The notes below the pieces were generated by a model, which saw only the letters and a list, made by a program, of their open reading frames with translations, was not told the DNA's origin and searched no databases. A program made the position numbers and the translations under genes. A stretch of 64,000 bases of DNA, from positions 1 to 64,000 of the forward strand of contig JAVYQJ010000004.1 of assembly GCA_038731975.1 (NCBI GenBank). Reading direction: 5' to 3'. This document shows positions 1-64,000 of the stretch, piece by piece. Position 1 is the first letter of the stretch, and the number at the start of each line of letters is the position of its first letter. The stretch comes from Thermofilaceae archaeon (GTDB lineage Archaea > Thermoproteota > Thermoprotei > Thermofilales > Thermofilaceae).

Positions 1-132
1 TATCTTCAAGTAGCCCCTCCCCTTGATGACGTACACCTCCCTGCTGCCACCCATCTCGGACTCACGCCAGTCAGCAGGCAGTACAATACGGCCCTGTGAA
101 TCAACCTTTCTAACCTCCACCCTAACCTTCAT
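1..132 (-). CDS. AbrB/SpoVT-type DNA-binding protein, C-terminus cut by window edge
   Basis: This reverse-strand reading frame starts at an ATG (132-130) and runs off the left edge after 44 codons. The peptide begins MKVRVEVRKVDSQGRIVLPA, which matches the swapped-hairpin AbrB fold (a strand, then D-x-x-G-R-(I/V)-x-(L/I)-P). In archaea such proteins are usually small transcription regulators or antitoxins paired with PIN toxins. A TATA-like stretch (taaactataa on the reverse strand, about 161-170) lies some 30 bases upstream, suggesting a nearly leaderless transcript. Any partner toxin would lie outside the window. The family call is fairly secure from the motif; the role as antitoxin is inference. 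Confidence 0.75.
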   Translation of the reverse strand, partial: MKVRVEVRKVDSQGRIVLPADWRESEMGGSREVYVIKGRGYLKI

Positions 133-848
133 CCTCCCACTTAAACCAGTATCTACCAGTTTATAGTTTACCAATACTTCACGTTTCCTACCTAAAGGAC
201 TATCAGTGTAAAGCTCTAGCTCTACGCAGAAACCACCTCACCGAGTAGAGAAGGCCAAGTTCAACCGCTTGGATCGAAGAACCTTCAGCTTTGATGCTTA
301 ACTAAAGGCTCTATACCCTAACGTAACTCTTACCTAAAATACTTCTTTTCCTTGACTTACGAAACTTGGGGTTAAGCTTCTGCGCAGCGTAGTCGGCTAA
401 GAGCTGGTGATCCACTCCTTAATCCTCCTTGACGGCTTCTCAATCCTCAGGGCGGCCTCCCTAACCCTATCCATGTCCCGGCTCTGAAGCTTTGCCTCTT
501 CTCTCGTGACGACCTCGCTCATGGTTCTTCGCACAAACTCGCATCAGATATTGCAGCCATGTATAATTTCTACTGGTTATTTTATGTATGCCACTCTTGT
601 GAGCGCTTTCGGCTCCACAATTGCATGCAGGCTTGAGCAGGATGAAGCTGTATTGGGCTCGTGGATGTAGTATGAAACACGAGCTCTCATGTCGTGAAGG
701 TTTTCGGAGAAGCTTCGGGGATGGCAGTTTCTACTCGGGGTTCAGGGCTCTCGCGCAATTGCAGATACCCTTTTAATTATTAATTCGAGTTAATTTTCTG
801 AGGCTAAGTAATGCTTATATGAGGTGTTGACGCGCGATAATTGGGCTT
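133..848. other. intergenic stretch between AbrB-type gene and vapB
   Basis: Apart from the doubtful 41-codon frame, no convincing gene is visible. It carries the reverse TATA box of the AbrB gene near 161-170. Near the right end are an A/T-rich inverted repeat (ATTAA at 779-783, TTAAT at 790-794) and a TATA-like gcttatatg at about 813-821. The latter lies about 30 bases before the vapB start and is a plausible vapBC promoter. Confidence 0.5.
397..522 (-). CDS. possible small protein, 41 aa, unknown
   Basis: A short reverse-strand frame begins ATG at 522 and ends TAG at 397. It encodes a charged, probably helical peptide (starts MSEVVTREEAKLQSRDMD, ends RRIKEWITSS). An A/T-rich box (aattata on the reverse strand near 566-572) lies somewhat far upstream for a leaderless start. 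I do not recognise the family. It may be a small antitoxin-like protein, a remnant of a larger gene or chance. Codon composition is compatible with the neighbours, but the length alone cannot prove it is real. Confidence 0.3.
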   Translation of the reverse strand: MSEVVTREEAKLQSRDMDRVREAALRIEKPSRRIKEWITSS

Positions 849-1058
849 ATGGGTAGGGTGACGACGATTACGGTTTCTGCAGAGACGAAGGAGCTGCTCG
901 AGAGGTTGAAGGGGGGTAAGACGTGGGAGGAGTTCCTGCGCGGCTTAGCGGAGATGATGCTGAGGGAGAGGAGGGAGCGGGTTAGGAAGAGGTTGGGCGA
1001 GCTCCTTGAGGCGGAGTTCGAGGAAGTCAGGGTGAGGGGGTGGGCTCGCGGGTACTAG
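849..1058 (+). CDS. vapB: VapB-type antitoxin
   Basis: This 69-residue protein begins with a short beta strand (RVTTITVSAETKELLERLK) followed by helices and a charged tail. That is the layout of archaeal ribbon-helix-helix or VapB-like antitoxins, whose N-terminus dimerises on DNA and whose tail inhibits the toxin. It ends inside the next gene: its stop (1056-1058) overlaps the PIN-domain frame by 19 bases. That is the classical translationally coupled antitoxin-toxin order. A TATA-like box near 813-821 supports a start at ATG 849. The assignment rests mainly on size and its VapC partner. Confidence 0.75.
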   Translation: MGRVTTITVSAETKELLERLKGGKTWEEFLRGLAEMMLRERRERVRKRLGELLEAEFEEVRVRGWARGY

Positions 1059-1435
1059 TGGACACGGACTACCTGATCGACTACGTCAGAGGACGGGTGG
1101 AGCTGCCGGAGGGGCGGTGGTTCATCTCGGAGATCACGCTCTACGAGTTCACTCGAGGTACTAGAGATCCTGCTGAGGCGAAGAAGCTTCTCGAGGAGGA
1201 GTTCACCGTGATCTACCACGACAACGAGATCATCGAGAGAGCGGCGGAAATCTGGAGGCGGCTGCGCAGCGCTGGCCTCCTGGTGGACGATAGAGACCTC
1301 TTAGTTGCTGCGGTAGCGATAGTTAAGAAGCTGCCCCTGCTCACGAGGAACACTAAGCATTTTGAGCGCTTCAAATCCTTCGGCCTGGAACTACACCCCG
1401 GCGCAGAGCCCCCGGAAGTCGGGAGAGTAGAGTAG
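1040..1435 (+). CDS. vapC: VapC-type PIN-domain ribonuclease toxin
   Basis: A 131-residue PIN-domain protein. The first acidic residue sits in LVDTDYLIDY near the N-terminus, the second in ITLYEFTRG and further acidic residues in LVDDRDLLVAA, with the usual LLTRN strand after them. These residues bind the metal ions for endoribonuclease activity in VapC toxins, which cleave tRNA or rRNA when released from VapB. The start is a GTG at 1040 inside vapB; a second GTG at 1058 that overlaps the vapB stop is also possible and would leave the PIN core intact. Toxicity is inferred from the family. Confidence 0.85.
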   Translation: MGSRVLVDTDYLIDYVRGRVELPEGRWFISEITLYEFTRGTRDPAEAKKLLEEEFTVIYHDNEIIERAAEIWRRLRSAGLLVDDRDLLVAAVAIVKKLPLLTRNTKHFERFKSFGLELHPGAEPPEVGRVE

Positions 1436-1936
1436 TTGACGGCCCCTAGCAACCGGCTGAAGCGCTGCAGCCAGCTCTTCTAGCGGAGCGCTACGGTTCG
1501 ACCTTGAACCAGTACTCTGGAGCTTCTTTAAAGAAGAGCCGCGTAGAGCGAAATCGCCCGTGTGAGGTTAACTGGCTCGCGGTAGGACAGAGGGGTATCG
1601 CGGTGCGCACCCGCGATAGAGGTTTCGGTTACAGAATCAGAGGGGTCTGGTATGCCTCGAACTCTGATGAAACCATCTAAACAGCGTTGCAGGTGTGTGG
1701 GTGGCGCTGTCCGGTAGCTCCACTGTTGTGGAAAACGAGCTTCTTCAAGGCGTGCAACCGGCGGCGGAGAGGGCTTTCCTGAAGAGGCGAAGTGTCCCGG
1801 TTTGCCCAGGAGCTCGTTAGCCCCAACCACCGCGCTATTGAACACGCCGAGCTTGGTGGGGGTGGAGCCGCTGACATCAGCTTCGCTGGAGCTCCTATAA
1901 GCGCGTACGCGTCTGCTCTTGCAACCGGTTCCCGAT
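1436..1936. other. intergenic stretch, no gene recognised
   Basis: About 500 bases separate the vapBC pair from the convergent URO-D-like gene. Open frames exist on the reverse strand but their translations have no recognisable domain and are Pro/Ser/Arg-rich, as expected for noncoding G+C-rich DNA. No tRNA fold or long repeat was found. It may contain decayed sequence or a small RNA that I cannot identify by eye. Confidence 0.4.
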
Positions 1937-2884
1937 CTAGCGCTTGTACCTCCCGTACTTGAGCCACGCCTGCTTCATCGCGTTCAGGTTCTCGGGTGGG
2001 AACTTCATGCTGTGGCCTGGGGCGAGCACGACGCCGCCTTCGCGCCCCAGCTCTGCGACCGCTTTGACCTCCCTGTCCACGTCCGCTGGAGTGCCTAGGT
2101 CGAGGGTTCGCGCGCTGACGCCTCCCCACAGCGCCAGCCTTCGAGCGAACACTCTCTTCACTTTCGGCCAGTTGTTGCACTCGGGCTGTATGTTGACGAC
2201 GTCGACCCCCATCTCTGCGAGGTCGGGCAGGAGGTCCTCGACGCGGCCGTCGCTGTGCTGGTAGACGATGAGCCCGTACTGCTTGGCCACCTTGTAGAGC
2301 TTAGCTTGCCAGGGCTTGATGAACTCCCTCCACCAGCGAACCGGGAAGAGGAGCCTATCGTTCATCCCCCAATCGTCCCCGTAGAGGACCATCTCCACTC
2401 CAGCTTCCTCAGCCAGCCTACGGGTGAGCCCAACCTTCACTTCAGCTATCCTCTCGATGAGCCTCTTGACGGCGTCGGGGTACCTGTAGGACCAGACGAA
2501 CAGCCTCTCCATACCCACCAGCAGCCAAGCCCTTTCGAACAAACCCCACCCGTTGTCGCCGGCCAACAAAACCACCCTCCTATCGGCCTCCCTCGCGATC
2601 CTAAGGGCTTCGCGAAGGTCTGCGCGCTCGGGGGAGGGGAACGGGTAGTCGTCGATCGCCTCCGGGTCCCTTAACGGGTGAAACTTGGGGAAGCTGCCTG
2701 ACCGCTCGTCGCGGAGCACCCAGACAACCCCCCAAGCGTCCCTCCCCTCCAGGCAGTGCTCCACCAGCCCGTGGCTCACAACGACAAGGGAGCCGTCGAA
2801 CATTGGGCAGGGGAGCCACTCAGGCTCCTCGTGCCTCAAGGCTGCGAGAAGGTTCTCCCTCGGGGAAGCCAAGAGTTCCACCAC
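1937..2884 (-). CDS. uroporphyrinogen-decarboxylase (URO-D)-like / MtaA-type protein
   Basis: This 315-residue protein has the hallmarks of the URO-D superfamily TIM barrel: an N-terminal SPRENLLAALRHEEPEWLP segment, a central GDDWGMND segment and the late YQHSDGRVEDLLPDLAEMG and NIQPECN strands. Members include haem biosynthetic HemE and cobamide methyltransferases (MtaA/MtbA). Many archaeal and bacterial paralogues of this shorter type occur in sugar or unknown contexts. Nothing nearby belongs to tetrapyrrole synthesis, so a haem role is not supported. A TATA-like element lies just upstream of the GTG start near 2908. The substrate is unknown. Confidence 0.75.
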   Translation of the reverse strand: MVELLASPRENLLAALRHEEPEWLPCPMFDGSLVVVSHGLVEHCLEGRDAWGVVWVLRDERSGSFPKFHPLRDPEAIDDYPFPSPERADLREALRIAREADRRVVLLAGDNGWGLFERAWLLVGMERLFVWSYRYPDAVKRLIERIAEVKVGLTRRLAEEAGVEMVLYGDDWGMNDRLLFPVRWWREFIKPWQAKLYKVAKQYGLIVYQHSDGRVEDLLPDLAEMGVDVVNIQPECNNWPKVKRVFARRLALWGGVSARTLDLGTPADVDREVKAVAELGREGGVVLAPGHSMKFPPENLNAMKQAWLKYGRYKR

Positions 2885-3110
2885 CTTCTGGGCATTTGGC
2901 GGTAAATCCGCTTTACGCTACCACCTCGAGCGGTTCGGATATGCTCGTGCCGCTGGTGAACAGTGCATCCCGGTCAACGCGCGGAATCCGAGCGGGTGCT
3001 GGATAGTGCCTGCCATTGGCAGCTCCCTGGATCGTTGCGCCGCGAGCGCTCTTGAGCTGGAGATGGGGTTACGCGAGCGACTCTTAAGGAGCCTATGTTA
3101 AGCGTTGTTG

Positions 3111-3644
3111 ATGGCTATGGCTTCCGCGGTGGAGTTGATCCATGAGCTGGCTGCGATCCTAGCTGGCCATTACGGTTTAAACGAGGCGGAGCTGGCGGAG
3201 AAGCTGACGGATGTTGTCAAGGCGGCGGTGGAGGAGCTCCTCTCCTTGAAGCTGCTGAGCGATCTCGCCGACTCTGTAGATGAGGTGGAGCGGTTGCCCG
3301 AGAGCGAGCTGGAGCGCGTTCTATCCGGGTTGGAGCTGGAGAAGCAGGCTGAGGGGGTCATCATCGTTGAGGGGGAAGGGTTCACCTACGTGAACAGATT
3401 GATGAGGTTTGGCGCGGTGTACAGGTTGAGGAGCAGGCTCCCTGAAGCCGCCCTACCAGTGGCGCTGCTCGGCTACTGGTACTTCAAGCTGGGGGTTGAA
3501 ACCCAGCACGCGGAGTTTGCGGTGATTAAGGAGGGGAAGCTTGCCTGGTACGGTTGGCCTGACGAAGCTCTGGAGGAGCTGGTGAAGCCGCTCATCGCTG
3601 AGGTTTTTGGGCCAGCGCCTTCAACCGGGAAGCCCGCTGCGTAA
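3111..3644 (+). CDS. hypothetical protein, 177 aa
   Basis: I do not recognise this family. The N-terminal half is highly helical with many Leu and Glu residues (roughly residues 5-85) and resembles a coiled or helical-bundle region. The C-terminal half has alternating strands (VIIVEGEGFTYVNRL, AEFAVIKEGKLAWYGWPD). There are no membrane segments or signal peptide. I prefer ATG 3111 because a TATA-like cttaagg at 3082-3088 lies about 26 bases upstream; a TTG at 3105 and an ATG at 3117 are alternatives. The gene stands alone between the URO-D-like gene and the clamp-like gene. Confidence 0.6.
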   Translation: MAMASAVELIHELAAILAGHYGLNEAELAEKLTDVVKAAVEELLSLKLLSDLADSVDEVERLPESELERVLSGLELEKQAEGVIIVEGEGFTYVNRLMRFGAVYRLRSRLPEAALPVALLGYWYFKLGVETQHAEFAVIKEGKLAWYGWPDEALEELVKPLIAEVFGPAPSTGKPAA

Positions 3645-4006
3645 GCCTCCTAAGCTGGAAGCTGGGCATAGAACGATGCCAGCCGTACCGCTGAGCGGTG
3701 TGCCCAATCTAAGCGGCGTAACGGTTGAATGCCCAAACGCGTGTGAAACGGAGGGCTTTGAGAGAGGTTGTTTGGAGCGGTAAGCCTTACATGAGGAAGA
3801 CTGTCTATAGCATTGCTATAGTTTAGGTATAACGATCCAGAGCCCAGACTGCATACCGTAGCTCTCAAGTGCATGCTCGGCGGAGGGTTGTCCAAGTGCG
3901 CCAACACGCGCTGGTGTTGCTCAGCGAGACTGGCCTTTAAGCTTCGAGTGGGAGTGCACCTGCGGTAAGCGGTTTTCCACCTTAAGTTGCTGGAGCTTAG
4001 TAATGG
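3645..4006. other. intergenic stretch with a perfect palindrome
   Basis: No gene is supported here. The 85-codon reverse frame at 3650-3907 has an unstructured composition. The stretch contains the perfect inverted repeat at 3805-3821 (listed separately). A TATA-like ccttaagtt at about 3979-3988 lies about 26 bases before the next GTG start and probably serves the downstream gene. Confidence 0.45.
3805..3821. repeat. 17-bp perfect inverted repeat (CTATAGCA-T-TGCTATAG)
   Basis: The two 8-base arms are exact reverse complements around a single T. It is A/T-rich within a G+C-rich intergenic region. It could be an operator or a remnant of a promoter; the nearest downstream start (4007) is about 190 bases away, which is far for control of that gene. 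Confidence 0.5.
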
Positions 4007-4759
4007 GTGGAGGTGGTGAGCGGGGGGGACCTTGACGCTGGCGGCCGTGGTGTTGTGGGGTTGGCTAGGGGCGTACCCACCTGGGTGCTGTGCCCCGCGT
4101 TGCTCGACGGTGTGGTTTGGCTGAAGATCGGTGAGGGGGTTCGCGTGCTAGGTGTTAACAGGGAGAAGACGGCGGCGATCGACGTTCACGTGGATTGCGA
4201 GTGGGTAGGTAGTGTAAGCGTGTCAATGGATGCGGGCGCTGTAGCTCCCTTCTTCAAGCCTCTCAAGTCTATAGGCTCAGTGATGGACGTGAAGGTGGGT
4301 GAGAGCTTGACGCTGGCGCTCCCCTTCGATCGGAAGCTCATCGAGATTTCCCTCCCAGCGGATTTGGGGGAGATCCCTTCGATGCGGCTGCCTGAACCGA
4401 AGTTCGAGTGCTCCGCCTACGGGGTTTTCGATGAGACCGTAAGGCTGTTGAAGAGGGTAAGCGGCTCGAGCAGCGTTCGCGTGCGGGTGAGGGTGGAGAA
4501 GGAAAGATTGATTGTTGAACCACCTCGAAAAATCGTCTTGCTTAGGAGAGAACGTGATGCTGGAGGCGAGAACGCGGGCGGCGGGTTTGAGCCAATTGAA
4601 GTGAGAGTACATTTCGGCGACCTCCACAAGGTTCTAGACGCGTTCAAGGCGGCGGATCTAAACCCTAGCGTCCTTTGGCTCAGTGACCGCATCCTGGGCC
4701 TTAAAGCGGAGCACGGGAGGGCTAGGGTGGAGGGTTTGATAGCGGGGCAAATCGATTAG
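4007..4759 (+). CDS. divergent PCNA (sliding clamp)-like protein
   Basis: This 250-residue protein has the length and two-domain strand order of PCNA, a ring-shaped DNA clamp. Residues about 35-120 read like clamp domain 1: a strand with a Gly-Val turn, VSVSMDAGAVAPFFKPLKSI (matching the segment D-x-x-x-L-x-K-x-L-K), then DVKVGESLTLAL. A linker EIPSMRLPEPKFECSAYG follows, then FDETVRLLKRVS and a strand VRVRVRVEKERLIVE as in domain 2. The end (FGDLHKVLDAFKAAD, then LWLSDRILGLKAE, ending GLIAGQID) parallels the PCNA C-terminus with its usual LAPRI-like tail. Identity looks low, so it is probably a paralogue rather than the replicative clamp. The GTG start fits a TATA box about 26 bases upstream. 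A HEPN-MNT pair follows. Clamp function is inference. Confidence 0.5.
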   Translation: MEVVSGGDLDAGGRGVVGLARGVPTWVLCPALLDGVVWLKIGEGVRVLGVNREKTAAIDVHVDCEWVGSVSVSMDAGAVAPFFKPLKSIGSVMDVKVGESLTLALPFDRKLIEISLPADLGEIPSMRLPEPKFECSAYGVFDETVRLLKRVSGSSSVRVRVRVEKERLIVEPPRKIVLLRRERDAGGENAGGGFEPIEVRVHFGDLHKVLDAFKAADLNPSVLWLSDRILGLKAEHGRARVEGLIAGQID

Positions 4760-4904
4760 GTTCGAGGAGAGGCCTCTTGGCTGAGGATGCACGCCCAGCG
4801 TGAAGAAGGCTCACCCCGCTGTTTGAGTAGTTACCGGCTTCCTGATCCAGGTTGTGAGCTGGACGGAGGGGGAACGCATTAATACAATTTTCCGATTAAT
4901 GTTG

Positions 4905-5321
4905 ATGTTTAGGAGCTTTGGTGGTGTGCAGGTGAGGGAGGAGGTTAAATGGTGGCTTAAGGCTGCTGAGAGGAACGTTGAGAGAGCTGAAGCCTCGATT
5001 GAGAGGGGGGATTTCGAAGCGGTTGCCTTCTGGGCGCAGCAGGCGGTCGAGTTCTCTCTCAGAGCTCTCATACTCTTCAAGGGGGAGATTCCACCCAAAA
5101 CCCACAACCTGGTGGAGCTGCATCGGCTTGTGAGCGATCTACTCAGCGGAGTTCGGGAGGAGCTTCTGAGCGAGTTGACGCCCTACTACTCGGTGTCGAG
5201 GTACCCGGACATCTTCATGGGGGTGCCCGTTGTTCACAAGAGCACGGCTGAGAGGTTCCTCCGGTTCTCCAGGGAGCTGTTCGAAAGGGTGCGGGAGGTT
5301 ATCGAGCATGGAGTACGGTGA
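4905..5321 (+). CDS. HEPN-domain protein (toxin-type partner)
   Basis: The HEPN helical bundle begins at VREEVKWWLKAAERNVERA and continues through FWAQQAVEFSLRALILFKG and KTHNLVELHRLV, typical of the HEPN family (pfam05168 type). The Arg-x4-6-His ribonuclease motif of HepT is not evident, so its activity is uncertain. ATG 4905 fits a TATA-like attaataca near 4878-4886; GTG codons at 4926 or 4932 are alternatives that keep the whole domain. Its last 14 bases overlap the MNT gene. HEPN-MNT pairs act as toxin-antitoxin modules in which the nucleotidyltransferase modifies and silences the HEPN protein. Confidence 0.8.
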   Translation: MFRSFGGVQVREEVKWWLKAAERNVERAEASIERGDFEAVAFWAQQAVEFSLRALILFKGEIPPKTHNLVELHRLVSDLLSGVREELLSELTPYYSVSRYPDIFMGVPVVHKSTAERFLRFSRELFERVREVIEHGVR

Positions 5322-5625
5322 TATCCTGAGGATCGTTAAAAGGTATCTGGAGAGGCTGAGCGAGCGCATAGAGGTTGCGGAGTGCTACATCTTCGGGTCG
5401 ACCGCTAGGGGGGATAGGCTTAGATCCAGCGACGTGGACATACTCGTGGTATCCCCCTCCGTCGAGGGGCTGTGGCCTGATGAGAGGATAAGGCTGGCCT
5501 ACGAGCTGTGGGGGAACGAGCTACCAGCCGACATCTTCATCCTCACGCCGAGCGAGTTCCAGAACCTGAAGGATAGGAGCGTTGTCCTGAAAGACGCATC
5601 CAGGTACTGGATCAAAGTAGTATAG
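5308..5625 (+). CDS. MNT-type minimal nucleotidyltransferase (antitoxin-type partner)
   Basis: This 105-residue protein starts at ATG 5308 inside the HEPN gene. It contains FGSTARGDRLRSSDVDILVV, the G-S-x10-D-x-D signature of DNA-polymerase-beta-like nucleotidyltransferases, and lacks extra domains. In characterised HEPN-MNT systems this protein AMPylates the HEPN toxin. The last third (ADIFILTPSEFQNLKDRS) carries the third acidic strand. The 14-base overlap implies coupled translation. Confidence 0.88.
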   Translation: MEYGDILRIVKRYLERLSERIEVAECYIFGSTARGDRLRSSDVDILVVSPSVEGLWPDERIRLAYELWGNELPADIFILTPSEFQNLKDRSVVLKDASRYWIKVV

Positions 5626-5689
5626 CGGGTTCTGGTCCACCCGTGGGACGGTAAAAACAGAAGGATTGTTTGAAGACTCCTTCTCTGCT

Positions 5690-6220
5690 CTACTCCAGCT
5701 TTCTGCCGTAGGTTTCGAGGTGCACGATCTCCTTCAGCTCCTTCCTCGGCCTGGGCGGAGGCTGCTCGTCGGGATATCCGACTGCGAAGAGCCCGATCGG
5801 GAAGAGGTGGTCCGGCGCACCGATGATTTGCCGGACCTTGTCGGCCACGGGTACTGTGTGCAGCCAGACAGCCCCCAATCCTAGGCAGTGTATCGCCAGC
5901 CAGAGGTACATGGCTGCTAGCGATCCGTCGATCATGTAGGAGTCCGGCGCCCGCTGCTGGTCCGCTAGGACGACAATGGCTACCGGGGCTTCCGCCGCGT
6001 ACCTAGCCCACGGGTGTATCTTTGAGAGCTGCTCCCGCCTCTCTCTGTCGCGTACTACGACGAATTCCCAGGGCTGCCAGTTCCTGGCGCTGGGCGCGTG
6101 CCTCGCTATATCGATCGCCTTTAAAACGAGGTCGAAGGGTACATCGTCCTTCTTGAACTTCCTGATGCTCCTCCTCGTCAGAAGGGCGTTGATACAATCC
6201 CTGTTTTCCACGCGGTGCAC
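5690..6220 (-). CDS. nitroreductase-family FMN oxidoreductase
   Basis: A 176-residue protein beginning with the classical TRRSIRKFKKDDVPFDLV motif that binds FMN phosphate, followed by ARHAPSARNWQPWEFVVV, and SLAAMYLWLAIHCLGLGAVWL in the second half. It ends GLFAVGYPDEQPPPRPRKEL. Family members transfer electrons from NAD(P)H to quinones, nitro compounds or flavin substrates; the physiological substrate here cannot be read from sequence. The gene is intact, unlike the nitroreductase fragment at 18.9 kb. It converges on the MNT gene. Confidence 0.88.
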   Translation of the reverse strand: MHRVENRDCINALLTRRSIRKFKKDDVPFDLVLKAIDIARHAPSARNWQPWEFVVVRDRERREQLSKIHPWARYAAEAPVAIVVLADQQRAPDSYMIDGSLAAMYLWLAIHCLGLGAVWLHTVPVADKVRQIIGAPDHLFPIGLFAVGYPDEQPPPRPRKELKEIVHLETYGRKLE

Positions 6221-6345
6221 GCGAATGGATGGTATAATTCGTTTGCGACGCTCAGGCAGCCCTTCACCGCTCTACCGGGATCCGCTCCCCGCAGTCTTCT
6301 CGAGCTTTAACGGTAGGCTAAAGATGCTGAAGCTTACGGGCGCTT

Positions 6346-6840
6346 GTGGCTAACTGCAAGCTCGTCGCTTTGGATCTGGATAAAACGCTGTGGGATCACC
6401 CTGACGTTTCATCGACTGTACCCCCTTACAGGCGGGTTGATGCCGACGCGATAGCTGACTCGCTGGGGTCCTTGATCAGGTTGAGGAGGGGGGCGCGAGA
6501 GGTTCTGCGCGAGCTGAAGAGGAGGGGTATTGCTTTAGCTGTCGTGAGCTGGAACAACTACGATATAGCCGTGGAAGCTTTGAGGGCGCTCGATCTTCTC
6601 GACCTCTTCGACATTGTGATCATCGAGCCGCACCCGCACAAGGACCTCATGTTCAAACGGTTGTTGAAGTGGGCCCGCAGGAAGGGCATTGAGGCTGGCG
6701 ACGTCGTTTTCCTGGATGATAACCCGGAGATGGTGGAGAAGGTGAAGCGCGCGTGGCCCGCGGTTAGAACGCTGAGGTTCGGCCACGATGTTCGCAGCTT
6801 CGAGGATCTACTCGGCCTCCTGTACCCGCTACAGGGCTAA
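6346..6840 (+). CDS. HAD-superfamily phosphatase, MDP-1-like
   Basis: This 164-residue HAD protein has motif I in VALDLDKTLWDH (nucleophile Asp followed by Asp two residues later), motif II as VVSWNNYD, a lysine in PHPHKDLMF and motif IV in VVFLDDNPEMVEKVK. The combination DLDKTLWDH plus a short cap resembles magnesium-dependent phosphatase 1 (MDP-1), which acts on phosphotyrosine or sugar-phosphate-like substrates. The start is GTG 6346; an alternative is not obvious. Neighbours give no clear substrate. Confidence 0.82.
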   Translation: MANCKLVALDLDKTLWDHPDVSSTVPPYRRVDADAIADSLGSLIRLRRGAREVLRELKRRGIALAVVSWNNYDIAVEALRALDLLDLFDIVIIEPHPHKDLMFKRLLKWARRKGIEAGDVVFLDDNPEMVEKVKRAWPAVRTLRFGHDVRSFEDLLGLLYPLQG

Positions 6841-6851
6841 CCGCCTACCCG

Positions 6852-7649
6852 TTAAACGTCCTCGGCGAAAGTGTTGCTGTGCATCATGAAGGGGTTTAGG
6901 ACTTTGAAGGCTTCCGCATACGCGGCTCCGATGAGCTTCCCCATGAGGCGCATGTAGGCTCTAACGGAGTCCTCGAGGGCTGGCGTGTACTGGGATTGAT
7001 GGGCTCTCACCGCCTTCATCTTGACTTCCATGTACTCGCTCACGTCGATGATCGCGTTCGGCTTCCGGGTCCAGTAGAACGCTACGTACCGCACAGGGTG
7101 GGGCTTCAGCCCTTCAGCCAGCGGGATGGAGTGCGGGTGCGCCGAGAAGAAGGCGGCTTCAACCGCGAGAATGCCCGCCGCGCGGTGATCGGGATGAACT
7201 TCGTACGTGAGCCAAGGGTCCGGTGCTATTACCATGTCGGGCTTGTACCACCGTATGAGCCGGATCAGCTCGCGCCTGGCTTCGAGCGTCGGTTGAAGCT
7301 CTCCATCCCTGTAGCCCAGCCACACGAGCTCCTTCACGCCCAGTAGGCGGGCAGCCTCCTCCTGCTCCCTCCTCCTCACGAGGGCGAGCTTCTCCGGGTA
7401 CATCTCGGGGTCCATTGTGCCCAGGCCGCCGTCGGTGAGCGTGACGTAGGCAACTTCAACACCCCTGCTGGCGAGCTTGGCTACTAGGCCGCCAGCCGCG
7501 ATGTCCGTGTCGTCTGGGTGGGGTTGCACGCATAATACCTTCCGAACCCTATCGAAGGCTCTCGATAGGTCCTCCCTCATCATCTCCAAGTACGCTTTCA
7601 CGGCCTCTCCGTAGCTCAAGCGAGAAACGAGACCCTCCAAGCCCTCCAC
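6852..7649 (-). CDS. PIG-L/LmbE-family zinc N-deacetylase
   Basis: The 265-residue protein contains VQPHPDDTDIAAGGL, the metal-binding A/P-H-P-D-D-x-D/E motif, and DPWLTYEVHPDHRAAG, the downstream H-P-D-H motif. PIG-L enzymes are cytosolic zinc hydrolases that remove acetyl groups from N-acetylglucosamine moieties of glycans, glycolipids or small thiols. It starts at a GTG (7649) and converges on the HAD gene with an 11-base gap. A second, shorter paralogue with a variant motif lies at 24.2 kb. The substrate is unknown, but the amino-sugar genes in this window make a GlcNAc-type substrate plausible. Confidence 0.87.
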   Translation of the reverse strand: MEGLEGLVSRLSYGEAVKAYLEMMREDLSRAFDRVRKVLCVQPHPDDTDIAAGGLVAKLASRGVEVAYVTLTDGGLGTMDPEMYPEKLALVRRREQEEAARLLGVKELVWLGYRDGELQPTLEARRELIRLIRWYKPDMVIAPDPWLTYEVHPDHRAAGILAVEAAFFSAHPHSIPLAEGLKPHPVRYVAFYWTRKPNAIIDVSEYMEVKMKAVRAHQSQYTPALEDSVRAYMRLMGKLIGAAYAEAFKVLNPFMMHSNTFAEDV

Positions 7650-7775
7650 GAGCCCTCATCCAGCGCCCCGTATATCACCTTAACCGATCCGCAAGCCTCA
7701 AGGCCTCCGCGTCGGACGCGAGCCTTCCCAGCGTCTGGTGAGCACTGATTATTTAACCGTGAGGTTTAGCCACTT

Positions 7776-8966
7776 GTGGTGCGTGCGGCTAGGCGCGCCG
7801 GCTATGTGGAGTACGCGATCAGGGAGATTGACGCTCTCGCCAGGCAGCTTGAGCGTAGCGGGAGGCGGGTCATCAGGCTGAACATCGGGGACCCCGTCGC
7901 GTACGGCCTCCAACCGCCCCAGGAGCTTAGGCGTCTGCTGGCTCAGGCTGTGGAGGAGGGTTACAACTTCTACTCGCCGAGCGAGGGGTTGTGGGAGCTG
8001 AGGGAGGCGATCGCGGAGAGGGAGCGTAGGGTTTGGGGGGTGGATGTTTCGCCGGAGGATGTGCTGGTGACGACGGGGGTTTCGGAGGGGATCAGCATGC
8101 TGATGGCCGCGCTCATCGATGAGGGGGATGAGGTCCTCCTGCCCTCCCCCTGCTACCCCGTCTACGTCCCCTACGTTAGGCTGTACGGTGGAGTGCCGAA
8201 GTTCTACCGCGTAGTTGAGGAGGGTGGGGTGTGGAGGCTGGGGGACGACCCTGCAGAGCTCGTCACGCCCCGCACGAAGGCTGTCGTCATCATCAATCCC
8301 CACAACCCGACGGGGGCCGTCCTGAGCGAGGGGGAGGTGCGCAAGCTCGTCGAGGCGGCTCTATCGGTTGGAGCTTGCGTGGTCTCGGACGAGATTTACG
8401 ACGAGCTGGTGCTCGAGGGCTGCTACAGGAGCACGGCCGCCGTAGCCGGGGATGCACCGCTGATCGTCTTGAACGGCTTCTCGAAGCGATGGCTGGTGAC
8501 CGGCTGGAGGCTCGGCTACATGTACTTCCGCGGGCCCGGGTCGGAGGAGGTGCGGGACGCGGTTGTCAAGCTGGCGAGGACAAGGCTCTGCCCACCGACG
8601 CCGGCTCAAAGGGCGGCCGCGCTCTTCCTGCAGCGGGAGGAACCGTTCGTTAAGCAATTGAGGGAGGAGGTGAGAGTGAGGAGGGACTTCTTCGTCAAGC
8701 TCGTTAAAGAGGTTCCGGGGTTGGAGCTGGCGAAGCCCATGGGCGCCTTCTACGCTTACCCGAGGCTCGCGGTGGAGGGCGATTGGGGCGACGATTACGG
8801 CTTCGCGAAAGCCCTACTGATGGAGGAGGGCGTGGCCGTCGTGCACGGGGGAGGGTTCTACGACTACAGGCGCGACAGGTTCAGGGTCGTCTTCCTGCCG
8901 CCCAGCGAGATGATGGCTGAAGCCGTGGAGAGGATAGAGAGGTTCATCGAGCGCCACTCGAGCTAG
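7776..8966 (+). CDS. class I/II PLP-dependent aminotransferase
   Basis: A 396-residue fold-type I aminotransferase of the AspC/AlaA type. Visible landmarks are NIGDPVAYGLQPP near residue 37, YNFYSPSEGLWELREAIA, TGVSEGISMLMAAL, IINPHNPTGAVL (about 182-193), SDEIYDEL (about 214-221) and GFSKRWLVTGWRLGY, in which Lys247 should form the Schiff base with PLP. It resembles archaeal alanine/aspartate aminotransferases. The start is GTG 7776 (or 7779); a TATA-like gattattta near 7747-7755 supports a leaderless message. Its last four bases overlap the convergent cyclodeaminase-like gene. Amino-acid specificity is not determined by sequence alone. Confidence 0.9.
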   Translation: MVRAARRAGYVEYAIREIDALARQLERSGRRVIRLNIGDPVAYGLQPPQELRRLLAQAVEEGYNFYSPSEGLWELREAIAERERRVWGVDVSPEDVLVTTGVSEGISMLMAALIDEGDEVLLPSPCYPVYVPYVRLYGGVPKFYRVVEEGGVWRLGDDPAELVTPRTKAVVIINPHNPTGAVLSEGEVRKLVEAALSVGACVVSDEIYDELVLEGCYRSTAAVAGDAPLIVLNGFSKRWLVTGWRLGYMYFRGPGSEEVRDAVVKLARTRLCPPTPAQRAAALFLQREEPFVKQLREEVRVRRDFFVKLVKEVPGLELAKPMGAFYAYPRLAVEGDWGDDYGFAKALLMEEGVAVVHGGGFYDYRRDRFRVVFLPPSEMMAEAVERIERFIERHSS

Positions 8967-9991
8967 AGCCAATCAGTGGAGCGCCAGAGCGGGAGCCTCG
9001 TTCCAAGCCCCCTCCTAACCGCCTCCCTGTACAACCTGTAGGCGACTATGACGTCTTCGCACGCCATCCCGATTGGGCTGAAGAACCTCAACCCACCACC
9101 CTCCGGTTTCCCTCTCGCAACGATGCTGGCGATGCTCTCGATTCTACCCTCGTCGAGGAGGCCCCGCTTCCAGAGCTGCGTAAGGGAGACCCACTCCCTG
9201 CTCTTTATCTGCTCCCAGTAGTCCACTACGATCCTATCGGCCCTGAGCACAGTCGCTTCCTCGAACTCGTTCTTCCCGATTTCGATGCAAGCCACATCCC
9301 GCTTGAGCCACGAGTCCCTCACCACGGGGGATCGAGCGGTGGTTGCCGTAACGACGATGTCGCTGCCCCTCACGGCTTCCTCCAGTTTCTCCGCAACCCT
9401 CCCTCCAACCTCTCTCGCGACAGCCTCAGCCTTCCCCCGTATCAAGTCGTAGATTCTGAGCTCCACGCTCGGCAGCGCCCTTGCGATGCAGTGGGCTGCA
9501 GCTCTGCCCACGACTCCAGCCCCCACGATCGTCGCCGTAGCCGCGCCCTCGGGCGACAGGTACTTCGCCCCGACGCCGGCTACAGCACCCGTCCTCACGG
9601 CCGTTATGAGGGCCCCCTCCATCACGGCTAGCGGGCGGCCGGTCTCCGCATCGCTCAACACGACTACATCGAGTCCGTGGGGGAGTCCAATTTCGGGGTT
9701 CGTGTAGAAGCCTGCCGCCCACTTGATGCCGGCGACGTTGAGCTCCTTGAGGTACGCGGGCATCGCGATGATGTGCCCCTTCGGGGAACCGTCCTCCCGG
9801 TAGAACTCGAGGGCCACCTTCGGCGGCATGACAACCGTGCCTTCAGCCATCATCCTCAAGACCCTCTCCACATCAGACAGTGCAGCGCCAAAATCGAGGA
9901 GGCCGCACTCAATCAGGTCCTCCCTACTCAGGTAGAGGATGTCGAGCTGCACCAAAGGCTGGCGTACCAGACGAATATCAAGCTTTCCCAC
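8963..9991 (-). CDS. ornithine cyclodeaminase / mu-crystallin family dehydrogenase
   Basis: The 342-residue protein shows the family pattern: an N-terminal YLSREDLIECGLL, MMAEGTVVMPPKV, then LITAVRTGAVAGVGAKYLS and the Rossmann dinucleotide-binding stretch ATIVGAGVVGRAAAHCIARA near the middle. Late motifs include SDIVVTATTARSPVV. Members include ornithine cyclodeaminase, alanine dehydrogenase (archaeal Ala-DH type) and ketimine reductases; all are NAD(P)-dependent and act on amino-acid imines. It faces the aminotransferase tail to tail, so a shared amino-acid role is possible but not shown. The start is GTG 9991. Confidence 0.88.
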   Translation of the reverse strand: MGKLDIRLVRQPLVQLDILYLSREDLIECGLLDFGAALSDVERVLRMMAEGTVVMPPKVALEFYREDGSPKGHIIAMPAYLKELNVAGIKWAAGFYTNPEIGLPHGLDVVVLSDAETGRPLAVMEGALITAVRTGAVAGVGAKYLSPEGAATATIVGAGVVGRAAAHCIARALPSVELRIYDLIRGKAEAVAREVGGRVAEKLEEAVRGSDIVVTATTARSPVVRDSWLKRDVACIEIGKNEFEEATVLRADRIVVDYWEQIKSREWVSLTQLWKRGLLDEGRIESIASIVARGKPEGGGLRFFSPIGMACEDVIVAYRLYREAVRRGLGTRLPLWRSTDWL

Positions 9992-10031
9992 CGCTCCTTC
10001 AACCGCGAGCTTGATTGAGAGGGTTCTTAGC

Positions 10032-10769
10032 CTAGAGGGGCGCGATCAGCCTGTAGTACATCACCGTGGCTCGCACCGCAGGGATTGCTCGCACGAGATG
10101 CCCCATCATGACCTCCAGGTCTGCCAGCTTCAGCCCCGCTTCACCCTCACCCCTGACGAGCAGCAGGCGGCGCGAGACCGTCTCGGCTTTCTCGAAGAGC
10201 TTCTCGAGACGGCGGAGGTACTCGCCGACGTAGTACGACTTCTCCAGCTCGGCCTCGACCAGCTCAGCTTTCACGCCGGGGACTTCGACCTCAACCACGT
10301 CCATGTCGGTTATCCACTCCAGGCTGGTGATGGCGTTCTCCTCCTCGCTCGTTAAGCTCCGCTCGATGGGTACGGACGCCTCGAAGAGGAAAGCCTTCAC
10401 ATAGCGCCCCAGCTCGCTCAGCTCTTCGAGCGCCTCGCCCGGAACGAGCCTGTGGAGAGGGGTTCCCCTCTCGAGGGCCCCCCTCAGGATCTCTGGGTCA
10501 ACCTTGAGCTTGCTCGCGAGTTGCAAAGCCACAGCGTCCTCGTCCACGTAGAACTCGATGAACGCCAGACCCCCGTGGGTCGCGGGTATGGGTGTGATGC
10601 CCTCGAGCTCGACGGGTCTCTCCGCCTCCAAGGCCACGCTGGGTGTGAGTTGGAGGGGCCAATCCCCCTTGAAGGACTGTATGGCGTCAATGTACTCAAA
10701 AGCTTGAGCGATGCTAATCCCCTTAACCCTCTCGCTGAGGAGGATCCTGTAGCCACCCTCATCGCTCAT
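10032..10769 (-). CDS. hypothetical protein, 245 aa
   Basis: I do not recognise this family. The protein is acidic, without membrane segments, and has an alpha/beta first half (TPSVALEAERPVELEG, THGGLAFIEFYVDEDAVAL) and a long helical second half (roughly residues 165-245) that may form a coiled coil (AELEKSYYVGEYLRRLEKLFEK). ATG 10769 is preceded by a TATA-like tttattt on the reverse strand about 24 bases upstream. It stands alone between a metabolic gene and a VapBC pair. Confidence 0.65.
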   Translation of the reverse strand: MSDEGGYRILLSERVKGISIAQAFEYIDAIQSFKGDWPLQLTPSVALEAERPVELEGITPIPATHGGLAFIEFYVDEDAVALQLASKLKVDPEILRGALERGTPLHRLVPGEALEELSELGRYVKAFLFEASVPIERSLTSEEENAITSLEWITDMDVVEVEVPGVKAELVEAELEKSYYVGEYLRRLEKLFEKAETVSRRLLLVRGEGEAGLKLADLEVMMGHLVRAIPAVRATVMYYRLIAPL

Positions 10770-10915
10770 AAGCGCCTAGAGAGGCGCACGCAAATAAAAC
10801 TGACCCGAAAGGGTGGACTCCCAGCCGGGACTCCCCGCTCTCTTGGGAGCTTGCACTCCGGATCAGCCAGCTGGGTTTTAATACTACCATGGGAGATTAC
10901 CATTTGGTGAGCCCT

Positions 10916-11152
10916 ATGGGTAAGCTTGTCAACGTCTCGGTGAAGGTCCCGAAAGAGCTGAAGGAACAGATGAAGCAGGTGGACGTCAATTGGAGCGAGT
11001 ACCTAAGGAGCGTCATTGAGGCCAAAGTGAGGGAGGAACTGGCGAAGAAAGCTGCGAGCAGGCTTGACGAGATCAGGAGAGGGGCTGCGAAAGTTCAAAC
11101 GGGTGAGATTGTCAAATGGCTGCGGGAGGATCGCGTGAGAGGCTCCGAGTAG
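10916..11152 (+). CDS. vapB: VapB-type ribbon-helix-helix antitoxin
   Basis: This 78-residue protein starts with the strand LVNVSVKVPKELKEQM and continues WSEYLRSVIEAKVREELAKK, the strand-helix-helix of MetJ/Arc/CopG-type antitoxins, and ends in a charged tail expected to bind the toxin. I prefer ATG 10916 over ATG 10889: the TATA-like ttttaatac at 10874-10882 would place transcription start near 10905, after the earlier ATG. It overlaps the following PIN gene by about 37 bases or by one base, depending on the toxin start. Confidence 0.82.
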   Translation: MGKLVNVSVKVPKELKEQMKQVDVNWSEYLRSVIEAKVREELAKKAASRLDEIRRGAAKVQTGEIVKWLREDRVRGSE

Positions 11153-11595
11153 TGCTCGACGCTAGCGTGGTGTCGAAGTGGATTGTACCGGGTGAGCCCT
11201 GGGAGGAAGAGGCTGCCCTCCTCTGCAAGAGAGTTGCGGAGGGTCGCGTGGAAGCTCACGTTCCAGCCCTCCTACTTTACGAGGTTTCCTCCGTGATTTT
11301 AAGAGTAGCCCGCGCGGGTGCGGTGAAGATGGAAGATGCCTTGGAGGCACTTGCGCTCCTCAACTACCTCTTGAGCGTGCACCCGGCCGAGTGGCGGGAC
11401 ATGCCGGAAATCGTAAGGCTCGCCCATGCTACGGGGCTGACCGTTTACGATTCCGCCTACCTTCACCTGGCTGCGAGCACTGGCGCGGTACTGGTGACAG
11501 CTGACGAGGAGCTAGCCACCAAGGGCAAGAGGGTTGCGGATGTCATCCATTTAGCCGATTTGGCATCCCGCCTGAGGAGGCTGGGGATCCCTTAA
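11116..11595 (+). CDS. vapC: VapC-type PIN-domain toxin
   Basis: The PIN core is clear: VVLDASVVSKWIVP with the first catalytic Asp, LLLYEVSSVILRVA with the Glu, TVYDSAYLHLAAS with the third acidic residue, then LVTADEELATKGK. This is the archaeal VapC subtype close to Pyrobaculum PIN nucleases. ATG 11116 is the longest start; GTG 11152, which shares its first base with the vapB stop, is also plausible. Its 3' end overlaps the convergent ATPase gene by 53 bases, an unusually long tail-to-tail overlap. Confidence 0.88.
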   Translation: MAAGGSRERLRVVLDASVVSKWIVPGEPWEEEAALLCKRVAEGRVEAHVPALLLYEVSSVILRVARAGAVKMEDALEALALLNYLLSVHPAEWRDMPEIVRLAHATGLTVYDSAYLHLAASTGAVLVTADEELATKGKRVADVIHLADLASRLRRLGIP

Positions 11596-12784
11596 AGCCG
11601 CCCCAAAGGTCGAGGAGGAAGAGGGGCACGTCCTCATCGGAGAGAATGATGACGTTCCTCGGGTACCTTCTGTGCGGCTTCCCCGTCTTTACCTCGATCT
11701 TTAGGTTGCCGGCTATCACGTCAACTTCGTAACCGTTGCGCCAGAAGTACACCTCCCCGAACCTCCTGAAAGCGTGCTCCTGCACAACCCACTCGACCAG
11801 CGCTGCCCTCTGCGGCGGGAGGGCTAGGAGGCTTGAGAAAGCCCGGGCGGCAAAGGGGTCGCGGAAGAATATCTTCTTCTCGCGCCTGTAAAACACCCTG
11901 TCCCCGTGCCTCATGTAAGCGACTGAGACGAGGAACATGTCCTCCATCAGCCTCACGTAGTCCTGGACCGTGTTGTGGGATACGCCCAGCTCGCCGGCGA
12001 TCGCGTTGTAGCTCAGCGCGCTCGGAGCCTTCGCGATCAGCTCCCTCGCGATGAGCCGGAGGAGCCTCGGGTTTCTACCCGCTTTCACCACGTCGCGTTC
12101 AACGCTCGCAACGAGATCCTCGGCGAACCTCGCGTCACTGTTGATGCTCCTCGGAAAACCCCCGGTCACGAGGTACTTCTCGAATAGCGCTACCAATCTA
12201 CTGTGCTCACTGGGTTTCGGTTCAACCCCGAGCGCTGCGACGTACTCGGGGTAGCTGAGGGGGAGCACCTCGATCGTCCTACCCTCACCCCTCCTCCCGG
12301 GGAAGGCCTCAGCGAACGCTTTGATCCTGAAAGAGGCTGAACCGAGGAGGATGAGCACGTCGCTATCGAAGTAGCCCATATCGATGAACCCCTTCACGAT
12401 CCTCCACCAATCCTCTAGACCGGTGACCTCATCGAGCACCACCACTGAGGATTTAACGCCGTGAGCCTGCCTGAAGCCCTGGTAGAACTCGAGCACCCTC
12501 CTCAGCTCCTTCACGTCCGCCGCCAAGTCGCAGTTGAAGTAGAAGATGGACGCGGGGTCCCGATCCTTCAACAGCTGCGAGATGAGGAGTTTCACGCCGG
12601 TCGTTTTGCCCACCTGCCTCGGCCCTAGAACGAAGTTGAGGGAGAAAGGCTTCAGTGAAACCGAGCTCAACCAGTTGGGCGTCCACTTGACCTCCATCCT
12701 GCTGAACTCCCGGAGATCCCTATCCCTTTCCACCCAGTTGCTCCACTCCCACCAGGGGTTCTGCGCGTAAGCTAAATACTCCAT
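11543..12784 (-). CDS. AAA-type ATPase with DUF4143 C-terminal domain
   Basis: This 413-residue protein has a Walker A loop GPRQVGKTTGVKLL near residue 55, Walker B in SSVVVLDEVTGLED near 115 and sensor-like LILLGSASFRIK. The second half contains a winged-helix segment (ELIAKAPSALSYNAIAGELG, VSHNTVQDYVRLMEDM) and a nuclease-like EVDVIAGNLKIEVKTGKPH. This two-part layout is the ATPase/DUF4143 family common in archaea, sometimes called archaeal MoxR-like or PD-(D/E)xK-linked ATPases; its cellular role is unknown. The EVDVI...EVKTGK residues match the D-x(n)-E-x-K nuclease core. Its promoter carries two inverted repeats. Confidence 0.85.
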   Translation of the reverse strand: MEYLAYAQNPWWEWSNWVERDRDLREFSRMEVKWTPNWLSSVSLKPFSLNFVLGPRQVGKTTGVKLLISQLLKDRDPASIFYFNCDLAADVKELRRVLEFYQGFRQAHGVKSSVVVLDEVTGLEDWWRIVKGFIDMGYFDSDVLILLGSASFRIKAFAEAFPGRRGEGRTIEVLPLSYPEYVAALGVEPKPSEHSRLVALFEKYLVTGGFPRSINSDARFAEDLVASVERDVVKAGRNPRLLRLIARELIAKAPSALSYNAIAGELGVSHNTVQDYVRLMEDMFLVSVAYMRHGDRVFYRREKKIFFRDPFAARAFSSLLALPPQRAALVEWVVQEHAFRRFGEVYFWRNGYEVDVIAGNLKIEVKTGKPHRRYPRNVIILSDEDVPLFLLDLWGGFKGSPASSGGMPNRLNG

Positions 12785-12840
12785 TCAGTCCTTAGACTGA
12801 CAAGGACTTTTATATATTTTGTCAGTATACTGTCAAGGTA
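12785..12840 (-). promoter_or_regulatory. promoter of the DUF4143 ATPase with two inverted repeats
   Basis: On the reverse strand an aaaatatataaaag box (12807-12820) lies about 29 bases before ATG 12784. It is bracketed by two inverted repeats. AGTCCTT (12787-12793) pairs with AAGGACT (12802-12808) around an 8-base loop. An 18-base near-palindrome TTGTCAGTATACTGTCAA spans 12819-12836 with one mismatched pair. Sites on both sides of a TATA box are expected for an archaeal repressor, possibly an autoregulator. Confidence 0.6.
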
Positions 12841-12869
12841 GACTTAAGGGCACGCGGTAACGGGGCGGC

Positions 12870-13766
12870 GTGCTCCAACTGGTTGCACAAGCCGTCGGCC
12901 TCATGCTGGCTGGAGTGGCCCTAGCTAGGCTGTACCCGAAGCCGGTTGACATCCTGAACAAGCTCCTCTTCTACGGTACACTTCCTCTCGCCCTAACGGT
13001 CTCCATCGTCAGGATCGCGGATCTGATAGCCTTCTCCCTCGCCTTCGGAGCGGCTTTAATTCACATGGCGGCTACGATGGGCGCCGCGATAGCTCTAGCC
13101 AAGCTTGCGAGACTCGAGTCGGGGAGGGAGCTAGTAACCCTCATCAGCCTCCCCAACGCCCTCTTCATCGCCTTCCCCCTAGCTGCAGCCCTGCTCGGCG
13201 ACTCGAAGTACGCCGTCCCCCACGCTGTAGCCTTCAATGCGATCCTCGTCCTGCTCTTAGCCTACCTCGGCTCCAGGGGGCCTAGACGGGTCAGAGCCGC
13301 GGTAGCCCTGTACGCGGCCTCCTTCATCGCGGGTTTAGCGCTGAACCTCGCGGGCGCATACAGGGTAGCGGCCAGCTTCTTCGATACGTTGGCGAGAACC
13401 GTCAGCACGGTCAACCAGCTGTCCTTCGTCGTCGTCGGTGCCAGTCTCTACCCGCTAAGAGTCTCCCGATCAATGTCGAGGAGCATCGCCCTCGTCGCGG
13501 CCTTCCGCTACCTCGCCTCCCCCCTGATGCTCCTGGCAGCCCTCTCGGCTTTCAGCTTCCTCGGGCTCACCCTCGACTCGGGGTTCGTAGCCGGATCGCT
13601 CCTACAGAGCATCATGCCCCCCGCGGTCACCTGCATCGTTATAGGGAGGGAGCTGAGGATGGATGAGAGTCTCATAGCGGCAGCGATCGTGACGCTCACC
13701 CCGGCGTCCGTCATCCTCGCCGTGCTCCTTCAAGGCGTGGGGGCGATCCCTGGTAGCTTCGGGTAG
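12870..13766 (+). CDS. AEC (auxin efflux carrier)-family membrane transporter
   Basis: The 298-residue protein has about ten hydrophobic segments, a broken-helix pattern and the family features LARLYPKPVDILNKLLFYGTLP at the start, SLPNALFIAFPLAAALLGD in the middle, and FVVVGASLYPL plus LLQSIMPPAVTCIVIGREL near the end. AEC carriers, with bacterial MdcF and MleP relatives, move organic anions such as malate or malonate across the membrane. The start codon at 12870 is GTG. The last 37 bases overlap the convergent asparagine-synthetase-like gene. The substrate is unknown. Confidence 0.85.
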   Translation: MLQLVAQAVGLMLAGVALARLYPKPVDILNKLLFYGTLPLALTVSIVRIADLIAFSLAFGAALIHMAATMGAAIALAKLARLESGRELVTLISLPNALFIAFPLAAALLGDSKYAVPHAVAFNAILVLLLAYLGSRGPRRVRAAVALYAASFIAGLALNLAGAYRVAASFFDTLARTVSTVNQLSFVVVGASLYPLRVSRSMSRSIALVAAFRYLASPLMLLAALSAFSFLGLTLDSGFVAGSLLQSIMPPAVTCIVIGRELRMDESLIAAAIVTLTPASVILAVLLQGVGAIPGSFG

Positions 13767-14866
13767 GGTCTCGCCTCCCAAACGGCTGGGAGGCCGCAAA
13801 CGAACCTGGTCAACCTCTCCACGCCGATCCCGAAGCCGGCTGAGGGAGAGACCCCCGTCTTCAGCATGTCCAGGTACCAGCTGTACTCGGCCGGGTTCTC
13901 GCCGCTATCTATCAAGCGCTGCAGTACTCTGCCGTACTCGTACTCGCGCTCAGCCCCCGAAGCAGCTTCCCCGAAGCCCTCCGGGTACACCAAGTCGAAG
14001 TCCCTGAGGATGCCGGGCCTCTCAGGGTCCTCCCGATCGTAAAAGCCCCTCGCCGTCTTCGGGTAGTCGATTATGAAGAAGGGGCGGTCGAAGCTGGCGC
14101 TCAGCGCGACCTCCGCCTCCCACGGGATCTCCTCGCCCAACTTCACCGGGTAGCCCATTTCGCCGGCCAGCTTTACAGCCTGCTCGTAGGTGATCCTCGG
14201 GAAAGGCGGCCTGTACTGCTCCATGTCGCGTCCCAGCGCCTCCAGGTCCCTCCAGTTATCCTCCAGGACCCGGCCGATGACGTAGCAGAGCAAACCCTCT
14301 GCGATCCTCATCGCGTCCTCGTAGCTAGCCCTCCTCATCTCTATGTCCACCTGGAAGAACTCGGCCAAGTGCCTACCCGTCAGGAGGGCTTCGGGCCTCT
14401 CCAGGCGAACGTTCGGGGAGACGAAGTAGATCCTGCCTAGCACGTGCGCCATCATCTGCTTGTAGAGGATGGCGCTGCTCATCACCTTGTACTTGTGCCC
14501 GTAGAACTCGACGACGGCCTGCTGAGCCCCCCTTATCCCGGGGTCGGTGGCGGGACCGATGATGGGTGGCAGCAGCTCGGTGAAACCCCTAGCATCCAGG
14601 TACTCGCGGATCGCCCTCAGGATCGTGGCTTGAACCCTGAAGACCCGCGCGTACTTAGACTCGCTGCAGTACAGGTGGTAGCACTTCGAGAGCTTCTCCA
14701 GCAGCTTCGCGGCGAGCGTAGCGCCGTCGCTCTTCGCGTACTTCTCGAACCACTCGACGGACGGGTGCAGCCTGACGATTTTCACGCCCCCTGCTCCAGA
14801 GGGAACGGTTATGAACCTACCTGTCAATTCGACGGAATAAAACAAGTTTGAAATACATTCAGCCAT
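13730..14866 (-). CDS. asparaginyl-tRNA-synthetase-related protein, likely archaeal asparagine synthetase (AS-AR type)
   Basis: This 378-residue protein is a class II aminoacyl-tRNA synthetase core: motif 1-like ATILRAIREYLDARGFTELLPP, motif 2 in YFVSPNVRLERPEALLTGRHLAEFFQVDIEM, and motif 3 in SAGFGIGVERLTRFVCGL. It lacks the N-terminal OB-fold that binds the anticodon in AsnRS and AspRS, having instead only about 60 residues before the core. Stand-alone cores of this type in Pyrococcus (AS-AR) make asparagine from aspartate and ammonia by an aspartyl-adenylate. That role is therefore the best guess; a truncated, tRNA-modifying paralogue is the alternative. It starts with an ATG at 14866 after an A/T-rich promoter region. 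Confidence 0.75.
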   Translation of the reverse strand: MAECISNLFYSVELTGRFITVPSGAGGVKIVRLHPSVEWFEKYAKSDGATLAAKLLEKLSKCYHLYCSESKYARVFRVQATILRAIREYLDARGFTELLPPIIGPATDPGIRGAQQAVVEFYGHKYKVMSSAILYKQMMAHVLGRIYFVSPNVRLERPEALLTGRHLAEFFQVDIEMRRASYEDAMRIAEGLLCYVIGRVLEDNWRDLEALGRDMEQYRPPFPRITYEQAVKLAGEMGYPVKLGEEIPWEAEVALSASFDRPFFIIDYPKTARGFYDREDPERPGILRDFDLVYPEGFGEAASGAEREYEYGRVLQRLIDSGENPAEYSWYLDMLKTGVSPSAGFGIGVERLTRFVCGLPAVWEARPYPKLPGIAPTP

Positions 14867-14945
14867 TTAAGCATGAAATATCGGTCAAGTATACGGGAAA
14901 TTCATGTCTTTTTAGTTGAAATGACATGGAGGTGGCTGCTCGGCT

Positions 14946-16163
14946 TTAGCCCTGCCTACTCGAGCTCTCCCCGAAGGCCTTGAGGAACTGCTCCCGCGCC
15001 TCCCTAAGGCTTACGCCCTTCCGCCTCGAGTACCGCTCGAGGTCGGCCGCCTCTGGTTTCACCCTAACGATCCTCCCCTCCCCGTCGTACGCGATCTTCG
15101 CTCGCACGCGCTCCCCTGAGACCTCGACTTCAACGGTTTCGCGCCTGAGCTTCAACCTGTCGACCACGGTCCAGCGGACGCCCAGCGTGCCGAGCTCCAT
15201 CATCATGAGCTGTGCCAGCTCTCGGGCTCGAGCGGGCTCCGCTAGCACCTGCACTATGAACGCGGGTCTCCCCTTCTTCCCCACCGCTGGGATCGTGTAA
15301 ACGTCCAAAGCCCCCCTCTCCATCAGGAGGTCCCTCGCGTAGGCGAGGAGCTCTCCGTCCACGTCATCAACGTTCGTCTCCAGCACGGCGACCCTATCGC
15401 GAAGCTCGCCGCCGGTCAGCTTCACCTCGTAGGCGATCAGGGGTTGAACCCCGTAATCCCTCGACCCCGCCCCGTAGCCAACTCTCGCAACCTCGAGCAC
15501 CGGCGTTTCAGCCAGAAACTCGTCGGCTAGCGCGGCGAGCACCGCAACCCCGGTTGGCGTCGCCAGCTCCCCCTCCACGGGCCCAAGCCGGAAGGGAATC
15601 CCCCTTAGCCTCAGGATCTCCCTCGTAGCAGGTGCCGGTGATGAGACGAGCCCGTGCGCCGTCCTAACGGGGCCGCCGCCGACCGCTACGGGTGTAGCCA
15701 TCACCCTGCACCCCGCCAACCCTAGACTCTCGATTAGGAGCGGGGCTGCAACAACGTCGAACAGGGTGTCAGCAGAAGCCAGCTCGTGGAGGTGCACCCC
15801 ACCGCCACCGTGCACGGCCGCCTCAGCCTCCTCCATGAGCTTGAGAGCCGCCCGAGCTCTCTCGTAGACGTAGTCTGAGAGGTTGAGAGTCGAGCGGAGC
15901 CTTTCGAGAGCAACGTAGAAGTCTGGGAACCCCCTTTCCGCTTCGGTCTCATCGATCCTCAGATCCAGCCTGACGGCCCGAACTCCAGCCCTTTCCACTC
16001 TCTCGAGCGAGACTTTGAAGCCGCGCACCCCATCAAGGACGGAGGGTAGCGCGGAGGCCAGCTCGTGTAGCCGGTTTACGTCAGCCCCCATGTCCAGCAA
16101 GGCGGCGGTGAGCATGTCGCCTGAAACGCCGGAGACCGATGCGTCAATCAGGAGCGCTCGCAT
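14946..16163 (-). CDS. larC: LarC, nickel insertion protein for the nickel-pincer cofactor
   Basis: The 405-residue protein starts LLIDASVSGVSGDMLTAALLDMGA, the hallmark of LarC (formerly DUF111), and contains EAEAAVHGGGGVHLHELAS, ELATPTGVAVLAALAD and TNVDDVDGELLAY. LarC is a CTP-dependent nickel insertase that finishes the cofactor of lactate racemase LarA. In Lactiplantibacillus plantarum LarC is made from two frames by programmed frameshifting; here it is one continuous frame. It diverges from larB with a 50-base shared promoter. LarA is not in the window. Confidence 0.93.
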   Translation of the reverse strand: MRALLIDASVSGVSGDMLTAALLDMGADVNRLHELASALPSVLDGVRGFKVSLERVERAGVRAVRLDLRIDETEAERGFPDFYVALERLRSTLNLSDYVYERARAALKLMEEAEAAVHGGGGVHLHELASADTLFDVVAAPLLIESLGLAGCRVMATPVAVGGGPVRTAHGLVSSPAPATREILRLRGIPFRLGPVEGELATPTGVAVLAALADEFLAETPVLEVARVGYGAGSRDYGVQPLIAYEVKLTGGELRDRVAVLETNVDDVDGELLAYARDLLMERGALDVYTIPAVGKKGRPAFIVQVLAEPARARELAQLMMMELGTLGVRWTVVDRLKLRRETVEVEVSGERVRAKIAYDGEGRIVRVKPEAADLERYSRRKGVSLREAREQFLKAFGESSSRQG

Positions 16164-16213
16164 CCCTCGTCTACCGAAGCGATACTTATCAGCCTTTCCC
16201 CCCGAAGCCCCTT
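16164..16213. promoter_or_regulatory. shared larC/larB divergent promoter
   Basis: Only 50 bases separate the two start codons. A TATA-like gatacttatc (16180-16189) is about 26-30 bases upstream of larB ATG 16214 and, read in reverse (gataagtatc), about 20-25 bases upstream of the larC start. One box could serve both directions, giving balanced expression of the cofactor genes. Confidence 0.5.
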
Positions 16214-17014
16214 ATGAGTGTCAGGGAGGTTTTGGAGGCGGTAGCGAGAGGTTCGATCAGCGTGGAGGAGGCTGAGAGGAGGCTCCGCCTGCTCACCCTG
16301 GAGATCGTTGGGGACTACGCGAGGCTGGACGTGGGTAGGGAGCTGCGGAGGGGGGTTCCTGAAATCGTGCTAGGCGACGTGAAGAGGGTGGGCGAGTTAG
16401 TCGAGATCATCAGGAGGAAGCTACCAGCCGCAGGCAGAGTGATCGTGAGCAGGGTTGGTAGGAGGAAGGTTGAAGCCATCATCGGGGAGTTGAAGCCGGC
16501 TAGCTACAGGTACGAGGAGAGGGCCAGAATCCTCGTCGTGTACGGAGAGGGCTTCCAGCCGCGCAAGACGGGTGGGCGTGTGGCGGTGTTGAGCGGCGGG
16601 ACCGCCGACATACCCGTCGCTGAGGAGGCCAGGGTCATAGCGGAGGAAATGGGCTGCGAAGTCAGGTGCTGGTACGACGTGGGCGTCGCGGCGCTGCACA
16701 GGGCTATCCAAGCGGTCAGGGAGGCGCTGGAGTGGGGGGCTGACGCCATGATCGTCGCCGCGGGCCGGGAGGCGGCTCTCGCCTCCGTGGTGGCGAGCCT
16801 AGCCGACGTGCCCGTCGTGGGACTGCCAGTGTCCGTGGGATACGGCTTCGCTGGCCAAGGGTTGAGCGCTCTCGCCTCCATGCTCCAGTCCTGCCCCCTC
16901 GGCCTAGCCGTTGTGAACATCGACGCTGGGGTGGCAGCCGGGGTTTTCGCAGCCATGGTGGCTAACGCAGTGGCGAGAGCTAGGGCGGCAGGGAGTAAAG
17001 GTGGTGGCTCGTGA
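16214..17014 (+). CDS. larB: LarB, NAD(+) analogue carboxylase/hydrolase (pincer cofactor synthesis)
   Basis: This 266-residue protein has an N-terminal helical region and a PurE-like C-terminal domain: AVLSGGTADIPVAEEA (residues 125-139), EVRCWYDVGVAALHRA, AAGREAALASVVASLADVPVVGLP and SVGYGFAGQGLSALASM. Cys227 in LQSCPLG corresponds to the active-site cysteine of L. plantarum LarB, which carboxylates nicotinic acid adenine dinucleotide and cleaves its phosphoanhydride. ATG 16214 is chosen because it follows the TATA box and removes a non-homologous N-terminal extension. It overlaps larE by four bases (GTGA). Confidence 0.93.
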   Translation: MSVREVLEAVARGSISVEEAERRLRLLTLEIVGDYARLDVGRELRRGVPEIVLGDVKRVGELVEIIRRKLPAAGRVIVSRVGRRKVEAIIGELKPASYRYEERARILVVYGEGFQPRKTGGRVAVLSGGTADIPVAEEARVIAEEMGCEVRCWYDVGVAALHRAIQAVREALEWGADAMIVAAGREAALASVVASLADVPVVGLPVSVGYGFAGQGLSALASMLQSCPLGLAVVNIDAGVAAGVFAAMVANAVARARAAGSKGGGS

Positions 17015-17859
17015 CCTCCCCGGGGAGTCAACCCAATAAGCTCGAGAGGCTGATCGAGTGGTTCAAGGAGCTGGGCGGCCCCGTTGTGGTAGCCTTCTCC
17101 GGAGGCGTGGACAGCAGCCTGGTTCTGAAGGCCGCTGCTGAGGCTCTCGGCCCCTCCCAGGTGTACGCGGTGACGGTTGAAAGCCCTCTCCACCCGGCTT
17201 CAGAAATCAGGGTTGCGAGGGAGGTGGCCTCGCGACTGGGGGTCAACCACGTAGTCGTACGGGGTGACGAGCTCGAGGACGACAATGTCGTGAGCAACCC
17301 GCCCAACCGCTGCTACTACTGCAAGAAGAGGATCGTCGCTAAGATGAAGGAGGTGGCTGCCCGGGTCGGGGCGGTGGCGATTGTCGACGGTACCAACGCG
17401 GAGGACTTGATGGGCCACAGGCCGGGCCTCAAAGCGCTGAGGGAGGAGGGTGTGAGGAGCCCGCTCCTCGAGCTCGGTTTCACGAAGAGCGAAGTCCGAG
17501 CCGCAGCCAGAGCCCTGGGTCTACCGAACTGGGATAAGCCGTCGGCAGCCTGCCTGGCGTCCAGGATCCCCTACGGCGTGAGGATCACCGTGGATAAGCT
17601 CTCCAGGATCGAGAGGGCTGAGGAGCTGGTGAGAGCCATCACGGGCGCGCGGGTCGTCAGGGTGAGGGATCACGGCGATGTAGCGAGGATCGAGGTGGGG
17701 AGGGAGGAGAGGAAGCTCCTCTTCTCCGAGGAAATCATGGACGCGCTGGCGCGCGAGCTCAAAAACCTCGGCTGGAGGTACGTCGCTCTAGACCTGGAGG
17801 GCTACAGGACGGGCAGTCTGGATGAAGTGCTGGAGAGAGCGGCTGCGCCAGAAGCCTAA
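17011..17859 (+). CDS. larE: LarE, sulfur transferase for the nickel-pincer cofactor
   Basis: The 282-residue PP-loop ATPase carries VVVAFSGGVDSSLVLKA (SGGVDS at residues 30-35), which activates the substrate carboxylate by adenylation. It has three cysteines in the positions expected for an iron-sulfur-cluster LarE: Cys101 and Cys104 in NRCYYCKKR, and Cys181 in SAACLASRIPYG. L. plantarum LarE has only the last cysteine and sacrifices its sulfur; the three-cysteine type binds a [4Fe-4S] cluster and can act catalytically. Overlap with larB indicates one operon. Confidence 0.93.
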   Translation: MTSPGSQPNKLERLIEWFKELGGPVVVAFSGGVDSSLVLKAAAEALGPSQVYAVTVESPLHPASEIRVAREVASRLGVNHVVVRGDELEDDNVVSNPPNRCYYCKKRIVAKMKEVAARVGAVAIVDGTNAEDLMGHRPGLKALREEGVRSPLLELGFTKSEVRAAARALGLPNWDKPSAACLASRIPYGVRITVDKLSRIERAEELVRAITGARVVRVRDHGDVARIEVGREERKLLFSEEIMDALARELKNLGWRYVALDLEGYRTGSLDEVLERAAAPEA

Positions 17860-18045
17860 CCCGGCTGAAAGTGCCTTGCATCACCCGCCACCAGAGCGCC
17901 CACCGCGCGTGAGCAACCCTCTATTCCGCGCGCCCCCTCCGACTTGACACGCCTACAAAGCTGCTCCCCGACGGAGCCCTCGGAGCGTATCTGCGTTTTT
18001 CTTGACTGAGAAAGATCTCGCCCCGCTCGAGCTAACCGCTGTCGA

Positions 18046-18705
18046 CTACCCTGGGACCATCAGAGGAAGTAGCAGTGCGAAGAGGAGAGAGGGGAGCAGG
18101 TCCCCAACTCTGACACGCCTCAGGTTGAGCAGGTTGATCCCTACCCCGAGCAGGGGGACACCTCCGCACACGGTTAGCGTGCTAACCGAGCTTGGGGGCA
18201 GCGAAGCCTTGAGGAGCCAACCGAGCAGGGCGAGGGAACCTTGAAAGGCGAGTAGGGGGAGTGCGCTCGCCATTACGCCCCAGCCGAGCGTGGCAGCGTA
18301 GGCTATCGAAACCGTGCCGTCCATCACGGACTTCGTCAGGATGATGGAGGGATCGCCCATCCCGTCCATGATCGAGCCCACAACCGTCATCGGCCCCACG
18401 CAGTAGGTGAGAAAGGCTGTCATCAAGCCCTCCGCGAACCCCGAGCCCCCGGCCCTGGATGCCAGCGACGACATGCGCTCCTCCAGCCTGACGAAGTGGC
18501 CGAGGAGCGCGCCCAGCAGAAGGGAGAAGACCACTATGATCGGGTTGGCCTTCTCCAAGGCCATGCTCGCCCCGAGGGCTAAGGTGAAGAGGCCCACAGC
18601 CTCCCTCAAGAGCTCCAGCGCGCCCTTCGGAACCTGCCTCCTCAAGGCCAACCCACCGATCGAGCCCGCGACGACGGCAGCCGCGTTAACAATCGTGCCG
18701 AGCAC
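18046..18705 (-). CDS. DUF554 (YqgA-type) membrane protein
   Basis: The 219-residue protein has about six or seven hydrophobic segments and begins LGTIVNAAAVVAGSIGGLALR, the signature start of DUF554. It continues LLGALLGHFVRLEERM, FLTYCVGPMTVVGSIMDGMG and KSVMDGTVSIAYAATLGWGV. DUF554 proteins occur widely in bacteria and archaea as inner-membrane proteins of unknown function, proposed to transport small solutes. GTG 18705 is preceded by aattaagcc on the reverse strand near 18728-18736. It does not share an operon with larE, which converges on it. Confidence 0.9.
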   Translation of the reverse strand: MLGTIVNAAAVVAGSIGGLALRRQVPKGALELLREAVGLFTLALGASMALEKANPIIVVFSLLLGALLGHFVRLEERMSSLASRAGGSGFAEGLMTAFLTYCVGPMTVVGSIMDGMGDPSIILTKSVMDGTVSIAYAATLGWGVMASALPLLAFQGSLALLGWLLKASLPPSSVSTLTVCGGVPLLGVGINLLNLRRVRVGDLLPSLLFALLLPLMVPG

Positions 18706-18858
18706 GGGGCGTGGATCAATGGGGGCTTAATTCCTTGTCTCCACGGGCTCCGCCGGTGTAGCATTTGGAAGCGAAGAGAACGCGTTTACAGACTCGGTGT
18801 AGCTTCCAGCCTCGCCTCCAACACCGGCTGAGCTATGCAGGCTTACACCTGGCGCGAC

Positions 18859-19095
18859 TTAGCTTCGAAAGAGAGCTTCGCCCCAGCGGCTGCGGTAAGC
18901 AATCTCACTGAGCGCTTTTCTGTCCGTGACGGGCCCTTTCTCTTCAGCTGGGTAGCCGATCGCTATCATCGCGACCATCCTGGCACCGTTGGGTAACTTG
19001 AGGAGTTTTTTGAGATCGTCCTCCTCGTCGCGATGGACTTCGATCCAGCAGGTTCCCAAACCTAAGCTGTGTGCTGGATTTCTGTAGTGGAGACT
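18859..19095 (-). pseudogene. nitroreductase C-terminal fragment, N-terminus lost
   Basis: The reading frame is open only from 19095 to the TAA at 18859. It encodes AHSLGLGTCWIEVH, ARMVAMIAIGYPAEEKGPVTDRKALSEI and a normal-looking C-terminus, the last part of a nitroreductase. The FMN-binding N-terminal half is absent: a TAA stops the frame at 19098-19096 and the sequence upstream becomes A/T-rich. An ATG at 19059 exists but would give only a third of the fold. The break coincides with the left edge of an AT-rich island, so it is probably the scar of an insertion or replacement. Confidence 0.8.
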
Positions 19096-19229
19096 TTATG
19101 TTTGGTTTTTGCTCCTATGTTTCAACTATTTTAACAGCTATCAGCGGCGATTCTAATCCTAGAATCTGCTCGATTTTTAGGCTAACGACTTTATTTTCCA
19201 TTTCTTTAGGCTTAAGTCATTTTGGCTTG

Positions 19230-19700
19230 CTATATTTTTGCTTCGTCGATTACTATTTTGGCTATTTTCTTGACGTCTGCCTCGTAGATGTCAAGTGTGG
19301 GTACTTTTTGCAGGTATTTGGATATGTCAATTTCGTAGTCGATTCTTTTCCCAGCTTTCTCCAGGACTTTTGAGGCGCAGCGGTTGCCACACCCGTTTAT
19401 GACAATGTTCCTTTTTGCTTTTTCTGCAATTTCCAAGTGTGGCTTTGAGCCTGCCGCAACAGCGGTTATGCAGCACATTCTAGCCTTACCCATGTTTGTA
19501 AGCAGAACGCCTACCGCATGCCCTATTTGGCCAACGTTAGCTGCTCCGTCGCAAACCCAAACGATATTTTCATGCTCGGCAACCTTATGGCAAGGTGGAA
19601 GAATCTTAGGTGTTGCAGCATCTTTATACTCGTCGGCTAATTTCTTTGGTTTTCCCCGATCATTTCCTCCGTTATTCTTCAGAATCCCTTCAGTATTCAT
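19230..19700 (-). CDS. DGC-domain putative zinc-binding protein
   Basis: The 156-residue protein contains VWVCDGAANVGQIGHAVGVL, ARMCCITAVAAGSKPHLE and IVINGCGNRCASKVLEKAG, the conserved cysteine-rich segments of the DGC family (pfam08859 type), named for its Asp-Gly-Cys motifs and predicted to bind zinc. These proteins are often beside thioredoxin-like genes in methanogens and other anaerobes, and a thioredoxin-like fragment indeed overlaps its start by 11 bases. Its codon use is much more A/T-rich than the host's, implying recent transfer. Function is unknown. Confidence 0.8.
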   Translation of the reverse strand: MNTEGILKNNGGNDRGKPKKLADEYKDAATPKILPPCHKVAEHENIVWVCDGAANVGQIGHAVGVLLTNMGKARMCCITAVAAGSKPHLEIAEKAKRNIVINGCGNRCASKVLEKAGKRIDYEIDISKYLQKVPTLDIYEADVKKIAKIVIDEAKI

Positions 19701-19884
19701 GTACGCCAGCCTCCCTTAGGGCCTCTTTAAATGTTCCTTCGCTTGGGCAAATGCCTATTATGCGTATATCCTTGTCAATGATAATGGCTGGGCTTGCCGC
19801 TATGCCATACTCGCTTGGTTTTGGGTTTATTCCACGGTAGATTTCAATCTCGATCTTATCCTTACTTTTATCTTCTCTACGAGT
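19690..19884 (-). pseudogene. thioredoxin-like protein, C-terminal fragment
   Basis: A frame of 64 codons ends TGA at 19690, overlapping the DGC start. It encodes EYGIAASPAIIIDKDIRIIG, then ICPSEGTFKEALREAG, matching the cis-Pro strand and last helix of small archaeal thioredoxin/glutaredoxin-like proteins. The Cys-x-x-Cys half is missing, as a TAA lies at 19887-19885. The neighbouring frame reads VEKIKV just upstream, hinting at an additional frameshift. It was probably truncated when the island joined this chromosome. Confidence 0.65.
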
Positions 19885-19935
19885 TTATGCCAAAAGAAAC
19901 TATACAAGGTACATAGGAAGTGGCAAAGCAGCTGG

Positions 19936-21078
19936 TTATGGGCTTGCCCTTAGAATGGCGCCATTCTTGACGGTTTGCACCTGCACAATGGATGCTAAAA
20001 CCGCGTTGTGGATCAACCTTCTAGCCCTCTGTATGCACTGGTTCTCCCTAGTCGGGTGCACGCGGTTGGTCAGCAGAACGATGAAGATGCCGAGCTCCGG
20101 GTCGATCCAGAGGGATGTCCCTGTGAAACCCGTGTGGCCGTACGCTCTGGGTGACATCAAGTCGCCGCAGCTGCAGGGCCTGCAGTTGAGAGCCCAACCG
20201 AGGCCGCGGCACTCGTTGAGGCCCTGCGTGTGGTTTCTCGTGGCGAGCTCCACAGTTAACGGGCTTAGAACCCTCACACCGTTGAAGGAGCCCTTGTTGA
20301 GCCACATCTGCGCGTAGACGGCTAGGTCGGCCGCTGTGGAGAAGAGGCCCGCGTGGCCAGCCACGCCCCCCATGAACCAGGCGTTCTCGTCGTGAACTTC
20401 ACCCTTCAGAACCCTACCCCTCAGCCTGCAGAACTCCGTCGCAACGGCCCGCTCCTTGAGATCCCCCTCTGGGTTGAAGGTTGTCTCACGCATCCCTAAA
20501 GGCTTGAGCACCAGCTCGCTAACCACCCTGTCTAGGCTCTCTCCCGTCACCATCTCGATTATGCGGCCGAGCAGGATGAAGCCCAGGTCGCTGTAGACAA
20601 CCTTTGAGCCGGGCTCGTACTCAAGGTTCACGCTGGCAACATAGCTGTAGACCTCCTCCCTCCTCGACAGGAGGGAGTAGAGGGGGAGGTGGGCCGGTAA
20701 GCCTGAAGTGTGCGTGAGCAGGTGCCAAACCCTCACTCGGGCCTTCGAGCCGCTACTGAAGGCTGGGAAGTACGTGGAAACCGGGTCGTCGAGGCTCAGC
20801 TCACCCCTCTCCACGAGCCTTAAGACGACCGGCGTTGTGGCGACAACCTTCGTCAAGCTGGCTAGATCGAAGACCGCGTCTGTAGTCATGGGGCGCTTCT
20901 CGGGGAATAACTGGGAGTACCCGTAGGCCCTACGCAAGACCACCCTACCGCTCCTCGCCACGAGCAGGACGGCACCGGGGAAGCAGCCGGCCTCAACCAG
21001 GCGCGTTAGAAGGTGATCGACCGTGGCCAGCCTCTCAGGGTCGAAGCCGTGCTCCTCGGGCCTACCGCTGGGGAGCAT
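19936..21078 (-). CDS. serine hydrolase of the beta-lactamase/AmiE (YbbE) type
   Basis: The 380-residue protein has the Ser-x-x-Lys motif in FDLASLTKVVATTP (Ser74, Lys77), Tyr162 in VVYSDLGF and the late HTGFTGTSLWIDPELG and LLTNRVHPTREN segments. These last motifs are characteristic of the AmiE/YbbE subgroup that sits in the Bacillus subtilis murQ-namZ operon and acts on muropeptides. No signal peptide or membrane anchor is seen, so it should be cytoplasmic. It diverges from the kinase-murQ-namZ genes. Its last few residues lie against the AT-rich island and may have been altered. An esterase role is the alternative. Confidence 0.85.
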   Translation of the reverse strand: MLPSGRPEEHGFDPERLATVDHLLTRLVEAGCFPGAVLLVARSGRVVLRRAYGYSQLFPEKRPMTTDAVFDLASLTKVVATTPVVLRLVERGELSLDDPVSTYFPAFSSGSKARVRVWHLLTHTSGLPAHLPLYSLLSRREEVYSYVASVNLEYEPGSKVVYSDLGFILLGRIIEMVTGESLDRVVSELVLKPLGMRETTFNPEGDLKERAVATEFCRLRGRVLKGEVHDENAWFMGGVAGHAGLFSTAADLAVYAQMWLNKGSFNGVRVLSPLTVELATRNHTQGLNECRGLGWALNCRPCSCGDLMSPRAYGHTGFTGTSLWIDPELGIFIVLLTNRVHPTRENQCIQRARRLIHNAVLASIVQVQTVKNGAILRASP

Positions 21079-21124
21079 GGTGGAGCCACGTTAAAGAGAA
21101 TAATAACCCTTGCTCGTTGCCGCT

Positions 21125-22087
21125 GTGGGGGAGAGGCGCCTAATAGTGGCTGTGGACGGTGGGGGCAGCGGGTCGAGAGCCCTCCTTTTCGGCTGCGATG
21201 GGAGCGTGCTCTCCCTGCACAAGGGGCCCCCGTTGAACTACGCGGTCCTGGGGCCTACAGCCTTCACCGCGAACCTGGGGTTGCTGCTGAGACCCGTTTC
21301 TGAGTTTTCCGGCGCGATCGAAGGGTACGTCTTCAGCCTAGCGGGGGTATCGGCGTACAGGGGGGAGGTTGAGCAGCTGCTGCGAAGGGAGCTCGGCGTG
21401 GAGCGCGTCTGGCTTCTCACGGACGTTGAAGCGGCGTACATGGCCGCTGCTCGCGGGCGGGATGCCATCGTGGTTTCAGCTGGAACCGGCTCCTTCGCCT
21501 ACGGGAGGAGGGCTGGCAGGGAGGCGAGGGTTGGTGGCTGGGGCTACCTGTTCGGTGACGAGGGGAGCGCCTACTGGATCGGTAGGGAGTTCGTCCGCAG
21601 GTGCTTGATGCACTACGACGGCAGGCTGGCGGAGGGTGAGCTCTCCCTAAAGCTCCTCCTGGAGGAACTCCACGCACCCAACGTCAGGGACGCTCTGGCG
21701 AAGCTGTACAGGGAGTACACGTCCCCCAGCAGGGTTGCGGAGCTGGCGAAGGTTGCTTGCAAGGCTGCTGAGATGGGGTGCCCGATGGCTCTCGACCTGA
21801 TCGGGGACGCTGCCCGGCTGCTGGAGCAGATGGTTTCAGCGGTTGCTGAGCAGTTGGGCTTCACGGGGGAGGTAGACGTCTACGGGACCGGAGGGGTGAT
21901 CATCGGCTGCAAGCCTCTTGCGGAGGCCTTGAGGCGCGAGGTTGAGTCGAAGCCGGGGAGGAGGTTCCACGTGAGGCCCGCACCACCCCTGCTCGGCTGC
22001 GTCCTGCACTACCTCCACTCTGTCAAGGGTCTTGGCGTGGACGAATTGGAAAAGGTGAACCTTGAAATACCAACTGAGGATTACTGA
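21125..22087 (+). CDS. BadF/NagK-type amino-sugar kinase (GlcNAc/MurNAc kinase candidate)
   Basis: This ASKHA-fold kinase shows phosphate-1 VAVDGGGSGSRALLFGCDG, LLTDVEAAYMAAA, phosphate-2 IVVSAGTGSFAYGRR, GGWGYLFGDEGSAYWIGRE and the adenosine stretch DVYGTGGVIIG. Relatives phosphorylate GlcNAc (NagK) or both MurNAc and GlcNAc (MurK of Clostridium). Given murQ directly downstream, phosphorylation of MurNAc at O6 is the most economical role. GTG 21125 is preferred because it leaves six residues before the first strand; TTG 21110 is an alternative. The 3' end overlaps murQ by 26 bases. Confidence 0.87.
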   Translation: MGERRLIVAVDGGGSGSRALLFGCDGSVLSLHKGPPLNYAVLGPTAFTANLGLLLRPVSEFSGAIEGYVFSLAGVSAYRGEVEQLLRRELGVERVWLLTDVEAAYMAAARGRDAIVVSAGTGSFAYGRRAGREARVGGWGYLFGDEGSAYWIGREFVRRCLMHYDGRLAEGELSLKLLLEELHAPNVRDALAKLYREYTSPSRVAELAKVACKAAEMGCPMALDLIGDAARLLEQMVSAVAEQLGFTGEVDVYGTGGVIIGCKPLAEALRREVESKPGRRFHVRPAPPLLGCVLHYLHSVKGLGVDELEKVNLEIPTEDY

Positions 22088-23027
22088 TCGCGTGGGCGAG
22101 GGGACTTTCGAGCTGCTCGCGCGCCTCGAGACGGAGCAGAGGAACCCTATCAGCGAGAGGCTCAGCGAGCTGCCGACGATAGAGATCCTTAGGATCATCA
22201 ACGAGGAGGACAAGAAGGTCGCCTACGCGGTGGAGCGCGCGCTACCCGAGATCGCCAAGCTCGTCGATACGATCCTGGAGGCGATCAGGAGCGGGGGGCG
22301 CTGGATCTACGTGGGGGCTGGGACGAGCGGGAGGCTCGCGGCAATCGATGTGGCTGAGCTCCTCTCCACCTACAACGTGGGGCCGGAGACCGTCGAAGCT
22401 CTCGTGGCGGGCGGCCCTGGAGCAATGGTGAGGCCGATTGAGGGGGCGGAGGACGATGAGGAAATGGCGGTGAGAGAGCTGAAAGCTAGGAGGATACGCG
22501 AGGGGGACGTCGTGGTCGGCATCAGCGCGAGCGGGCGGACCCCCTACGTTGTGTCAGCGCTCCGCTACGCGAAGAGCGTCGGGGCGAAAACGGCGATTAT
22601 CACGAGCGTCGAGAACTCCCCCGCTTGCGAGTACGCCGACATAAAGATCGTCCTGAGGACGGGGCCGGAGGTGGTGACGGGCTCAACTCGTATGAAGGCG
22701 GGTACCGCGCAGAAGATGGTTCTAACGATGATCAGCACGGCTGTCATGGTGAGGTTGGGGAAGGTTCACGGGAACCTGATGATCTCCCTGCAGCCGGTCA
22801 GCGGGAAGCTCAGGGAGAGAGCGAAGAGGATACTCATGATGGAGGCCGGAATCGATTACCGGAGCGCCTCAGAGATTCTGGAGAAGGCCAACTACAACTT
22901 GCCGGCCGCCATCGTCATGGCGGTAGCGGGCGTCAGCTACGAGGAGGCTTTGCGCTACCTCGAGCGGGCGAACTACATCCCCGTGAAAGCGATAGAGCTG
23001 GCGAAGGGTGGTCGCGTTGAGGGTTAG
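22062..23027 (+). CDS. murQ: MurQ, N-acetylmuramic acid 6-phosphate etherase
   Basis: The 321-residue SIS-domain protein has the family signature RLETEQRNPISERL at residues 21-34, VGAGTSGRLAAIDVAEL (84-100), GGPGAMVRPIEGAEDDEE, VVGISASGRTPYVVSAL and TGSTRMKAGTAQKMVL. The glutamates in DVAE (Glu99) and IEGAED (Glu127) match those assigned to acid/base catalysis in bacterial MurQ. The enzyme splits MurNAc-6-phosphate into GlcNAc-6-phosphate and D-lactate. The start is TTG 22062 inside the kinase gene; its end overlaps namZ by 20 bases, so three genes form one coupled operon. MurQ is unexpected in an archaeon without murein. Confidence 0.95.
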   Translation: MKYQLRITDRVGEGTFELLARLETEQRNPISERLSELPTIEILRIINEEDKKVAYAVERALPEIAKLVDTILEAIRSGGRWIYVGAGTSGRLAAIDVAELLSTYNVGPETVEALVAGGPGAMVRPIEGAEDDEEMAVRELKARRIREGDVVVGISASGRTPYVVSALRYAKSVGAKTAIITSVENSPACEYADIKIVLRTGPEVVTGSTRMKAGTAQKMVLTMISTAVMVRLGKVHGNLMISLQPVSGKLRERAKRILMMEAGIDYRSASEILEKANYNLPAAIVMAVAGVSYEEALRYLERANYIPVKAIELAKGGRVEG

Positions 23028-24228
23028 GTTGGGCTTGGAAAGCCCGGAGCTGGGGAAGCTCCTGGCAGGCAAGAAACTGGGTATCGCCACCAACCACACG
23101 GGGGTTACCCCCGAGATGAGGCACATAATCGAGATTGCAGGTGAGCACGGGGAGGTTGAGGTGGTTTTCACTCCCGAGCACGGGTTGTGGGGTTCAGCTG
23201 CAGCCGGCGAGCTTGTCTCATCGAGGGTGGATGAGGAGTACGGCGTGAGGGTCTGCAGCCTCTACGGAGAGACCCTGGAGCCACCCACCGAGGAGCTGCA
23301 GAAGCTGGACCTCGTCGTGTACGACATCCAGGATCTAGGGCTCCGCTGGTACACCTACGCATCAACGCTCTACTACACCGTTAAAGCGTGCGCTAAAGCG
23401 GGCACTCCCCTGCTGGTCCTCGACAGACCGGCTCCACTGACGGGGGCAGTGACGGAAGGGCCGGTCCTCGATCCCACCTACAAATCCTTCACCGGGTTGG
23501 CTAGAATCCCAGCCCGCTACGCGTTAACCCCAGGCGAGCTAGCCCTCTACTACTCGAGAGTTGAGGGGCTGGGTGGTGAAGTTCACGTTGCCAGGATGGC
23601 GGGTTGGAGGAGGGAGATGTGGTTCGATGAGACAGGGCTCCCCTGGGTTCCCCCTTCACCCAACATCCCGAACCTTGAGGCAGCTCTCGTCTACGCTGGA
23701 GCCTGCCTACTCGAGGGTACGAACCTGTCCGAGGGTAGGGGGACCGCTTCGCCCTTCCTCCAGTTTGGGGCACCCTGGATCCGGGCGAGGAGGCTCGCTC
23801 AAGCTCTCAACGAGCTGAGGCTGCCCGGGGTAATCTTCCGCCCCGTCAAGTTCGTCCCTACAGCGAGCAAGTACAGGGGGCAGGAGTGCGGGGGCGCCTA
23901 CGTGCACGTTACCGATCGGTCGGTTTTCAGGCCCTTCGTGACCTTCATCGAGGTTCTTAAGACCGTGAAGCGCCTCTACGGGGACCGCTTCCACCTCATG
24001 AGTAGGGAGCACGAGCAGCAGGTAGAGTACTTGAAGGACTACACAGGCTGGTCGAGCGGGGCCAGTCGGTACGCTATCGATTACCTCGCCGGTACCTCGA
24101 GGGTCCGCGAGTGCATCGAGGGGTTGAGGGGCGTGGAGGAGGCTGAGGAGGAGTGGAGGAGGGAAAGAAACGAGTTCATCGAGAAGGCGCAAAGCGTCCT
24201 CCTGTACGAAGGGGGGCTAAGGCCTTAG
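23008..24228 (+). CDS. namZ: NamZ-type exo-beta-N-acetylmuramidase (DUF1343, GH171)
   Basis: The 406-residue protein has every visible block of DUF1343: LGIATNHTGVTPEMRH, VVFTPEHGLWG (residues 52-62), VVYDIQDLGLRWYTYASTLY (103-122), VLDRPAPLTG, and LLEGTNLSEGRGTASPFLQF. B. subtilis NamZ (YbbC) removes MurNAc from the non-reducing ends of peptidoglycan fragments. No signal peptide is present, so imported fragments would be the substrate. It starts GTG 23008 inside murQ and overlaps the convergent PIG-L gene by four bases. Confidence 0.93.
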   Translation: MVALRVRLGLESPELGKLLAGKKLGIATNHTGVTPEMRHIIEIAGEHGEVEVVFTPEHGLWGSAAAGELVSSRVDEEYGVRVCSLYGETLEPPTEELQKLDLVVYDIQDLGLRWYTYASTLYYTVKACAKAGTPLLVLDRPAPLTGAVTEGPVLDPTYKSFTGLARIPARYALTPGELALYYSRVEGLGGEVHVARMAGWRREMWFDETGLPWVPPSPNIPNLEAALVYAGACLLEGTNLSEGRGTASPFLQFGAPWIRARRLAQALNELRLPGVIFRPVKFVPTASKYRGQECGGAYVHVTDRSVFRPFVTFIEVLKTVKRLYGDRFHLMSREHEQQVEYLKDYTGWSSGASRYAIDYLAGTSRVRECIEGLRGVEEAEEEWRRERNEFIEKAQSVLLYEGGLRP

Positions 24229-24911
24229 AGCTCTCTAAGCGTCTGCCTCAGCTGCTCGCTCGGCGCCATGAGGGCTTGGGCGTACCTGAACCCCGACTCG
24301 ATCCCCCTGATCCTGAAGAGGCAGCTGTAGTACTCGATGTAGGGGAAGCCGGTCTCCCCCCTGGCGAAGGCGTAGGCGCTCGCCGCCTCCCTCCACACTT
24401 CGAAGGTCTCACCGATGTCGACGTACACGTTCGGCCGGTAGCCTCGAGGATCCTCCCAGTTCTCAGCGAAGAAGAGCCTTCGAACCCGGTGGGCAGGCCT
24501 CTCCCTCTTAACCGCTGGTAGCGCAGCGTAGAAGAGCGCGTCCAGGACGTTCCTGTACGTGTTCGCATGATCCCTGTGGATGCTCCCCCGCCAGTGCGTG
24601 ATCAGGATCTCGGGCCTGTACTCCCTGATCAAGTCGCAGAGCCTAAGCTTCACCTCCCTGCTCACGGGCAGCTCCCCATCCCTGTAGGGGAGGAAGACGG
24701 CTTCAGCCCCCAGGATTCTGGCCGCGTTTTCCGCTTCCCTACGCTTTTGCTCACCGTACTCCTCCTCGGAGAGCGTGGGGTGCCCTTTCTCGCCCAGCGT
24801 CATGTGAACGATTACGACCCTATGACCGGAGCGGGTCAGCTTCGCGATTAAGCCGCCGCACGTGACCTCAGCGTCGCCGGCGTGGGCTCCGACAACCATC
24901 AACTTGACCAC
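24225..24911 (-). CDS. PIG-L/LmbE-family N-deacetylase
   Basis: The 228-residue protein has the metal-binding segment VVGAHAGDAEVTCGGL, a known variant of A-H-P-D-D-x-E in which Pro-Asp is Ala-Gly, and the second motif ITHWRGSIHRDHANTYRNV. Other matches are MTLGEKGHPTLSEEEYGE and FLPYRDGELPVS. Such enzymes deacetylate GlcNAc-type sugars with zinc. It forms an operon with the upstream GNAT gene (one base between stop and start) and converges on namZ, so a deacetylase step on amino sugars from cell-wall breakdown is plausible but not shown. Confidence 0.87.
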   Translation of the reverse strand: MVKLMVVGAHAGDAEVTCGGLIAKLTRSGHRVVIVHMTLGEKGHPTLSEEEYGEQKRREAENAARILGAEAVFLPYRDGELPVSREVKLRLCDLIREYRPEILITHWRGSIHRDHANTYRNVLDALFYAALPAVKRERPAHRVRRLFFAENWEDPRGYRPNVYVDIGETFEVWREAASAYAFARGETGFPYIEYYSCLFRIRGIESGFRYAQALMAPSEQLRQTLREL

Positions 24912-24912
24912 G

Positions 24913-25869
24913 TTAGATCACCCTCCTCATGATGAAGTACCTGCGCGTCACTTTAAACCCGAAGCGCGAGTACAAGCGCGCCGCTTGCTCGTCAGTCCAG
25001 AGGACGAAGGCGTTGTGAATACCCCTACGCCTCATCTCCCAGAGGCAGCGCGCCAGCAGCACCGTGCCGATCCCCTTACCACGCATATCCTCCCTCACGC
25101 CGAAAGGCCCGAAGTGCGCTCCAGGCTTGTGCCAGTGGTAATCCTCGCTATGCCAGTACTGGCAGTAGCCGACAACTTCATCCCCCTTCACCGCTACCAG
25201 GATCTGCCCTTTCTCGCAGCCGCTCTGGAGGAGCTCGAGAGCGTGCCTGTACCAGTCGGCCGGGAAGCTCCTCTCCAGGAACCTGAGGAGCGGGTAGATG
25301 TCCCTCGTCTCGAGGGGCCGAACCTCAACCCCCTCACCCTCCAGCTTCTTCTCCAGCTCCTCGACCTCGGCGGGCAGCGTATAGTCGGGCCACAGCTGGG
25401 CATCCATGCTGAGAGCTTCATACAGCCTTACGAATCCGTGCCTCTCAAGCAGCTCCAGCAGCCACGCGTACCTGTCTGGGTCGACACCCGGAAAGAAGTA
25501 GTTCGGAGTGTAAGGCGAGAACAAAACCTCGCTTCGCCCCTTCCCCTTGAAGTACTCGAGCGAGGCCTCCATCAGCGCTCCTCCCGCCTCAGGGAACTCC
25601 GGATCGTAAGCGAGAGCCGTTATCCACCCTCGGCGCTCCTCTAAACCCTGGTAGAAGAGGGGATACCTTCGAAGGATGCATAAACTGAAGCCCACGATTC
25701 TACCACCGCTGACTGCGAGCTTCAACCCTTCACCGTCGAAGTTTGGATCTAGGAGAACCTTCCTCTCAAAGATGGAGATCGAGATTGGATCGTACCTGAG
25801 CCACCTATTCCACAAACGCACGAGATCATCCTCAACGCAAGGCCTGTAGGTAGAAATTTCGATCGCCAC
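24913..25869 (-). CDS. GNAT-family acetyltransferase, probably with two GNAT modules
   Basis: This 318-residue protein is about twice the size of a single GNAT domain. The C-terminal half has the acetyl-CoA-binding segment FGVREDMRGKGIGTVLLARCLWEM (containing the R/Q-x-x-G-x-G/A loop) and the final FVLWTDEQAARLYSRFGFKV. The N-terminal half has a weaker repeat, including KLAVSGGRIVGFSLCIL and YDPEFPEAGGALMEASLEYF. It is the first gene of the operon with the PIG-L deacetylase. An acetyl acceptor such as an amino sugar or peptide cannot be determined. Confidence 0.83.
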   Translation of the reverse strand: MAIEISTYRPCVEDDLVRLWNRWLRYDPISISIFERKVLLDPNFDGEGLKLAVSGGRIVGFSLCILRRYPLFYQGLEERRGWITALAYDPEFPEAGGALMEASLEYFKGKGRSEVLFSPYTPNYFFPGVDPDRYAWLLELLERHGFVRLYEALSMDAQLWPDYTLPAEVEELEKKLEGEGVEVRPLETRDIYPLLRFLERSFPADWYRHALELLQSGCEKGQILVAVKGDEVVGYCQYWHSEDYHWHKPGAHFGPFGVREDMRGKGIGTVLLARCLWEMRRRGIHNAFVLWTDEQAARLYSRFGFKVTRRYFIMRRVI

Positions 25870-26080
25870 TAGCTACCAATTAGATGGGGGCACATATGGG
25901 TTGCGCGGCGCTACTCGGACTGAATAGCCATCGCATGCCGAGCGGTTGAGAAGCGCTGACCGTGCTGCGGAATAACGCCCACCCTCTATCGCCACTCGAG
26001 ACCAGGGGCCTCAACGCAAGCCCATCGCTTGGTCTGGAGAGCAGGTATATTATCCAGAGAGCCGTTGAGATCTAGGGAAC

Positions 26081-27562
26081 ATGAAGAGCCCCGTTTTTGG
26101 GGTAACAATGATACTGGATGAGCGCAAGCACGTCTACCCGCACTACTACGATAAGTGCCTCGAGATGGTCCACTACTGGAGGTCGTTCATCGAGTCGATC
26201 AAGTTCCAGGATGGAACGTCACCTAGGGCTGTGGCCTCATCCGAGCTCATCACTTCGGTTGATTCCGCCAGAAGGGTTGGCGAAGAGTTCCTGGAGAAGA
26301 AGGTCCGCGCGGTGATCCTCAACTTCCACGTGTGGAACTTCCCCTACCTTGTCTGGCCCTTCATCAACACCGTGGGTAAGGATAAGCCGATCCTCTGCCT
26401 CTCGAACAATGAGGGCGCTTACCCCGGTAACGTCGGGCTGCTGGCCACAAGTGGCGCGTTGAGGCAGGCCGGCTTGACGGTCCACAGGATCATCGGCGAC
26501 CCCGGGGACCCGAAGGTGAAGGAGAAGGTGAGGAAGTGGGTGATGGCTGCCACCGCTGCGGTCAACCTGAGGAACGAAGTGTACGGAATGTACGGTGGCC
26601 ACTCGATGGGGATGGAGACCGGGTACTTCCACCTCGTCCCCATCCAGCGGTACTTCGGCACGACGGTCTACCAGATTGATCAGCTTTTGATCGTCGAGAA
26701 GATGAGGGAGATCCCCGACGAGGAGGTTGAGAAGGGGGTTAAGTGGCTGGAGGAGAACGTGGGGAGGATCGAGTACGATGGGAAAATGCTCACGAGGGAG
26801 ACTTTGGCCAAGCAGGTAAGGCTCTACCTGGCGGTCAAAAGGCTCAACGAGGAGTACGGCTTCGACTTCTGCGGGATTAAGGGTCAGAGGGAGCTTTCGG
26901 AGCACGTCGTGATCCCCGATGTAGCAGAGATGCTCCTCAACGACCCGTACGACTGGAACGGCCCTAAAGAGCCAACCGTCTGCGCGACAGAGGCAGACTC
27001 TCTTGGCGCCTTGACCATGCAGGTTCTGAAGTACGTCAGCGGCGGGCTGCCCGTGCTCTTCATGGACGTTAGGCTCTACCACCCCGACCTCGGCATCTGG
27101 GACTTCTGCAACTCCGGCGTGCACGCGAGCTGGTACGCAGCCAGGAGCTACAACCCGAGGGAGAACCTGAGGAAGGTGACGCTGTACCCGGCTCTCGAGC
27201 TCTACTTCAAGGCTGGGGGCGCCTCCGTTTCCTTCGACGCTGCACCAGGCGAGCTCACTTTCGCGCGGCTCGGCCTCTACAGGGATCAACTGTACATGGT
27301 GATTGTGAAGGGTGAAGCCGTCGAGCTAGACGAGGAGACTAGGAGGAGGATAAACGCGCAGACGAACCCAACATGGCCCCACGTTCACGCCAGGTTGAAC
27401 TGCTCCTACGAGGAGTTCATCGAGTTCTTCCCCGCTAACCACATCCACGCTGTAGCGGGCGATAGAGTCGAAGAGCTCCTGCTATTCTGCGAGCTCACAG
27501 GGGTAAAACCCATCCTGCTGGGAACAGGAAGGTACAGATCGTTCCAGGAAGCTTTTCAGTAA
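26081..27562 (+). CDS. L-fucose/L-arabinose isomerase-family protein
   Basis: The 493-residue protein follows the fucose-isomerase fold. Conserved points include LNFHVWNFPYLVWPFINTVG, CLSNNEGAYPGNVGLLATSG, YGMYGGHSMGMETGY, then the presumed metal ligands in CATEADSLGALTMQVL (Glu) and VLFMDVRLYHPD (Asp), and FFPANHIHAVAGD (His) near the C-terminus, as in FucI. It should interconvert an aldose and ketose, but side-chain changes prevent naming the sugar. ATG 26081 follows a TATA-like gtatattat (26045-26053). A second, shorter paralogue lies at 32.7 kb. Confidence 0.85.
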   Translation: MKSPVFGVTMILDERKHVYPHYYDKCLEMVHYWRSFIESIKFQDGTSPRAVASSELITSVDSARRVGEEFLEKKVRAVILNFHVWNFPYLVWPFINTVGKDKPILCLSNNEGAYPGNVGLLATSGALRQAGLTVHRIIGDPGDPKVKEKVRKWVMAATAAVNLRNEVYGMYGGHSMGMETGYFHLVPIQRYFGTTVYQIDQLLIVEKMREIPDEEVEKGVKWLEENVGRIEYDGKMLTRETLAKQVRLYLAVKRLNEEYGFDFCGIKGQRELSEHVVIPDVAEMLLNDPYDWNGPKEPTVCATEADSLGALTMQVLKYVSGGLPVLFMDVRLYHPDLGIWDFCNSGVHASWYAARSYNPRENLRKVTLYPALELYFKAGGASVSFDAAPGELTFARLGLYRDQLYMVIVKGEAVELDEETRRRINAQTNPTWPHVHARLNCSYEEFIEFFPANHIHAVAGDRVEELLLFCELTGVKPILLGTGRYRSFQEAFQ

Positions 27563-27579
27563 GCATCCCGAACTCAGGG

Positions 27580-27593
27580 GATAATTTTTTGGT
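27580..27593 (+). terminator. T-run terminator after the fucose-isomerase-family gene
   Basis: Six consecutive T residues (27585-27590) follow an A/T-rich step between two convergent genes. Archaeal RNA polymerase stops at such T runs without needing a hairpin. Confidence 0.45.
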
Positions 27594-28142
27594 TTAAGCC
27601 CGCCCAGCAGAGCTGCTCTGCCCCCCTGTAGCTAGTAGGGCCTGCGCAGCTCTCACGGGTGGACTCTTCTCGAGAGGTTTCAGCAGGATTGCTGCTAGAG
27701 CTACTGAGACTGCGGTTTGGCCGAAGATATCGCGTGCGAGGGAGACGAGGGCTGGGGCTAGGCCTTTCACGAAGACGTTTACCGCGAAGTACGTGAAGCT
27801 CATGATGAGACCACCCACTAGCATGGCGGCCAGCTGCACCGGGAACCTCTTACCCTTCCCTAGCCCAGCGACGTATCCTTGAAGCCCGTGCGCCACTAGC
27901 GTAACGTACCAGCGCGGGTAGCCGATGAGGAGGTCGGCGATCACGGGGCCGACGAGCCCCACGGTCGCCCCCATCGCCGGCCCGAACAGGAGAGCGGCGA
28001 GGTAGATGACGGTATCACCGATGTGCGTGTAACCGCCGGTTGGTGAGGGGAGAGCCAGGCCCGGGAAGTAGGTTAGAACGGCTGTCAATGCGGATAGCAT
28101 GGATGCAACAGCCGCGAAAGCAGCGCTCCTTCTGGGCGCCAC
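27594..28142 (-). CDS. ECF transporter S component (substrate-binding membrane subunit)
   Basis: The 182-residue protein has five to six hydrophobic segments. After an Ala-rich first helix it reads GGYTHIGDTVIYLAALLFGP, then AMGATVGLVGPVIADLLIG, which is the typical loop and helix pattern of S components for water-soluble vitamins or related compounds. It has no attached ATPase or T component here, so it would have to use shared EcfAT genes elsewhere. The start is GTG 28142, preceded by tttaaaatc on the reverse strand. The ligand is unknown. Confidence 0.83.
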   Translation of the reverse strand: MAPRRSAAFAAVASMLSALTAVLTYFPGLALPSPTGGYTHIGDTVIYLAALLFGPAMGATVGLVGPVIADLLIGYPRWYVTLVAHGLQGYVAGLGKGKRFPVQLAAMLVGGLIMSFTYFAVNVFVKGLAPALVSLARDIFGQTAVSVALAAILLKPLEKSPPVRAAQALLATGGQSSSAGRA

Positions 28143-28432
28143 AGGGGCTCACCCCATCCAGATTTTAAACCATTTTCTGAATCCTTGAAGCCAGCTCGCC
28201 CCTCGCGAAACGCTTGGTGCAGCCATCCCTGCTGCGCCTGTACGCGCATTGAACGGTAAACGCCGCTTCGGCTGGAGTTTAGCATGGGTGCTTTCAGAGT
28301 GAATAACGGCAAATGCTGCGCTCAGGGTTTTGAACGCACATGAAGGCTCTATCGAGCAGTCCTAACCGACTTCTAAATTTCCTGCAGCTTTTACCTAACG
28401 AAAAATAAGATTTATAGCCAGAATATTGCTTT

Positions 28433-30670
28433 GTGGAGATCCTCCATCAGGCAGCGAAGGCAGGCGACGTTGACCACGTGAGAACCCTCCTCGAGCGCGG
28501 ATGGAGCGTGAACGCGAGGGATTTGAAGGGATGGACGCCGCTGCACTACGCAGCAGTCTTTGGACACGTAGAGGTTGCGAAGCTCCTCATCAAGTACGGG
28601 GCTGATGTCAACGCTAGGGATCGAAAAGGGCTTACGCCTTTGTACTACGCGGTCAAGGAAGGGAGTTTCAATGTTGCTGAGCTTCTCCTCCAGCAGGGCG
28701 CGGACCCCAGAGTCAAGGATAAGAGGGGGTGGACTCCGATCCATTACGGCGCGAAGAAGGCAAAGCTGCGGGTCGATCAGATTCTCGCGGGGGAGCCGCC
28801 CCCGCTTAGGATCGTCAGACTGCTGCTGGAGAGTGGTTCTGACCCTAACGCTCAAACGCGCGAGGGGCTCACGCCGCTGCACATCGCGGTCCGCCGCAGC
28901 AATGTCGCATTGGCTAAGCTGCTCCTCGATGCTGGTGCTAGCCCGAACATGCCCGACAAGAAGGGTTGGACGCCTCTGCACTACGCTTACCGCTACGGTG
29001 ACGAGGAGCTCATCGAGCTGCTACTGAAATACGGTGCAAACACGGGTGTAAGGGACAAGAAGGGTAGGACTCCGCCGATGCTGCGCAACACCCGCCCCAT
29101 CCTTAGGCGCGGGGCCAAGCCGATGAGTTTGAGCGGGATCCTCGCCAGGGAGGCGACGTACAGATCCAGGAAGGAAAGGGGGGAAATCCCAATCCGGGGT
29201 ATCGACCTCTTTGCTCTGGCCTGGACGGTATTCTTGTTCTTCCTGTCCCTCCTATTTGGGGTCATTTTCGCCTACTTCATCTATGACGGTTACTTGGAGT
29301 TGATCACCTCCATCTTTTTCCTTTTCACGCTATCCATGCTGCCCGGGCTCGCGCAAATGGCTCTGAACACGCACGTGATCATCGCCGACAAGCTGATAGA
29401 TCCGCTACTCCACCTACCCGTCAGTTGGGGGACCCTCCGTTGGGCACTAGTCAAGCAGGCCTTCATATGGGGAGGCTTCTCGCCCCTTTTCGCCTTCATC
29501 CCAGCGGCAATCGTGTACTTGACCATTCGAAAGAGCCCCGCTGTACCCCTAGGGCTTGCGCTAACCGGGATCTTTGCGACACTCTTGGCGGTTTCGCTAG
29601 GATACTTGATCGGCTCTTACGTCAGCAAATACACGAGGAGCCTGCTAAGGAGGATCGTATCTACTGTGGTATGGGTCCTGATCCTGGGGTTAGGCTACAT
29701 CTTCGACCTGTTAAACAAATTCTTCTATAAAGCTGTTTTGCCACTTGATAGCGCCCTGATGAGTATGATTCCTCCCTTCTGCTTCCTACATGTGACGCGT
29801 AACGCGCTTTCACTCACCGTGTCCGCCGCACTGCTTGCTGCATCCGTGTGGCTGACCCGCTTCTCCGTGCGCAGGTTCGTGAGGGCGGCGACAGTGGCAG
29901 AGATCTACGCGCCCCCGCTCGCTCCTCCGTGGAGGGTAAGCGCGAGGGCTCTGATGCCCACGCTTAAGGAGCTGAAGATGGTTGCTAGAGCACCGAGGAT
30001 GATGGCGTTGATCATCACCCAAGCCTTGCTACCCTCGCTACTCCTGATTTACTGGATTCTGACCGTGCTGAGACAAATGCTCACCTGGTGGTTCGAACCC
30101 TCTCTATCAAACGCCGCCACAATGGTGATCATGATGATGTTGGTATCGATAGGGATCTTTCAGGCTCTCCAGGGCGTCTACATCATGTTCGTCGCCGAGG
30201 CGGCGAACGCTAGGACGCTATACCTGCTCCCGTTGACGAGGTTGAACGTTGCGCTATCGAAATCCCTCGCCCTACTACTCATGTGCCTCCCGTTCATCGT
30301 GGCAGCCTCAGCGGTTGCCGCGATATTCCTGAACGCTTCAGCGGGGTTGGTTTACGCGGCGGCCACAGTCGGCTCAGTATTGCTGGGCGGCTTGATCCTC
30401 GCAATGTGGGCTCCGCGGGAGCCCTCAGACTGGAGCCGAGAGACCTACAGCCAACTCAAACTCATCGTGGCGTGGCTCGCTCTGCTTACCCCTCTCATAG
30501 TTTTGTTATCGCTTCCCCTGCTACCCCTGCTGCTCCCGATGTATCCCAAGCTGTGCGAGATCGTGCAGTTCCTCTTTGACCATGGACACTTCTTCCTGCT
30601 AGCCTACCTTGTAGCGCTGTACGTGAGTGGCACGCTAGTGGCGGTGCTGATAAGCAGAGACCCAGTGTAG
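28433..30670 (+). CDS. ankyrin-repeat domain fused to an ABC-2-type membrane permease
   Basis: The first roughly 215 residues are at least six ankyrin repeats (GWTPLHYAAVFGHVEVAKLL, GLTPLYYAVKEGSFNVAELL, GLTPLHIAVRRSNVALAKLL, GWTPLHYAYRYGDEELIELL). After a basic linker (about 215-250), the rest contains about 12-14 hydrophobic segments, laid out like the large ABC exporter permeases with a mid-protein loop, RVSARALMPTLKELKMVAR. An ABC ATPase 1 kb downstream on the opposite strand is a likely partner. Ankyrin repeats are rare in archaea and the fusion is unusual: the cytosolic repeats may recruit or gate a partner protein. The start is GTG 28433 with TATA-like tttata at 28411-28416. Substrate and direction of transport are unknown. 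Confidence 0.8.
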   Translation: MEILHQAAKAGDVDHVRTLLERGWSVNARDLKGWTPLHYAAVFGHVEVAKLLIKYGADVNARDRKGLTPLYYAVKEGSFNVAELLLQQGADPRVKDKRGWTPIHYGAKKAKLRVDQILAGEPPPLRIVRLLLESGSDPNAQTREGLTPLHIAVRRSNVALAKLLLDAGASPNMPDKKGWTPLHYAYRYGDEELIELLLKYGANTGVRDKKGRTPPMLRNTRPILRRGAKPMSLSGILAREATYRSRKERGEIPIRGIDLFALAWTVFLFFLSLLFGVIFAYFIYDGYLELITSIFFLFTLSMLPGLAQMALNTHVIIADKLIDPLLHLPVSWGTLRWALVKQAFIWGGFSPLFAFIPAAIVYLTIRKSPAVPLGLALTGIFATLLAVSLGYLIGSYVSKYTRSLLRRIVSTVVWVLILGLGYIFDLLNKFFYKAVLPLDSALMSMIPPFCFLHVTRNALSLTVSAALLAASVWLTRFSVRRFVRAATVAEIYAPPLAPPWRVSARALMPTLKELKMVARAPRMMALIITQALLPSLLLIYWILTVLRQMLTWWFEPSLSNAATMVIMMMLVSIGIFQALQGVYIMFVAEAANARTLYLLPLTRLNVALSKSLALLLMCLPFIVAASAVAAIFLNASAGLVYAAATVGSVLLGGLILAMWAPREPSDWSRETYSQLKLIVAWLALLTPLIVLLSLPLLPLLLPMYPKLCEIVQFLFDHGHFFLLAYLVALYVSGTLVAVLISRDPV

Positions 30671-30765
30671 ATGTTGAGCTGCTCGCGCCTTGGATCTAGG
30701 GCTTTCGAATCAGCAGCGTTTCTGGGCCGAAAGCCTTAATCCTGAGAAGTATTTACGGATCCATA

Positions 30766-31779
30766 ATGTCGTCAAGTGAAATCGAGGCAATGTACTCTCA
30801 GCTTGTGCAGTGGTACAGCCAACATTCGCTTACTCCAAGAAGGGAGGTTGAGCGCAATATAGCGGAGAAAGTGGCACAAGGTAAGACGCGAGAGCAAGCC
30901 ATCAGGGAGCTTTACGAGGAGAGGACTCGATTTTTCCAAGAGCTTGTGACGCCAGTGCGCAGGGAAGCACCCCTTTCCAGGCTTGAAGCGTCACTAGAAC
31001 CTCTCAGATACGCTGGCAGCTTAGAGAGCGCAGCTGCCGTGCTCTTCCTCCTTCTGTTCTTCTCCCTATTTATGCTCGCGGTCGTTTCAATGCGTCCCGA
31101 AGGCTTCTTTGTCGCAATCGTAGCATTCATGATTGTAGCCGTTACTCTACCTATCCTGCTGCTCTTGTTCTCGGGTGGCAGAGCGGAGTGGAGGTTTGAG
31201 GAGGAGATTACCTTGAGAGGAGCTAGTGGGTGGATTCAGGCGATTCTCGAGGCTGTGCCGAAGGTATTCCAATCCCTCACGCTGGAGGAGGTTTTGCCAC
31301 ATATCGAGGGTAACAGGCTTCAGCTCAAGATCAAGTTGACGAGATCTGTTGTAGAGTGGAGCCAGTATGGCACTGCTACCAGGAATGTCGATCTGGGTTT
31401 TGTCGTTGTAGAAGCGCTCTTCGAGCCTCGTGACAGTGATCTGCACGTAAAGGTAAGCTACTCCGGCGAGCCGCCTAAGGAGCACGCTAGCTTGGCTGCA
31501 AATGAGTATGAAAAGCTGGTAGTAGCCTTCCGATCGGCAGTAAACGAGGCTTGGGAGAGGGTGAAGCCAAAACCCGTCTTCACACTGGACTTCGAGAGGC
31601 TGGCTGAGCTTATCGCGTCGAAAGGGTTTGTCATAGCTGCGGTACGCTGTCCCTACTGTGGCGGCAGCGTGGATCTGCCAAAGAGCGGCGACATAATGAA
31701 GTGCTCCTACTGCGGGACAACGCTCAAGGCGGTTGAAGTCTACGAGATCATCAAAAGGCTCGTCAAAGATCTGACTTGA
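30766..31779 (+). CDS. two-helix membrane protein with C-terminal zinc ribbon
   Basis: I do not recognise this 337-residue protein as a known family. An N-terminal helical region (about 1-85) precedes two adjacent membrane helices (about 88-135). A large soluble domain of strands follows (about 140-280), and the protein ends in a zinc ribbon RCPYCGGSVDLPKSGDIMKC SYCG-like with two Cys-x-x-Cys pairs separated by 14 residues. It lies between the ankyrin-permease gene and the ABC ATPase gene, so it may be an accessory of that transporter. ATG 30766 follows a TATA-like ccttaatc near 30734-30741. Confidence 0.75.
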   Translation: MSSSEIEAMYSQLVQWYSQHSLTPRREVERNIAEKVAQGKTREQAIRELYEERTRFFQELVTPVRREAPLSRLEASLEPLRYAGSLESAAAVLFLLLFFSLFMLAVVSMRPEGFFVAIVAFMIVAVTLPILLLLFSGGRAEWRFEEEITLRGASGWIQAILEAVPKVFQSLTLEEVLPHIEGNRLQLKIKLTRSVVEWSQYGTATRNVDLGFVVVEALFEPRDSDLHVKVSYSGEPPKEHASLAANEYEKLVVAFRSAVNEAWERVKPKPVFTLDFERLAELIASKGFVIAAVRCPYCGGSVDLPKSGDIMKCSYCGTTLKAVEVYEIIKRLVKDLT

Positions 31780-31788
31780 GCTTGGAAT

Positions 31789-32550
31789 CTAGGCTTCTGT
31801 CCGAAGCTTCTTGAGGGCTTCGACTAGCTCCTTCAGCTCGCTAGAGAGGCCGGTCACTTCAAGGAAGTAGCTCTCTAGGTCCTTCTTGCCCTTCAAATCG
31901 GCGATCGGCCCCTTCGCCACGACCCTCCCCCTGTGCATGATCGTGACCTCGTCCGCCACGGCCTCTGCCAGCTCCATCACGTGGGTGGAGAAGATAACTG
32001 TCCCTCCACCCTCCGCCGCGCGCCTTAAGAAGGTCTTCAGGACGACGGCAACCTCGGGGTCGAGCCCGCTGAAGGGCTCGTCGAAGATGAGCACCTTTGG
32101 CATGTGAAGCAGGGCGCCGATGATTTGCACCTTCCTCTTGTTACCCAAGCTCAGTTCCCCGCAAAGCTTGCCCATGTGCTCCTCCAGCTTGAAGGCCTTC
32201 ACCAAAGCCTCCACACGCTCCTTAAGGACCAGCGTGGGTATCCGGTAGATATGCCCGAGAAAGCTGAACCACTCGGCTGGCGTAAGGCTCTCGTAGAGGA
32301 TCGGCTCCTCAGGCAGGTAGCCTACCACCCTTCTGGCTTCAATGGGGTTCAAGAGGGGGTTGACGCCGTTTAAGCTGACGTAACCGGCGTCAGGCTTCAC
32401 CAAGCCGACAGCTATCTTCATCAGCGTGGACTTGCCCGAGCCGTTGGGGCCGAGGAGCGCGTGAACCCTACCCGGCTCGAAATCAACGCTCACGTTGTCT
32501 AAAGCCACAACGCTCCCAAAAGCCTTAGAGACGCCCCGAAAGGTTAGCAC
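31789..32550 (-). CDS. ABC transporter ATP-binding protein
   Basis: This protein of about 253 residues has Walker A LLGPNGSGKSTLMKIAVG, Q-loop region VVGYLPEEPILYESLTPAEW, signature LSLGNKRKVQIIGAL (variant of LSGGQ), Walker B VLIFDEPFSGLDPE and the H-loop FSTHVMELAE. It belongs to the CcmA/NatA/ABC-2 exporter group. GTG 32550 is chosen over longer starts because a TATA-like ttatatttat on the reverse strand lies about 25 bases upstream and VLTFRGVSKAFGS is the usual family start. The only permease nearby is the ankyrin-fused one. Confidence 0.9.
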   Translation of the reverse strand: MLTFRGVSKAFGSVVALDNVSVDFEPGRVHALLGPNGSGKSTLMKIAVGLVKPDAGYVSLNGVNPLLNPIEARRVVGYLPEEPILYESLTPAEWFSFLGHIYRIPTLVLKERVEALVKAFKLEEHMGKLCGELSLGNKRKVQIIGALLHMPKVLIFDEPFSGLDPEVAVVLKTFLRRAAEGGGTVIFSTHVMELAEAVADEVTIMHRGRVVAKGPIADLKGKKDLESYFLEVTGLSSELKELVEALKKLRTEA

Positions 32551-32668
32551 GCAACATTCGAGAAAGAGGATAAATATAAGAGTTACCCACGCGAGAGAAG
32601 CCCCCTCCCAACTCATTGCTTACGAAGCCCCAGACAACGTTTTAGTACGGGAGGGGGAGGATCCCAGC
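32551..32668. promoter_or_regulatory. divergent promoter of ABC ATPase and second fucose-isomerase-family gene
   Basis: A central A/T-rich box (aggataaatataagag, about 32568-32583) can be read as a TATA element in both directions. Read in reverse it is correctly spaced for a leaderless ABC ATPase start at 32550. Read forward it would leave a leader of about 60 bases ending in a purine-rich gggagggggagg (32650-32660) about 8 bases before GTG 32669, a likely ribosome-binding site. Confidence 0.5.
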
Positions 32669-34066
32669 GTGACGAAAGTAAAGGTGGGGTTTGTCCCTCT
32701 CCACAGGGTACCCTTCGATGAGGAGTGGGCTCGCGAGCTGAAGCACCGCTTCATCGAGGCTGTGAGAGCCAGCTTCGGCGACATCGTGGAGCTTGTCTAC
32801 CCGGGCGAGGGTGATACGAAGCTGGGGCTGGTTTCAGACGACGATGACGCGGAGGCTGTGGCGGAGCTCTTCAAGCGGGAAGGGGTTGACGGCATCGTCA
32901 TCGCGGCGCTCACCTTCGGCGACGAGCTTGCTGGAGCGAGGGTTGCTGAGCTGCTGAGGAAGCCGGTGATGATCTACGCCACGAAGGAGCCTCCCCCGCT
33001 GCCCGGGGGCTTCCGCCGCTCAGACTCATTCTGCGGGACTCTCTCGCTGGCCTCAGCCCTCTACAGGAGGAAGATTCCGTTCGTCTTCGGCGGTATCGTC
33101 TACCCCGAGGATCCCGAGTTCAAGCGGAGCTTCGACTCGTTCGTTAGGGCCGTTAACGCCGTGAAGACCTTCGTCGGCGCTAAGGTGGGAGCCGTGGGCC
33201 CGAGGCCTGAGAGGTTTGAGACCGTCACGTTTAACGAGGCGGTGATGGCGGCGAAGTTCAGCCAGAGGGTTGTTCACTTCGACCTTATCGAGGTCGTGGA
33301 GGAGGCAAGGCGGCTGAGCGACAGCGACCCTAGGGTTGCTAAGACCGTCGGGGAGATCGAGGCTCAGCTGGACGTCAGCGGAGTCACCCGAGAAGCCCTC
33401 CTAAAGCTGGCGAAGCTTGAGGTCGTGTTGAGCGAGCTGGCGGAGAGGAGGAAGCTGGTCGGCATGGGGGTGCGCTGCTGGACCGAGCTGGAGCGCTACT
33501 TCGGCGTAACTCCCTGCCTCGTGATGGGTAGGCTGACCGATAGGGGCGTAATGATGGCATGCGAGGTCGATGTCTACGGCGTCCTGACGATGGCCCTCCA
33601 GTACGCCGCATCGCTGGGCAAAACGGTGCCCTTCTTCATCGATTGGACGATCAGGCACCCGACTAGGGACAACGTGTTCCTAGCCTGGCACTGCGGGAAC
33701 CTGCCGCCATCCCTCTGCAGCGGAGGTTGCAGGCTGAGCTTCCACGGCGTGATGCACAGAGCCCTCGGCGCCGAGCGCTGCTACGGGACGGTTGACGGGC
33801 GCGCCAAGCCCGGTGAAGTGACCATCAGCAGGCTCGTCGAGTACGATGGCGAGTTCAAGCTGTTCGTAACGAGAGGGAGGATAGTTGAAGAACCGGGAGA
33901 GTTTAGAGGTAGCTGGGCTTGGGTTGAGGTCCCCGACTTGGATAAGGTTTACACAACGCTGATTGAGGAAGGTTTCATCCACCATGCTTCGATGATCCAC
34001 GGCGACATCGTAGAGCCCCTAAAGATGGCCGCAAAGCTGCTCGACATAAAAGCCGTAGTCGTTTAG
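32669..34066 (+). CDS. fucose/arabinose isomerase-family protein, second copy
   Basis: The 465-residue protein has the family points GVDGIVIAALTFGDELAGA, KFSQRVVHFDLIEV, VRCWTELERYFGVTPCLVMG, the presumed metal ligands in MACEVDVYGVLTMAL (Glu) and VPFFIDWTIRHPT (Asp), VFLAWHCGNLPPSLC, and a late FIHHASMIHGD with His. It resembles the subgroup of distant FucI relatives found in sugar-degradation loci of archaea and Thermotogae. GTG 32669 is preferred because of the purine-rich ribosome-binding site; an open frame extends upstream but enters the divergent promoter. It differs from the copy at 26 kb enough to suggest a different sugar. Confidence 0.83.
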   Translation: MTKVKVGFVPLHRVPFDEEWARELKHRFIEAVRASFGDIVELVYPGEGDTKLGLVSDDDDAEAVAELFKREGVDGIVIAALTFGDELAGARVAELLRKPVMIYATKEPPPLPGGFRRSDSFCGTLSLASALYRRKIPFVFGGIVYPEDPEFKRSFDSFVRAVNAVKTFVGAKVGAVGPRPERFETVTFNEAVMAAKFSQRVVHFDLIEVVEEARRLSDSDPRVAKTVGEIEAQLDVSGVTREALLKLAKLEVVLSELAERRKLVGMGVRCWTELERYFGVTPCLVMGRLTDRGVMMACEVDVYGVLTMALQYAASLGKTVPFFIDWTIRHPTRDNVFLAWHCGNLPPSLCSGGCRLSFHGVMHRALGAERCYGTVDGRAKPGEVTISRLVEYDGEFKLFVTRGRIVEEPGEFRGSWAWVEVPDLDKVYTTLIEEGFIHHASMIHGDIVEPLKMAAKLLDIKAVVV

Positions 34067-34677
34067 AGTAGAAAGGCAGCGCGCTCCTCCGACCAGTTGC
34101 GGCGGGAAGCAAAGCGGGCATCGAATCTCAGGCAAGCCCATTTTTCACTGGTATAGCTGAGTTGGGAAACGAACCCGGTGCTTGTGAGCTCACATGCGAA
34201 GCTGCTCGCTACGCGTCCGAAGTGGGGGGCCTAAGACCTTCGCTTTTACTAGGGCGATGTAGAACGCATCTCGCACTGTAATTCACCCGGAGAGGCGATC
34301 TCAATGGCCGCCTCGAGGTGGACCCTTCTCGTCCTTCAGATTAGCTGACCCCCTCAATCGCCAGGGCTTTGAGCATCAAGTTGGATCCCTCGCGCGTTAT
34401 GCCCTCTCCAGATCGCGTTCAGCGCCTATTTAGCTACGAAGTCCATGGACATCACTCCAGTGCGCATATACTTCAATGCCTCGTCCCAGCCTTCCTCCTT
34501 AAGCGGCAATTCAACGATAGTGAAGCGTCAATGGCCATCATAAGTACTTTTGGAGGCAGATGCACTTGGATTAAAATTATAAATAAGCCTAAATCACAAT
34601 TTTAAAGGAAAACTTTATGTTTATTTATATTCATCCTAAATCCTTCTCCTAGTATTGTTCATTCCACCTTGGAAAAA
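34067..34677. other. intergenic stretch with coding-like remnants on the reverse strand
   Basis: No intact gene is seen. On the reverse strand two short stretches look like decayed coding sequence. One ends at 34426 (listed separately). The other ends at 34341 with a peptide of about 22 residues ending LMLKALAIEGVS. The right third (about 34560-34660) is A/T-rich and includes tttatgtttatttat, possibly noncoding flank. Confidence 0.4.
34426..34527 (-). pseudogene. possible C-terminal remnant of a zinc-dependent dehydrogenase
   Basis: About 33 codons, open only between a TGA upstream and a TAG at 34426, read RFTIVELPLKEEGWDEAL then KYMRTGVMSMDFVAK. The pattern of a strand, Leu-Pro-Leu, then E-A-L-x-x-M-x-x-G resembles the tail of medium-chain alcohol/sugar dehydrogenases. 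The fragment is too short to be sure; chance similarity is possible. Confidence 0.25.
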
Positions 34678-36061
34678 TCAGATAATGGCACCTTGCTTAA
34701 GGAGTATCTGCTGGATTTCAGACACGTCTAGTTCCCTGGGCTTTACCCCTTCGATGACTGAGAGAGCAGCTGCAACTCCAGCTGCTTGACCTGTGGCTGT
34801 CGCAGTAGGTATTACTCTAACCGCACCCAGTGCTTCGTGCGTCGCTGAGATACAGCGACCCGCAGCGAGAAGACCCTCAACTCTTAGGGGGATGAGCGCT
34901 CTGTAGGGTATCGTATAGCTCTTGCCCTCAGGTATTGGGATAAAGATTGCCTCTTCCCCTGGCCTTAAGGGGTGCACATCGATGGCGTAGCATCCTCTAG
35001 CCACTTTATCGGGGAACTCAACGCAGTTGATAAGTTCCTCCAACTTGATCACGTGTTCACCGACGATCCTCCTCGATTCTCTAACACCGATCCTACAGCT
35101 AAGCTGCACAAGGTAGCAGTGCTCAAAGCCTGGGACACACTTCCTAAGGAACCTAACGATCTCGAGTGCTTGGCGGTAGGCTTCTAGGGTAGCTCTTGCC
35201 AGCTGCTTCGAATCAAGTGGGTCGATCCCGCAGACCCTGGTATTGTTGAAGACTGCGTAACCCTTATCAGGGAAAGCCGCAAGAGGTGCAATGTAATCGA
35301 TACCCGGTATCTCGGGGAACTCACCCTTAACTCTAGCCTCCCTTACCAAGCCGTATAGACCGGCGAAACTGAATGGCTCTCCCCTTTCGATAGCTCTTCT
35401 AAGATGCTCGACATTGACCCAGGGAGCCAGTTCATCGGGGTGATGCTCAAGGTACTCGAGGAACCCTCGTGAAGTTAATGCCACCCACTTTAAACATCAC
35501 CGTCACGGGTTGCACAAGCCCATCCTCCTCCCTACCCATCGAGATTGGAGTACCAGCTAACTCCGCCAGATCAGCGTCTCCCGTTGCGTCAACAAAGACT
35601 GATCCTTCAACCTCAATCAATCCCCTTTTCGTGTAAACAGACACGGCCTTGAGGCTATGGCCTTCAACCTTGGTTCCAACAACTGTAGCGTTAAACCATA
35701 CGTCTACACCTGCTTCTTTACACATCTCAAGCATTACCACCTTAAGCAGCTCAGGCTCGAAAATCGCGGGCTGCCTCACATCTATACCGCCCAGCTTCGC
35801 TAACCTGTCCAAGAACTCCTGGAAAATACCGGCGACAACGGGCTTACCTCCACTCACCCACTTCATGAAGGGGGTAACAAGAGCCTGCGTAACTGTTCCG
35901 CCCAGTGTGCCCGAGGCTTCCAGTAGACACACCCTAACCCCCATTCTGCTGGCTACCACAGCAGCAGAGACTCCAGCTACACCGCCACCAGCTACAATCA
36001 CGTCATACCGCGGAGTCACGCGTGCAACAGATGCCCTCATAGAAAGCTCTACCCCTTGCAT
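34678..36061 (-). pseudogene. FAD-dependent oxidoreductase split by a frameshift
   Basis: The N-terminal part (36061 to about 35465) has the dinucleotide motif YDVIVAGGGVAGVSAAVVASRMGVRVCLLE and continues to VTVMFKVGGINFT. The C-terminal part (about 35475 to 34678, in the next frame) resumes at RGFLEYLEHHPDEL and ends with RVEGLLAAGRCISATHEALG, VIPTATATGQAAGVAAAL. Together they form one protein of about 460 residues of the FAD_oxidored family (pfam12831 type), which often acts on sugar acids or xenobiotics. The two frames overlap by 38 bases around 35447-35484, with no start signal for the second. A one-base insertion (or two-base loss) in the acgagggttcc stretch near 35465-35475 would explain it. 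A sequencing error or recoding cannot be excluded. Confidence 0.75.
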
Positions 36062-36175
36062 AAGCTATCGACCGAGCTCCCTGACATATGTTTTCAGCAA
36101 ATACGGTTGAATACTTGTCACTTGAATCACACCATTCAAACCCTATTCAATCTAGCTTCACTAGTATACGGTACT

Positions 36176-36208
36176 TTAACTAAAAAGATAAAAAATAATA
36201 TTTTATGT
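36176..36208 (-). terminator. T-rich terminator after the OPT-like gene
   Basis: On the reverse strand, just after the stop at 36210, the sequence becomes attattttttatctttttag. Runs of six and five T residues are typical archaeal termination signals. Confidence 0.6.
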
Positions 36209-36209
36209 T

Positions 36210-38153
36210 TTAAACAGGCGGTATATAGAAGGCCGCTATGCTCCCTAAGAGGAAGGCCCCGAAGCTGATTCCAACGAGGAGACCAATAGCAAAGGGTACA
36301 GCGTACTTTTCGTAGAAGGTCATACCGCCGACCTTTAGCACTAGGAGCTTGAGTATGAGCGCGGGGAACGAGCTTAGGAACCACATTCCGCTGTAGAAGA
36401 AGAGCGCAACAGGAGTGAAGAAGAACCATGGGAACTTCGCTCTCATGAACCATAGTCCCCCGACGATCACTAAAGCCGCGATGAAGTGGCCTATACCCGT
36501 CGCATCGAGTACTCCCTCCGCGCTGATTACACCTCCCACTTCTCTTACTCTAGTTATCCCCGCAGGCATCACCTTGACATACCAGATCCTAGTGAGCACG
36601 GTATCAGCGCCGTAGGCGTAGAGAAGTGCTAAACCAAGGTAGAGGCCAATGAAGCTCGCCAGGAAAGCAGCTAGAAGCTGCCCGATAAACAGATCCCTCT
36701 CGCTCGTCCCCGTGTCTCTCGCTAGCTTGTAGGTGGAAAGAACGGCCCATGGGAACCAGGTTGCCTGCGGAATGTGGTGGGTTATGCGGGTAGCTGCTTT
36801 AGTGGCCCACCACGTAGTGCTGGGCCATGGGTTTGGAACCCCGCTGGCGTAAGCAACTGTAAGCGTTAACTGACGCGGCAAGTCTACACCGGCGACAGCG
36901 GGCCATTGCCCGGTTTCACCCCAGATTCTCGCGTGGCCGATTAAGGCGAAGTATAAGAGGATCAAGAATAGCAGTACGAAGCCTGCGTGTGCTCCGAGCG
37001 CCGCAAAGAAGAGTAGGTAGGCAAAGTAGCTGCCCAGCAGTCCGGTCCATATCAATCGTTCATCAAGCCTACCAGGCTCCGTTGCAGCTCTCTTGTAAAG
37101 GCGCTTGAACGAATCGGACCATGTCTTCCAGCCGAAAATAATAGACCAGATGCCTAGAGCGAATGTTACATGGAGGGATGAGAATGTTCCTGGCTTGATG
37201 GGACCAGCGTCGGGGCTAGCGCCCGGTGATATCAAGCCGGCTCCGACGGCTATGAAGGGCCATATGAGGGATTTGAAACCGGTCCATATGGCCACGCTGG
37301 CTGTTACATCGATTGGAGCGAGGAAGAACATTATCGTGTCGGCTGGGATAAACATCCACCACTCCATTATGCTGGGGTTAATGCCTTTCAGGAAGGCGTC
37401 CCATCCGGAGAGGTAGATTTGCCCCCACGCGAAGAACACTGGGAAGACCGGCCAGATGTAGTTCAAAGTCGATTGAATCGCGATGATCAATCCTATGATA
37501 AAGCCGATGTAGAACAGCTTGCTCCTCCCAAAGCTGGTTAAAGTGCTCTCCTGTCCCATCCTGAGTACTTGCACCGCTGGCATAACTGCGGGGAACGTTA
37601 GTCTCTCTACCTCAACGAATGGTCTGATCATCGTTTGAGCCGTGAAAATGCACATGAGAAGGAATATGAACATGAACACGCTCTGCAGTAGTAATGGGCC
37701 GACGACTCCACCCGGTACGCTGGCGCCCCCGCTGAATATCCCGGCAACAAGCCTGGGATTCTTGGGTGCCCATGCGCTAGGTATGTACTCTAGCAACTGG
37801 GCTAGAGACGGCTCAGTTTGTGCGTGATAAGCAACCACCAATGGTTCGAGCCAGAAGGAAAAGAAGCCGCTGTCCATCACTACGTAGAGAGCCCCGACAA
37901 GCACGACAATTTCTGCCACGCTGAGTTTCTTAAGCCCCGCCATTAGTATCGCTAGGAACCATATAAAGCCCCATGGTAGGTATATCGGAGCACCTATTCT
38001 ACCGCCAAAGAAGGGTTCCAGTGTAACCCCTCTGCGCCACCACATCAGGTAGTTAACGTAAAACATCGCTACGCCCAGCACAACGATCAAAGCGATCGTT
38101 AGAGGCGTAAGACCTCTAGCGTATTTAACTTCGGCTCCCTTAGATTCGCTCAC
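36210..38153 (-). CDS. large OPT-like membrane protein
   Basis: The 647-residue protein has about 14-16 hydrophobic segments and starts at ATG 38153 after a short charged N-terminus. The segment FVEVERLTFPAVMPAVQVLRM resembles the first conserved stretch of the oligopeptide transporter (OPT) superfamily, and its relative at 42.7 kb has IEVENLPFPVAPIDAQAIEVL at the same place. Archaeal and planctomycete proteins of this size are often annotated as DUF6785/6784-like membrane proteins; OPT kinship is inference. A TATA-like tttttatataacc on the reverse strand (38175-38187) gives a leaderless start. Transport of peptides or peptide-metal complexes is possible. Confidence 0.7.
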   Translation of the reverse strand: MSESKGAEVKYARGLTPLTIALIVVLGVAMFYVNYLMWWRRGVTLEPFFGGRIGAPIYLPWGFIWFLAILMAGLKKLSVAEIVVLVGALYVVMDSGFFSFWLEPLVVAYHAQTEPSLAQLLEYIPSAWAPKNPRLVAGIFSGGASVPGGVVGPLLLQSVFMFIFLLMCIFTAQTMIRPFVEVERLTFPAVMPAVQVLRMGQESTLTSFGRSKLFYIGFIIGLIIAIQSTLNYIWPVFPVFFAWGQIYLSGWDAFLKGINPSIMEWWMFIPADTIMFFLAPIDVTASVAIWTGFKSLIWPFIAVGAGLISPGASPDAGPIKPGTFSSLHVTFALGIWSIIFGWKTWSDSFKRLYKRAATEPGRLDERLIWTGLLGSYFAYLLFFAALGAHAGFVLLFLILLYFALIGHARIWGETGQWPAVAGVDLPRQLTLTVAYASGVPNPWPSTTWWATKAATRITHHIPQATWFPWAVLSTYKLARDTGTSERDLFIGQLLAAFLASFIGLYLGLALLYAYGADTVLTRIWYVKVMPAGITRVREVGGVISAEGVLDATGIGHFIAALVIVGGLWFMRAKFPWFFFTPVALFFYSGMWFLSSFPALILKLLVLKVGGMTFYEKYAVPFAIGLLVGISFGAFLLGSIAAFYIPPV

Positions 38154-38256
38154 ATCACTAATTGTATCGGGGTTATATAAAAATTTTTCTCAAAATACCA
38201 TTTTATGAAGATTCGAAAGAAAAATAAGTTTATATTCGTGATTTAGATGCCCAAAT
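38154..38256. promoter_or_regulatory. divergent promoter of OPT-like and M28-FtsX fusion genes
   Basis: Two separate TATA-like boxes are visible. The reverse one (38175-38187) is about 28 bases before ATG 38153. The forward one, gtttatattcg (38228-38238), is about 25 bases before ATG 38257. Both fit leaderless transcripts. The intergenic region is strongly A/T-rich. Confidence 0.6.
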
Positions 38257-41200
38257 ATGATGCGAAGGCTGCTCATAGCAACGTTCGCTGCTGAGATTTT
38301 GCTTTGGCTATTAACGGCCTCTGCTCTTTACGCCGAGCCAGGTACTCTCACAAGTATACTGAATCTAACTGAAGTTAAGCAGCATGTGGAAGCTTTGTCT
38401 CTACTGGGGAGCCGTTTTACGGGGTACCCTGGGTATTATGCATCCTTAGCCTACATAAACTCTTCACTTGTTTCGTCAGGCTTAAAACCGCGTTTTCTCG
38501 CGTTTAACGCGACTGTACCAATCGACTACGGGGCTACTATTAAAGTGGGGGCTTCAGTTATAAGGGCCTACCATATGTACCCAAACCTCGTCGCACTTGG
38601 AGCAGCGACCAACGTGTCGGGACAGCTGGTATACGCTGGTCATTGCACTCCTCCTGAGCTGGCTGGATTAGATCTTCGGAGCAAGATTGCTGTGTTGGAG
38701 TTCGACGCCGATTGGGGTGCTGCGATCGCTAGGGGTGCTAGGGCGCTGATATTCCTGGGACCCGCTGTAGACAGAGACTCCGCAATGAGGAAAGTAGCGC
38801 TAGCTCCTCTCGATATCCCTAGGGTTTACGTGAGAGAGGGGGCCGATGCGGACTTCGTGAGAGAGGCTTCTAGGAAGGGCCTTTACGCGACAATCGAAGG
38901 GCGATACGAGTGGAAGAGAGTAACAGCCTATAACATCTTGGTTGAGATCGCTGGCTCAAGCGAGCCGGAGAAGATCGTGATTCTCACCGCTCACGTGGAC
39001 TCGGGATCGATCGTACCTGCCCTCGCACCAGGGGCTGAGGAGGCTGTGAACGTGGGTCTCCTCCTTCACCTGGCCCGCCTGCTGAGCGAGTATCGACCTA
39101 AGTACACGGTCTGGCTACTATTTCTGTCGGGCCACTGGCAGGGGCTTGCAGGAGCACGGTGGTTTGTCGAGAAAATCATGTTTAGCGAATTGATTGGAAG
39201 CTCGGTTTACCCCTACATCGTTCTGAATTTTGACATATCATCCGGTGACAGTCGGCTGGTAGTGTACCCTGGCGGTTTCTTCTACGGTCATAGAACGCAA
39301 GGCGCCATGAACCTATACACCGACTTCCGTTCAAGCTTAGCGGAAATTATCAAAGATTTCTACCAGAAGTACCCAAGCGATTATCGCGCTATCGCAAGTG
39401 ACGCAATGTACTACAACGCCACGACCGGGATAGTTCTCTTGCGCAGCTTTAACCCGGGTTACGCGATATCGTACTCGCAACCCTTCTACCTAGATGCTGA
39501 ACCCTTCCAGCTCGCTAAGGTTCCCGCAGTAACTTTCCTAACGTTTCAGGACAAGAGGCCAAGAGTCTTCACACCTGCCGACACCTACGACCACATCAAT
39601 TGGGAGAACATCAAACCCCAGGTTCGCTTTGCCGCATTTGTACTTGACAAGATACTCAACGATATTACCCTTGTCTTTAGAGGTTCATGGGACACTATTA
39701 AGCCCAGGAGAATAGAGGTCGACCCGGTAAATGGTGGCTTCGGATACCATGTAGCAATCGTCGAGGTCGTGGAGTACGATCCGACCGTTGCGACGCTGTA
39801 CAGACCCGTCCCCAACTCCCTCGTCGTCGTGCATAAGAGAGATTGGTACTACAATGTCATGGGCTCTCTCGCCGTTACTCAATACGATCCACCCTTCGCC
39901 AAAATAATCGAGCTGGCGGATGAAAATGGAAAGGCCACGATAGTCGGATTAGCACCTCCAGAAATATTTATTGGGAACATAGAGATTTACGCCTACAAAG
40001 TAGAGGGAGGTCGACTAACTTACGTACCCGACATGGGGCCGAACGGCTTAGCGAGGTTCTCTCCCTACCCTCCAAAGCTCTCGATGGGGATCGTCCTAAG
40101 AACAGTGGTATTCAGAGCAGCGGCTCTCATAGCTCCACTCGTTTCAGTACCTGATAGACCATGGCCTCTTGCTACATTCAACTTATATGGAAAAGCCTCA
40201 TTCCCGATACCCTTCACGCGCTACACTTCACCTTACCCTTCGGCGGTTTCCATTTTTTACCCGAACTTAGCGACGCCGGACTCCTATTACTACACCATTG
40301 ACTTTTCGAATAGGTTCGTAATCCTCTACGCCCCACCAGAGAGTCGGATCTGCGCTATCGTTAGCCTAGGCGGGGATCAGAGAAGAGCAATAGTGCTTCT
40401 CAACTCTACAACTGAAGACATTATGAACGGTTACCGCCTAGGGAGGGCAGGTTCCACAGAAGTTATCACAAATACTCCGTACGTATATACTCTAGAGCTG
40501 CTAGCGATTGCTAAGGATCGCTACAGCAAGGCTGTGTCGGGTGGGGTTAGCGACCCAACTACTGTTGAGCTATTGAAGATGGTGGAGAACTATACGGCGA
40601 AAAAGGAGTTCGGGTTCGCTTGGGCCGCCTGGAGCGCTGCACTGCGCTTGTACGAGCGCACTCGCGGTATGAGCCTAGATTTTGCTTCTGCGACGCTGAT
40701 CGTGATGCTACTCATTGTTCCCTTCGCAGTACTTGGGGAGAAGCTCTTCTTCGGGAGAGGAGGCATTGTCCGCATAGCTTACATCGTCACGTTAGGAGCT
40801 GTAATGTTCTCTGTTTTTGCCCTTCTGCACCCAGGTTTCACCATAGTTTACAGCACCTACGCGTTGAGCATAAGCGTGATAATGGCCGCCCTCTCCATCC
40901 CAGCACTCTTTTTCCTAATCATACTCTTCAATAGATCCCTTTCGCAAGTAAGGAGGATTAGGTTGGGAGTGCATGCGCTAGAGAGGGAAACTTTCGACCT
41001 CTTCGTCACAGCGATGTCTACGGGCATAGAAAACATGAGGCGAAGGCCTCTTCGGACAGCTCTTACCCTTTCCACGATAATCCTGGTAGTGATGTCGCTA
41101 GTCGCGCTCACCTCTGTTGTTCCAGTGCTTAGAATCACCGCTTCGACCTACGAAACGCACGCCACGTTTGACGGGATTGTGGTAAAGTCTCCCTCAAACG

Positions 41201-42708
41201 AACCTCTTGATCCCTTGTTGTTAGACGTGCTCGAAGACTTCGCGAAGGGAAGGTATGTTGTAGCCCCGCGTTACTGGCTCTATCCGCCTCTAATTGAAGA
41301 TTATTTCACTCTGTCCAGCGGAGGGAGGTCGGTGGTCTTCAGAGCAGTCATGGGATTAGCCCCTGCTGAGCTCAACGCGAGTCTCAAGGAGCTTGGCTTG
41401 AGCCAGACGATATTCAGCCGTGTTGCAAGCAGCTGTTTGCTGCCGAAAACTCTCGCCTCCGCGCTCGGTGTTGATGTGGGTGATACAGTGCGTTTTGCCG
41501 GAGAGGAGCTCATAGTTGCTGGTGTCTTCGATGATTCTCTTGCAGAGATGCTCGCCCGCGACGTAACGGATAGAGTAGGAGAGCGGCCGTACGGTGGTAG
41601 GCCCTACGACCTCGTAACGGTGGCAACAATGCAGAGGATCGATGAGAGCTACAGATTATCATGGAGCGATATCATCGTAATTAACGCTGAGCTAGTGAAG
41701 AACCTCCCAGGAGCCTTACTGCACTCTGTGCTGCTCATGCCAAAAGGGAGGGTGAGCGAGGAAGAGCTCGTATCGACGGCGATGGAGATTTACAACGTAT
41801 TTAGCGGCTTGGACGTCTATGTCTCGTATGGAGGGCGAACTCACATTATCAGCGGGAGGTTTGTCCACGAGTTCTTCGGTTTCAGCTTCATGGTGGTGCC
41901 CTTACTCATCTCCGGGATGGTGCTCATGACGACTGTGCTAGGGAGCATCCACGAAAGGTTAAGGGAGGCAACAACATACAGTGCTCTCGGTCTTGCGCCG
42001 GCACAAGTGGGTGGAATGTTTCTCGCCGAGGTACTCACGTACGCTATACTTGGTGTTGCTCTAGGCTATGCAGCTGGAGTGGTGATGGCAAGAGCAACGA
42101 ATTTCGCGGCGCTCACGGGCGGCATTATTGGAATGAACTACTCGAGCTCGTCTGTACTCGTCGGCTTAGCACTCGCGATTCTAATGGTCCTCCTAGCTTC
42201 TCTATACCCATTCCTGAAAGTTTCGAGGATCGTTACCCCGTCCCTCGAAAGGAAGTGGAAAATCCCCACAAAGCCTCGCGGCGATGTATGGGAGATACCA
42301 TTACCCTTCACCTTCAAGGAGAGGGAGATGGTGGTAGGCGTCACAATTTACCTATGTGAGTATTTTGAGAACAGGAGGGAGAGAATGGGGACATTTGCGG
42401 TGCTGAGTTACGCTCCGTACTCGGAGCCGGGGAGAGTCGGCGTTCGGGCCAAGGTTTGGCTCGCGCCATTCGAGCAGAACATAGTCCAGGACGTTGATGT
42501 GGCTCTGTTGAAGAGTGCAACAGAGGCCAGGTACATGACGCTGGTAACGGCCAAGCGCGAATCAGGTCCCCACGATACGTGGCTTAAATCATGCGACTTG
42601 TTTGTGCGTGAGCTGAGAGAGCAGTTTCTGACGTGGAGGCTTCTTTCTCCGCAAGAAAGGGCAACTTACATCAAGAGAGGAGTTGAGTTGGTGAAGATCT
42701 ATGAGTGA
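38257..42708 (+). CDS. secreted M28-peptidase-like domain fused to an FtsX-type ABC permease, 1483 aa
   Basis: A signal peptide (residues 1-25) leads into an M28 aminopeptidase-like ectodomain (about 30-470), including VILTAHVDSGSIVPALAPGAEEAVNVGLLLHLARLL. The second-metal Asp is replaced by Glu in GAEEAVN, and the catalytic Glu-Glu step is LFLSGHWQGLAGARWF, so the peptidase is probably inactive. About 350 residues of further extracellular beta-rich sequence follow, then four hydrophobic segments in the middle (about 805-900). The last third is FtsX/MacB-like: RRRPLRTALTLSTIILVVMSLV, a large outside loop, then FSFMVVPLLISGMVLMTTVLG, and REATTYSALGLAPAQVGGMF typical of the family. The C-terminal 130 residues are cytosolic. 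It overlaps the next OPT-like gene by eight bases, indicating one transcription unit. Confidence 0.75.
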   Translation: MMRRLLIATFAAEILLWLLTASALYAEPGTLTSILNLTEVKQHVEALSLLGSRFTGYPGYYASLAYINSSLVSSGLKPRFLAFNATVPIDYGATIKVGASVIRAYHMYPNLVALGAATNVSGQLVYAGHCTPPELAGLDLRSKIAVLEFDADWGAAIARGARALIFLGPAVDRDSAMRKVALAPLDIPRVYVREGADADFVREASRKGLYATIEGRYEWKRVTAYNILVEIAGSSEPEKIVILTAHVDSGSIVPALAPGAEEAVNVGLLLHLARLLSEYRPKYTVWLLFLSGHWQGLAGARWFVEKIMFSELIGSSVYPYIVLNFDISSGDSRLVVYPGGFFYGHRTQGAMNLYTDFRSSLAEIIKDFYQKYPSDYRAIASDAMYYNATTGIVLLRSFNPGYAISYSQPFYLDAEPFQLAKVPAVTFLTFQDKRPRVFTPADTYDHINWENIKPQVRFAAFVLDKILNDITLVFRGSWDTIKPRRIEVDPVNGGFGYHVAIVEVVEYDPTVATLYRPVPNSLVVVHKRDWYYNVMGSLAVTQYDPPFAKIIELADENGKATIVGLAPPEIFIGNIEIYAYKVEGGRLTYVPDMGPNGLARFSPYPPKLSMGIVLRTVVFRAAALIAPLVSVPDRPWPLATFNLYGKASFPIPFTRYTSPYPSAVSIFYPNLATPDSYYYTIDFSNRFVILYAPPESRICAIVSLGGDQRRAIVLLNSTTEDIMNGYRLGRAGSTEVITNTPYVYTLELLAIAKDRYSKAVSGGVSDPTTVELLKMVENYTAKKEFGFAWAAWSAALRLYERTRGMSLDFASATLIVMLLIVPFAVLGEKLFFGRGGIVRIAYIVTLGAVMFSVFALLHPGFTIVYSTYALSISVIMAALSIPALFFLIILFNRSLSQVRRIRLGVHALERETFDLFVTAMSTGIENMRRRPLRTALTLSTIILVVMSLVALTSVVPVLRITASTYETHATFDGIVVKSPSNEPLDPLLLDVLEDFAKGRYVVAPRYWLYPPLIEDYFTLSSGGRSVVFRAVMGLAPAELNASLKELGLSQTIFSRVASSCLLPKTLASALGVDVGDTVRFAGEELIVAGVFDDSLAEMLARDVTDRVGERPYGGRPYDLVTVATMQRIDESYRLSWSDIIVINAELVKNLPGALLHSVLLMPKGRVSEEELVSTAMEIYNVFSGLDVYVSYGGRTHIISGRFVHEFFGFSFMVVPLLISGMVLMTTVLGSIHERLREATTYSALGLAPAQVGGMFLAEVLTYAILGVALGYAAGVVMARATNFAALTGGIIGMNYSSSSVLVGLALAILMVLLASLYPFLKVSRIVTPSLERKWKIPTKPRGDVWEIPLPFTFKEREMVVGVTIYLCEYFENRRERMGTFAVLSYAPYSEPGRVGVRAKVWLAPFEQNIVQDVDVALLKSATEARYMTLVTAKRESGPHDTWLKSCDLFVRELREQFLTWRLLSPQERATYIKRGVELVKIYE

Positions 42709-44599
42709 GGGGTACAAGCCGGGCTTAACGACGGTTTCCCTCCTCTCAATCGCTTACGCTGCCATCGTTGTAACGCCTATAATGATCTATATGAGCTTCC
42801 TCACCGGTCTACCTGACCCAGCCAGGTTCATCCCGGTTTTCATCTCACTCCTTCTCTTTACTGAAGTCGGTAGGTTCACCGGGAGGTTCGTGACGAAGCA
42901 AGAGGCTTATATCATCTACTTCATGTCACAGATCGTCGCTTTCGATGCCCTCTACTGGGTTGGGTTACTGATGAACCTCTACTTCCGCGACGCCCCCTAC
43001 ACAAAACTCTTCGGGATCGCCGATAAGATACCTACGTGGGCCGCTCCCCCACTCGATAGCTGGGCTGTGCAACTACGCACTTTCTTTGCCCGAGAGTGGC
43101 TAACCCCTATACTCGTATTGCTCCTCAGCACAGCGGGTAGCCTGCTGATAGATATCGGGCTTTCCTTCATCTTTATCCAGCTTTTCATAGAAGTTGAGAA
43201 CCTACCCTTCCCTGTTGCGCCCATCGACGCTCAAGCAATCGAAGTTTTAACTGAAAGAACCCCTGATAGGATGATACCCTTTGCCACGGCTGCCGTAATC
43301 GGCTTCCTTTACGAGTTCGCCATTTACGGCTTCCCGCAGTTATCGGAAGCGCTCATCGGTACGCGCATCCAGCTAATACCGTATCCGTGGGTGGACTTGA
43401 CGGAATACTTTGCCGGCGTATTACCTGGCGCCCTCATCGGGGTTGCAACCGATATTTCCACATTCGCTGTGGGGTGGCTTATACCGTGGGAGAGCATCGT
43501 CTGGATCTTCATAGGTTCGATAGCGTTCTACGTTGTGGGCAATGTGCTTGGCCTCCTCCTAGCCGATATTACAGGGAACCCAGTGCTGCTCCGCTGGAAA
43601 GCGGATTGGTCCCCTGTCGCGCGTATCGACTGGTTATGGCAGCGCTCGGTCTTCAATCTCTGGGCTAGCCCGCTAATCGGCTTATCAGTTGGGGTTGGGC
43701 TCTTTTCGCTCATCGTATCTCTGAAGTACTTCAAGACAGCGTTTTCCAGCTTGCTGCGCTTAACAGAGGCTGCCAAGAGGAAAGGGTACTTACCGCTGGG
43801 ATTTATCCTAGCGATGATCTTTACGGGTGCGCTTGTCGGTACAGCCGTTGCAACTTGGCTCTACCCAAGCCTCTGGTGGTTCTGGCTACTCTCATGGACC
43901 CTTTTCCCCTTTATCCAGGGGATTCTGCTTGCCCGCAGTTTCGGCGAAGTAGGCTTGGGGGTTCAAATCCCGTATATCAGAGAAGCATTCCTAATCGCTT
44001 TCACAAAGCCTGGGGAGGTTGAACCGTGGCTTGTACCCGCTAAGATCACGACGGGTGCCGGCATTATAACGCATAGGATAAAGGTGGCTACGCTTCTCGA
44101 GGTAAGGCCGATGGACTACTTCAAAGCTTACGCGTTGACGCTTCCACTGGTGTTAGCACTCAGCTTCGTCTTCCTCCAATTCTTCTGGTCAATGGCGCCC
44201 ATCCCATCGGCTGTTTACCCCTGGACGGTGATTTCGTGGCCTATTGCTTCGCTCAACTTCTCCCTTTGGGTCTCCCGTTCGATCGAGATTTTCAGGCCGG
44301 AGCTCATTCTTGCATCATCGGTGGCAATGCTAATTGTTTCGCTACTCGCCCGGTACCTCGGGCTACCCTTTTCACCGATAGGCTTCGCCGCTGGCGCAGC
44401 TCTGACGCCTCCCTACGCCATCAACTACTTCATGGGCGCTATTGTCGGGAGACTACTCGAAAAGAAATTAGGGAAAACGTATTGGGAGAGAGTTAGAGGG
44501 GCGATAATCGCCGGACTCTTCTGCGGAGTAGGTTTGGCCCTAGCGTTAACGGTCGTTATATTGATGATTTCTAAGTCCGCGTGGCTCTTACCTTTCTAA
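42701..44599 (+). CDS. OPT-like membrane protein, second copy
   Basis: The 632-residue protein has about 14 hydrophobic segments and the conserved LFIEVENLPFPVAPIDAQAIEVL segment similar to the copy at 36.2 kb. Other visible segments are KADWSPVARIDWLWQRSVFN and LVPAKITTGAGIITHRIKVAT. It overlaps the M28-FtsX fusion by eight bases. Its location in the same transcription unit suggests that the fusion protein and this carrier work together, for example in extracellular peptide handling. Transport substrate is unknown. Confidence 0.7.
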   Translation: MSEGYKPGLTTVSLLSIAYAAIVVTPIMIYMSFLTGLPDPARFIPVFISLLLFTEVGRFTGRFVTKQEAYIIYFMSQIVAFDALYWVGLLMNLYFRDAPYTKLFGIADKIPTWAAPPLDSWAVQLRTFFAREWLTPILVLLLSTAGSLLIDIGLSFIFIQLFIEVENLPFPVAPIDAQAIEVLTERTPDRMIPFATAAVIGFLYEFAIYGFPQLSEALIGTRIQLIPYPWVDLTEYFAGVLPGALIGVATDISTFAVGWLIPWESIVWIFIGSIAFYVVGNVLGLLLADITGNPVLLRWKADWSPVARIDWLWQRSVFNLWASPLIGLSVGVGLFSLIVSLKYFKTAFSSLLRLTEAAKRKGYLPLGFILAMIFTGALVGTAVATWLYPSLWWFWLLSWTLFPFIQGILLARSFGEVGLGVQIPYIREAFLIAFTKPGEVEPWLVPAKITTGAGIITHRIKVATLLEVRPMDYFKAYALTLPLVLALSFVFLQFFWSMAPIPSAVYPWTVISWPIASLNFSLWVSRSIEIFRPELILASSVAMLIVSLLARYLGLPFSPIGFAAGAALTPPYAINYFMGAIVGRLLEKKLGKTYWERVRGAIIAGLFCGVGLALALTVVILMISKSAWLLPF

Positions 44600-44645
44600 A
44601 CATTTTTAACATTGATAATAAATTCTATAATTCTTTTCTTCGAGT
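44600..44645 (+). terminator. T-rich terminator after the OPT-like gene
   Basis: Directly after the TAA at 44597-44599 the sequence has catttttaac followed by ataataaattctataattcttttcttc. Several T runs in an A/T-rich stretch fit archaeal termination. Confidence 0.5.
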
Positions 44646-44712
44646 CATTACAGATCCCATCGTTTAGGTGCATCAGGCGTGTAGGTCGGTCAGAAGATGA
44701 GCCAAGGTTTTA

Positions 44713-44730
44713 CGTAGGTTCTGGCCTACG
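44713..44730. repeat. small inverted repeat CGTAGG-N6-CCTACG
   Basis: Six-base arms at 44713-44718 and 44725-44730 are exact reverse complements. The site lies in the 226-base gap before the DegT gene, about 96 bases upstream of its ATG. It could be a regulatory site or a weak hairpin. Confidence 0.35.
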
Positions 44731-44825
44731 ACGTTGATGGAAGACTTCTTAAAAACCACGATCCCATAAATCGTTTAAGGTATTAGCACGGATAACCTTA
44801 ATTCCCTCCCTGCTTTCATTCATCG

Positions 44826-45980
44826 ATGGCCTGGCCTAGGCCTGATCCGCTGGATGAAGCGTACCTGCTCCTGGCTTACAGGTCGGGGCGCTGGGGGACG
44901 AGGTCGCCCCTAGTCGAGGAGTTTGAGCGGGAGTTCGCGCGCTACCACGATGCGAAGCACGGCGTGGCGGTTACGAGCGGGACGGCTGGACTGATGCTCG
45001 CCTACTTGGCGGTCGGAGTTAGGCCCGGCGATAAGGTGGCCGTACCCGCCTACACGTTCATCGCTACTGCTTCGGCCGCTGTGATCTGGAGGGCCGTCCC
45101 CGTCTTCGTTGACGTTGACCCAGTGACGCTCAACATGGACCCTGGCGACCTTGAGAGGGTTGTGGAGAGGCATAAGGACGTGAGGCTGATCGTCCCCGTC
45201 CACTTCGCTGGTATACCGGCCGAGATGGACGAGATCCTGAAGATCGCACGCGAGCACGGGGCAGCTGTGGTTGAGGATGCTGCTCAAGCGCACGGCTCAG
45301 CCTACAGGGGCAGGAAGGTTGGCGCGATCGGAGACGCGGGGGCGTTCAGCTTCCAGTTGAGTAAGCTAATGGCGGCCGGCGAGGGCGGCATCGTGCTCAC
45401 CAACCGGGACGATTTGCACGAGCTGATCTGGTCGCTCCACCACGTGGGCAGGAGGGCGGGGGGCAAGTGGTACGAGCACCCCAGGATGGGGTGGAACTTC
45501 CGGATGACCGAGTTCCAGGCCGCCGTCCTGCTGGGCCAGCTGAAGAGGCTGGATCGGATGCTGGAGACCCTCAGGAGGAACTGGAGGATCGTAGCGGAGG
45601 GTTTGGAGAGAGTCGATGGGATCGAGGTCCTCGAGCCGCCGAAGCACGTTGACTGGAACTTCTACTTCACCTACATCAAGGTTCCCGAGGCCGCGAGGAG
45701 GGGCGTGGAGCTGAAGCTGAAGTTCGTGGAGGCCGCGAGGAGGAGAGGGGTGAACCTGTCTGAGGGCTACGTGGAACCCCTCTACAAGCAGCCGGCCCTC
45801 AGGGACCCGTACTGGGGGCTGCCGAGCGGGCTGTACGATGGGCTTTACCTGAGGAACGCGGAGGAGGCTTGCGCCTCTGTAGCTTGGCTGCCTCACTACG
45901 AGCTGCTAACTGAGGATGAGGCTAGGCTGGAGCGCGTCGTTAAAGCCGTTGAGGGGGCTGCCCGAGAGGTTCTTAAGTGA
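44826..45980 (+). CDS. DegT/DnrJ/EryC1-family sugar aminotransferase
   Basis: The 384-residue protein has the DegT layout: TSGTAGLMLAYLAVG (50-64), AVPAYTFIATASAA, VVEDAAQAHGSAYRG (149-162) and GAFSFQLSKLMAAGEGG, in which Lys180 should bind PLP. The later HHVGRRAGGKWYEHPRMGWN and FRMTEFQAAVLLGQLKRLD also match. Family members use glutamate to aminate keto-sugars, usually nucleotide-linked, for surface glycans or secondary metabolites; some relatives dehydrate or act on inosose. No sugar-nucleotide genes are adjacent, so the substrate is open. ATG 44826 is the natural start. Confidence 0.9.
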   Translation: MAWPRPDPLDEAYLLLAYRSGRWGTRSPLVEEFEREFARYHDAKHGVAVTSGTAGLMLAYLAVGVRPGDKVAVPAYTFIATASAAVIWRAVPVFVDVDPVTLNMDPGDLERVVERHKDVRLIVPVHFAGIPAEMDEILKIAREHGAAVVEDAAQAHGSAYRGRKVGAIGDAGAFSFQLSKLMAAGEGGIVLTNRDDLHELIWSLHHVGRRAGGKWYEHPRMGWNFRMTEFQAAVLLGQLKRLDRMLETLRRNWRIVAEGLERVDGIEVLEPPKHVDWNFYFTYIKVPEAARRGVELKLKFVEAARRRGVNLSEGYVEPLYKQPALRDPYWGLPSGLYDGLYLRNAEEACASVAWLPHYELLTEDEARLERVVKAVEGAAREVLK

Positions 45981-45998
45981 TCAAGGGTAGTCAACTCG

Positions 45999-47753
45999 GT
46001 GCTCAGGCTCGGTTTAACCGTGCTGGTAGCCTCCGTAGTTGCGCTGGCCCTCATCTGCGGTTACGGGCAACGCTCGCAAGCGCAGACCTCGCAGAGGTGG
46101 CTCATCCGCATTCTCCCCGACGGGAGCATCAGCCCACACGGCGCGCCCGTAAGGCGTGTGGATCGCGTGTACTACTTGACCGAAGATCTTGAGGCGTGGG
46201 GTAGCGATGGAATCGTGATTGAGGCGAGCGGCATCATCCTGAACGGTAACGGCCACAGGCTGAAGGGTGATGGGGCGCGTGACACGCGGGGAGTCATCGT
46301 TAGGGGGTCGCGCGTCACAGTGCTAAACCTGACTGTTGAGGCCTTCCAGCTGGGTGTGATGGTCGCGGGGGCGGAGGGCGTGGAGGTGCGCAACGTGACG
46401 GTTTTGAAGTGCTCTGAGGGTGTTTCAGTGGTGAACTCGACGGGTGTCAGCGTGATCGGAAACCTGCTCGTCGACACCGTCACGGGCGTGAACCTGCTCT
46501 TCTCCCACTCCGTCGAGGTTGCGGAGAACCGCGTGGTTGGAGGCGTGTGGGGGATCTACGTGATGAACTCGAGCTCTGTGACGGTGGCGCGCAACACTGT
46601 CGTCAATAGCTCGTGGGGCTTAATGCTGCTCTACTCCGGTGGCGCGAAGGTGGTTGAGAACGAGCTGTGGGGTTGCGGGGTGTACGTGAGAGCCTCCTTC
46701 CGCAACACGATCTCGAACAACAGCGTGAACGGGAGACCCCTCGTGTACCTCGAGGAGGTGGAGGGCGGGGAAGTGAGGGAAGCCGGGCAGGTGGTGCTGG
46801 TGCGGTCCCGGGGCGTCCGTGTCGCCAACCTCAGCATCTCGAGGTCGAGCGTCGGCGTCCTACTGTACGAGTCGAGCGGCACAACCGTGGAGAACTGCAC
46901 GCTCTCGCGGAACATCTGGGGCATCATGCTGCACACCTCTCACAACAACACGATCCGGGGAAACTGGGTGGAGGGCAGCGACGTCGGCATCTACCTCTAC
47001 GAGTCGAGAGGCAACCTCGTGGCCGAGAACGCCCTCCTGCGGAACGGGCTCGGCCTCTGGCTCGCCTGCTCCGCCCACAACACCGTCCAAGGCAACTGCT
47101 TCATCGCCAACAGGGCGCAGGCTAGCGCGGGCTGCGGCGAGAACCGATGGACTAGCGATAAAGGCGGCAACTATTGGAGCGATGGCTCCGATGAGGATCG
47201 GGACGGTGACGGATATGCGGACGACCCGTACATGGTTGGCCCCGGAAACATCGATGAGCGCCCCTTGACCGCCTGCCAGCTGGAGAGCGTCCTCAGGCTT
47301 CCAGCCCCCTTCTGCACCCTAGAGCTGCTCTCTCAACCATCAGAAGTGCTCGCCGGAGAGTACTTCCTCGTCGCCATCAAAGCCGAGAGCCCGCTCCCCC
47401 TCAAGGCCGTTCGCTTCGAGATCCGTGCAGGCGAGCAGCGGGAAACGGGGTACTTTGCTTGGGATAGGAGCAGCGGCCCGTGGGACGCCGTGAGGAAAGT
47501 CTTTAGAACGAGAGTGCGCCTTCCGGGAACCGCCACTATCGAGGCCTTCTTGAAGGACTCCGCCGGTCGGCAAACATCATGCGCAACCACTGTTAACGTC
47601 GTAGAGAGGGGGCCGCAATCAGAAGTAGGGAATCCCGAGCTCGCACCTCAGCTGAACCTCCCAACGCTAGCCGCGATAGCAGCGATGCTAGCGGCGGCGG
47701 GTCTAGTAGCAGCGCTCGTCAACGCGCGGAAGCGACGCGCCACGGCAAGCTAG
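45999..47753 (+). CDS. secreted right-handed beta-helix (NosD-like) protein with C-terminal anchor
   Basis: The 584-residue protein begins with a signal peptide (about 1-28) and carries many short repeats of the parallel beta-helix type (GVEVRNVTVLKCSEGVSV, SVTVARNTVVNSSWGLML, NTIRGNWVEGSDVGIYLYE), similar to NosD. A cluster of acidic residues in SDGSDEDRDGDGYADDPYM resembles a calcium-binding loop. Then come a fold of about 100 residues and a single C-terminal membrane helix (about 555-575) with a basic tail. It is probably anchored outside the membrane and may bind or cleave polysaccharide. The start is GTG 45999; it lies 18 bases after the DegT gene. Confidence 0.82.
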   Translation: MLRLGLTVLVASVVALALICGYGQRSQAQTSQRWLIRILPDGSISPHGAPVRRVDRVYYLTEDLEAWGSDGIVIEASGIILNGNGHRLKGDGARDTRGVIVRGSRVTVLNLTVEAFQLGVMVAGAEGVEVRNVTVLKCSEGVSVVNSTGVSVIGNLLVDTVTGVNLLFSHSVEVAENRVVGGVWGIYVMNSSSVTVARNTVVNSSWGLMLLYSGGAKVVENELWGCGVYVRASFRNTISNNSVNGRPLVYLEEVEGGEVREAGQVVLVRSRGVRVANLSISRSSVGVLLYESSGTTVENCTLSRNIWGIMLHTSHNNTIRGNWVEGSDVGIYLYESRGNLVAENALLRNGLGLWLACSAHNTVQGNCFIANRAQASAGCGENRWTSDKGGNYWSDGSDEDRDGDGYADDPYMVGPGNIDERPLTACQLESVLRLPAPFCTLELLSQPSEVLAGEYFLVAIKAESPLPLKAVRFEIRAGEQRETGYFAWDRSSGPWDAVRKVFRTRVRLPGTATIEAFLKDSAGRQTSCATTVNVVERGPQSEVGNPELAPQLNLPTLAAIAAMLAAAGLVAALVNARKRRATAS

Positions 47754-48035
47754 GCTCCAACCAAATTACCAGCGTGGAGGCTGCAGCCTGAGCCCTTGTG
47801 GCAGAAAGGTTTTCGACGCTACGCCATCCCTCCTGCCGGCTCCGATAGGCTAGACAAATGCTAGAATGAAGCTACAAACTTTACAACGATACCGCTTTCC
47901 CATTTTGCCTCTCAAAAATTTCCAAGGGTCAAAAAAATTCTAGTTTTCTCATTCATCCTCTGGGTAGCATCGCGGGTTGAGTTCTGCCTTCAGCGTACGC
48001 TGAGAGCAAGTATCGACGGTGCTAGCGATTACGAG

Positions 48036-48842
48036 CTATAGCTGCTTGGCCAGCCACTTGAGAGCTTGCGTCCAGAAGCGCCCGTACTGCTCCCACTTGA
48101 CGAAGTTGATACCCCAGTGTAAGACAGGGTCGCTCGCGAAGGCAATCACCCTCCCCAACCCCCTTTCCCAGGCAACGATTAGGGGATCCCCGTTTTCACC
48201 CACCCTTGCCAGCACCTCGGCGCCTCTTTTCGGCTTCAGCCTGTTGTAGCCGAGGAAGGGTGGGCACGTCTCCCAGGCGATCCCGCGCGTTACGGGGTGG
48301 TTAAGGTTCGCGTACATGACGAAAGCGCCATCGGGTGCTTCAACGCGGTCGTCGACGGGTTCCAGCTCGACTGGCAGCACGTCGGCAACGGGGGTGCCGT
48401 ACCAGCCTCCTTGCCCGAAGCGCCCGGAGAAGGAGTACCAGCCGCCGCACATCAGCAGTCCCCCGCCGTCCTCCACGAATCGCTTGATCAGTTTCAGCCT
48501 GTTCGGCATCCCGACGTACTTCCCCTTCTCCAGAAGCTCCGCCTCCCTCAACTGCTCGATTGGAAAGAACTCGGGGTAGAAGGCGAGAACCTCGCTCGAC
48601 ACATCGCTGAGGATGAGGACATCGTACCTCCTCAAGCCCTCATAGTCGCGCGGAAAGAGCCTGTAGGCGTCAACCGTGCGAAGGTAGTCGAACTCGATGC
48701 TCGGATCCTCCCTCCTCACGGCTTCGATCAGGTAGGACCCCCACTCCCTCACATAGGCGTCCTTAACTTCGATGAGGAAGGGGCTCTCGAAAATCAGCGG
48801 CCCGAAGACGAGGCCGGAATCCCCAACGTAGAGCACGCGCAC
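48036..48842 (-). CDS. GATase1-like protein (putative glutamine amidotransferase family, pfam07090 type)
   Basis: The 268-residue protein has a flavodoxin-like core: VLYVGDSGLVFGPLIF, YDVLILSDVSSEVLAF, FVEDGGGLLMCGGWYSFSG and GRVIAFASDPVLHWG. The GGWYSFSG site replaces the normal amidotransferase nucleophile-elbow Cys by its GG-W-x-S form, as in the pfam07090 family. Such proteins often sit next to glycoside hydrolases or sugar-binding proteins, and here a GHL10-type hydrolase diverges from it. A catalytic amidotransferase function is unlikely; a carbohydrate-related role is inference. Confidence 0.8.
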   Translation of the reverse strand: MRVLYVGDSGLVFGPLIFESPFLIEVKDAYVREWGSYLIEAVRREDPSIEFDYLRTVDAYRLFPRDYEGLRRYDVLILSDVSSEVLAFYPEFFPIEQLREAELLEKGKYVGMPNRLKLIKRFVEDGGGLLMCGGWYSFSGRFGQGGWYGTPVADVLPVELEPVDDRVEAPDGAFVMYANLNHPVTRGIAWETCPPFLGYNRLKPKRGAEVLARVGENGDPLIVAWERGLGRVIAFASDPVLHWGINFVKWEQYGRFWTQALKWLAKQL

Positions 48843-48894
48843 AAGCTACCTTCGGTTGAGCCCCCTTAAGCATTACCAGCAAATAGAGCCTGGA

Positions 48895-49974
48895 ATGGGC
48901 TTCAGCTTGATGAACGGCTTCAGGAGGGCCTGCTGGGTGAGCACGGAGGCTCTACACTCGGAGCCGGAGAAGGCGGTAGACAAGATCGCCAGGCTCGGTT
49001 TTGAAGAGGTTCTCCCCCTCGTGGCTACAGTTGGAGGGCCCTTGTACCCGAGTAGTGTTCGCGCTCAACCTCCTCGATTCAGGGGTCGCGATCTGGTCGG
49101 GAGGTTTATCGGAGAGGCTAGGAGGAGGGGGTTGGGGGTTCACGCTTGGATCGTCAGCCTCTGCTACCCTAACCCGGAGTTCGAGGAGAGCCGTAGAAAC
49201 CTCTACGTGGTCAACAAGTTGGGGGTTTCGTGCGTCGATAGGCCGCCTTACGTGCCGCACTACAAGTGGCTGTGCCCCAGCCGTGAGGAAGTGAGGGAGA
49301 ACCTGGCTGATCTGTTCCTCGAAGTGGCTGAGAGGTACGAGGTCGACGGGCTCCACTTCGACTATATCAGGTACCCCGACGCTCTCCTGCCCAAAGCCCT
49401 CAGATCCAGGTACCAGGGAGTCCCCCTCGAAGACGTGGTGAAACCGGAGTTCGATTACTGCTACTGCGAGTCCTGCAGGAGCAAGTACCTGCGGGAAAGG
49501 GGGGTCGACCCGAGGGATATACCGTTTGAGAGCGAGTTGTACGAGGATTGGACGAAGTGGAGGGCCCGTCAGGTCACCGAGACTGTGCGGTACGTGCTGG
49601 GCAAGGTGAAGCGGGCTTACCCGAGCATGGAGGTGAGCGCAGCCGTCTTCCCCACGCCGAGGATCGCTTTCAGCTACGTGCGGCAAGATTGGCCGAGTTG
49701 GGGCCTTGACTACTACCACCCGATGATCTACCACAAGTATTATGGGGAAGGAGTGGAGTGGATCGGTGAAGCTGTCAGGGAGTGCGCGTCGAGAGGCTTA
49801 CCCATCTCGGCCGGGATTAAGGTGGACTTCATGGACAGCTACGAGGAGCTGAAGATGGGTTTCGAGCTGGCGCTCGAGAACGGCGCTAGGGGGATTACCG
49901 TCTTCGCTTACCCGATGCCTAAGCCAGAGCTCGAGGAATGGGTGGAGAAAGTCTTCAAGGAGCTGCAGCCTTGA
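48895..49974 (+). CDS. GHL10-type glycoside hydrolase-like protein
   Basis: The protein (about 359 residues from ATG 48895) follows the GHL10 (pfam02638) TIM-barrel pattern: RRACWVSTEALHSEPEKAV, ARRRGLGVHAWIVSLCYP, VNKLGVSCVDRP, WLCPSREEVRENLADLFLEV, VDGLHFDYIRYPD, VSAAVFPTPRIAFSYVRQDW and LDYYHPMIYHKYYG. The Asp in HFDYIRYP and the downstream acidic residues are candidates for catalysis. ATG 48895 is chosen because the TATA-like cttaag (48865-48870) is about 27 bases upstream; TTG 48856 and ATG 48910 are alternatives. There is no signal peptide. It probably acts on internalised oligosaccharides. Confidence 0.83.
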   Translation: MGFSLMNGFRRACWVSTEALHSEPEKAVDKIARLGFEEVLPLVATVGGPLYPSSVRAQPPRFRGRDLVGRFIGEARRRGLGVHAWIVSLCYPNPEFEESRRNLYVVNKLGVSCVDRPPYVPHYKWLCPSREEVRENLADLFLEVAERYEVDGLHFDYIRYPDALLPKALRSRYQGVPLEDVVKPEFDYCYCESCRSKYLRERGVDPRDIPFESELYEDWTKWRARQVTETVRYVLGKVKRAYPSMEVSAAVFPTPRIAFSYVRQDWPSWGLDYYHPMIYHKYYGEGVEWIGEAVRECASRGLPISAGIKVDFMDSYEELKMGFELALENGARGITVFAYPMPKPELEEWVEKVFKELQP

Positions 49975-50157
49975 TAGCGGGGAGGCAAACGTTTTGGACT
50001 TCGGAAGAAAGGTTGGGGAGGGTTCGAGGAGTACCCTCTTTTTGGTTCAACTATCTTAATTAATGCATTAGTTAAACAAAATTTAGAAAATGTTACGATT
50101 GTGAGAAAGCATGCTCGAAAGAGCGATAGAATCCATGAGGTCTCCAGTGTGCCTAAG

Positions 50158-50180
50158 GTATATATACAAGCGTATATACG
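50158..50180 (+). promoter_or_regulatory. two tandem palindromes in the vapBC promoter
   Basis: GTATATATAC (50158-50167) and CGTATATACG (50171-50180) are each perfect palindromes with centres 13 bases apart, and the first doubles as a TATA box. They lie 18-40 bases before the antitoxin ATG 50198. Tandem palindromes are a typical target of ribbon-helix-helix antitoxins, which would repress their own operon here. Confidence 0.6.
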
Positions 50181-50197
50181 TATAGTAGGAGACGCAT

Positions 50198-50425
50198 ATG
50201 AGGAAACGTGGTTTATACGTGAAGGTTGAAGAGGAGTTGCTAACCGAGTTTACGCGAAGAGCGAGAGAGCTGGGGTTGACGAGAAGCGAAGCTCTCCGGA
50301 GGGCCATGAAGGCTTTCATCGCCTCTACGGGGGGAGAATCCGTAACCTCAAGGATGAGGGGTCTGGTTAAGAGCAATCTAACGCTCAGAGAGCTCGAGGA
50401 AGCCTACATGGTGTTTAAATCGTGA
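50198..50425 (+). CDS. vapB: ribbon-helix-helix antitoxin (VapB type)
   Basis: This 75-residue protein has the strand GLYVKVEEELLTEFTRRARE and helix-helix LTRSEALRRAMKAFIA of the RHH fold, followed by a tail of about 30 residues that should wrap the toxin. ATG 50198 is supported by the promoter and the purine-rich taggagacg just upstream. Its stop overlaps the next start by four bases (GTGA). Autoregulation through the tandem palindromes upstream is likely by family analogy. Confidence 0.87.
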   Translation: MRKRGLYVKVEEELLTEFTRRARELGLTRSEALRRAMKAFIASTGGESVTSRMRGLVKSNLTLRELEEAYMVFKS

Positions 50426-50901
50426 AGGTTTTCATCGACTCCTCAATCTTCCTGAAGCTTCTCCTCAACGAGGAGGGCGCCGATGTAGCGCAAAGGTTGT
50501 TGGAAGCGGTTGAGAAAAGCGAAGTACTAGCTTACACAACACCGCTGGTGCTGGAGGAAGTCTCTTTCAAGCTTCTCATAGCCGCGGCAAGCTCCCTTCT
50601 AAACTCCAAGGACATTTGGAGGATAAGGGAGAAGCTGGCGAGAGACGAGAAGGTGAGAGCCGAATGCTTTAGGATTGTGGATGAGTTCTCTCATTACGTT
50701 GAGTACCTCGCTGCGAAAGGGCTGAGAGTCGAGGCGATCCTCTACAGCGATTGGTTGAAGAGCTTGCACTACATGGAGGCTTTTGGTCTTCTACCTGCTG
50801 ACGCGCTCCACCTGGCAGTGGCAGAGAGGTTAGGCGTATCCTCGATTGCCACGTTCGATGAGGACTTTAAAAGAGTCAGCTGGATAAAAACAATTCCATA
50901 A
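50422..50901 (+). CDS. vapC: VapC-type PIN-domain toxin
   Basis: The 159-residue PIN protein has VFIDSSIFLKLLLNEEGA (first Asp), LVLEEVSFKLLIAA (Glu), LPADALHLAVAERLG (third acidic Asp) and SSIATFDEDFKRVSW at the end (fourth acid). It should be a metal-dependent ribonuclease, kept inactive by its RHH partner. The GTG start overlaps the antitoxin stop, so translation is coupled. It is the third VapBC pair in this window. Confidence 0.9.
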   Translation: MKVFIDSSIFLKLLLNEEGADVAQRLLEAVEKSEVLAYTTPLVLEEVSFKLLIAAASSLLNSKDIWRIREKLARDEKVRAECFRIVDEFSHYVEYLAAKGLRVEAILYSDWLKSLHYMEAFGLLPADALHLAVAERLGVSSIATFDEDFKRVSWIKTIP

Positions 50902-51177
50902 AGCTGGAATTGTTTCGAAGCTATAGTTTAAACTCTACACTTATTTGTCCACTGTTATTAATGTTAGGGCCTCAGCTTCGAGCCGATGGAGGTCGACGTC
51001 TCCATTTCCAGGAGAAGTTTTGCGGGATTCGTCGTGGCTCTTTCGCAGATGGCTTCCTTTCAGTACTTCTGGGATCCGATACATCTTCTCATCAATCCAG
51101 ATCGCTGCCTGTTCACAGCTAACCGACTTTAGGTTAACACGTAAATAACGGTCATACTTTTACCAGCGCGAGGTAGT

Positions 51178-51639
51178 GTGGCGACTAGCTCAAAGGCTGG
51201 CGCCACGGAGTTAAACGCGGAGCTGTTGATCAAGATGGCTGAGGACTTTTACGAGAGAGCGTGTAGTGAATTCGCTGAAGCTGTGGCCAAGAGAGACCCT
51301 CTGGGCATAAGGGATTCCGCTGAGAAAGCCTGGAACGCGGTTGTGCAGGCGGTGGACGCGCTTATTCTCTCGTTCATGGAGAGGATCCCATCAAGCCACT
51401 TTGAGAGAAGGAGAATGCTGAGGGAGATTGAGCAGAAGGATGAGCGGGTTGAGAAGCTGGGGGTCCTTGACAGGTATATGGCTAGGTACAAGGTTCTCCA
51501 CGGGGAAACCTTCTACGAGGGCTTAATAGACGTCGAACAGCTGGAAACAGAGATGGAGAAGACTCGCAAACTGATAGAGGATATCAAAGCTCTACTAGCT
51601 GAGAGAAAGAAAACGATTACTGCGGATTTAAACCGTTGA
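51178..51639 (+). CDS. PaREP1/HEPN-like helical protein
   Basis: The 153-residue protein is entirely helical. The pattern ELLIKMAEDFYERACSEFAEAVAKRD, SAEKAWNAVVQAVDALI resembles PaREP1/PaREP8-type proteins (pfam05942) of Pyrobaculum and Thermofilum, which belong to the HEPN-like superfamily. A classic Arg-x4-6-His motif is not evident. The GTG start at 51178 follows an A/T-rich element near 51144-51160. It has no MNT partner next to it. Function unknown; a link to stress or defence is inferred from the superfamily. Confidence 0.65.
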   Translation: MATSSKAGATELNAELLIKMAEDFYERACSEFAEAVAKRDPLGIRDSAEKAWNAVVQAVDALILSFMERIPSSHFERRRMLREIEQKDERVEKLGVLDRYMARYKVLHGETFYEGLIDVEQLETEMEKTRKLIEDIKALLAERKKTITADLNR

Positions 51640-51779
51640 TCGCGCGTGCACGCTTAAGGTTTCTGCGCTTGAAAGTGCAATTGAGTGCAAAGCGGGCTCT
51701 CCGGTCAAAGGCGTGTTGTTGACCGGTGGAGGAGCATCATCGGCGGATGCATGAATCCAGCATTTCCACGCGTAGACCG

Positions 51780-52871
51780 CTACGAGAGGGGGTCGAGCAC
51801 GGGTGTTTTACCGAACATGCCTAGATCCACCTCCTCGCCTGGCTCAGCGTCGACGAGGAGGAGGCGCATGCCCAACGGCCTCTTTTTCAGCTTCTGTGCT
51901 GCCCTGAGATCCCTCATCACCCACTTCAGTACGCGGTCCTCCGTGCTCGAGGGGATTGGGACCATGTCCAGCCCCGCAACGCACGCGGGTGTAACGGCGA
52001 GGAGGTCTCGGAACCTTAAGTGCCCGACCGCGGAGAGCTCCTTCAGCCTCGCGTCCTCGGCTAGGGGGAGCATAACCTCGTTGAAGCCCGGCGCGTGGAG
52101 GGAGGAGGCTAGGATGGTGAGCGCCTCGTTCACAGCGTGGAGGAGCTGGAAGGTGCCGGGGGTGAAGAGCGGTGCGTCGAGCAGCTTCTCGAGAAGCAGG
52201 GCCACGCTGTCCGTGTCCCAGGGGGAGAGCGATAGATCGATGCCGTGGAGGGCCAGCTTGGAGCCCGAGGAGTCGAGAGCCTCGTACGCCAACCGGTAGG
52301 CTTCGAGAGCGGTCTCTCTCATCGCGTCCGCGAGCGTCAAGCCCTCGTCGAGCAGTCTGGCGGCGTGGCTGGGGTAAAGTAGGCTGAGCGTCAAGCCCTC
52401 CCCTTCGCTGGTCGTCACAGGGAAGTAGGCTGTCACCGGCCGCTCCCCGAACGAGACGGCGAAGCGGGAAGCCGATACCCACCCCGCTTTCTCCGGCAGC
52501 TGCCTGAGCACGCTGATGATCTCGCCCTCCCAATCCTCGGCGTAGGGCACGGAGAAGTAGGCTCGGTCGAAGCTCGCCGCGAGGTCGACGATCAGCTCCG
52601 CACGGGGCTTCGTGAGAGGGAACGCAACGTAGCCGGAAACCCTTCTGGCAGCCTCGTAGAACTCCTCCACGTACTTCTCAGCGCTCACGCCCAAGGCTCG
52701 TACCGCATCCTCCAAGGGCGTAGACACGACACGTACCGTCCATACCTCCCTCCTCTTCGAAAGCTCCCTGACGAAAGCCTCCACCTCGCTCAACCTCAGC
52801 CGCGAAACGTAGCCATCGAGGTCTCCAGCAGCCGGTGGCGCATGGTACGCGACAGCGCGGAACTTGTACAC
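51780..52871 (-). CDS. DUF711 (UPF0210) family protein
   Basis: The 363-residue protein has the family's VWTVRVVSTPLEDAVRALG, KLALHGIDLSLSPWDTDSVALLLEKL, VNEALTILASS and PACVAGLDMVPIPSST segments, characteristic of DUF711. The family has a fold related to glycyl-radical enzymes but lacks their radical glycine; no function is known. It stands between two intergenic stretches, so context adds little. The first methionine (52871) lies close to a TATA-like element. Confidence 0.83.
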   Translation of the reverse strand: MYKFRAVAYHAPPAAGDLDGYVSRLRLSEVEAFVRELSKRREVWTVRVVSTPLEDAVRALGVSAEKYVEEFYEAARRVSGYVAFPLTKPRAELIVDLAASFDRAYFSVPYAEDWEGEIISVLRQLPEKAGWVSASRFAVSFGERPVTAYFPVTTSEGEGLTLSLLYPSHAARLLDEGLTLADAMRETALEAYRLAYEALDSSGSKLALHGIDLSLSPWDTDSVALLLEKLLDAPLFTPGTFQLLHAVNEALTILASSLHAPGFNEVMLPLAEDARLKELSAVGHLRFRDLLAVTPACVAGLDMVPIPSSTEDRVLKWVMRDLRAAQKLKKRPLGMRLLLVDAEPGEEVDLGMFGKTPVLDPLS

Positions 52872-53389
52872 AGTACCCCTTTAGCGGACGGTGATAAACC
52901 ATTTTCGTTCATCGATCCTAGTAACCGTTCCATCGCGCCTCGCACTCTATTGATTACAGATTGTCGCGCTTCCAGCTTATCTATGGCCGTTCCAGATATA
53001 CAGTCCAGACTCCGACCGGGGCATCGATGGTCCCGAAAGCTTCGACGGGGAGCAATCAATGAGCAACTTGGTTAGGCTGAAGCACCGCTTCTGAACAGCT
53101 TGAATGTGTTCCTCTACAGCTCTGCGCGTGAGGTGGATTGGGAGAGCTTCGAGAGGAAAGCGGTTCAACAGCGTCGCAAGGGGCCGGTGAACGAGGTTCC
53201 TCTTCGTTCTGTTCGAAGATTGCTAGAGCCAGAAGCCTCGAGCGGGCCCGCAGAAGCTATCGATCGCCGCTGTTCGCATCGACGGTTGGGCCGCAAGCCC
53301 GGGTGCAGGCGGAAAGCCATGGAGCAGCCCGGTGCGCACCGATGCAGCTGTTATTGGGGACTCGCGAAGCCTGCCAGGGCGCGGTGCAG
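52872..53389. other. intergenic stretch, no gene recognised
   Basis: About 500 bases lie upstream of DUF711 and downstream of DUF362. Several frames of 60-125 codons exist but have no recognisable domain, no clear promoter, and Arg/Ser/Gln-rich composition. A short forward peptide from 53102 (MNVFLYSSAREVDWESF) looks coding-like but cannot be assigned. No RNA gene was found. Confidence 0.4.
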
Positions 53390-55042
53390 CTAAGCACCGA
53401 TGAGCTCGGGCAGCGGAACCGTGATCCCCTTCTCCACCGGGTAAAGCGCGCGCTTGTAGAACCTCGCTTCGCTCACCACGGCTTTCATCAAGGTTTTCGG
53501 GGGGATGTACGCTAGCTTCGGTAACTTGAAGGGCGGGCCACGCCGAAGGGCCCAAGGTGAACTCACTTCTCCATTCCCAGAGAAGTCGAGTAGGGTGAGC
53601 GTGTAGCGGCTCGGGTCCCTCTCCTCCCTCACAAGCTCCTCGGCCAGCTTCAGCGTCCAAGGGTCCGCCGCTTCAAAGGCGATCTCCTCCTCAAGCTCCT
53701 CGCTTAAGACGTACTCCTCGCAGAACCTCCTGTTTAAGCGGAGCACGGCCCCCTCGAACCCCCTCCCTCCGTACCCGAACATCGCGTCGAGCGCTAGAGC
53801 CTCTGTGGCCAGCGGGCTCTCACCGGCTACGGCGAAGTACTCGAACCTCCTCTCCCCGTATATGAGTGGGCCTTCACCCTCCATCCCCACGATCGCGGAG
53901 ACCAAGCCGACCAGTCTCGTACCGCTCTGGACCAGCTCGTCGACCACCGTCGCGTAGGAGCTCAGGTACCTGATCGTCGAGTACCCCATGCTCAGCTGGA
54001 GGGGGAGCAGGTTGCTGGGCCCAGTGTAGGGGTCGCAGGCGGCTTGCATTTCGCCACCTTCAACGCAGACGGGGAGCGGGGCGGAAGAGGAGAAACCGTT
54101 AGAGATGATCGCCCGCTCGCCAACCTGTATCACTTCGAACCCCCTCCCCTCGGGAACCTCGATGCCGAAGGCTTTCGAAAGGTAGTCGCTATCGAAGAGC
54201 CTCAGTGGGAAACCAAGGAGGTGCCACCTCAGCTTCGGAGCCCTCCACAAGCGGCCGAAGAGCCGCATGAGGAGGGAGTAGAGGTTCACCGCGTGCGTTT
54301 TCGCCGGTGCTGCGATTACGATCACATCGTACTTCTCCTTGAGCAGCGCCTTGGGCACGGTCACGTGGTTGTAGAAGCCTGTGTCGAAGCCCTCCGCCCA
54401 CTTGATCGGAAGGTGCTCCAGCTCAGGTTTGCCGGCGTAGGGGTTCACGAAGAACACCCGACCCGCGTACTCGGGCCTCGACAGAGCCTCAACGTACCCG
54501 GCCTCCCACGCAACCCTGAGCGGGTCGAGCCAGGGGGAATCGATGAGTATGTGGATCTCCTCCGTTCCCGCCTCCAGCAGCGCATCCACGATTCCAGCGA
54601 TGATGGCCGGCGGCGTTGAGAGAGGCTGAAAGTCAGCGTGCTCGCTAACTCCTGCCTCCTGGGCAATCCTCCTCAAGCGCTCGTTCGAGAGGAATACGCC
54701 GGAGGATACTTCAGCGTCGGGGACCACGAGCACCCTGCGGTGCCTCTTCAATCCGGTTAGCAGCTCTTCCATCAACACCCTTGACACGGCGTAGTTGGCC
54801 TGGGGTGGTGGAAGCCAGTCGGGGACTCTAGCAGCGTAAAGGTCGCCCTCAACGCCGGACCATACCTCGAGCGTGCGGTTGGGTTTTATCGGCTTGTAGA
54901 GGCTAGGGTCGAGCGTGGGCTTGAACCAGCCCGGCGCCGGCTCCCCCACCTGCTCGATCCCCACCCTCTCAAGGCGATCGACCGTGCTCGTAGACGTCAC
55001 ACCTGATCCTTGAACCCTCAAACGCTGCTCTTTTAACGCCAC
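53390..55042 (-). CDS. DUF362-family protein
   Basis: The 550-residue protein has the DUF362 landmarks: VLVVPDAEVSSGVFLSNERL, IVDALLEAGTEEIHILIDS, PAKTHAVNLYSLLMRLFG (Lys-x-His), LSSYATVVDELVQSGTRLVG and SAIVGMEGEGPLIYGER. DUF362 proteins often carry ferredoxin domains, but no Cys-x-x-Cys-x-x-Cys cluster is present here. It was checked as a LarA candidate because of the lar genes; it lacks the LarA motifs. It starts GTG 55042, 17 bases from the divergent HAD gene, with facing TATA-like boxes inside each other's genes. Confidence 0.8.
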   Translation of the reverse strand: MALKEQRLRVQGSGVTSTSTVDRLERVGIEQVGEPAPGWFKPTLDPSLYKPIKPNRTLEVWSGVEGDLYAARVPDWLPPPQANYAVSRVLMEELLTGLKRHRRVLVVPDAEVSSGVFLSNERLRRIAQEAGVSEHADFQPLSTPPAIIAGIVDALLEAGTEEIHILIDSPWLDPLRVAWEAGYVEALSRPEYAGRVFFVNPYAGKPELEHLPIKWAEGFDTGFYNHVTVPKALLKEKYDVIVIAAPAKTHAVNLYSLLMRLFGRLWRAPKLRWHLLGFPLRLFDSDYLSKAFGIEVPEGRGFEVIQVGERAIISNGFSSSAPLPVCVEGGEMQAACDPYTGPSNLLPLQLSMGYSTIRYLSSYATVVDELVQSGTRLVGLVSAIVGMEGEGPLIYGERRFEYFAVAGESPLATEALALDAMFGYGGRGFEGAVLRLNRRFCEEYVLSEELEEEIAFEAADPWTLKLAEELVREERDPSRYTLTLLDFSGNGEVSSPWALRRGPPFKLPKLAYIPPKTLMKAVVSEARFYKRALYPVEKGITVPLPELIGA

Positions 55043-55059
55043 CGCTCCGTGGAGATGGG

Positions 55060-55704
55060 ATGAGGGTTAAGGTTGTATCGCTTGACCTAGACGGTACGCT
55101 GGTATCGAGGGATTACGTGGACTACTTCTGGCTGGAGCTCGTGCCGAGGTTGTACGCGGAGAGGTGGGGGTTACCGCTCAGCGAGGCGAAGAGGAGAGTG
55201 CTGGAGCAGTACGACGAGGTAGGCCCCAAGGATCTCCGCTGGTACAAGCCTAGGTACTGGTTCGAGAGGTTCGGGCTTGACAGCAACCTGCTCCTCCACG
55301 CTCTGCAGGAAGCAGCCCAACTCGTCAAACCTTACAGCGACGCGCTCGAACTGCTGAGGTGGGCGAGCGGGAGGTTCAGGATCGTCGTCTGCACCAGCGC
55401 TTCCCGGGAGTTCGTCAACATCGTCTTCGAGCGAGTCCCCGAGCTGCGGGAGCACGTCTCCCGCGTGTTCTCCAGCGTCTCCGACTACGCGCTTCCGGGC
55501 AAACCCCCCGAGTTCTACCTTAAGGTGCTCGACGAGTTGAAGATCGAGCCGGGCGAGCTACTCCACGTCGGCGATGACGATGAGGCCGACTGTAGAGTAC
55601 CACGGTCACTCGGGATCCGCGCGTACGTAGTGGACCGGAGCGGAGAGCGTGGGCTCAAGAGCCTCCTCGACTTGCTACCTTTATTAGAGACGGATCAACC
55701 TTAG
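55060..55704 (+). CDS. HAD-superfamily hydrolase
   Basis: The 214-residue protein has motif I VVSLDLDGTLVSRDYVDYFW, motif II VVCTSASREFVN, a lysine in ALPGKPPEFYLKVLDEL and motif IV LLHVGDDDEADCRVPRSLGI. The helical cap between motifs I and II (about residues 20-90) gives the subclass I layout of phosphoglycolate- or haloacid-dehalogenase-like phosphatases. TATA-like cttttaac near 55031-55038 supports a leaderless ATG 55060. The substrate is unknown. Confidence 0.88.
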   Translation: MRVKVVSLDLDGTLVSRDYVDYFWLELVPRLYAERWGLPLSEAKRRVLEQYDEVGPKDLRWYKPRYWFERFGLDSNLLLHALQEAAQLVKPYSDALELLRWASGRFRIVVCTSASREFVNIVFERVPELREHVSRVFSSVSDYALPGKPPEFYLKVLDELKIEPGELLHVGDDDEADCRVPRSLGIRAYVVDRSGERGLKSLLDLLPLLETDQP

Positions 55705-55709
55705 CGTCG

Positions 55710-56528
55710 ATGGAGATCAAAGCCGTGCTCGCCGAAGCCCTGAGGTGCATTGAGAAAGCACGAGGGCTATACCCCCCCAAGAGCGAAGTCGAGCTTTCGG
55801 CGCTTAAATGGGAGCTGTACGCTGCTCTCCAAAACTTCCTGGACGCGGTAGCTATGCTGGTCTCTGATCTTGGATTAAGGAAGCCTGCGAGCTACTCGGA
55901 GCTCGGCGGAGTACTCGTCGAGGCAGGGCTCGCAACCTCTGAGCTTAAGGAAACAATCGCTACGGTGGCGAAAGCCAGGAACTCGCTGGCGCACGCTTAT
56001 AGGAGGATCTCGCTTGAGGATTTAGGCGCACTAATCGAAGGTTTACTGCCCGCGGTCGTAAGGAGTATCGAAGTCCTCCTCAGATTGAGCGAAGACAGAG
56101 GCTTAGACCCGCACAGTGGTATTGAAAGCAGAGAAGCAGACCGGTTGCAGCAGGTTTTTAGGAAACACGGCGTGCTGATCGCCTACCTCTTCGGCAGTAG
56201 GGCCCGGGGAGCAGCCAGGGTGGATAGCGACTACGATATCGCCGTACTCTTCGGTAGGGAGGTAACACTAACCGACGAGATCGGGCTTTCCCTTGAAATC
56301 GCTAAGGCCCTCCTCGAGCCACCAGAGAAGGTGGACGTAGTGGCGCTGGATCGGGCGGACCCCCTCCTCAAGCTCCGAGTGCTCAGAGAGGGTAAGCTCC
56401 TCTACGCGTTGAGTGACGAGTATAGAAGAGTGTGGGAGAGGAGGACGTACGTGGAGGCTTTAGCGGAGCTCGACTTCTACAGCGTCTACCTGAGACGGGC
56501 GTTAAAGTTGCGAGTAAAAAACCCGTGA
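55710..56528 (+). CDS. HEPN and MNT domains fused in one chain
   Basis: In the first 135 residues LQNFLDAVAMLVSDLGLRKP and KARNSLAHAYRRISLEDLG form a DUF86/HepT-type HEPN domain, with RNSLAHAY giving Arg-x4-His-x-Tyr, the HepT ribonuclease motif. Residues about 145-215 hold YLFGSRARGAARVDSDYDIAVLFGRE, the G-S-x10-D-x-D motif of MNT nucleotidyltransferases, and VDVVALDRADPLLKLRVLREGKLLY. HepT and MntA are normally separate toxin and antitoxin, where MntA AMPylates the HepT tyrosine. Here both are in one reading frame, which suggests constitutive self-silencing. ATG 55710 follows a TATA-like ctttatta (55680-55687); the HAD gene ends five bases upstream. Confidence 0.87.
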   Translation: MEIKAVLAEALRCIEKARGLYPPKSEVELSALKWELYAALQNFLDAVAMLVSDLGLRKPASYSELGGVLVEAGLATSELKETIATVAKARNSLAHAYRRISLEDLGALIEGLLPAVVRSIEVLLRLSEDRGLDPHSGIESREADRLQQVFRKHGVLIAYLFGSRARGAARVDSDYDIAVLFGREVTLTDEIGLSLEIAKALLEPPEKVDVVALDRADPLLKLRVLREGKLLYALSDEYRRVWERRTYVEALAELDFYSVYLRRALKLRVKNP

Positions 56529-56574
56529 TGGTACGGATATAGTTTATAACCCCCCTAGCGAGGCACACCCTTAG

Positions 56575-56679
56575 GGGGCCGTAGTCTAGCTTGGTAGGAT
56601 GCCAGCCTGGGGGCGTACCCCGAGGTAGAGAGCGACAGAGCGCTGGTGATCCCGGGTTCAAGTCCCGGCGGCCCCACCA
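56575..56679 (+). tRNA. tRNA-Pro (anticodon GGG), intron-containing, CCA encoded
   Basis: The acceptor GGGGCCG (56575-56581) pairs with CGGCCCC (56669-56675), followed by A and an encoded CCA. The D arm is 56584-56600 and the anticodon stem CCAGC (56602-56606) pairs with GCTGG (56642-56646). The anticodon GGG is at 56609-56611. The T stem CCGGG/CCCGG flanks the TTCAAGT loop. A 28-base intron interrupts the anticodon loop one base after the anticodon. A TATA-like tttataac (56543-56550) lies about 28 bases upstream of the mature 5' end. Confidence 0.95.
56613..56640 (+). other. archaeal tRNA intron (28 nt) in tRNA-Pro
   Basis: Removing 56613-56640 restores a seven-base anticodon loop (CTGGGGC) closed by the CCAGC/GCTGG stem. 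Position 37/38 is the canonical site for archaeal introns removed by the splicing endonuclease. Exact bulge-helix-bulge pairing was not checked, so the boundaries may shift by a base or two. Confidence 0.8.
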
Positions 56680-56860
56680 TAAAGCGGATGGTTGTTCCCA
56701 ACCCCTAACTCGTGCTTAAGCGATCAATGGAGACGGCGCTGAGAATAGAGAAGCTTTAACCCCATCCTCGTTACCGGTAATCAGAAGTTATGGCCGCTAC
56801 ACGGCTGCATAGCATTCGTTGCTGCGACACTTCTTTATCTCGGCGTGTAGCGCGTGGCGC

Positions 56861-58201
56861 GTGGGAGAGCTCAAGCGGGAGCTCGGGTTGTGGTACGCGA
56901 CACTATTCGGCATCGGCTTGATCCTCGGCGCCGGGATATACGTCCTAGTGGGTCGAGCGGCAGGCCTCGTCGGGGATGCTGTCTGGATGAGCGTGGCCTT
57001 CTCGGGTCTCATCGCCGTCTTTACGGCCCTCTCTTACGCTGAGCTGTCCAGCATGTTCCCCTTCGCCTCGAGCACCTTCAGGTACGTTGCTGAGGCCTTC
57101 CCAGCTAACCGTCTACTTGCCTTTCTAGCTGGATGGCTCCTCTTCTTCGGCGCTGTTTCGGGCGCTGCAACAGCATCGCTGGGTTTCGCCAGCTACTTTG
57201 TAGCGCTGAGCGGACAGATCGGCCTCCTCGTGCCCGCCTCGCTGGCTCTACTGGCCCTTCTCACGCTACTGAACTGGTGGGGGATTAAGGAGTCGGCGGC
57301 GCTCTCCTCGATATTCACACTCGTTGAAGCGACCGGGTTGCTGATCGTTATAGCCCTCGGCTTCCTCAAGCCGCTACGGCAACCCAGCTACTTCTCCTTC
57401 AACCCGAGCGTTGACCCTCTCGTCGCCGTGATGGTGGGCGCAGCGATCTTCTACTTCGCCTACACCGGCTTCGAGTTCCAACCAACGCTGAGCGAGGAGA
57501 CGAGAGAGGCTGAAAGAGTGATGCCGAAAGCGATAGTCCTCGCCACAGCCGTCACAACGATGCTGTACTTGGCCGTCAGCTTAGCGGCCGTCCGTTTGAT
57601 GAGCTGGGAGGAGCTGGGGGTGAGCAAGGCCCCCCTAGCCGACGCCGTCTCCCGGGTCTGGAGCGAAGCCGGAAGCTTGCTGATGGTGATCGCGCTCTTC
57701 GCCACGACGAACACGTCGCTCGGTTTCCTCGTATCAGCATCCCGGTTAGCATACGGTTTAGCTAGAGAGAATGTGGCCTCGCCTAGGCTCGGCCTAGTGG
57801 ATAAACGGCGGAGAACCCCGCACGTTAGCGTGGCTCTCTCCGGCCTCATCGCGGCTTTCGTGATCCTGATCACCGAGTACTTGCCGGAAGTTGCGGGCTG
57901 GAAGCTGAGGATCGGGGGCTTCGAGTACCAGCTGATAGATCTCGTCGGTAAAACTTCGAGTCTGGCAGTCCTAATGGCCTTCCTCCTGGTGAACGCGTCC
58001 CTGATCGCGCTCCGCGTGCGGAAGCCCGACGCGGCCAGGCCCTTCAGGGTCCCCTTATCGATCGGCAGAGTACCGCTGCTCCCCGCGATCGCGAACGTTC
58101 TGATAATCGCCTTCCTGGCCGTCAGCTTCAACGACTGGATCGTCTGGCTCAGCACGCTGCTCGTGATGGTGCTGGGCTGCCTACTCTACAAGAGACGTTG
58201 A
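56861..58201 (+). CDS. APC-superfamily amino-acid permease
   Basis: The protein of about 446 residues has 12 hydrophobic segments and begins ELKRELGLWYATLFGIGLILGAGIYVLVGRAAG, the conserved Gly-rich first helix of amino-acid/polyamine/organocation carriers. FALSYAELSSMFP-like LSYAELSSMFPFAS and YFAYTGFEFQPTLSEETREAERVMPKAI match helix 2 and 6. GTG 56861 is preferred over the upstream TTG 56819, since a TATA-like ttctttatct (56829-56838) lies about 26 bases before it. The amino acid carried is unknown. The tRNA-Pro gene lies about 180 bases upstream on the same strand. Confidence 0.88.
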   Translation: MGELKRELGLWYATLFGIGLILGAGIYVLVGRAAGLVGDAVWMSVAFSGLIAVFTALSYAELSSMFPFASSTFRYVAEAFPANRLLAFLAGWLLFFGAVSGAATASLGFASYFVALSGQIGLLVPASLALLALLTLLNWWGIKESAALSSIFTLVEATGLLIVIALGFLKPLRQPSYFSFNPSVDPLVAVMVGAAIFYFAYTGFEFQPTLSEETREAERVMPKAIVLATAVTTMLYLAVSLAAVRLMSWEELGVSKAPLADAVSRVWSEAGSLLMVIALFATTNTSLGFLVSASRLAYGLARENVASPRLGLVDKRRRTPHVSVALSGLIAAFVILITEYLPEVAGWKLRIGGFEYQLIDLVGKTSSLAVLMAFLLVNASLIALRVRKPDAARPFRVPLSIGRVPLLPAIANVLIIAFLAVSFNDWIVWLSTLLVMVLGCLLYKRR

Positions 58202-58299
58202 ATGGCGCACGGGTACACCGGCAGCTCACTACTCTCTTTTGTAGGCCCTGATCGCTCGTTCAGCGATTCTGTTTTTAATGGGTTCGGAAACGGGCATTC

Positions 58300-59415
58300 G
58301 TGAAGCAGCTTTGGCTTCTCTTCGCGGTGAACGCTCTGTACATGTTCGTCTCAGGATCCCTCTACCCCTTGCTCCCGCTGTACTTGGAGGCGTCCGGGGT
58401 GGGCCTCGTAGAGAGGGGGTTGATCCTTACCGCGGCCGCTGCGATCGGTGCGCTATCCTCCCTCTTCTGGGGGTACTTGTCGGACAGGACGGGTAGGCTC
58501 CGCGCTTACGTGCTTGCCAGTGGAGCGGGGCAATCCATCGTTTTCCTCCTGCTCGCGTTCCCCCAGAGCCTTTACAGCCAAATTATGCTCTACCTTGCAT
58601 CCGTCTTCCTGGGCTCAGCTACCTTCACGCTGGTGATGGCTTCGGCCGGCGGGGAAAGCGACGTGAGCGGAGCTATGGGCAGCTTCTGGGCAGGGGGTTC
58701 ACTCGGGTGGGCTTTGGGCACCGCTGTATCGGGGCAGGTCTTCGACCGCTTCGGCATACAATCCGTCTTTCTAATTTCGTCCGCCGTAACGGCTCTCTTC
58801 ACCTTGGCCGCAATCAAGTGCGCGAGGGATCGAGCTGGGAGGCGGGAAAGGGGAGGGGGGCTCGCATTCAACGTAAAGCTTCTAGCCCTCCTTCTGCTCG
58901 TGTTCGTTTTCATATGCGTTGATGTGATCAAGAACCTGTACATCCCTCCCCACTACGCTTACAAGCTAGGGCTGGGGGCGGCAACAGCGATGCTCACGTT
59001 GAGCTTCACGAGCTGGCTGGAGGTCCCATCGATTATAGCGTTCGGGCGGCTGGCGAGGAGGGTGAGCCGGTGGGTCGTCTTCTCCCTCAGCCTACTGCTC
59101 GCTGCCCTCTACCTGGCTTTCAACTGCTTCGCTTCAAACGCGTTCCACGCTTTCGCGCTAATGGGCTTCTACAGCCTCGTATGGGGGTCCTTCAGCGTGT
59201 CGAGCAGCGCCCTCGTGGCTGAGCTCTCGCAATCCCTCGGTACCGCGTACGGCGCCTACAACATGGTCTTCTCGCTCGCCAACATCGCAGCGCCCACGAT
59301 CGCGAGCCTAGTGATGGATAAGCTGGGCTACAACGCTCTCCTCACGATCTTCGCGGCTCTCTCCGCGGCTTCAAGCTTTACAGCCTACATGTGCCGCGAG
59401 CGAAAACGAGCGTGA
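58300..59415 (+). CDS. MFS transporter
   Basis: The 371-residue protein has 11 or 12 hydrophobic segments. The loop between helices 2 and 3 reads LFWGYLSDRTGRLRAYVLA, matching the MFS motif G-x-x-x-D-(R/K)-x-G-R-(R/K). A second partial motif is in FGRLARRVSRWVVFSL in the second half. The family exports drugs or moves sugars and other small solutes; no specific subfamily is evident. GTG 58300 is about 26 bases after a TATA-like gtttttaat. It lies 98 bases after the APC permease and may be co-transcribed. Confidence 0.87.
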   Translation: MKQLWLLFAVNALYMFVSGSLYPLLPLYLEASGVGLVERGLILTAAAAIGALSSLFWGYLSDRTGRLRAYVLASGAGQSIVFLLLAFPQSLYSQIMLYLASVFLGSATFTLVMASAGGESDVSGAMGSFWAGGSLGWALGTAVSGQVFDRFGIQSVFLISSAVTALFTLAAIKCARDRAGRRERGGGLAFNVKLLALLLLVFVFICVDVIKNLYIPPHYAYKLGLGAATAMLTLSFTSWLEVPSIIAFGRLARRVSRWVVFSLSLLLAALYLAFNCFASNAFHAFALMGFYSLVWGSFSVSSSALVAELSQSLGTAYGAYNMVFSLANIAAPTIASLVMDKLGYNALLTIFAALSAASSFTAYMCRERKRA

Positions 59416-59791
59416 AGAACCCAGCTTCCTTAATGCGCACTCATCAGAAGCCGCTGGAATCACGCTAATGACTTCGTGCACGAGTACGCTGTGGCCAAGC
59501 TGAAGCTGGTCGACCCCTCGGGCTATGCGTTTAGCAGAGCTTTACGACGCGCCGTCAGGAGACGTAAAGCCTCTTTACTGTAGAGAGTTCCCGAGCGATG
59601 CAGGGAGGTTCGCCGCAAGTTTTCAGGACCCTTGCAGGTTAGCAACCTGAGCCCTCGCAATAATGGATGGCAGAGATTCGTGGTTTTATGGGGTTTATGG
59701 GGCTCCCGGTTCGGCAAGCCTCCTGCCAACGACCGGGGCGTTGCGCCGGTCTACGAGGCTACGCGAGAGCTCTCCTCACAATCTTCGCGCT
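59416..59791. other. intergenic stretch, no gene recognised
   Basis: This region separates two convergent genes. A forward frame from about 59461 to 59583 reads HANDFVHEYAVAKLKLVD then PSGYAFSRALRRAVRRRKAS, which looks coding-like and could be a gene remnant, but it has no clear start or family. No T-rich terminator of note was seen. Confidence 0.35.
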
Positions 59792-62700
59792 TTAGCGTTG
59801 CTGGGGTTTCTCGAGAAGCAGGGTTTTGATCTCGAATGGTTTGAAGCTCAGTCTTACGCTGGTACCCTTGCCTACCGGCTTGGGGTCCTCCTCGAGAAGG
59901 TTGGTCTCGTAAACGTCAAAGTGGTAGGGGAGCCTCAGTGCTACCTCGCGTCCCCTCCCCTCCACCTCGTACAGCCTGACAACGATGCCGTTGCCAGCCT
60001 CATTCAGCTTCACAGCCTCTACGATGATGCCGGGGCCGACCTCGAGGGCGCTCGCCGATGCAGGGAGGCTGCCTCCCTCCGCTTTCTTCTCCACCGGCCT
60101 GAGCCCAGCCCAAACCTCGTAAGCCCTCTCGTAGACCCTCCCAGCCTTGTAGTCTCCCGCGTGCGGGTAGAGGTAGTAGACGATCTCGTGGCGGCCGAGG
60201 TCCGACCACGGGTTCGGGTGTATTGGGGATTTGAGGAGGCTTAACCCAACCCTCGACCCCTTAACGCTGTAGCCGTGCCTCGTGGGAGCGATGATCGCCA
60301 CGCCGCGCTCTCCGTCGGATAGGTCCATCCAGCGGAGGGCGGGAACCTCGTACTTGGCCTCGTCCCAGCGATCCTTCGGGATCGTCCTCCTTTCGACAAC
60401 GCCGAAGGGCACTTCGAAGTGCGCGACTTCGCTCTTCACGCTGAACTCGAACCACGCCTTCAACAGGTAGCTCTTCTCTTGCCAGTTGATTGTCGTGCGG
60501 AACTCGATGAACCTCAAGCCCTTGTACAGCGTGACCCTCTGCCTAACGGTGGAGTTCCTAAAGCGGAGCTCGTACTCCACGGCTGCCGCAACGGGCCCGC
60601 TCATCACGATCCTCGGCTCCTGGGAAACCAGGGGGGCGTGGCCGGGAGACTCTATCGTCGACCTGTCAACGTCCCACGCGTCAAAGTTGCCGGGCTTGTC
60701 AGGGTGAGCTCGAAGCAGGTTGCTGGGAGCTGCGAGGAGCTCGGTGCCCAGCTGCTTATCGTAGAGCGAAAGGATGCTGCCGTCGCTACCCACCACCAGC
60801 CTGAGTAGCTCGTTCTCGAGGACGACGGTATCTCCTTCCACGCGAGCGGACGCTCCCCGCTCGACCGCGGCTCTGCCTCCCGGCAGGAGGGCTACGTAGC
60901 CCATGGCTGGGACCTCGACGAGCGCGAGGAGCTTTCCATCGACATCCTGAGCCTCCACAACCCTCCCGTCCGGGTAGGTGTAGCCGGCACCTGGCAGCTC
61001 GACAGGGAGCTTAACGGGCCAGGGCAGCGGGTTGAAGACGACGACGCTGCCCTTTGGCGCGTTTACGACGCCCGCCACGGCTTCCAGCGACCTGGCCGTG
61101 ATCGCTCCGAGAAGGGTTATCGCGTCCTCCATGTCCCTGTAGGCCTCCACATAGGCCTCGTAGTTCGCGGAGCCTGGGAGCACGTCGTGGAACTGGCAGC
61201 GCAGGATCCGCTCCCAAGCTTCCTTTATCTCGCGAGCCGGGTAGGCGGACAACCCCAGCAGGTGGGCGGCCGTTGCCGCCAGCTCAGCCCAGCGGGCTTC
61301 ACTCTCTGCCTTCGCCATCAGCTCCTTCATCCTTGCATTGGTCGTGTAAACGCCCCTGTGGAACTCGTTGTAGATCTCGCCCCTCCAGCGTGGCAGCTTG
61401 TCCTTCACCTTCAGCAGCTCGGACACGTAGTCGGCCTCGCTGGGCGCTTCAACGGGCTCGGGAAGCCCCGGCAGGTTGCGCAGGTGCTTCAGCCTCTCCA
61501 GCATGAGGAAGGTCGGCCCTCCCCCTCCGTCGCCGAAACCGTAGGCGTGTACGGCTGGTGCAACGTCCTTCTGCTTGTACCTCTCCCACAGACCCGCCAG
61601 CTCGCTGGAGGTTAGCGCGCCGTTGTAGGTGGCTACGATGATGTGCGCTACGACCTCGCTGCCGTCAAGGCCCTCCCAGATGAACGCGTGGTAGGGGAAC
61701 TCGTTCGTGTCGTTCCACATCACCTTGTGGGTGACGAAGACTTCAATCCCCGCCTTCCTCATCAGCTGCGGCAGCTGAGCCGTGAACCCGAAGGTGTCGG
61801 GAAGCCAACCTATCCTGCTCTTCATACCGAACTTCTCCATGAAGTAGCGCTGCCCGTAGAGGAACTGCCTGGCGAGCGACTCACCTGTCACAAGCTGAGT
61901 GTCCGACTCGACCCACATGCCCCCGATCGGCAGCCAGAGCCCCTCCTTGACAAGCCTCTTGACCTCCTCAAACAGCTTCGGCGCCTGCTCCTCGAGCCAC
62001 TTGTAGTTCTGAGCCCCGCTCTGGACGTAGGTGAAGCGGTAGCCGAGTTTAGCGAGGCCGACGACAGTGGAGAACGTCCTTACGACCTTCCTTCTCGTCT
62101 CGCTGAAGGGCCACAGCCAGGCCGTGTCGATGTGCGCGTGACCGAACAGGTACACCTTCCCAACTGGTTGCCCGCGGGGGAGCGCGGCCTTCACCCTCTC
62201 GATAGTCTCGAGAACCTCTTTGATGCTCGGCCTGGGAGTGTCGGGCAGCTCGATTCTCGCGACGCTGGGACCGTAGACGTTGGCCACGTACGCGAGATCC
62301 CAGCGCAAGCCTCTGTACTCCGGCGACCCCTCCGGCAGGATGTGCCCGTAAAGCAGCCGCTGGAGGGTGTAGAGCTGGAGCACGCTGGGCGTAATCTCGA
62401 TTTCAGCCGCAGCCTTCGCCAAGTGCTGCATTAGCTCAGGGTTGCGTCGGGCTAAGCTCATCGCGTCGAGCAGGGCGAGGGAGAGGTGGAACCCCTCCCA
62501 CAGCACAGCCGCCAGCGTGGAACCAGCGAACGCGAAGAAGTGGGGGCTCTCGCCAAAAAGCCTGCGGGGGGTAGCCTCCAACCTGACCGCACGATTCCCG
62601 GGCTCGAGCACAGCGATCTTGTGCTGCTCATCCACACCCTGGTACGGCTCCCCGTCAACCAGCAGAAGCCCGTTCCCGCTGATGTCAAGCCTCAAAAGCC

Positions 62701-62902
62701 ACTTCGCGCCTTCATGCTTCGGAAGGTTGAAGCGGTTCTCGAAGACCTGGACGTCATCAGGTCGCGCCTCGGTCAGGAAGGGTAGCTTAACCCTTTGACC
62801 GTTTCTAACCCACTCGTCCACGAAACGGGAGTCGATTATCGTTGAGGCGAGAAGGTCGAAGAAACGCCGGTCAACCTCCTGTGGCGTAAGCTTTACTGCC
62901 AC
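59792..62902 (-). CDS. GH38 alpha-mannosidase
   Basis: This 1036-residue protein has the full GH38 architecture. An N-terminal beta-rich domain (about 1-240) precedes the catalytic (alpha/beta)7 barrel with FGHAHIDTAWLWPFSETRRK (His257 and Asp259 bind zinc), WLPIGGMWVESDTQLVTGESL and IGWLPDTFGFTAQLPQLM (Asp369, expected nucleophile), GFGDGGGGPTFLMLERL, and a three-helix bundle near residue 590. C-terminal beta domains end in LRLPYHFDVYETNLLEEDP. It resembles archaeal and bacterial cytosolic alpha-mannosidases; no signal peptide is present. The GTG start at 62902 follows a TATA-like gttaataac on the reverse strand. Substrates would be alpha-mannosides such as N-glycan or glycolipid fragments. 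Confidence 0.93.
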   Translation of the reverse strand: MAVKLTPQEVDRRFFDLLASTIIDSRFVDEWVRNGQRVKLPFLTEARPDDVQVFENRFNLPKHEGAKWLLRLDISGNGLLLVDGEPYQGVDEQHKIAVLEPGNRAVRLEATPRRLFGESPHFFAFAGSTLAAVLWEGFHLSLALLDAMSLARRNPELMQHLAKAAAEIEITPSVLQLYTLQRLLYGHILPEGSPEYRGLRWDLAYVANVYGPSVARIELPDTPRPSIKEVLETIERVKAALPRGQPVGKVYLFGHAHIDTAWLWPFSETRRKVVRTFSTVVGLAKLGYRFTYVQSGAQNYKWLEEQAPKLFEEVKRLVKEGLWLPIGGMWVESDTQLVTGESLARQFLYGQRYFMEKFGMKSRIGWLPDTFGFTAQLPQLMRKAGIEVFVTHKVMWNDTNEFPYHAFIWEGLDGSEVVAHIIVATYNGALTSSELAGLWERYKQKDVAPAVHAYGFGDGGGGPTFLMLERLKHLRNLPGLPEPVEAPSEADYVSELLKVKDKLPRWRGEIYNEFHRGVYTTNARMKELMAKAESEARWAELAATAAHLLGLSAYPAREIKEAWERILRCQFHDVLPGSANYEAYVEAYRDMEDAITLLGAITARSLEAVAGVVNAPKGSVVVFNPLPWPVKLPVELPGAGYTYPDGRVVEAQDVDGKLLALVEVPAMGYVALLPGGRAAVERGASARVEGDTVVLENELLRLVVGSDGSILSLYDKQLGTELLAAPSNLLRAHPDKPGNFDAWDVDRSTIESPGHAPLVSQEPRIVMSGPVAAAVEYELRFRNSTVRQRVTLYKGLRFIEFRTTINWQEKSYLLKAWFEFSVKSEVAHFEVPFGVVERRTIPKDRWDEAKYEVPALRWMDLSDGERGVAIIAPTRHGYSVKGSRVGLSLLKSPIHPNPWSDLGRHEIVYYLYPHAGDYKAGRVYERAYEVWAGLRPVEKKAEGGSLPASASALEVGPGIIVEAVKLNEAGNGIVVRLYEVEGRGREVALRLPYHFDVYETNLLEEDPKPVGKGTSVRLSFKPFEIKTLLLEKPQQR

Positions 62903-62974
62903 GATCCCATCCCTCGAAACAGCCGTTATTAACCCTTACCTCACAACCTCAGCCTCTTGAAGCCCCTCCCACAC

Positions 62975-64000
62975 TTAGAGGGTGGGGATCTTCTCCTCAG
63001 GTGGCGGAGACCAGCTCTTCGTGAGGGCTGCTAGCCTCCTGAGAGCTGAAGGGTTCTTCACCTTGCGCGTCAGCTCACCGAGGATTGTGAGCAGCTCGTC
63101 GTACGTCTTCCTGTCCACGGGGAAGGGGATGCCGTCCTTCCCGCCGACAGCGTAGGCGAACTTGAAGGGGTCGGGTGGGTGCGTGACGGGATCCCTCCAG
63201 CTGGGAGGGGTCTCGTAGACGAGCTCGGCGACGAGGGCCAAGGCTCTGATCGTGCTCGGGCCTAAACCCCTCACGCCGAGCAGCATCTCGTAGTTGCGCA
63301 CGTCAAGCTCCCTGGCGGCCAGCAACGACCTCCTGTTGACGGAGATGCCGCCGAGCCTGCTGTAGCGCTTGAGCAGCTCCCTAGCCTTCTCCGGCCTGTA
63401 GGGCTCGTAGCTGACCAGCGGTGTTACGCCGCGCGCGACCGCTAGAGCCTGCTTAACCAGCCCCTCCACTTTCCTCGGATCCTCCTTCGCCAGGTCGACC
63501 AGGAGCCTCTGGTGCTGCGCTAAGTTGGCGTCAACGGTGTTGAGAGCGAGACCCGCGACTCCGCTGACTCCGCTGTGCGGTGTTTCAACGAAGCTGTGTA
63601 GTGACTCGGAGAACCAGTGGTAGCGGCGGGCGAGCCTGGCTTGCGGGTTCATGCCCTGCTGCACGACAGCCCACCTACCCTCAGCGTCCACGAAGAAGGC
63701 GTGGTGGTACAGCTGGTAGCCGGCCTGCAGGGCCGCACTATCAACCTTCGCGACCAAGTAGGATGCTTCAACGAGCCTCTCAGCGTCCAGATCTAGCCTC
63801 GACGCGATGCTACGCAGCTCCTCGGGCGTTTTCAAGCTGGCATCGCCCTTACCCCCAGCGGCGTAAACCCCCAGCTCAACCCTGGAGAGCGCATCCTTCA
63901 GCACGGCGGTGGTCACGGTGGTAGAGCCCGATGAATCCCAGTCCATCCCAATCAAGTTGTTCAACGCCTGAAACCAGACGGGGTCGGCGACCCTCTCGAG
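62975..64000 (-). CDS. DUF763 family protein, N-terminus beyond window end
   Basis: The frame is open to the right edge. Its first visible codons read ERVADPVWFQALNNLIGMDW, followed by DSSGSTTVTTAVLKDALSR and VYAAGGKGDASLKTPEEL, the conserved DUF763 core. A helix-hairpin-helix-like LLGVRGLGPSTIRALALVAELV occurs near the middle. Typical members are about 370-400 residues, so some 40-60 residues lie outside the window. DUF763 is widely conserved in archaea and a few thermophilic bacteria, with unknown function; a nucleic-acid role is suggested only by the HhH-like motif. A TTG at 63964 is not the true start. Confidence 0.87.
   Translation of the reverse strand, partial: LERVADPVWFQALNNLIGMDWDSSGSTTVTTAVLKDALSRVELGVYAAGGKGDASLKTPEELRSIASRLDLDAERLVEASYLVAKVDSAALQAGYQLYHHAFFVDAEGRWAVVQQGMNPQARLARRYHWFSESLHSFVETPHSGVSGVAGLALNTVDANLAQHQRLLVDLAKEDPRKVEGLVKQALAVARGVTPLVSYEPYRPEKARELLKRYSRLGGISVNRRSLLAARELDVRNYEMLLGVRGLGPSTIRALALVAELVYETPPSWRDPVTHPPDPFKFAYAVGGKDGIPFPVDRKTYDELLTILGELTRKVKNPSALRRLAALTKSWSPPPEEKIPTL

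Follow-up and report, generated by a model that had tools for sequence, protein, structure and literature searches.

A predicted PTS-free MurNAc salvage gene cluster of bacterial type in an archaeon of the Thermofilaceae

Peptidoglycan is a hallmark of bacteria, and whether archaea eat it is an open question; work on archaeal peptidoglycan hydrolases published in 2025 (PMC12352652) asked whether bacteria serve as the resource and whether scavenging was what led archaea to acquire such enzymes. The same question is raised by a locus in a 64,000-nucleotide stretch of DNA from a heat-loving Thermofilaceae archaeon, which is called the window here. A preliminary description of the window had reported neighboring genes for an AmiE-like serine hydrolase, a BadF-type kinase, MurQ, and NamZ, and had read them as a cassette for MurNAc salvage in an archaeon lacking peptidoglycan, with a kinase taking the place of the PTS. 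All four ORFs were confirmed where they had been placed, as were their family matches (Table 1), and the core claim is well supported; gene content and family membership are thus shown.

The span originally given to the cassette, 19936-24228, was only partly correct. The cassette extends past 24228 with a PIG-L gene, which shares 4 bases with the end of NamZ, and then a GNAT gene; both had been missed, and both are found again beside MurQ/NamZ in relatives. Overlaps of 20-26 bases had also been claimed. That between MurQ and NamZ is genuine (11-20 bases in the window and 29 in congener G275), but the 26-base kinase/MurQ overlap, as annotated, is likely a start-codon artefact, because an alternative MurQ start, the GTG at 22092, 4 bases past the kinase stop, resembles the starts of homologues and is judged the better one. 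In the congeners, the two genes either overlap by 4 bases at this junction or lie 4 bases apart. The grouping of the genes is not due to chance because the same genes cluster in the genomes of many families.

Table 1. Genes of the cassette in the window, with the matches on which each assignment rests.
Feature	Positions	Strand	Evidence
S12 hydrolase (class C beta-lactamase/AmiE/PBP4B-like)	19936-21078	-	PF00144 266 bits
BadF/BcrAD sugar kinase, predicted MurNAc (and GlcNAc) 6-kinase	21110-22087	+	PF01869 90 bits
MurQ, MurNAc-6-phosphate etherase	22062-23027	+	TIGR00274 equivalog 323 bits
NamZ, exo-beta-N-acetylmuramidase (GH171)	23008-24228	+	NamZ_N PF07075 237 bits; NamZ_C PF20732 165 bits
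PIG-L/LmbE-type deacetylase, H-x-G-D subfamily	24225-24911	-	PF02585 108 bits
Tandem GNAT, GlmA-like	24913-25869	-	Profile and fold matches to glucosamine N-acetyltransferase

The window MurQ is a true member of the MurNAc-6-P etherase family: it exceeds the curated equivalog cut-off of TIGR00274 (323 versus 302 bits) and aligns without gaps to the H. influenzae MurQ structures 1nri/4lzj (E 2e-74). Loss of its active site had been named as a result that would refute the salvage reading, but no loss was observed. Both catalytic glutamates, E99 and E130, are kept and are invariant in 21 archaeal sequences, and their spacing of 31 residues equals that of the E. coli and H. influenzae enzymes, in which the pair is numbered E83/E114 and E89/E120, respectively. 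The active site is intact; cleavage of MurNAc-6-P to GlcNAc-6-P and D-lactate is inferred from sequence. In NamZ, the NamZ_N and NamZ_C domains are both over their cut-offs, and the protein matches the solved structures 4k05 and 4jja (E 4e-65 and 3e-51). Its P-E57-H-G motif is common to archaeal and bacterial NamZ, and E57, D109, D139, E177, and E236 are kept with the bacterial proteins; the catalytic residues are not named in the literature searched.

The AmiE-like label applied earlier to the S12 protein held in part. Its best NCBIfam match, PBP4B (PRK03642), scores 254 bits, below the 385-bit cut-off, whereas Bacillus AmiE (locus L131), 39% identical to the window protein, matches the same model at 677 bits. 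The SxxK motif (S74, K77), Y162, and H315-T-G are kept in eight archaeal homologues; in the homologue L070, the Tyr lies in a YSC context. With the curated PBP4B cut-off not reached, the protein can only be called AmiE-like, a relative of AmiE/PBP4B, and it is predicted to act on muropeptides as an amidase or peptidase, removing their stem peptide. Inspection by eye revealed no signal peptide in the S12 protein or in the archaeal hydrolases of the cassette generally, as had been claimed.

The best PDB match to the kinase profile is C. acetobutylicum MurK (8zo3, 270 bits), followed by S. tokodaii hexokinase (250); in a fold search, the two were about equal. The window protein has the BadF fold and its catalytic Asp (D105). 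Room for the lactyl ether was assessed against PMC10465942; the criteria, in T. forsythia numbering, were no Asp at 69, no bulky charged residue at 133-135, and neither Asn nor His before the catalytic Asp. The window kinase meets these criteria with S81 (where S. tokodaii hexokinase has Asp), G142-G143-W144 (as in MurK 8zo3), and T104 (just before D105), residues that are permissive but not sufficient. Phosphorylation of MurNAc is therefore only a prediction, and GlcNAc or glucose is also conceivable as a substrate. The use of a kinase instead of a PTS is less distinctive than was originally suggested, as it is already known for MurNAc in C. acetobutylicum and Tannerella forsythia (PMC5790795).

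The solved structures nearest to the PIG-L protein are LmbE-like 2ixd, BshB1, and diacetylchitobiose deacetylases. The sequence family is matched but the H-x-D-D metal/base motif is not: all eight archaeal and bacterial cluster members have H-x-G-D, and the window protein is without the usual general-base Asp. PIG-L adjoins NamZ in archaeal families f1, f19, and f21 and in bacterial clusters L136, L140, and L144; GNAT adjoins PIG-L in the same archaeal families and in L140. The PIG-L protein might deacetylate GlcNAc-6-P or a related amino sugar, although this activity is inferred. The GNAT protein contains a tandem GNAT fold, and the best PDB matches to its profile are 5kga/5kf1, C. acetobutylicum glucosamine N-acetyltransferase (E 5e-23), with 4zm6, the GNAT region of a fungal GH3 GlcNAcase, also near the top; a fold search returned the same top matches (E 4.5e-22, TM 0.75). 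Two residues, D287 and Y297, have been mutated in the solved C. acetobutylicum enzyme. The conserved Tyr is present as Y300, but D287 is replaced by Leu, and with that criterion failed, the protein is GlmA-like only; it could possibly be a glucosamine/glucosaminide N-acetyltransferase, again an inferred activity.

These resemblances allow a rival reading, general amino-sugar (GlcNAc or chitin oligomer) catabolism by enzymes of bacterial appearance, in which MurQ and NamZ no longer act on their original substrates. In its favor, the kinase is similar to broad hexokinases and GlcNAc kinases, PIG-L to archaeal diacetylchitobiose deacetylases, and GNAT to a glucosamine acetyltransferase. It is nevertheless unlikely, as the only known reaction of MurQ requires a lactyl ether and the MurQ active site is intact, AnmK co-occurs, and NagA and NagB are absent.

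Assembly contamination, or a very recent transfer from a bacterium, was the main objection foreseen in the preliminary description. All of the gene families are bacterial by origin, and the draft genome is in 87 contigs. However, three congeners have the same genes, as do many further archaeal families; in G062, one cluster sits on a contig of 1.08 Mb, and in G050, NamZ sits on a single contig of 2.08 Mb; the archaeal sequences make their own clades; the GC content and codon use of the cassette match those of its neighbors; and the estimated contamination of the MAG is 0.16%. The conservation rules this explanation out.

Across the phylum (398 genomes surveyed), NamZ was found in 30 genomes, true MurQ in 28, and both in 24 (Fisher 6e-29), i.e., together in 24 of the 34 genomes carrying either. 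Only full or clearly truncated model matches of >160 bits were counted as MurQ; most of the 357 genomes also gave weak matches of SIS-domain proteins (GlmS, hexuloisomerases, etc.) to this model, and these were left out of the count. The carriers span 12-13 archaeal families, the genes are usually adjacent, and AnmK co-occurs with both NamZ (8e-20) and MurQ (1e-16). NamZ and AnmK are both present in G050, which is probably the genome of the cultured Caldivirga maquilingensis. The MurQ and NamZ trees divide the archaea alike. Conservation and co-inheritance of the cluster are thus shown; for MurQ, a single origin in the archaea could be neither established nor ruled out (AU p 0.54). An old transfer from bacteria is the likely origin because the same gene set, with PIG-L and GNAT among its members, also occurs in bacterial clusters.

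The clusters of relatives also encode AnmK (anhydro-MurNAc kinase; 474 bits, cut-off 387), LysA (DAP decarboxylase) adjoining NamZ (445, 330, and 391 bits, cut-off 298), a NagZ-like GH3 (205 bits versus a cut-off of 207), and oligopeptide (Opp) ABC importers. AnmK, for anhydro-MurNAc, and LysA, for meso-DAP, point to peptidoglycan. The enzymes could instead act on a self-made lactyl-ether or similar sugar, e.g., in S-layer glycans, which would be self-recycling and not scavenging. Archaeal surface glycans are diverse and poorly known, and Borisova et al. made the same argument for archaeal MupG-like proteins (PMC6262408). Self-recycling is nonetheless unlikely: MurB was not found in the genome of the window organism, and MurNAc must therefore come from outside; AnmK and DAP decarboxylase beside an Opp importer in relatives fit both peptidoglycan and import, and do not fit a self-made glycan.

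Scavenging is thus the preferred reading: the cluster likely serves to salvage MurNAc in the cytoplasm from fragments of bacterial wall, without a PTS, with enzyme activities inferred from sequence and with substrates, import, order of steps, and nutritional purpose likewise inferred. In this view, a bacterial-type murein-sugar salvage pathway moved into the Thermoproteota long ago and now operates PTS-free in the cytoplasm of archaea. Fragments of wall lost by bacteria would enter the cell, probably via an Opp-type ABC importer; the S12 hydrolase would trim the stem peptide, NamZ would cleave MurNAc off at the non-reducing end, the BadF kinase would convert it to MurNAc-6-P, and MurQ would split this to give GlcNAc-6-P and D-lactate. 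N-acetylation of the amino sugars would be adjusted by the GlmA-like GNAT and the PIG-L protein; these sugars would enter either carbon metabolism or the pool of amino sugars that the cell itself uses, and D-lactate would be oxidized or racemized. The cassette itself is without an importer gene; in support of this reading, the genome encodes SBP_bac_5 proteins, a GlcD-type FAD oxidase, and a LarA-type protein. The Lar cofactor genes LarC, LarB, and LarE (14946-17859) were considered as a link to D-lactate and rejected, as their nearness to the cassette is not conserved. NagA, NagB, and a GlmS/GlmD-type SIS protein were not found in the genome, and the fate of GlcNAc-6-P is therefore unexplained. 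Nor was AnmK found there, and the GH3 proteins are, by eye, long and BglX-like; this organism thus cannot use anhydro-MurNAc by the known route.

About a dozen archaeal families have related clusters, and some archaea therefore probably feed on bacterial cell-wall debris, as had been proposed for the window organism; this is inferred, and growth on debris has not been shown. A bolder reading, no more than possible, is that several thermophilic archaeal lineages live partly on wall debris as an amino-sugar source and that, in the window organism, which seems to be without GlmS, NagA, and NagB, PIG-L/GNAT form a new route by which wall-derived GlcNAc-6-P would reach central metabolism or the organism's own glycans. 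What the question of archaeal wall scavenging has lacked is its downstream half, and a conserved intracellular pathway with a MurNAc-specific etherase as its last step supplies this; organisms and enzymes for testing it are now named. If true, it would connect bacteria to archaea in hot springs through a flow of carbon and nitrogen and would be a source of heat-stable murein enzymes.

MurNAc salvage is already known in bacteria, and only the archaeal version is new; no report of MurQ, AnmK, or NamZ in archaea was found in the literature searched, which mostly excluded subscription journals. Pyrococcus abyssi Pab87 (PMC2651629) and archaeal peptidoglycan hydrolases (PMC12352652) are examples of archaea acting on bacterial muropeptides or walls, for which debris eating has been proposed, but these attack only the peptide or the intact wall, and no MurNAc catabolism was described. 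The murQ-murR-murP-amiE-nagZ-namZ cluster of Bacillus subtilis (PMC5061867) likewise unites MurQ, an AmiE-like S12 protein, and NamZ, whereas the archaeal cassette is without the PTS transporter MurP and the regulator MurR, and the Bacillus hydrolases work outside the cell. C. acetobutylicum MurK (8zo3) and glucosamine N-acetyltransferase (5kf1), the best solved matches for the kinase and GNAT profiles, are bacterial enzymes of only about 26% and 20% identity, respectively. Bacterial clusters from a Clostridiales MAG (L140), Pseudoflavonifractor (L144), Spirochaetales (L136), and Anaerolineae (L130) share MurQ, kinase, and NamZ, together with PIG-L and/or GNAT, AnmK, GH3, or S12, but their hosts are bacteria and MurQ identity is 46-49%. 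Tannerella forsythia MurT-MurK-MurQ (PMC5790795) also has a BadF-type kinase adjoining MurQ and lets an organism that is unable to make MurNAc use it from outside without a PTS; however, T. forsythia is a peptidoglycan-bearing bacterium that directs MurNAc to its own wall, it has a dedicated sodium symporter, MurT, and its kinase is only distantly similar.

The four ORFs that a preliminary description had assigned to a serine hydrolase, a BadF-type kinase, MurQ and NamZ all exist and belong to the families stated, but the cassette had been drawn too short, the PIG-L and tandem GNAT genes having been left out. The overlap claimed between the kinase and MurQ genes is probably an artefact of a MurQ start codon set too early, because a later GTG fits the homologues better. 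MurQ aligns with its H. influenzae counterpart without a gap across 285 residues, and its glutamates E99 and E130, which correspond to the pair described in the literature as catalytic, are invariant in 21 archaeal sequences; missing active-site residues, which would have refuted the proposal, were thus not found at this pair.

Coordinates of the cassette and of other features (in the window unless a relative's locus is named)
Feature	Position	Strand	Remarks
LarC-, LarB-, LarE-like genes	14946-17859		PF01969, PF00731/AIRC, Asn_synthase-like; 2 kb from cassette
S12 hydrolase	19936-21078	-	family confirmed
BadF-type kinase	21110-22087	+	family confirmed
MurQ	22062-23027	+	323 bits (curated equivalog cut-off 302); start probably GTG at 22092
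NamZ	23008-24228	+	both NamZ domains present
PIG-L protein	24225-24911	-	directly after NamZ, opposite strand
Tandem GNAT	24913-25869	-	beyond PIG-L, opposite strand to NamZ
Two L-fucose-isomerase-like proteins	26081-27562; 32495-34066		close to cassette; nearness not conserved
745-aa ORF	28433-30670		unusual fusion, judged by eye: N-terminal ankyrin-like repeats joined to a C-terminal half with many membrane helices
DUF6785 membrane protein	36210-38153		possibly a transporter
Related membrane proteins	L070:1-1530; L075:2434-4293		near relatives' cassettes; resemble the DUF6785 copy by eye
tRNA match	56575-56676		102 bases
BadF-type kinase fragment	L066:3-719		adjoins S12 gene; additional to the kinase adjoining MurQ
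Divided MurQ	L079:12672-13614		genome G056; spread over two overlapping frames, through gene breakage or a sequencing error

Bacterial contamination, another proposed refutation, is excluded by conservation, assembly quality and base composition. The 125.6-kb contig belongs to a draft genome of 1.85 Mb, estimated as 95% complete with 0.16% contamination, the six genes share the GC content and codon use of their neighbours, and the tRNA match is longer than an intron-less tRNA, as fits an archaeal contig. A survey of 398 genomes from the phylum found NamZ in 30 (12 families), true MurQ in 28 (13 families) and both in 24 (Fisher p 6e-29), although this and the other co-occurrence tests treat genomes as independent draws, which they are not. 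The two genes adjoin in most genomes with both, including assemblies of the window's genus; all three congeners have NamZ and two keep MurQ. All six genes occur together in the window's genome (G000), G200, G032, G040 and G056, and five of the six in G006, G015 and G055. Five genomes of family f8 (G050, a single contig of 2,077,567 bases, G093, G159, G248 and G359; L083-L087, L194-L198) have NamZ and AnmK without MurQ, and a phosphoglycerate-kinase-like gene lies near or directly beside kinase-MurQ at L074, L093, L097, L080 and L081 (families f29, f36, f37).

The substrate is likely to be peptidoglycan, as inferred from enzymes for anhydro-MurNAc and meso-DAP in relatives' clusters. AnmK (cut-off 387 bits) is present in clusters L066 (474) and L080 (460) and in 22 of the 398 genomes, one further weak match being omitted; it tends to share genomes with NamZ (p 8e-20) and with MurQ (p 1e-16). 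Adjoining NamZ are, in L080, a GH3 enzyme scoring just below the beta-N-acetylhexosaminidase cut-off and, in L064, L065 and L066, a diaminopimelate decarboxylase, over the lysA cut-off in all three; LysA alone would not indicate peptidoglycan because it serves lysine synthesis too. Genes for an Opp-type binding protein and permeases come next in both L065 and L066, and L066 also has the ATPases. The window's genome lacks MurB, so the organism is seemingly unable to make MurNAc.

In the proposed pathway, wall fragments would enter through an Opp-type importer, for which gene neighbours in relatives are the only basis (five SBP_bac_5 matches lie outside the cassette in the window's genome). The S12 hydrolase would trim the peptide, NamZ free MurNAc, the kinase phosphorylate it, and MurQ yield GlcNAc-6-phosphate and D-lactate, the latter of which could pass to a GlcD-type oxidase (same contig) or a LarA-type racemase. 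The four enzymatic activities are inferred from family membership; import and D-lactate fate are inference. LarC, LarB and LarE are genes for the lactate racemase cofactor. The Lar genes are a tempting link between D-lactate and the cassette, but their nearness is not conserved in relatives; the LarA-type gene lies apart from the others (G000:C8).

When a profile from 17 archaeal kinases was run against the PDB, the top match was C. acetobutylicum MurK (270 bits), followed by S. tokodaii hexokinase (250); the predicted structure (pLDDT 92) matches both about equally. At the positions said to govern room around the lactyl ether (PMC10465942), the window's kinase has T104 preceding catalytic D105, S81 in place of the hexokinase's Asp, and the G142-G143-W144 stretch that MurK also has. 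These residues permit MurNAc without proving its use; MurK itself takes both MurNAc and GlcNAc (PMC5790795).

The GNAT best matches C. acetobutylicum glucosamine N-acetyltransferase by profile (E 5e-23) and fold (E 4.5e-22, TM 0.75), keeping its Tyr but lacking D287; the runner-up belongs to a fungal GH3 GlcNAcase, in its GNAT region. A PIG-L subfamily with H-x-G-D for H-x-D-D is common to salvage clusters of both archaea and bacteria (L071, L075, L078, L136, L140 and L144 besides the window's). Such a motif keeps the metal ligands and loses the usual general-base Asp to Gly. NagA, NagB and a GlmS-type protein were not found in the 95% complete draft, in which hexuloisomerase, MurQ and PGI/PMI account for all three SIS proteins; PIG-L is therefore the best candidate for deacetylating GlcNAc-6-phosphate, a possibility only, as the reaction is not established and the missing 5% weakens the inference. 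The source and fate of glucosamine-6-phosphate are unexplained by the genes found in this draft.

A MurQ tree with 25 sequences from archaea and 52 from bacteria divides the archaea into groups of 18 (support 98) and 7 (support 90), a single archaeal clade not being rejected (p 0.54). The NamZ tree recovers the same groups (f19 and f29 in one, the remaining families in the other), so the genes probably travelled together. Bacterial clusters have the same gene set, the fullest (L140) comprising MurQ, kinase, AnmK, GNAT, PIG-L, GH3 and NamZ, which makes transfer from bacteria the likely source; archaeal MurQ identities of 45-84% to the window's suggest that it was old.

The original observation thus held and is enlarged, and the genomic evidence supports its interpretation as MurNAc salvage. 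The literature searched, which excluded most subscription journals, yielded no account of archaeal MurNAc catabolism. MupG-like proteins of archaea were pointed out by Borisova et al., who assumed a different function for them; muramic acid goes unmentioned in the description of the Culexarchaeia, a lineage that carries the cluster (L099, which seems to be the same contig as L082). Pyrococcus Pab87 trims muropeptides, and debris eating has been proposed (PMC2651629); a 2025 study reported archaeal peptidoglycan hydrolases and enriched Opp-MppA importers, leaving scavenging open (PMC12352652). The salvage reactions themselves are established in bacteria (PMC5061867, PMC5790795); the genes described here point to a variant of that known pathway in another domain of life, the archaea.

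Follow-up and report, generated by a model that had tools for sequence, protein, structure and literature searches.

An ankyrin-repeat domain at the head of an archaeal ABC permease raises the questions of whether the two form one gene product, which transporter they belong to and what the repeats might do there. Such a gene lies in a stretch of 64,000 nucleotides from a Thermofilaceae archaeon (contig JAVYQJ010000004.1, positions 1 to 64,000), hereafter the window. A sequence-only reading had described at least six ankyrin repeats and a set of membrane segments in one 745-residue chain, and this arrangement is indeed present, as judged from the open reading frame at 28433-30670, Pfam and AlphaFold.

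Reading frame and ankyrin domain of the fusion gene

The gene and its parts are as follows.
28409..28418, plus strand: TATA-like promoter element GATTTATAGC, ~22-24 bases 5' of the GTG start (sequence and motif scan)
28433..30670, plus strand: fusion gene, ankyrin repeats and predicted 12-TM ABC permease (open reading frame with GTG start, 745 aa)
28433..29104, plus strand: ankyrin domain, residues 1-~224 (Pfam, AlphaFold, Foldseek)
29123..29125, plus strand: internal ATG, at the alignment position where stand-alone permeases begin
29123..30667, plus strand: permease domain, residues 231-745, beginning with a conserved MSLSGILAREATYRSR segment (alignment with six relatives)

The fusion is real and is known from one assembly. 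The codon score is best in frame 0 in each 150-base block from 28433 to the end of the gene, including the junction, and GC3 is 0.72 in the ankyrin part and 0.73 in the permease part. The peptide spanning the junction reads KKGRTPPMLRN...MSLSGILAREATYRS; its DNA is single-copy in the source genome (95% complete, 0.16% contaminated) and lies well within a 125.6-kb contig. No frameshift or assembly join near 29.1 kb, which had been named beforehand as grounds for doubt, is visible, frame and codon score being unbroken. We therefore consider it very improbable that a sequencing or assembly error removed a stop codon and so joined a soluble ankyrin gene to an adjacent permease gene. Such an error would fit the occurrence of the fusion in one assembly and the degenerate C-terminal end of the ankyrin stack. 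A FAD-dependent oxidoreductase gene 5 kb away (PF12831; 34678-36061, minus strand) also falls into two overlapping frames, with an apparent frameshift between them at ~35.46 kb, either a sequence error or a broken gene, which indicates that this stretch is not free of single-base errors or broken genes. Against this stand the codon signal, which favors one frame throughout the junction, the single-copy position of the junction deep in its contig, and the ankyrin consensus (G-R-T-P), which runs on into the seventh repeat in the same frame.

The ankyrin domain consists of an N-terminal cap repeat, five more repeats with clear GxTPLH-type signatures, and an incomplete seventh; in the fourth, an insert lies at about residues 110-122. 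Pfam recognized six Ank stretches in the N-terminal part, far above chance (PF00023, E=2.7e-55; PF12796, E=1.7e-47), and the tandem repeats of ~33 residues with the GxTPLHxA consensus scored 181.6 bits against a cut-off of 21.1. In an AlphaFold run on the fusion with a four-row alignment, the ankyrin part alone was modeled confidently, as a stack over residues 1-~210 (block pLDDT mostly 78-95, with a dip near 110-118). Foldseek matched this modeled stack to DARPins with an rmsd of 1.6-1.8 A, and also to ankyrins. The source genome holds no close DNA copy of the ankyrin part elsewhere, so that it is not a very fresh duplicate.

The TATA-like element 5' of 28433 is the sole one found for the fusion gene, and its spacing from the GTG suggests a leaderless mRNA beginning at or near the fusion start codon. 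The internal ATG at 29123 is probably the ancestral start codon of the permease and a possible secondary start. It nevertheless seems quite improbable to us that one mRNA yields both the fusion and a normal permease from this ATG, or that the short permease alone is made from a cryptic start. The methionine stands exactly at the ancestral start and a short G-run lies ~10 bases 5' of it, but this weak ribosome-binding-like sequence would make a poor ribosome-binding site, a motif scan found no TATA-like motif in the 60 bases 5' of the ATG, and the frame upstream continues into the permease without a break.

The permease half and its relatives

The MSLSGILAREATYRSR segment is the N-terminus of the stand-alone permease relatives, and the alignment indicates that the fusion retains their N-terminus whole (MSLSGILAREATYRSRKE in the window vs MQLEKELAKILAREVAYRSYRR and the like in the relatives); the permease half as a whole aligns with them end to end. 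Six relatives from within the order and class came up in a whole-genome search with residues 259-745 (E 1e-10 to 1e-16, best 1.4e-16), each of them a stand-alone frame of 513-544 residues. Pairwise comparison with stand-alone members gave E values down to 8e-19 at 23-28% identity over most of the chain, and residues invariant in the family are present in the fusion, for example the WGG segment, the K...R-x-P-R segment and PxxPSxW. The permease profile, which itself includes the window sequence, aligned over positions 2-534 of 534.

None of the Pfam and NCBIfam permease models matched the window permease, which did not reach the cut-off of PF09847 (12TM_1), and its identity thus rests on homologues. 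That cut-off was passed by relatives in seven genomes (G004, G008, G017, G020, G022, G024 and G389), and PF09847 matched six of the seven alignment rows, the window being the exception. Judged from these alignments, the window permease is a full-length homologue of the stand-alone PF09847 permeases. It shares with those of the Thermoproteota its length, hydrophobic profile, N-terminal LAxILAREVAYRS segment, central (K)D/E-L...R-x-P-R segment, L-P motifs and cognate ATPase, and differs from them in falling below Pfam detection, in its N-terminal ankyrin domain and in having its ATPase outside its operon. In a rate test the window permease was not, overall, unusually diverged relative to the window ATPase (mean residual -1.9 vs sd 3.1), and we accordingly do not propose relaxed or accelerated evolution.

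Depending on whether the hydropathy cut-off was strict or relaxed, 11 or 14 membrane segments were counted, and 12 appears to be the best count, the relatives being a 12-TM family. Basic residues cluster in the N-terminal tail of the permease and in its central loop, a positive-inside pattern that would place the permease N-terminus, and with it the ankyrin domain, in the cytoplasm. The AlphaFold model of the permease part was unreliable (pLDDT ~40) and too poor for Foldseek, so that where the ankyrin domain lies with respect to the ATPase is judged from topology rules. No solved ABC-2 permease with sequence similarity to the window permease was detected in the PDB. A profile comparison of one permease half with the other (P=0.0035, probability 9%) pointed faintly to a 6+6 duplication near the L-P motifs, which we do not claim.

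The partner ATPase and neighboring genes

Two further genes follow the fusion.
30766..31779, plus strand: two-TM protein with a C-terminal zinc ribbon (open reading frame, 95 bases downstream of the fusion)
31789..32550, minus strand: predicted cognate ABC ATPase, 253 aa (GTG at 32550, TATA-like element ~28 bases upstream)

The ATPase gene (PF00005, E=3.5e-26) lies ~1 kb from the fusion and is convergent with the fusion and zinc-ribbon genes, an orientation that the sequence-only reading did not mention. In the longer frame, which would open with the ATG at 32616, similarity to relatives sets in only at about residue 22, and the start is therefore probably the GTG at 32550. ABC-2 type exporters have their ATPase and permease on separate chains, as at the window locus, and like theirs the window ATPase has all catalytic motifs: Walker A GPNGSGKS, signature LSLG, Walker B VLIFDE, the H-loop STH and a D-loop. 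On its other side, a sugar-isomerase-like gene (Fucose_iso_C; 32495-34066, plus strand) has a listed start that overlaps the ATPase gene; a relative in G001 aligns from residue 59, which suggests that the gene probably begins near 32.67 kb and runs divergently from that of the ATPase.

The proposal that the nearby ATPase completes the transporter gained support from gene neighborhoods. Each of the 13 related loci that we examined has, beside its permease, an ATPase that aligns to that of the window at 36-57% identity; some of these ATPases are truncated at a contig end or at the edge of the region examined. The ATPase beside the permease is also the best match to the window ATPase in the whole genome in six of seven genomes compared (G008, G017, G020, G022, G024 and G027); in the seventh, G004, the adjacent ATPase runs off its contig and has a lower score. 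In G022, which the permease search had missed, the window ATPase served as an independent probe, and the gene next to its match was a PF09847 permease. The next closest ATPase in the source genome (C5, 42%) follows two membrane proteins of its own. These neighborhoods argue that the ATPase at 31789-32550 is the cognate partner of the fusion permease. Since the two genes adjoin in the relatives and are apart in the window, the usual operon is broken in the source genome. The closest ATPase seen (57%) belongs to a genome of another family in the phylum, G085, and horizontal gain is accordingly possible.

The zinc-ribbon protein had also been suggested to help complete the transporter, a suggestion that its relatives do not bear out. 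They occur, similar to it over most of its length, in G001-G003, G004, G018, G024 and G026, and no ABC gene adjoins them in any of the five Thermofilales neighborhoods (G001, G002, G004, G018 and G024). G001-G003 carry the gene without the window's transporter, and in G004 and G024 the zinc-ribbon protein and the permease are both present, on different contigs. We judge that the gene is more plausibly a separate conserved neighbor than part of the transporter. Its strand, shared with the fusion, and its start 95 bases downstream would suit a partner of the ankyrin domain that forms the third subunit, but given relatives that lie away from ABC genes and persist in genomes lacking the transporter, we find such a role hardly credible.

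Origin and possible role of the ankyrin domain

Of 398 genomes of the phylum, 14, counting that of the window, had a match to the permease profile; outside the window the matched frames are 365-546 residues long, and none of these 13 homologues carries ankyrin repeats, as judged from the frames read. PF09847 itself was found in 31 of the 398 genomes, all frames being of at most 572 residues. Scans of public genome and viral contigs, which reach close relatives only, revealed no further fusion, and a family scan returned three stand-alone relatives, all already among the whole-genome results. These searches found no homologue preserving this domain order in other archaea, an outcome that the sequence-only reading had counted against its proposal; so far it tells more against a function of the fusion than against its presence. 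The three remaining species of the genus (G001-G003) lack the permease, and around the flanking sugar-isomerase genes they show no shared gene order and no trace of the transporter. At 26081-28142 of the window, a gene of the L-fucose isomerase family (with an 85% identical relative in G006) lies beside an opposite-strand ECF-type S component (PF07155). In three genomes, G218 (L074), G119 (L077) and G213 (L078), the permease matches cross in-frame stops, and some of these copies may be decaying. The literature searched contained nothing relevant on prokaryotic fusions of ankyrin repeats to an ABC transporter or permease, and none of its papers named the PF09847 accession.

Ankyrin repeats had been called uncommon in archaea, which does not hold for the class of the source organism, where 22 of 81 genomes encode ankyrin proteins. 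An older survey had found them in 11% of archaeal strains, with Thermofilum already among them (PMC3932732). Ankyrin proteins of Thermofilaceae and other Thermoprotei have the same repeat type as the fusion (~44% identity over 214 residues) and are likewise joined to membrane segments, but their membrane parts are unrelated to that of the fusion and none is an ABC permease. Examples with ankyrin repeats and four TM segments occur in another family. In G001, of the same genus, a 1582-residue protein (L095:2219-6964, minus strand) has at least ~13 ankyrin repeats at its C-terminal end, preceded by an N-terminal hydrophobic segment, ~450 extracellular-looking residues, seven TM segments and a CxxC pair; a PF09847 protein on the same contig proved to be a different paralogue, unconnected with ankyrin. 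Another ankyrin family, spanning three genomes of one genus, has two to four similar C-terminal hydrophobic segments (L041:5683-6591, L043:1449-2195 and L044:4688-6229), with a protein-kinase-like part ahead of the repeats in the L044 member. A further ankyrin protein, in G069 (L042:5129-6583), has four C-terminal TM segments and another tail.

The recurrence of ankyrin-membrane fusions in the class bears on whether the present one is neutral, that is, an ankyrin gene that came to lie in phase ahead of the permease, possibly during the displacement of the ATPase gene, and is merely tolerated. The restriction to a single species, the persistence of the permease start methionine and the rearrangement of the locus relative to relatives would all agree with such an event. 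We think it unlikely all the same, since besides that recurrence the ankyrin frame is clean, with its consensus repeats and N-terminal cap repeat intact, and the ankyrin part is without a close DNA copy in the genome.

The account that we favor, with moderate confidence, is that of an otherwise ordinary archaeal PF09847-type ABC transporter that has acquired, near its ATPase site, an ankyrin domain for docking on the cytoplasmic side. The locus would encode one transporter, comprising a 12-segment permease with both ends in the cytoplasm and two copies of the ATPase, a stoichiometry that we infer, bound to its cytoplasmic face. The ankyrin domain directly precedes the conserved LAxILAREVAYRS segment that would lead into TM1, a position that should bring it near the ATPase site on the cytoplasmic side. 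It would then most likely form a fixed docking site for a cytosolic protein, probably a regulator or scaffold that sets the activity or position of the pump. The sequence-only reading had suggested that the repeats could gate export or bind a cargo or partner protein; gating stays conjectural. Protein cargo seems less likely, because all relatives are without ankyrin repeats and transport itself thus needs none. It is conceivable, if speculative, that the ankyrin domain keeps the ATPase on the permease now that their genes are not co-transcribed. Counting against the favored account are the absence of a common operon for ATPase and permease here and the single assembly. Export as the direction of transport, binding of a ligand and a regulatory role are likewise presumed, and no candidate ligand for the ankyrin domain was found.

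The predicted layout resembles that of the TRP channels of eukaryotes, which bear a cytoplasmic N-terminal ankyrin stack before their membrane segments; the likeness is one of layout alone, as the membrane protein is unrelated and there is no ATPase. We offer only tentatively, as less likely than not, the idea that binding of a cytosolic protein to a built-in ankyrin domain by the ATPase site switches, localizes or feeds an archaeal ABC exporter; no description of such an ankyrin-controlled layout for ABC transporters was found in the literature searched.

The kind of transporter is known but little studied, and what is new is the ankyrin arm, in a single example. The conserved pairing of ATPase and permease, in our view the strongest new evidence here, also assigns an ABC ATPase to the present group of PF09847-type proteins, including a divergent member missed by Pfam. 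To our knowledge, few partners are known for the ankyrin proteins of free-living archaea. A permease with an ankyrin arm links the little-studied PF09847 proteins to archaeal ankyrin domains, and a pull-down with the ankyrin domain could yield both a partner of the transporter and the native ligand of an archaeal ankyrin domain.
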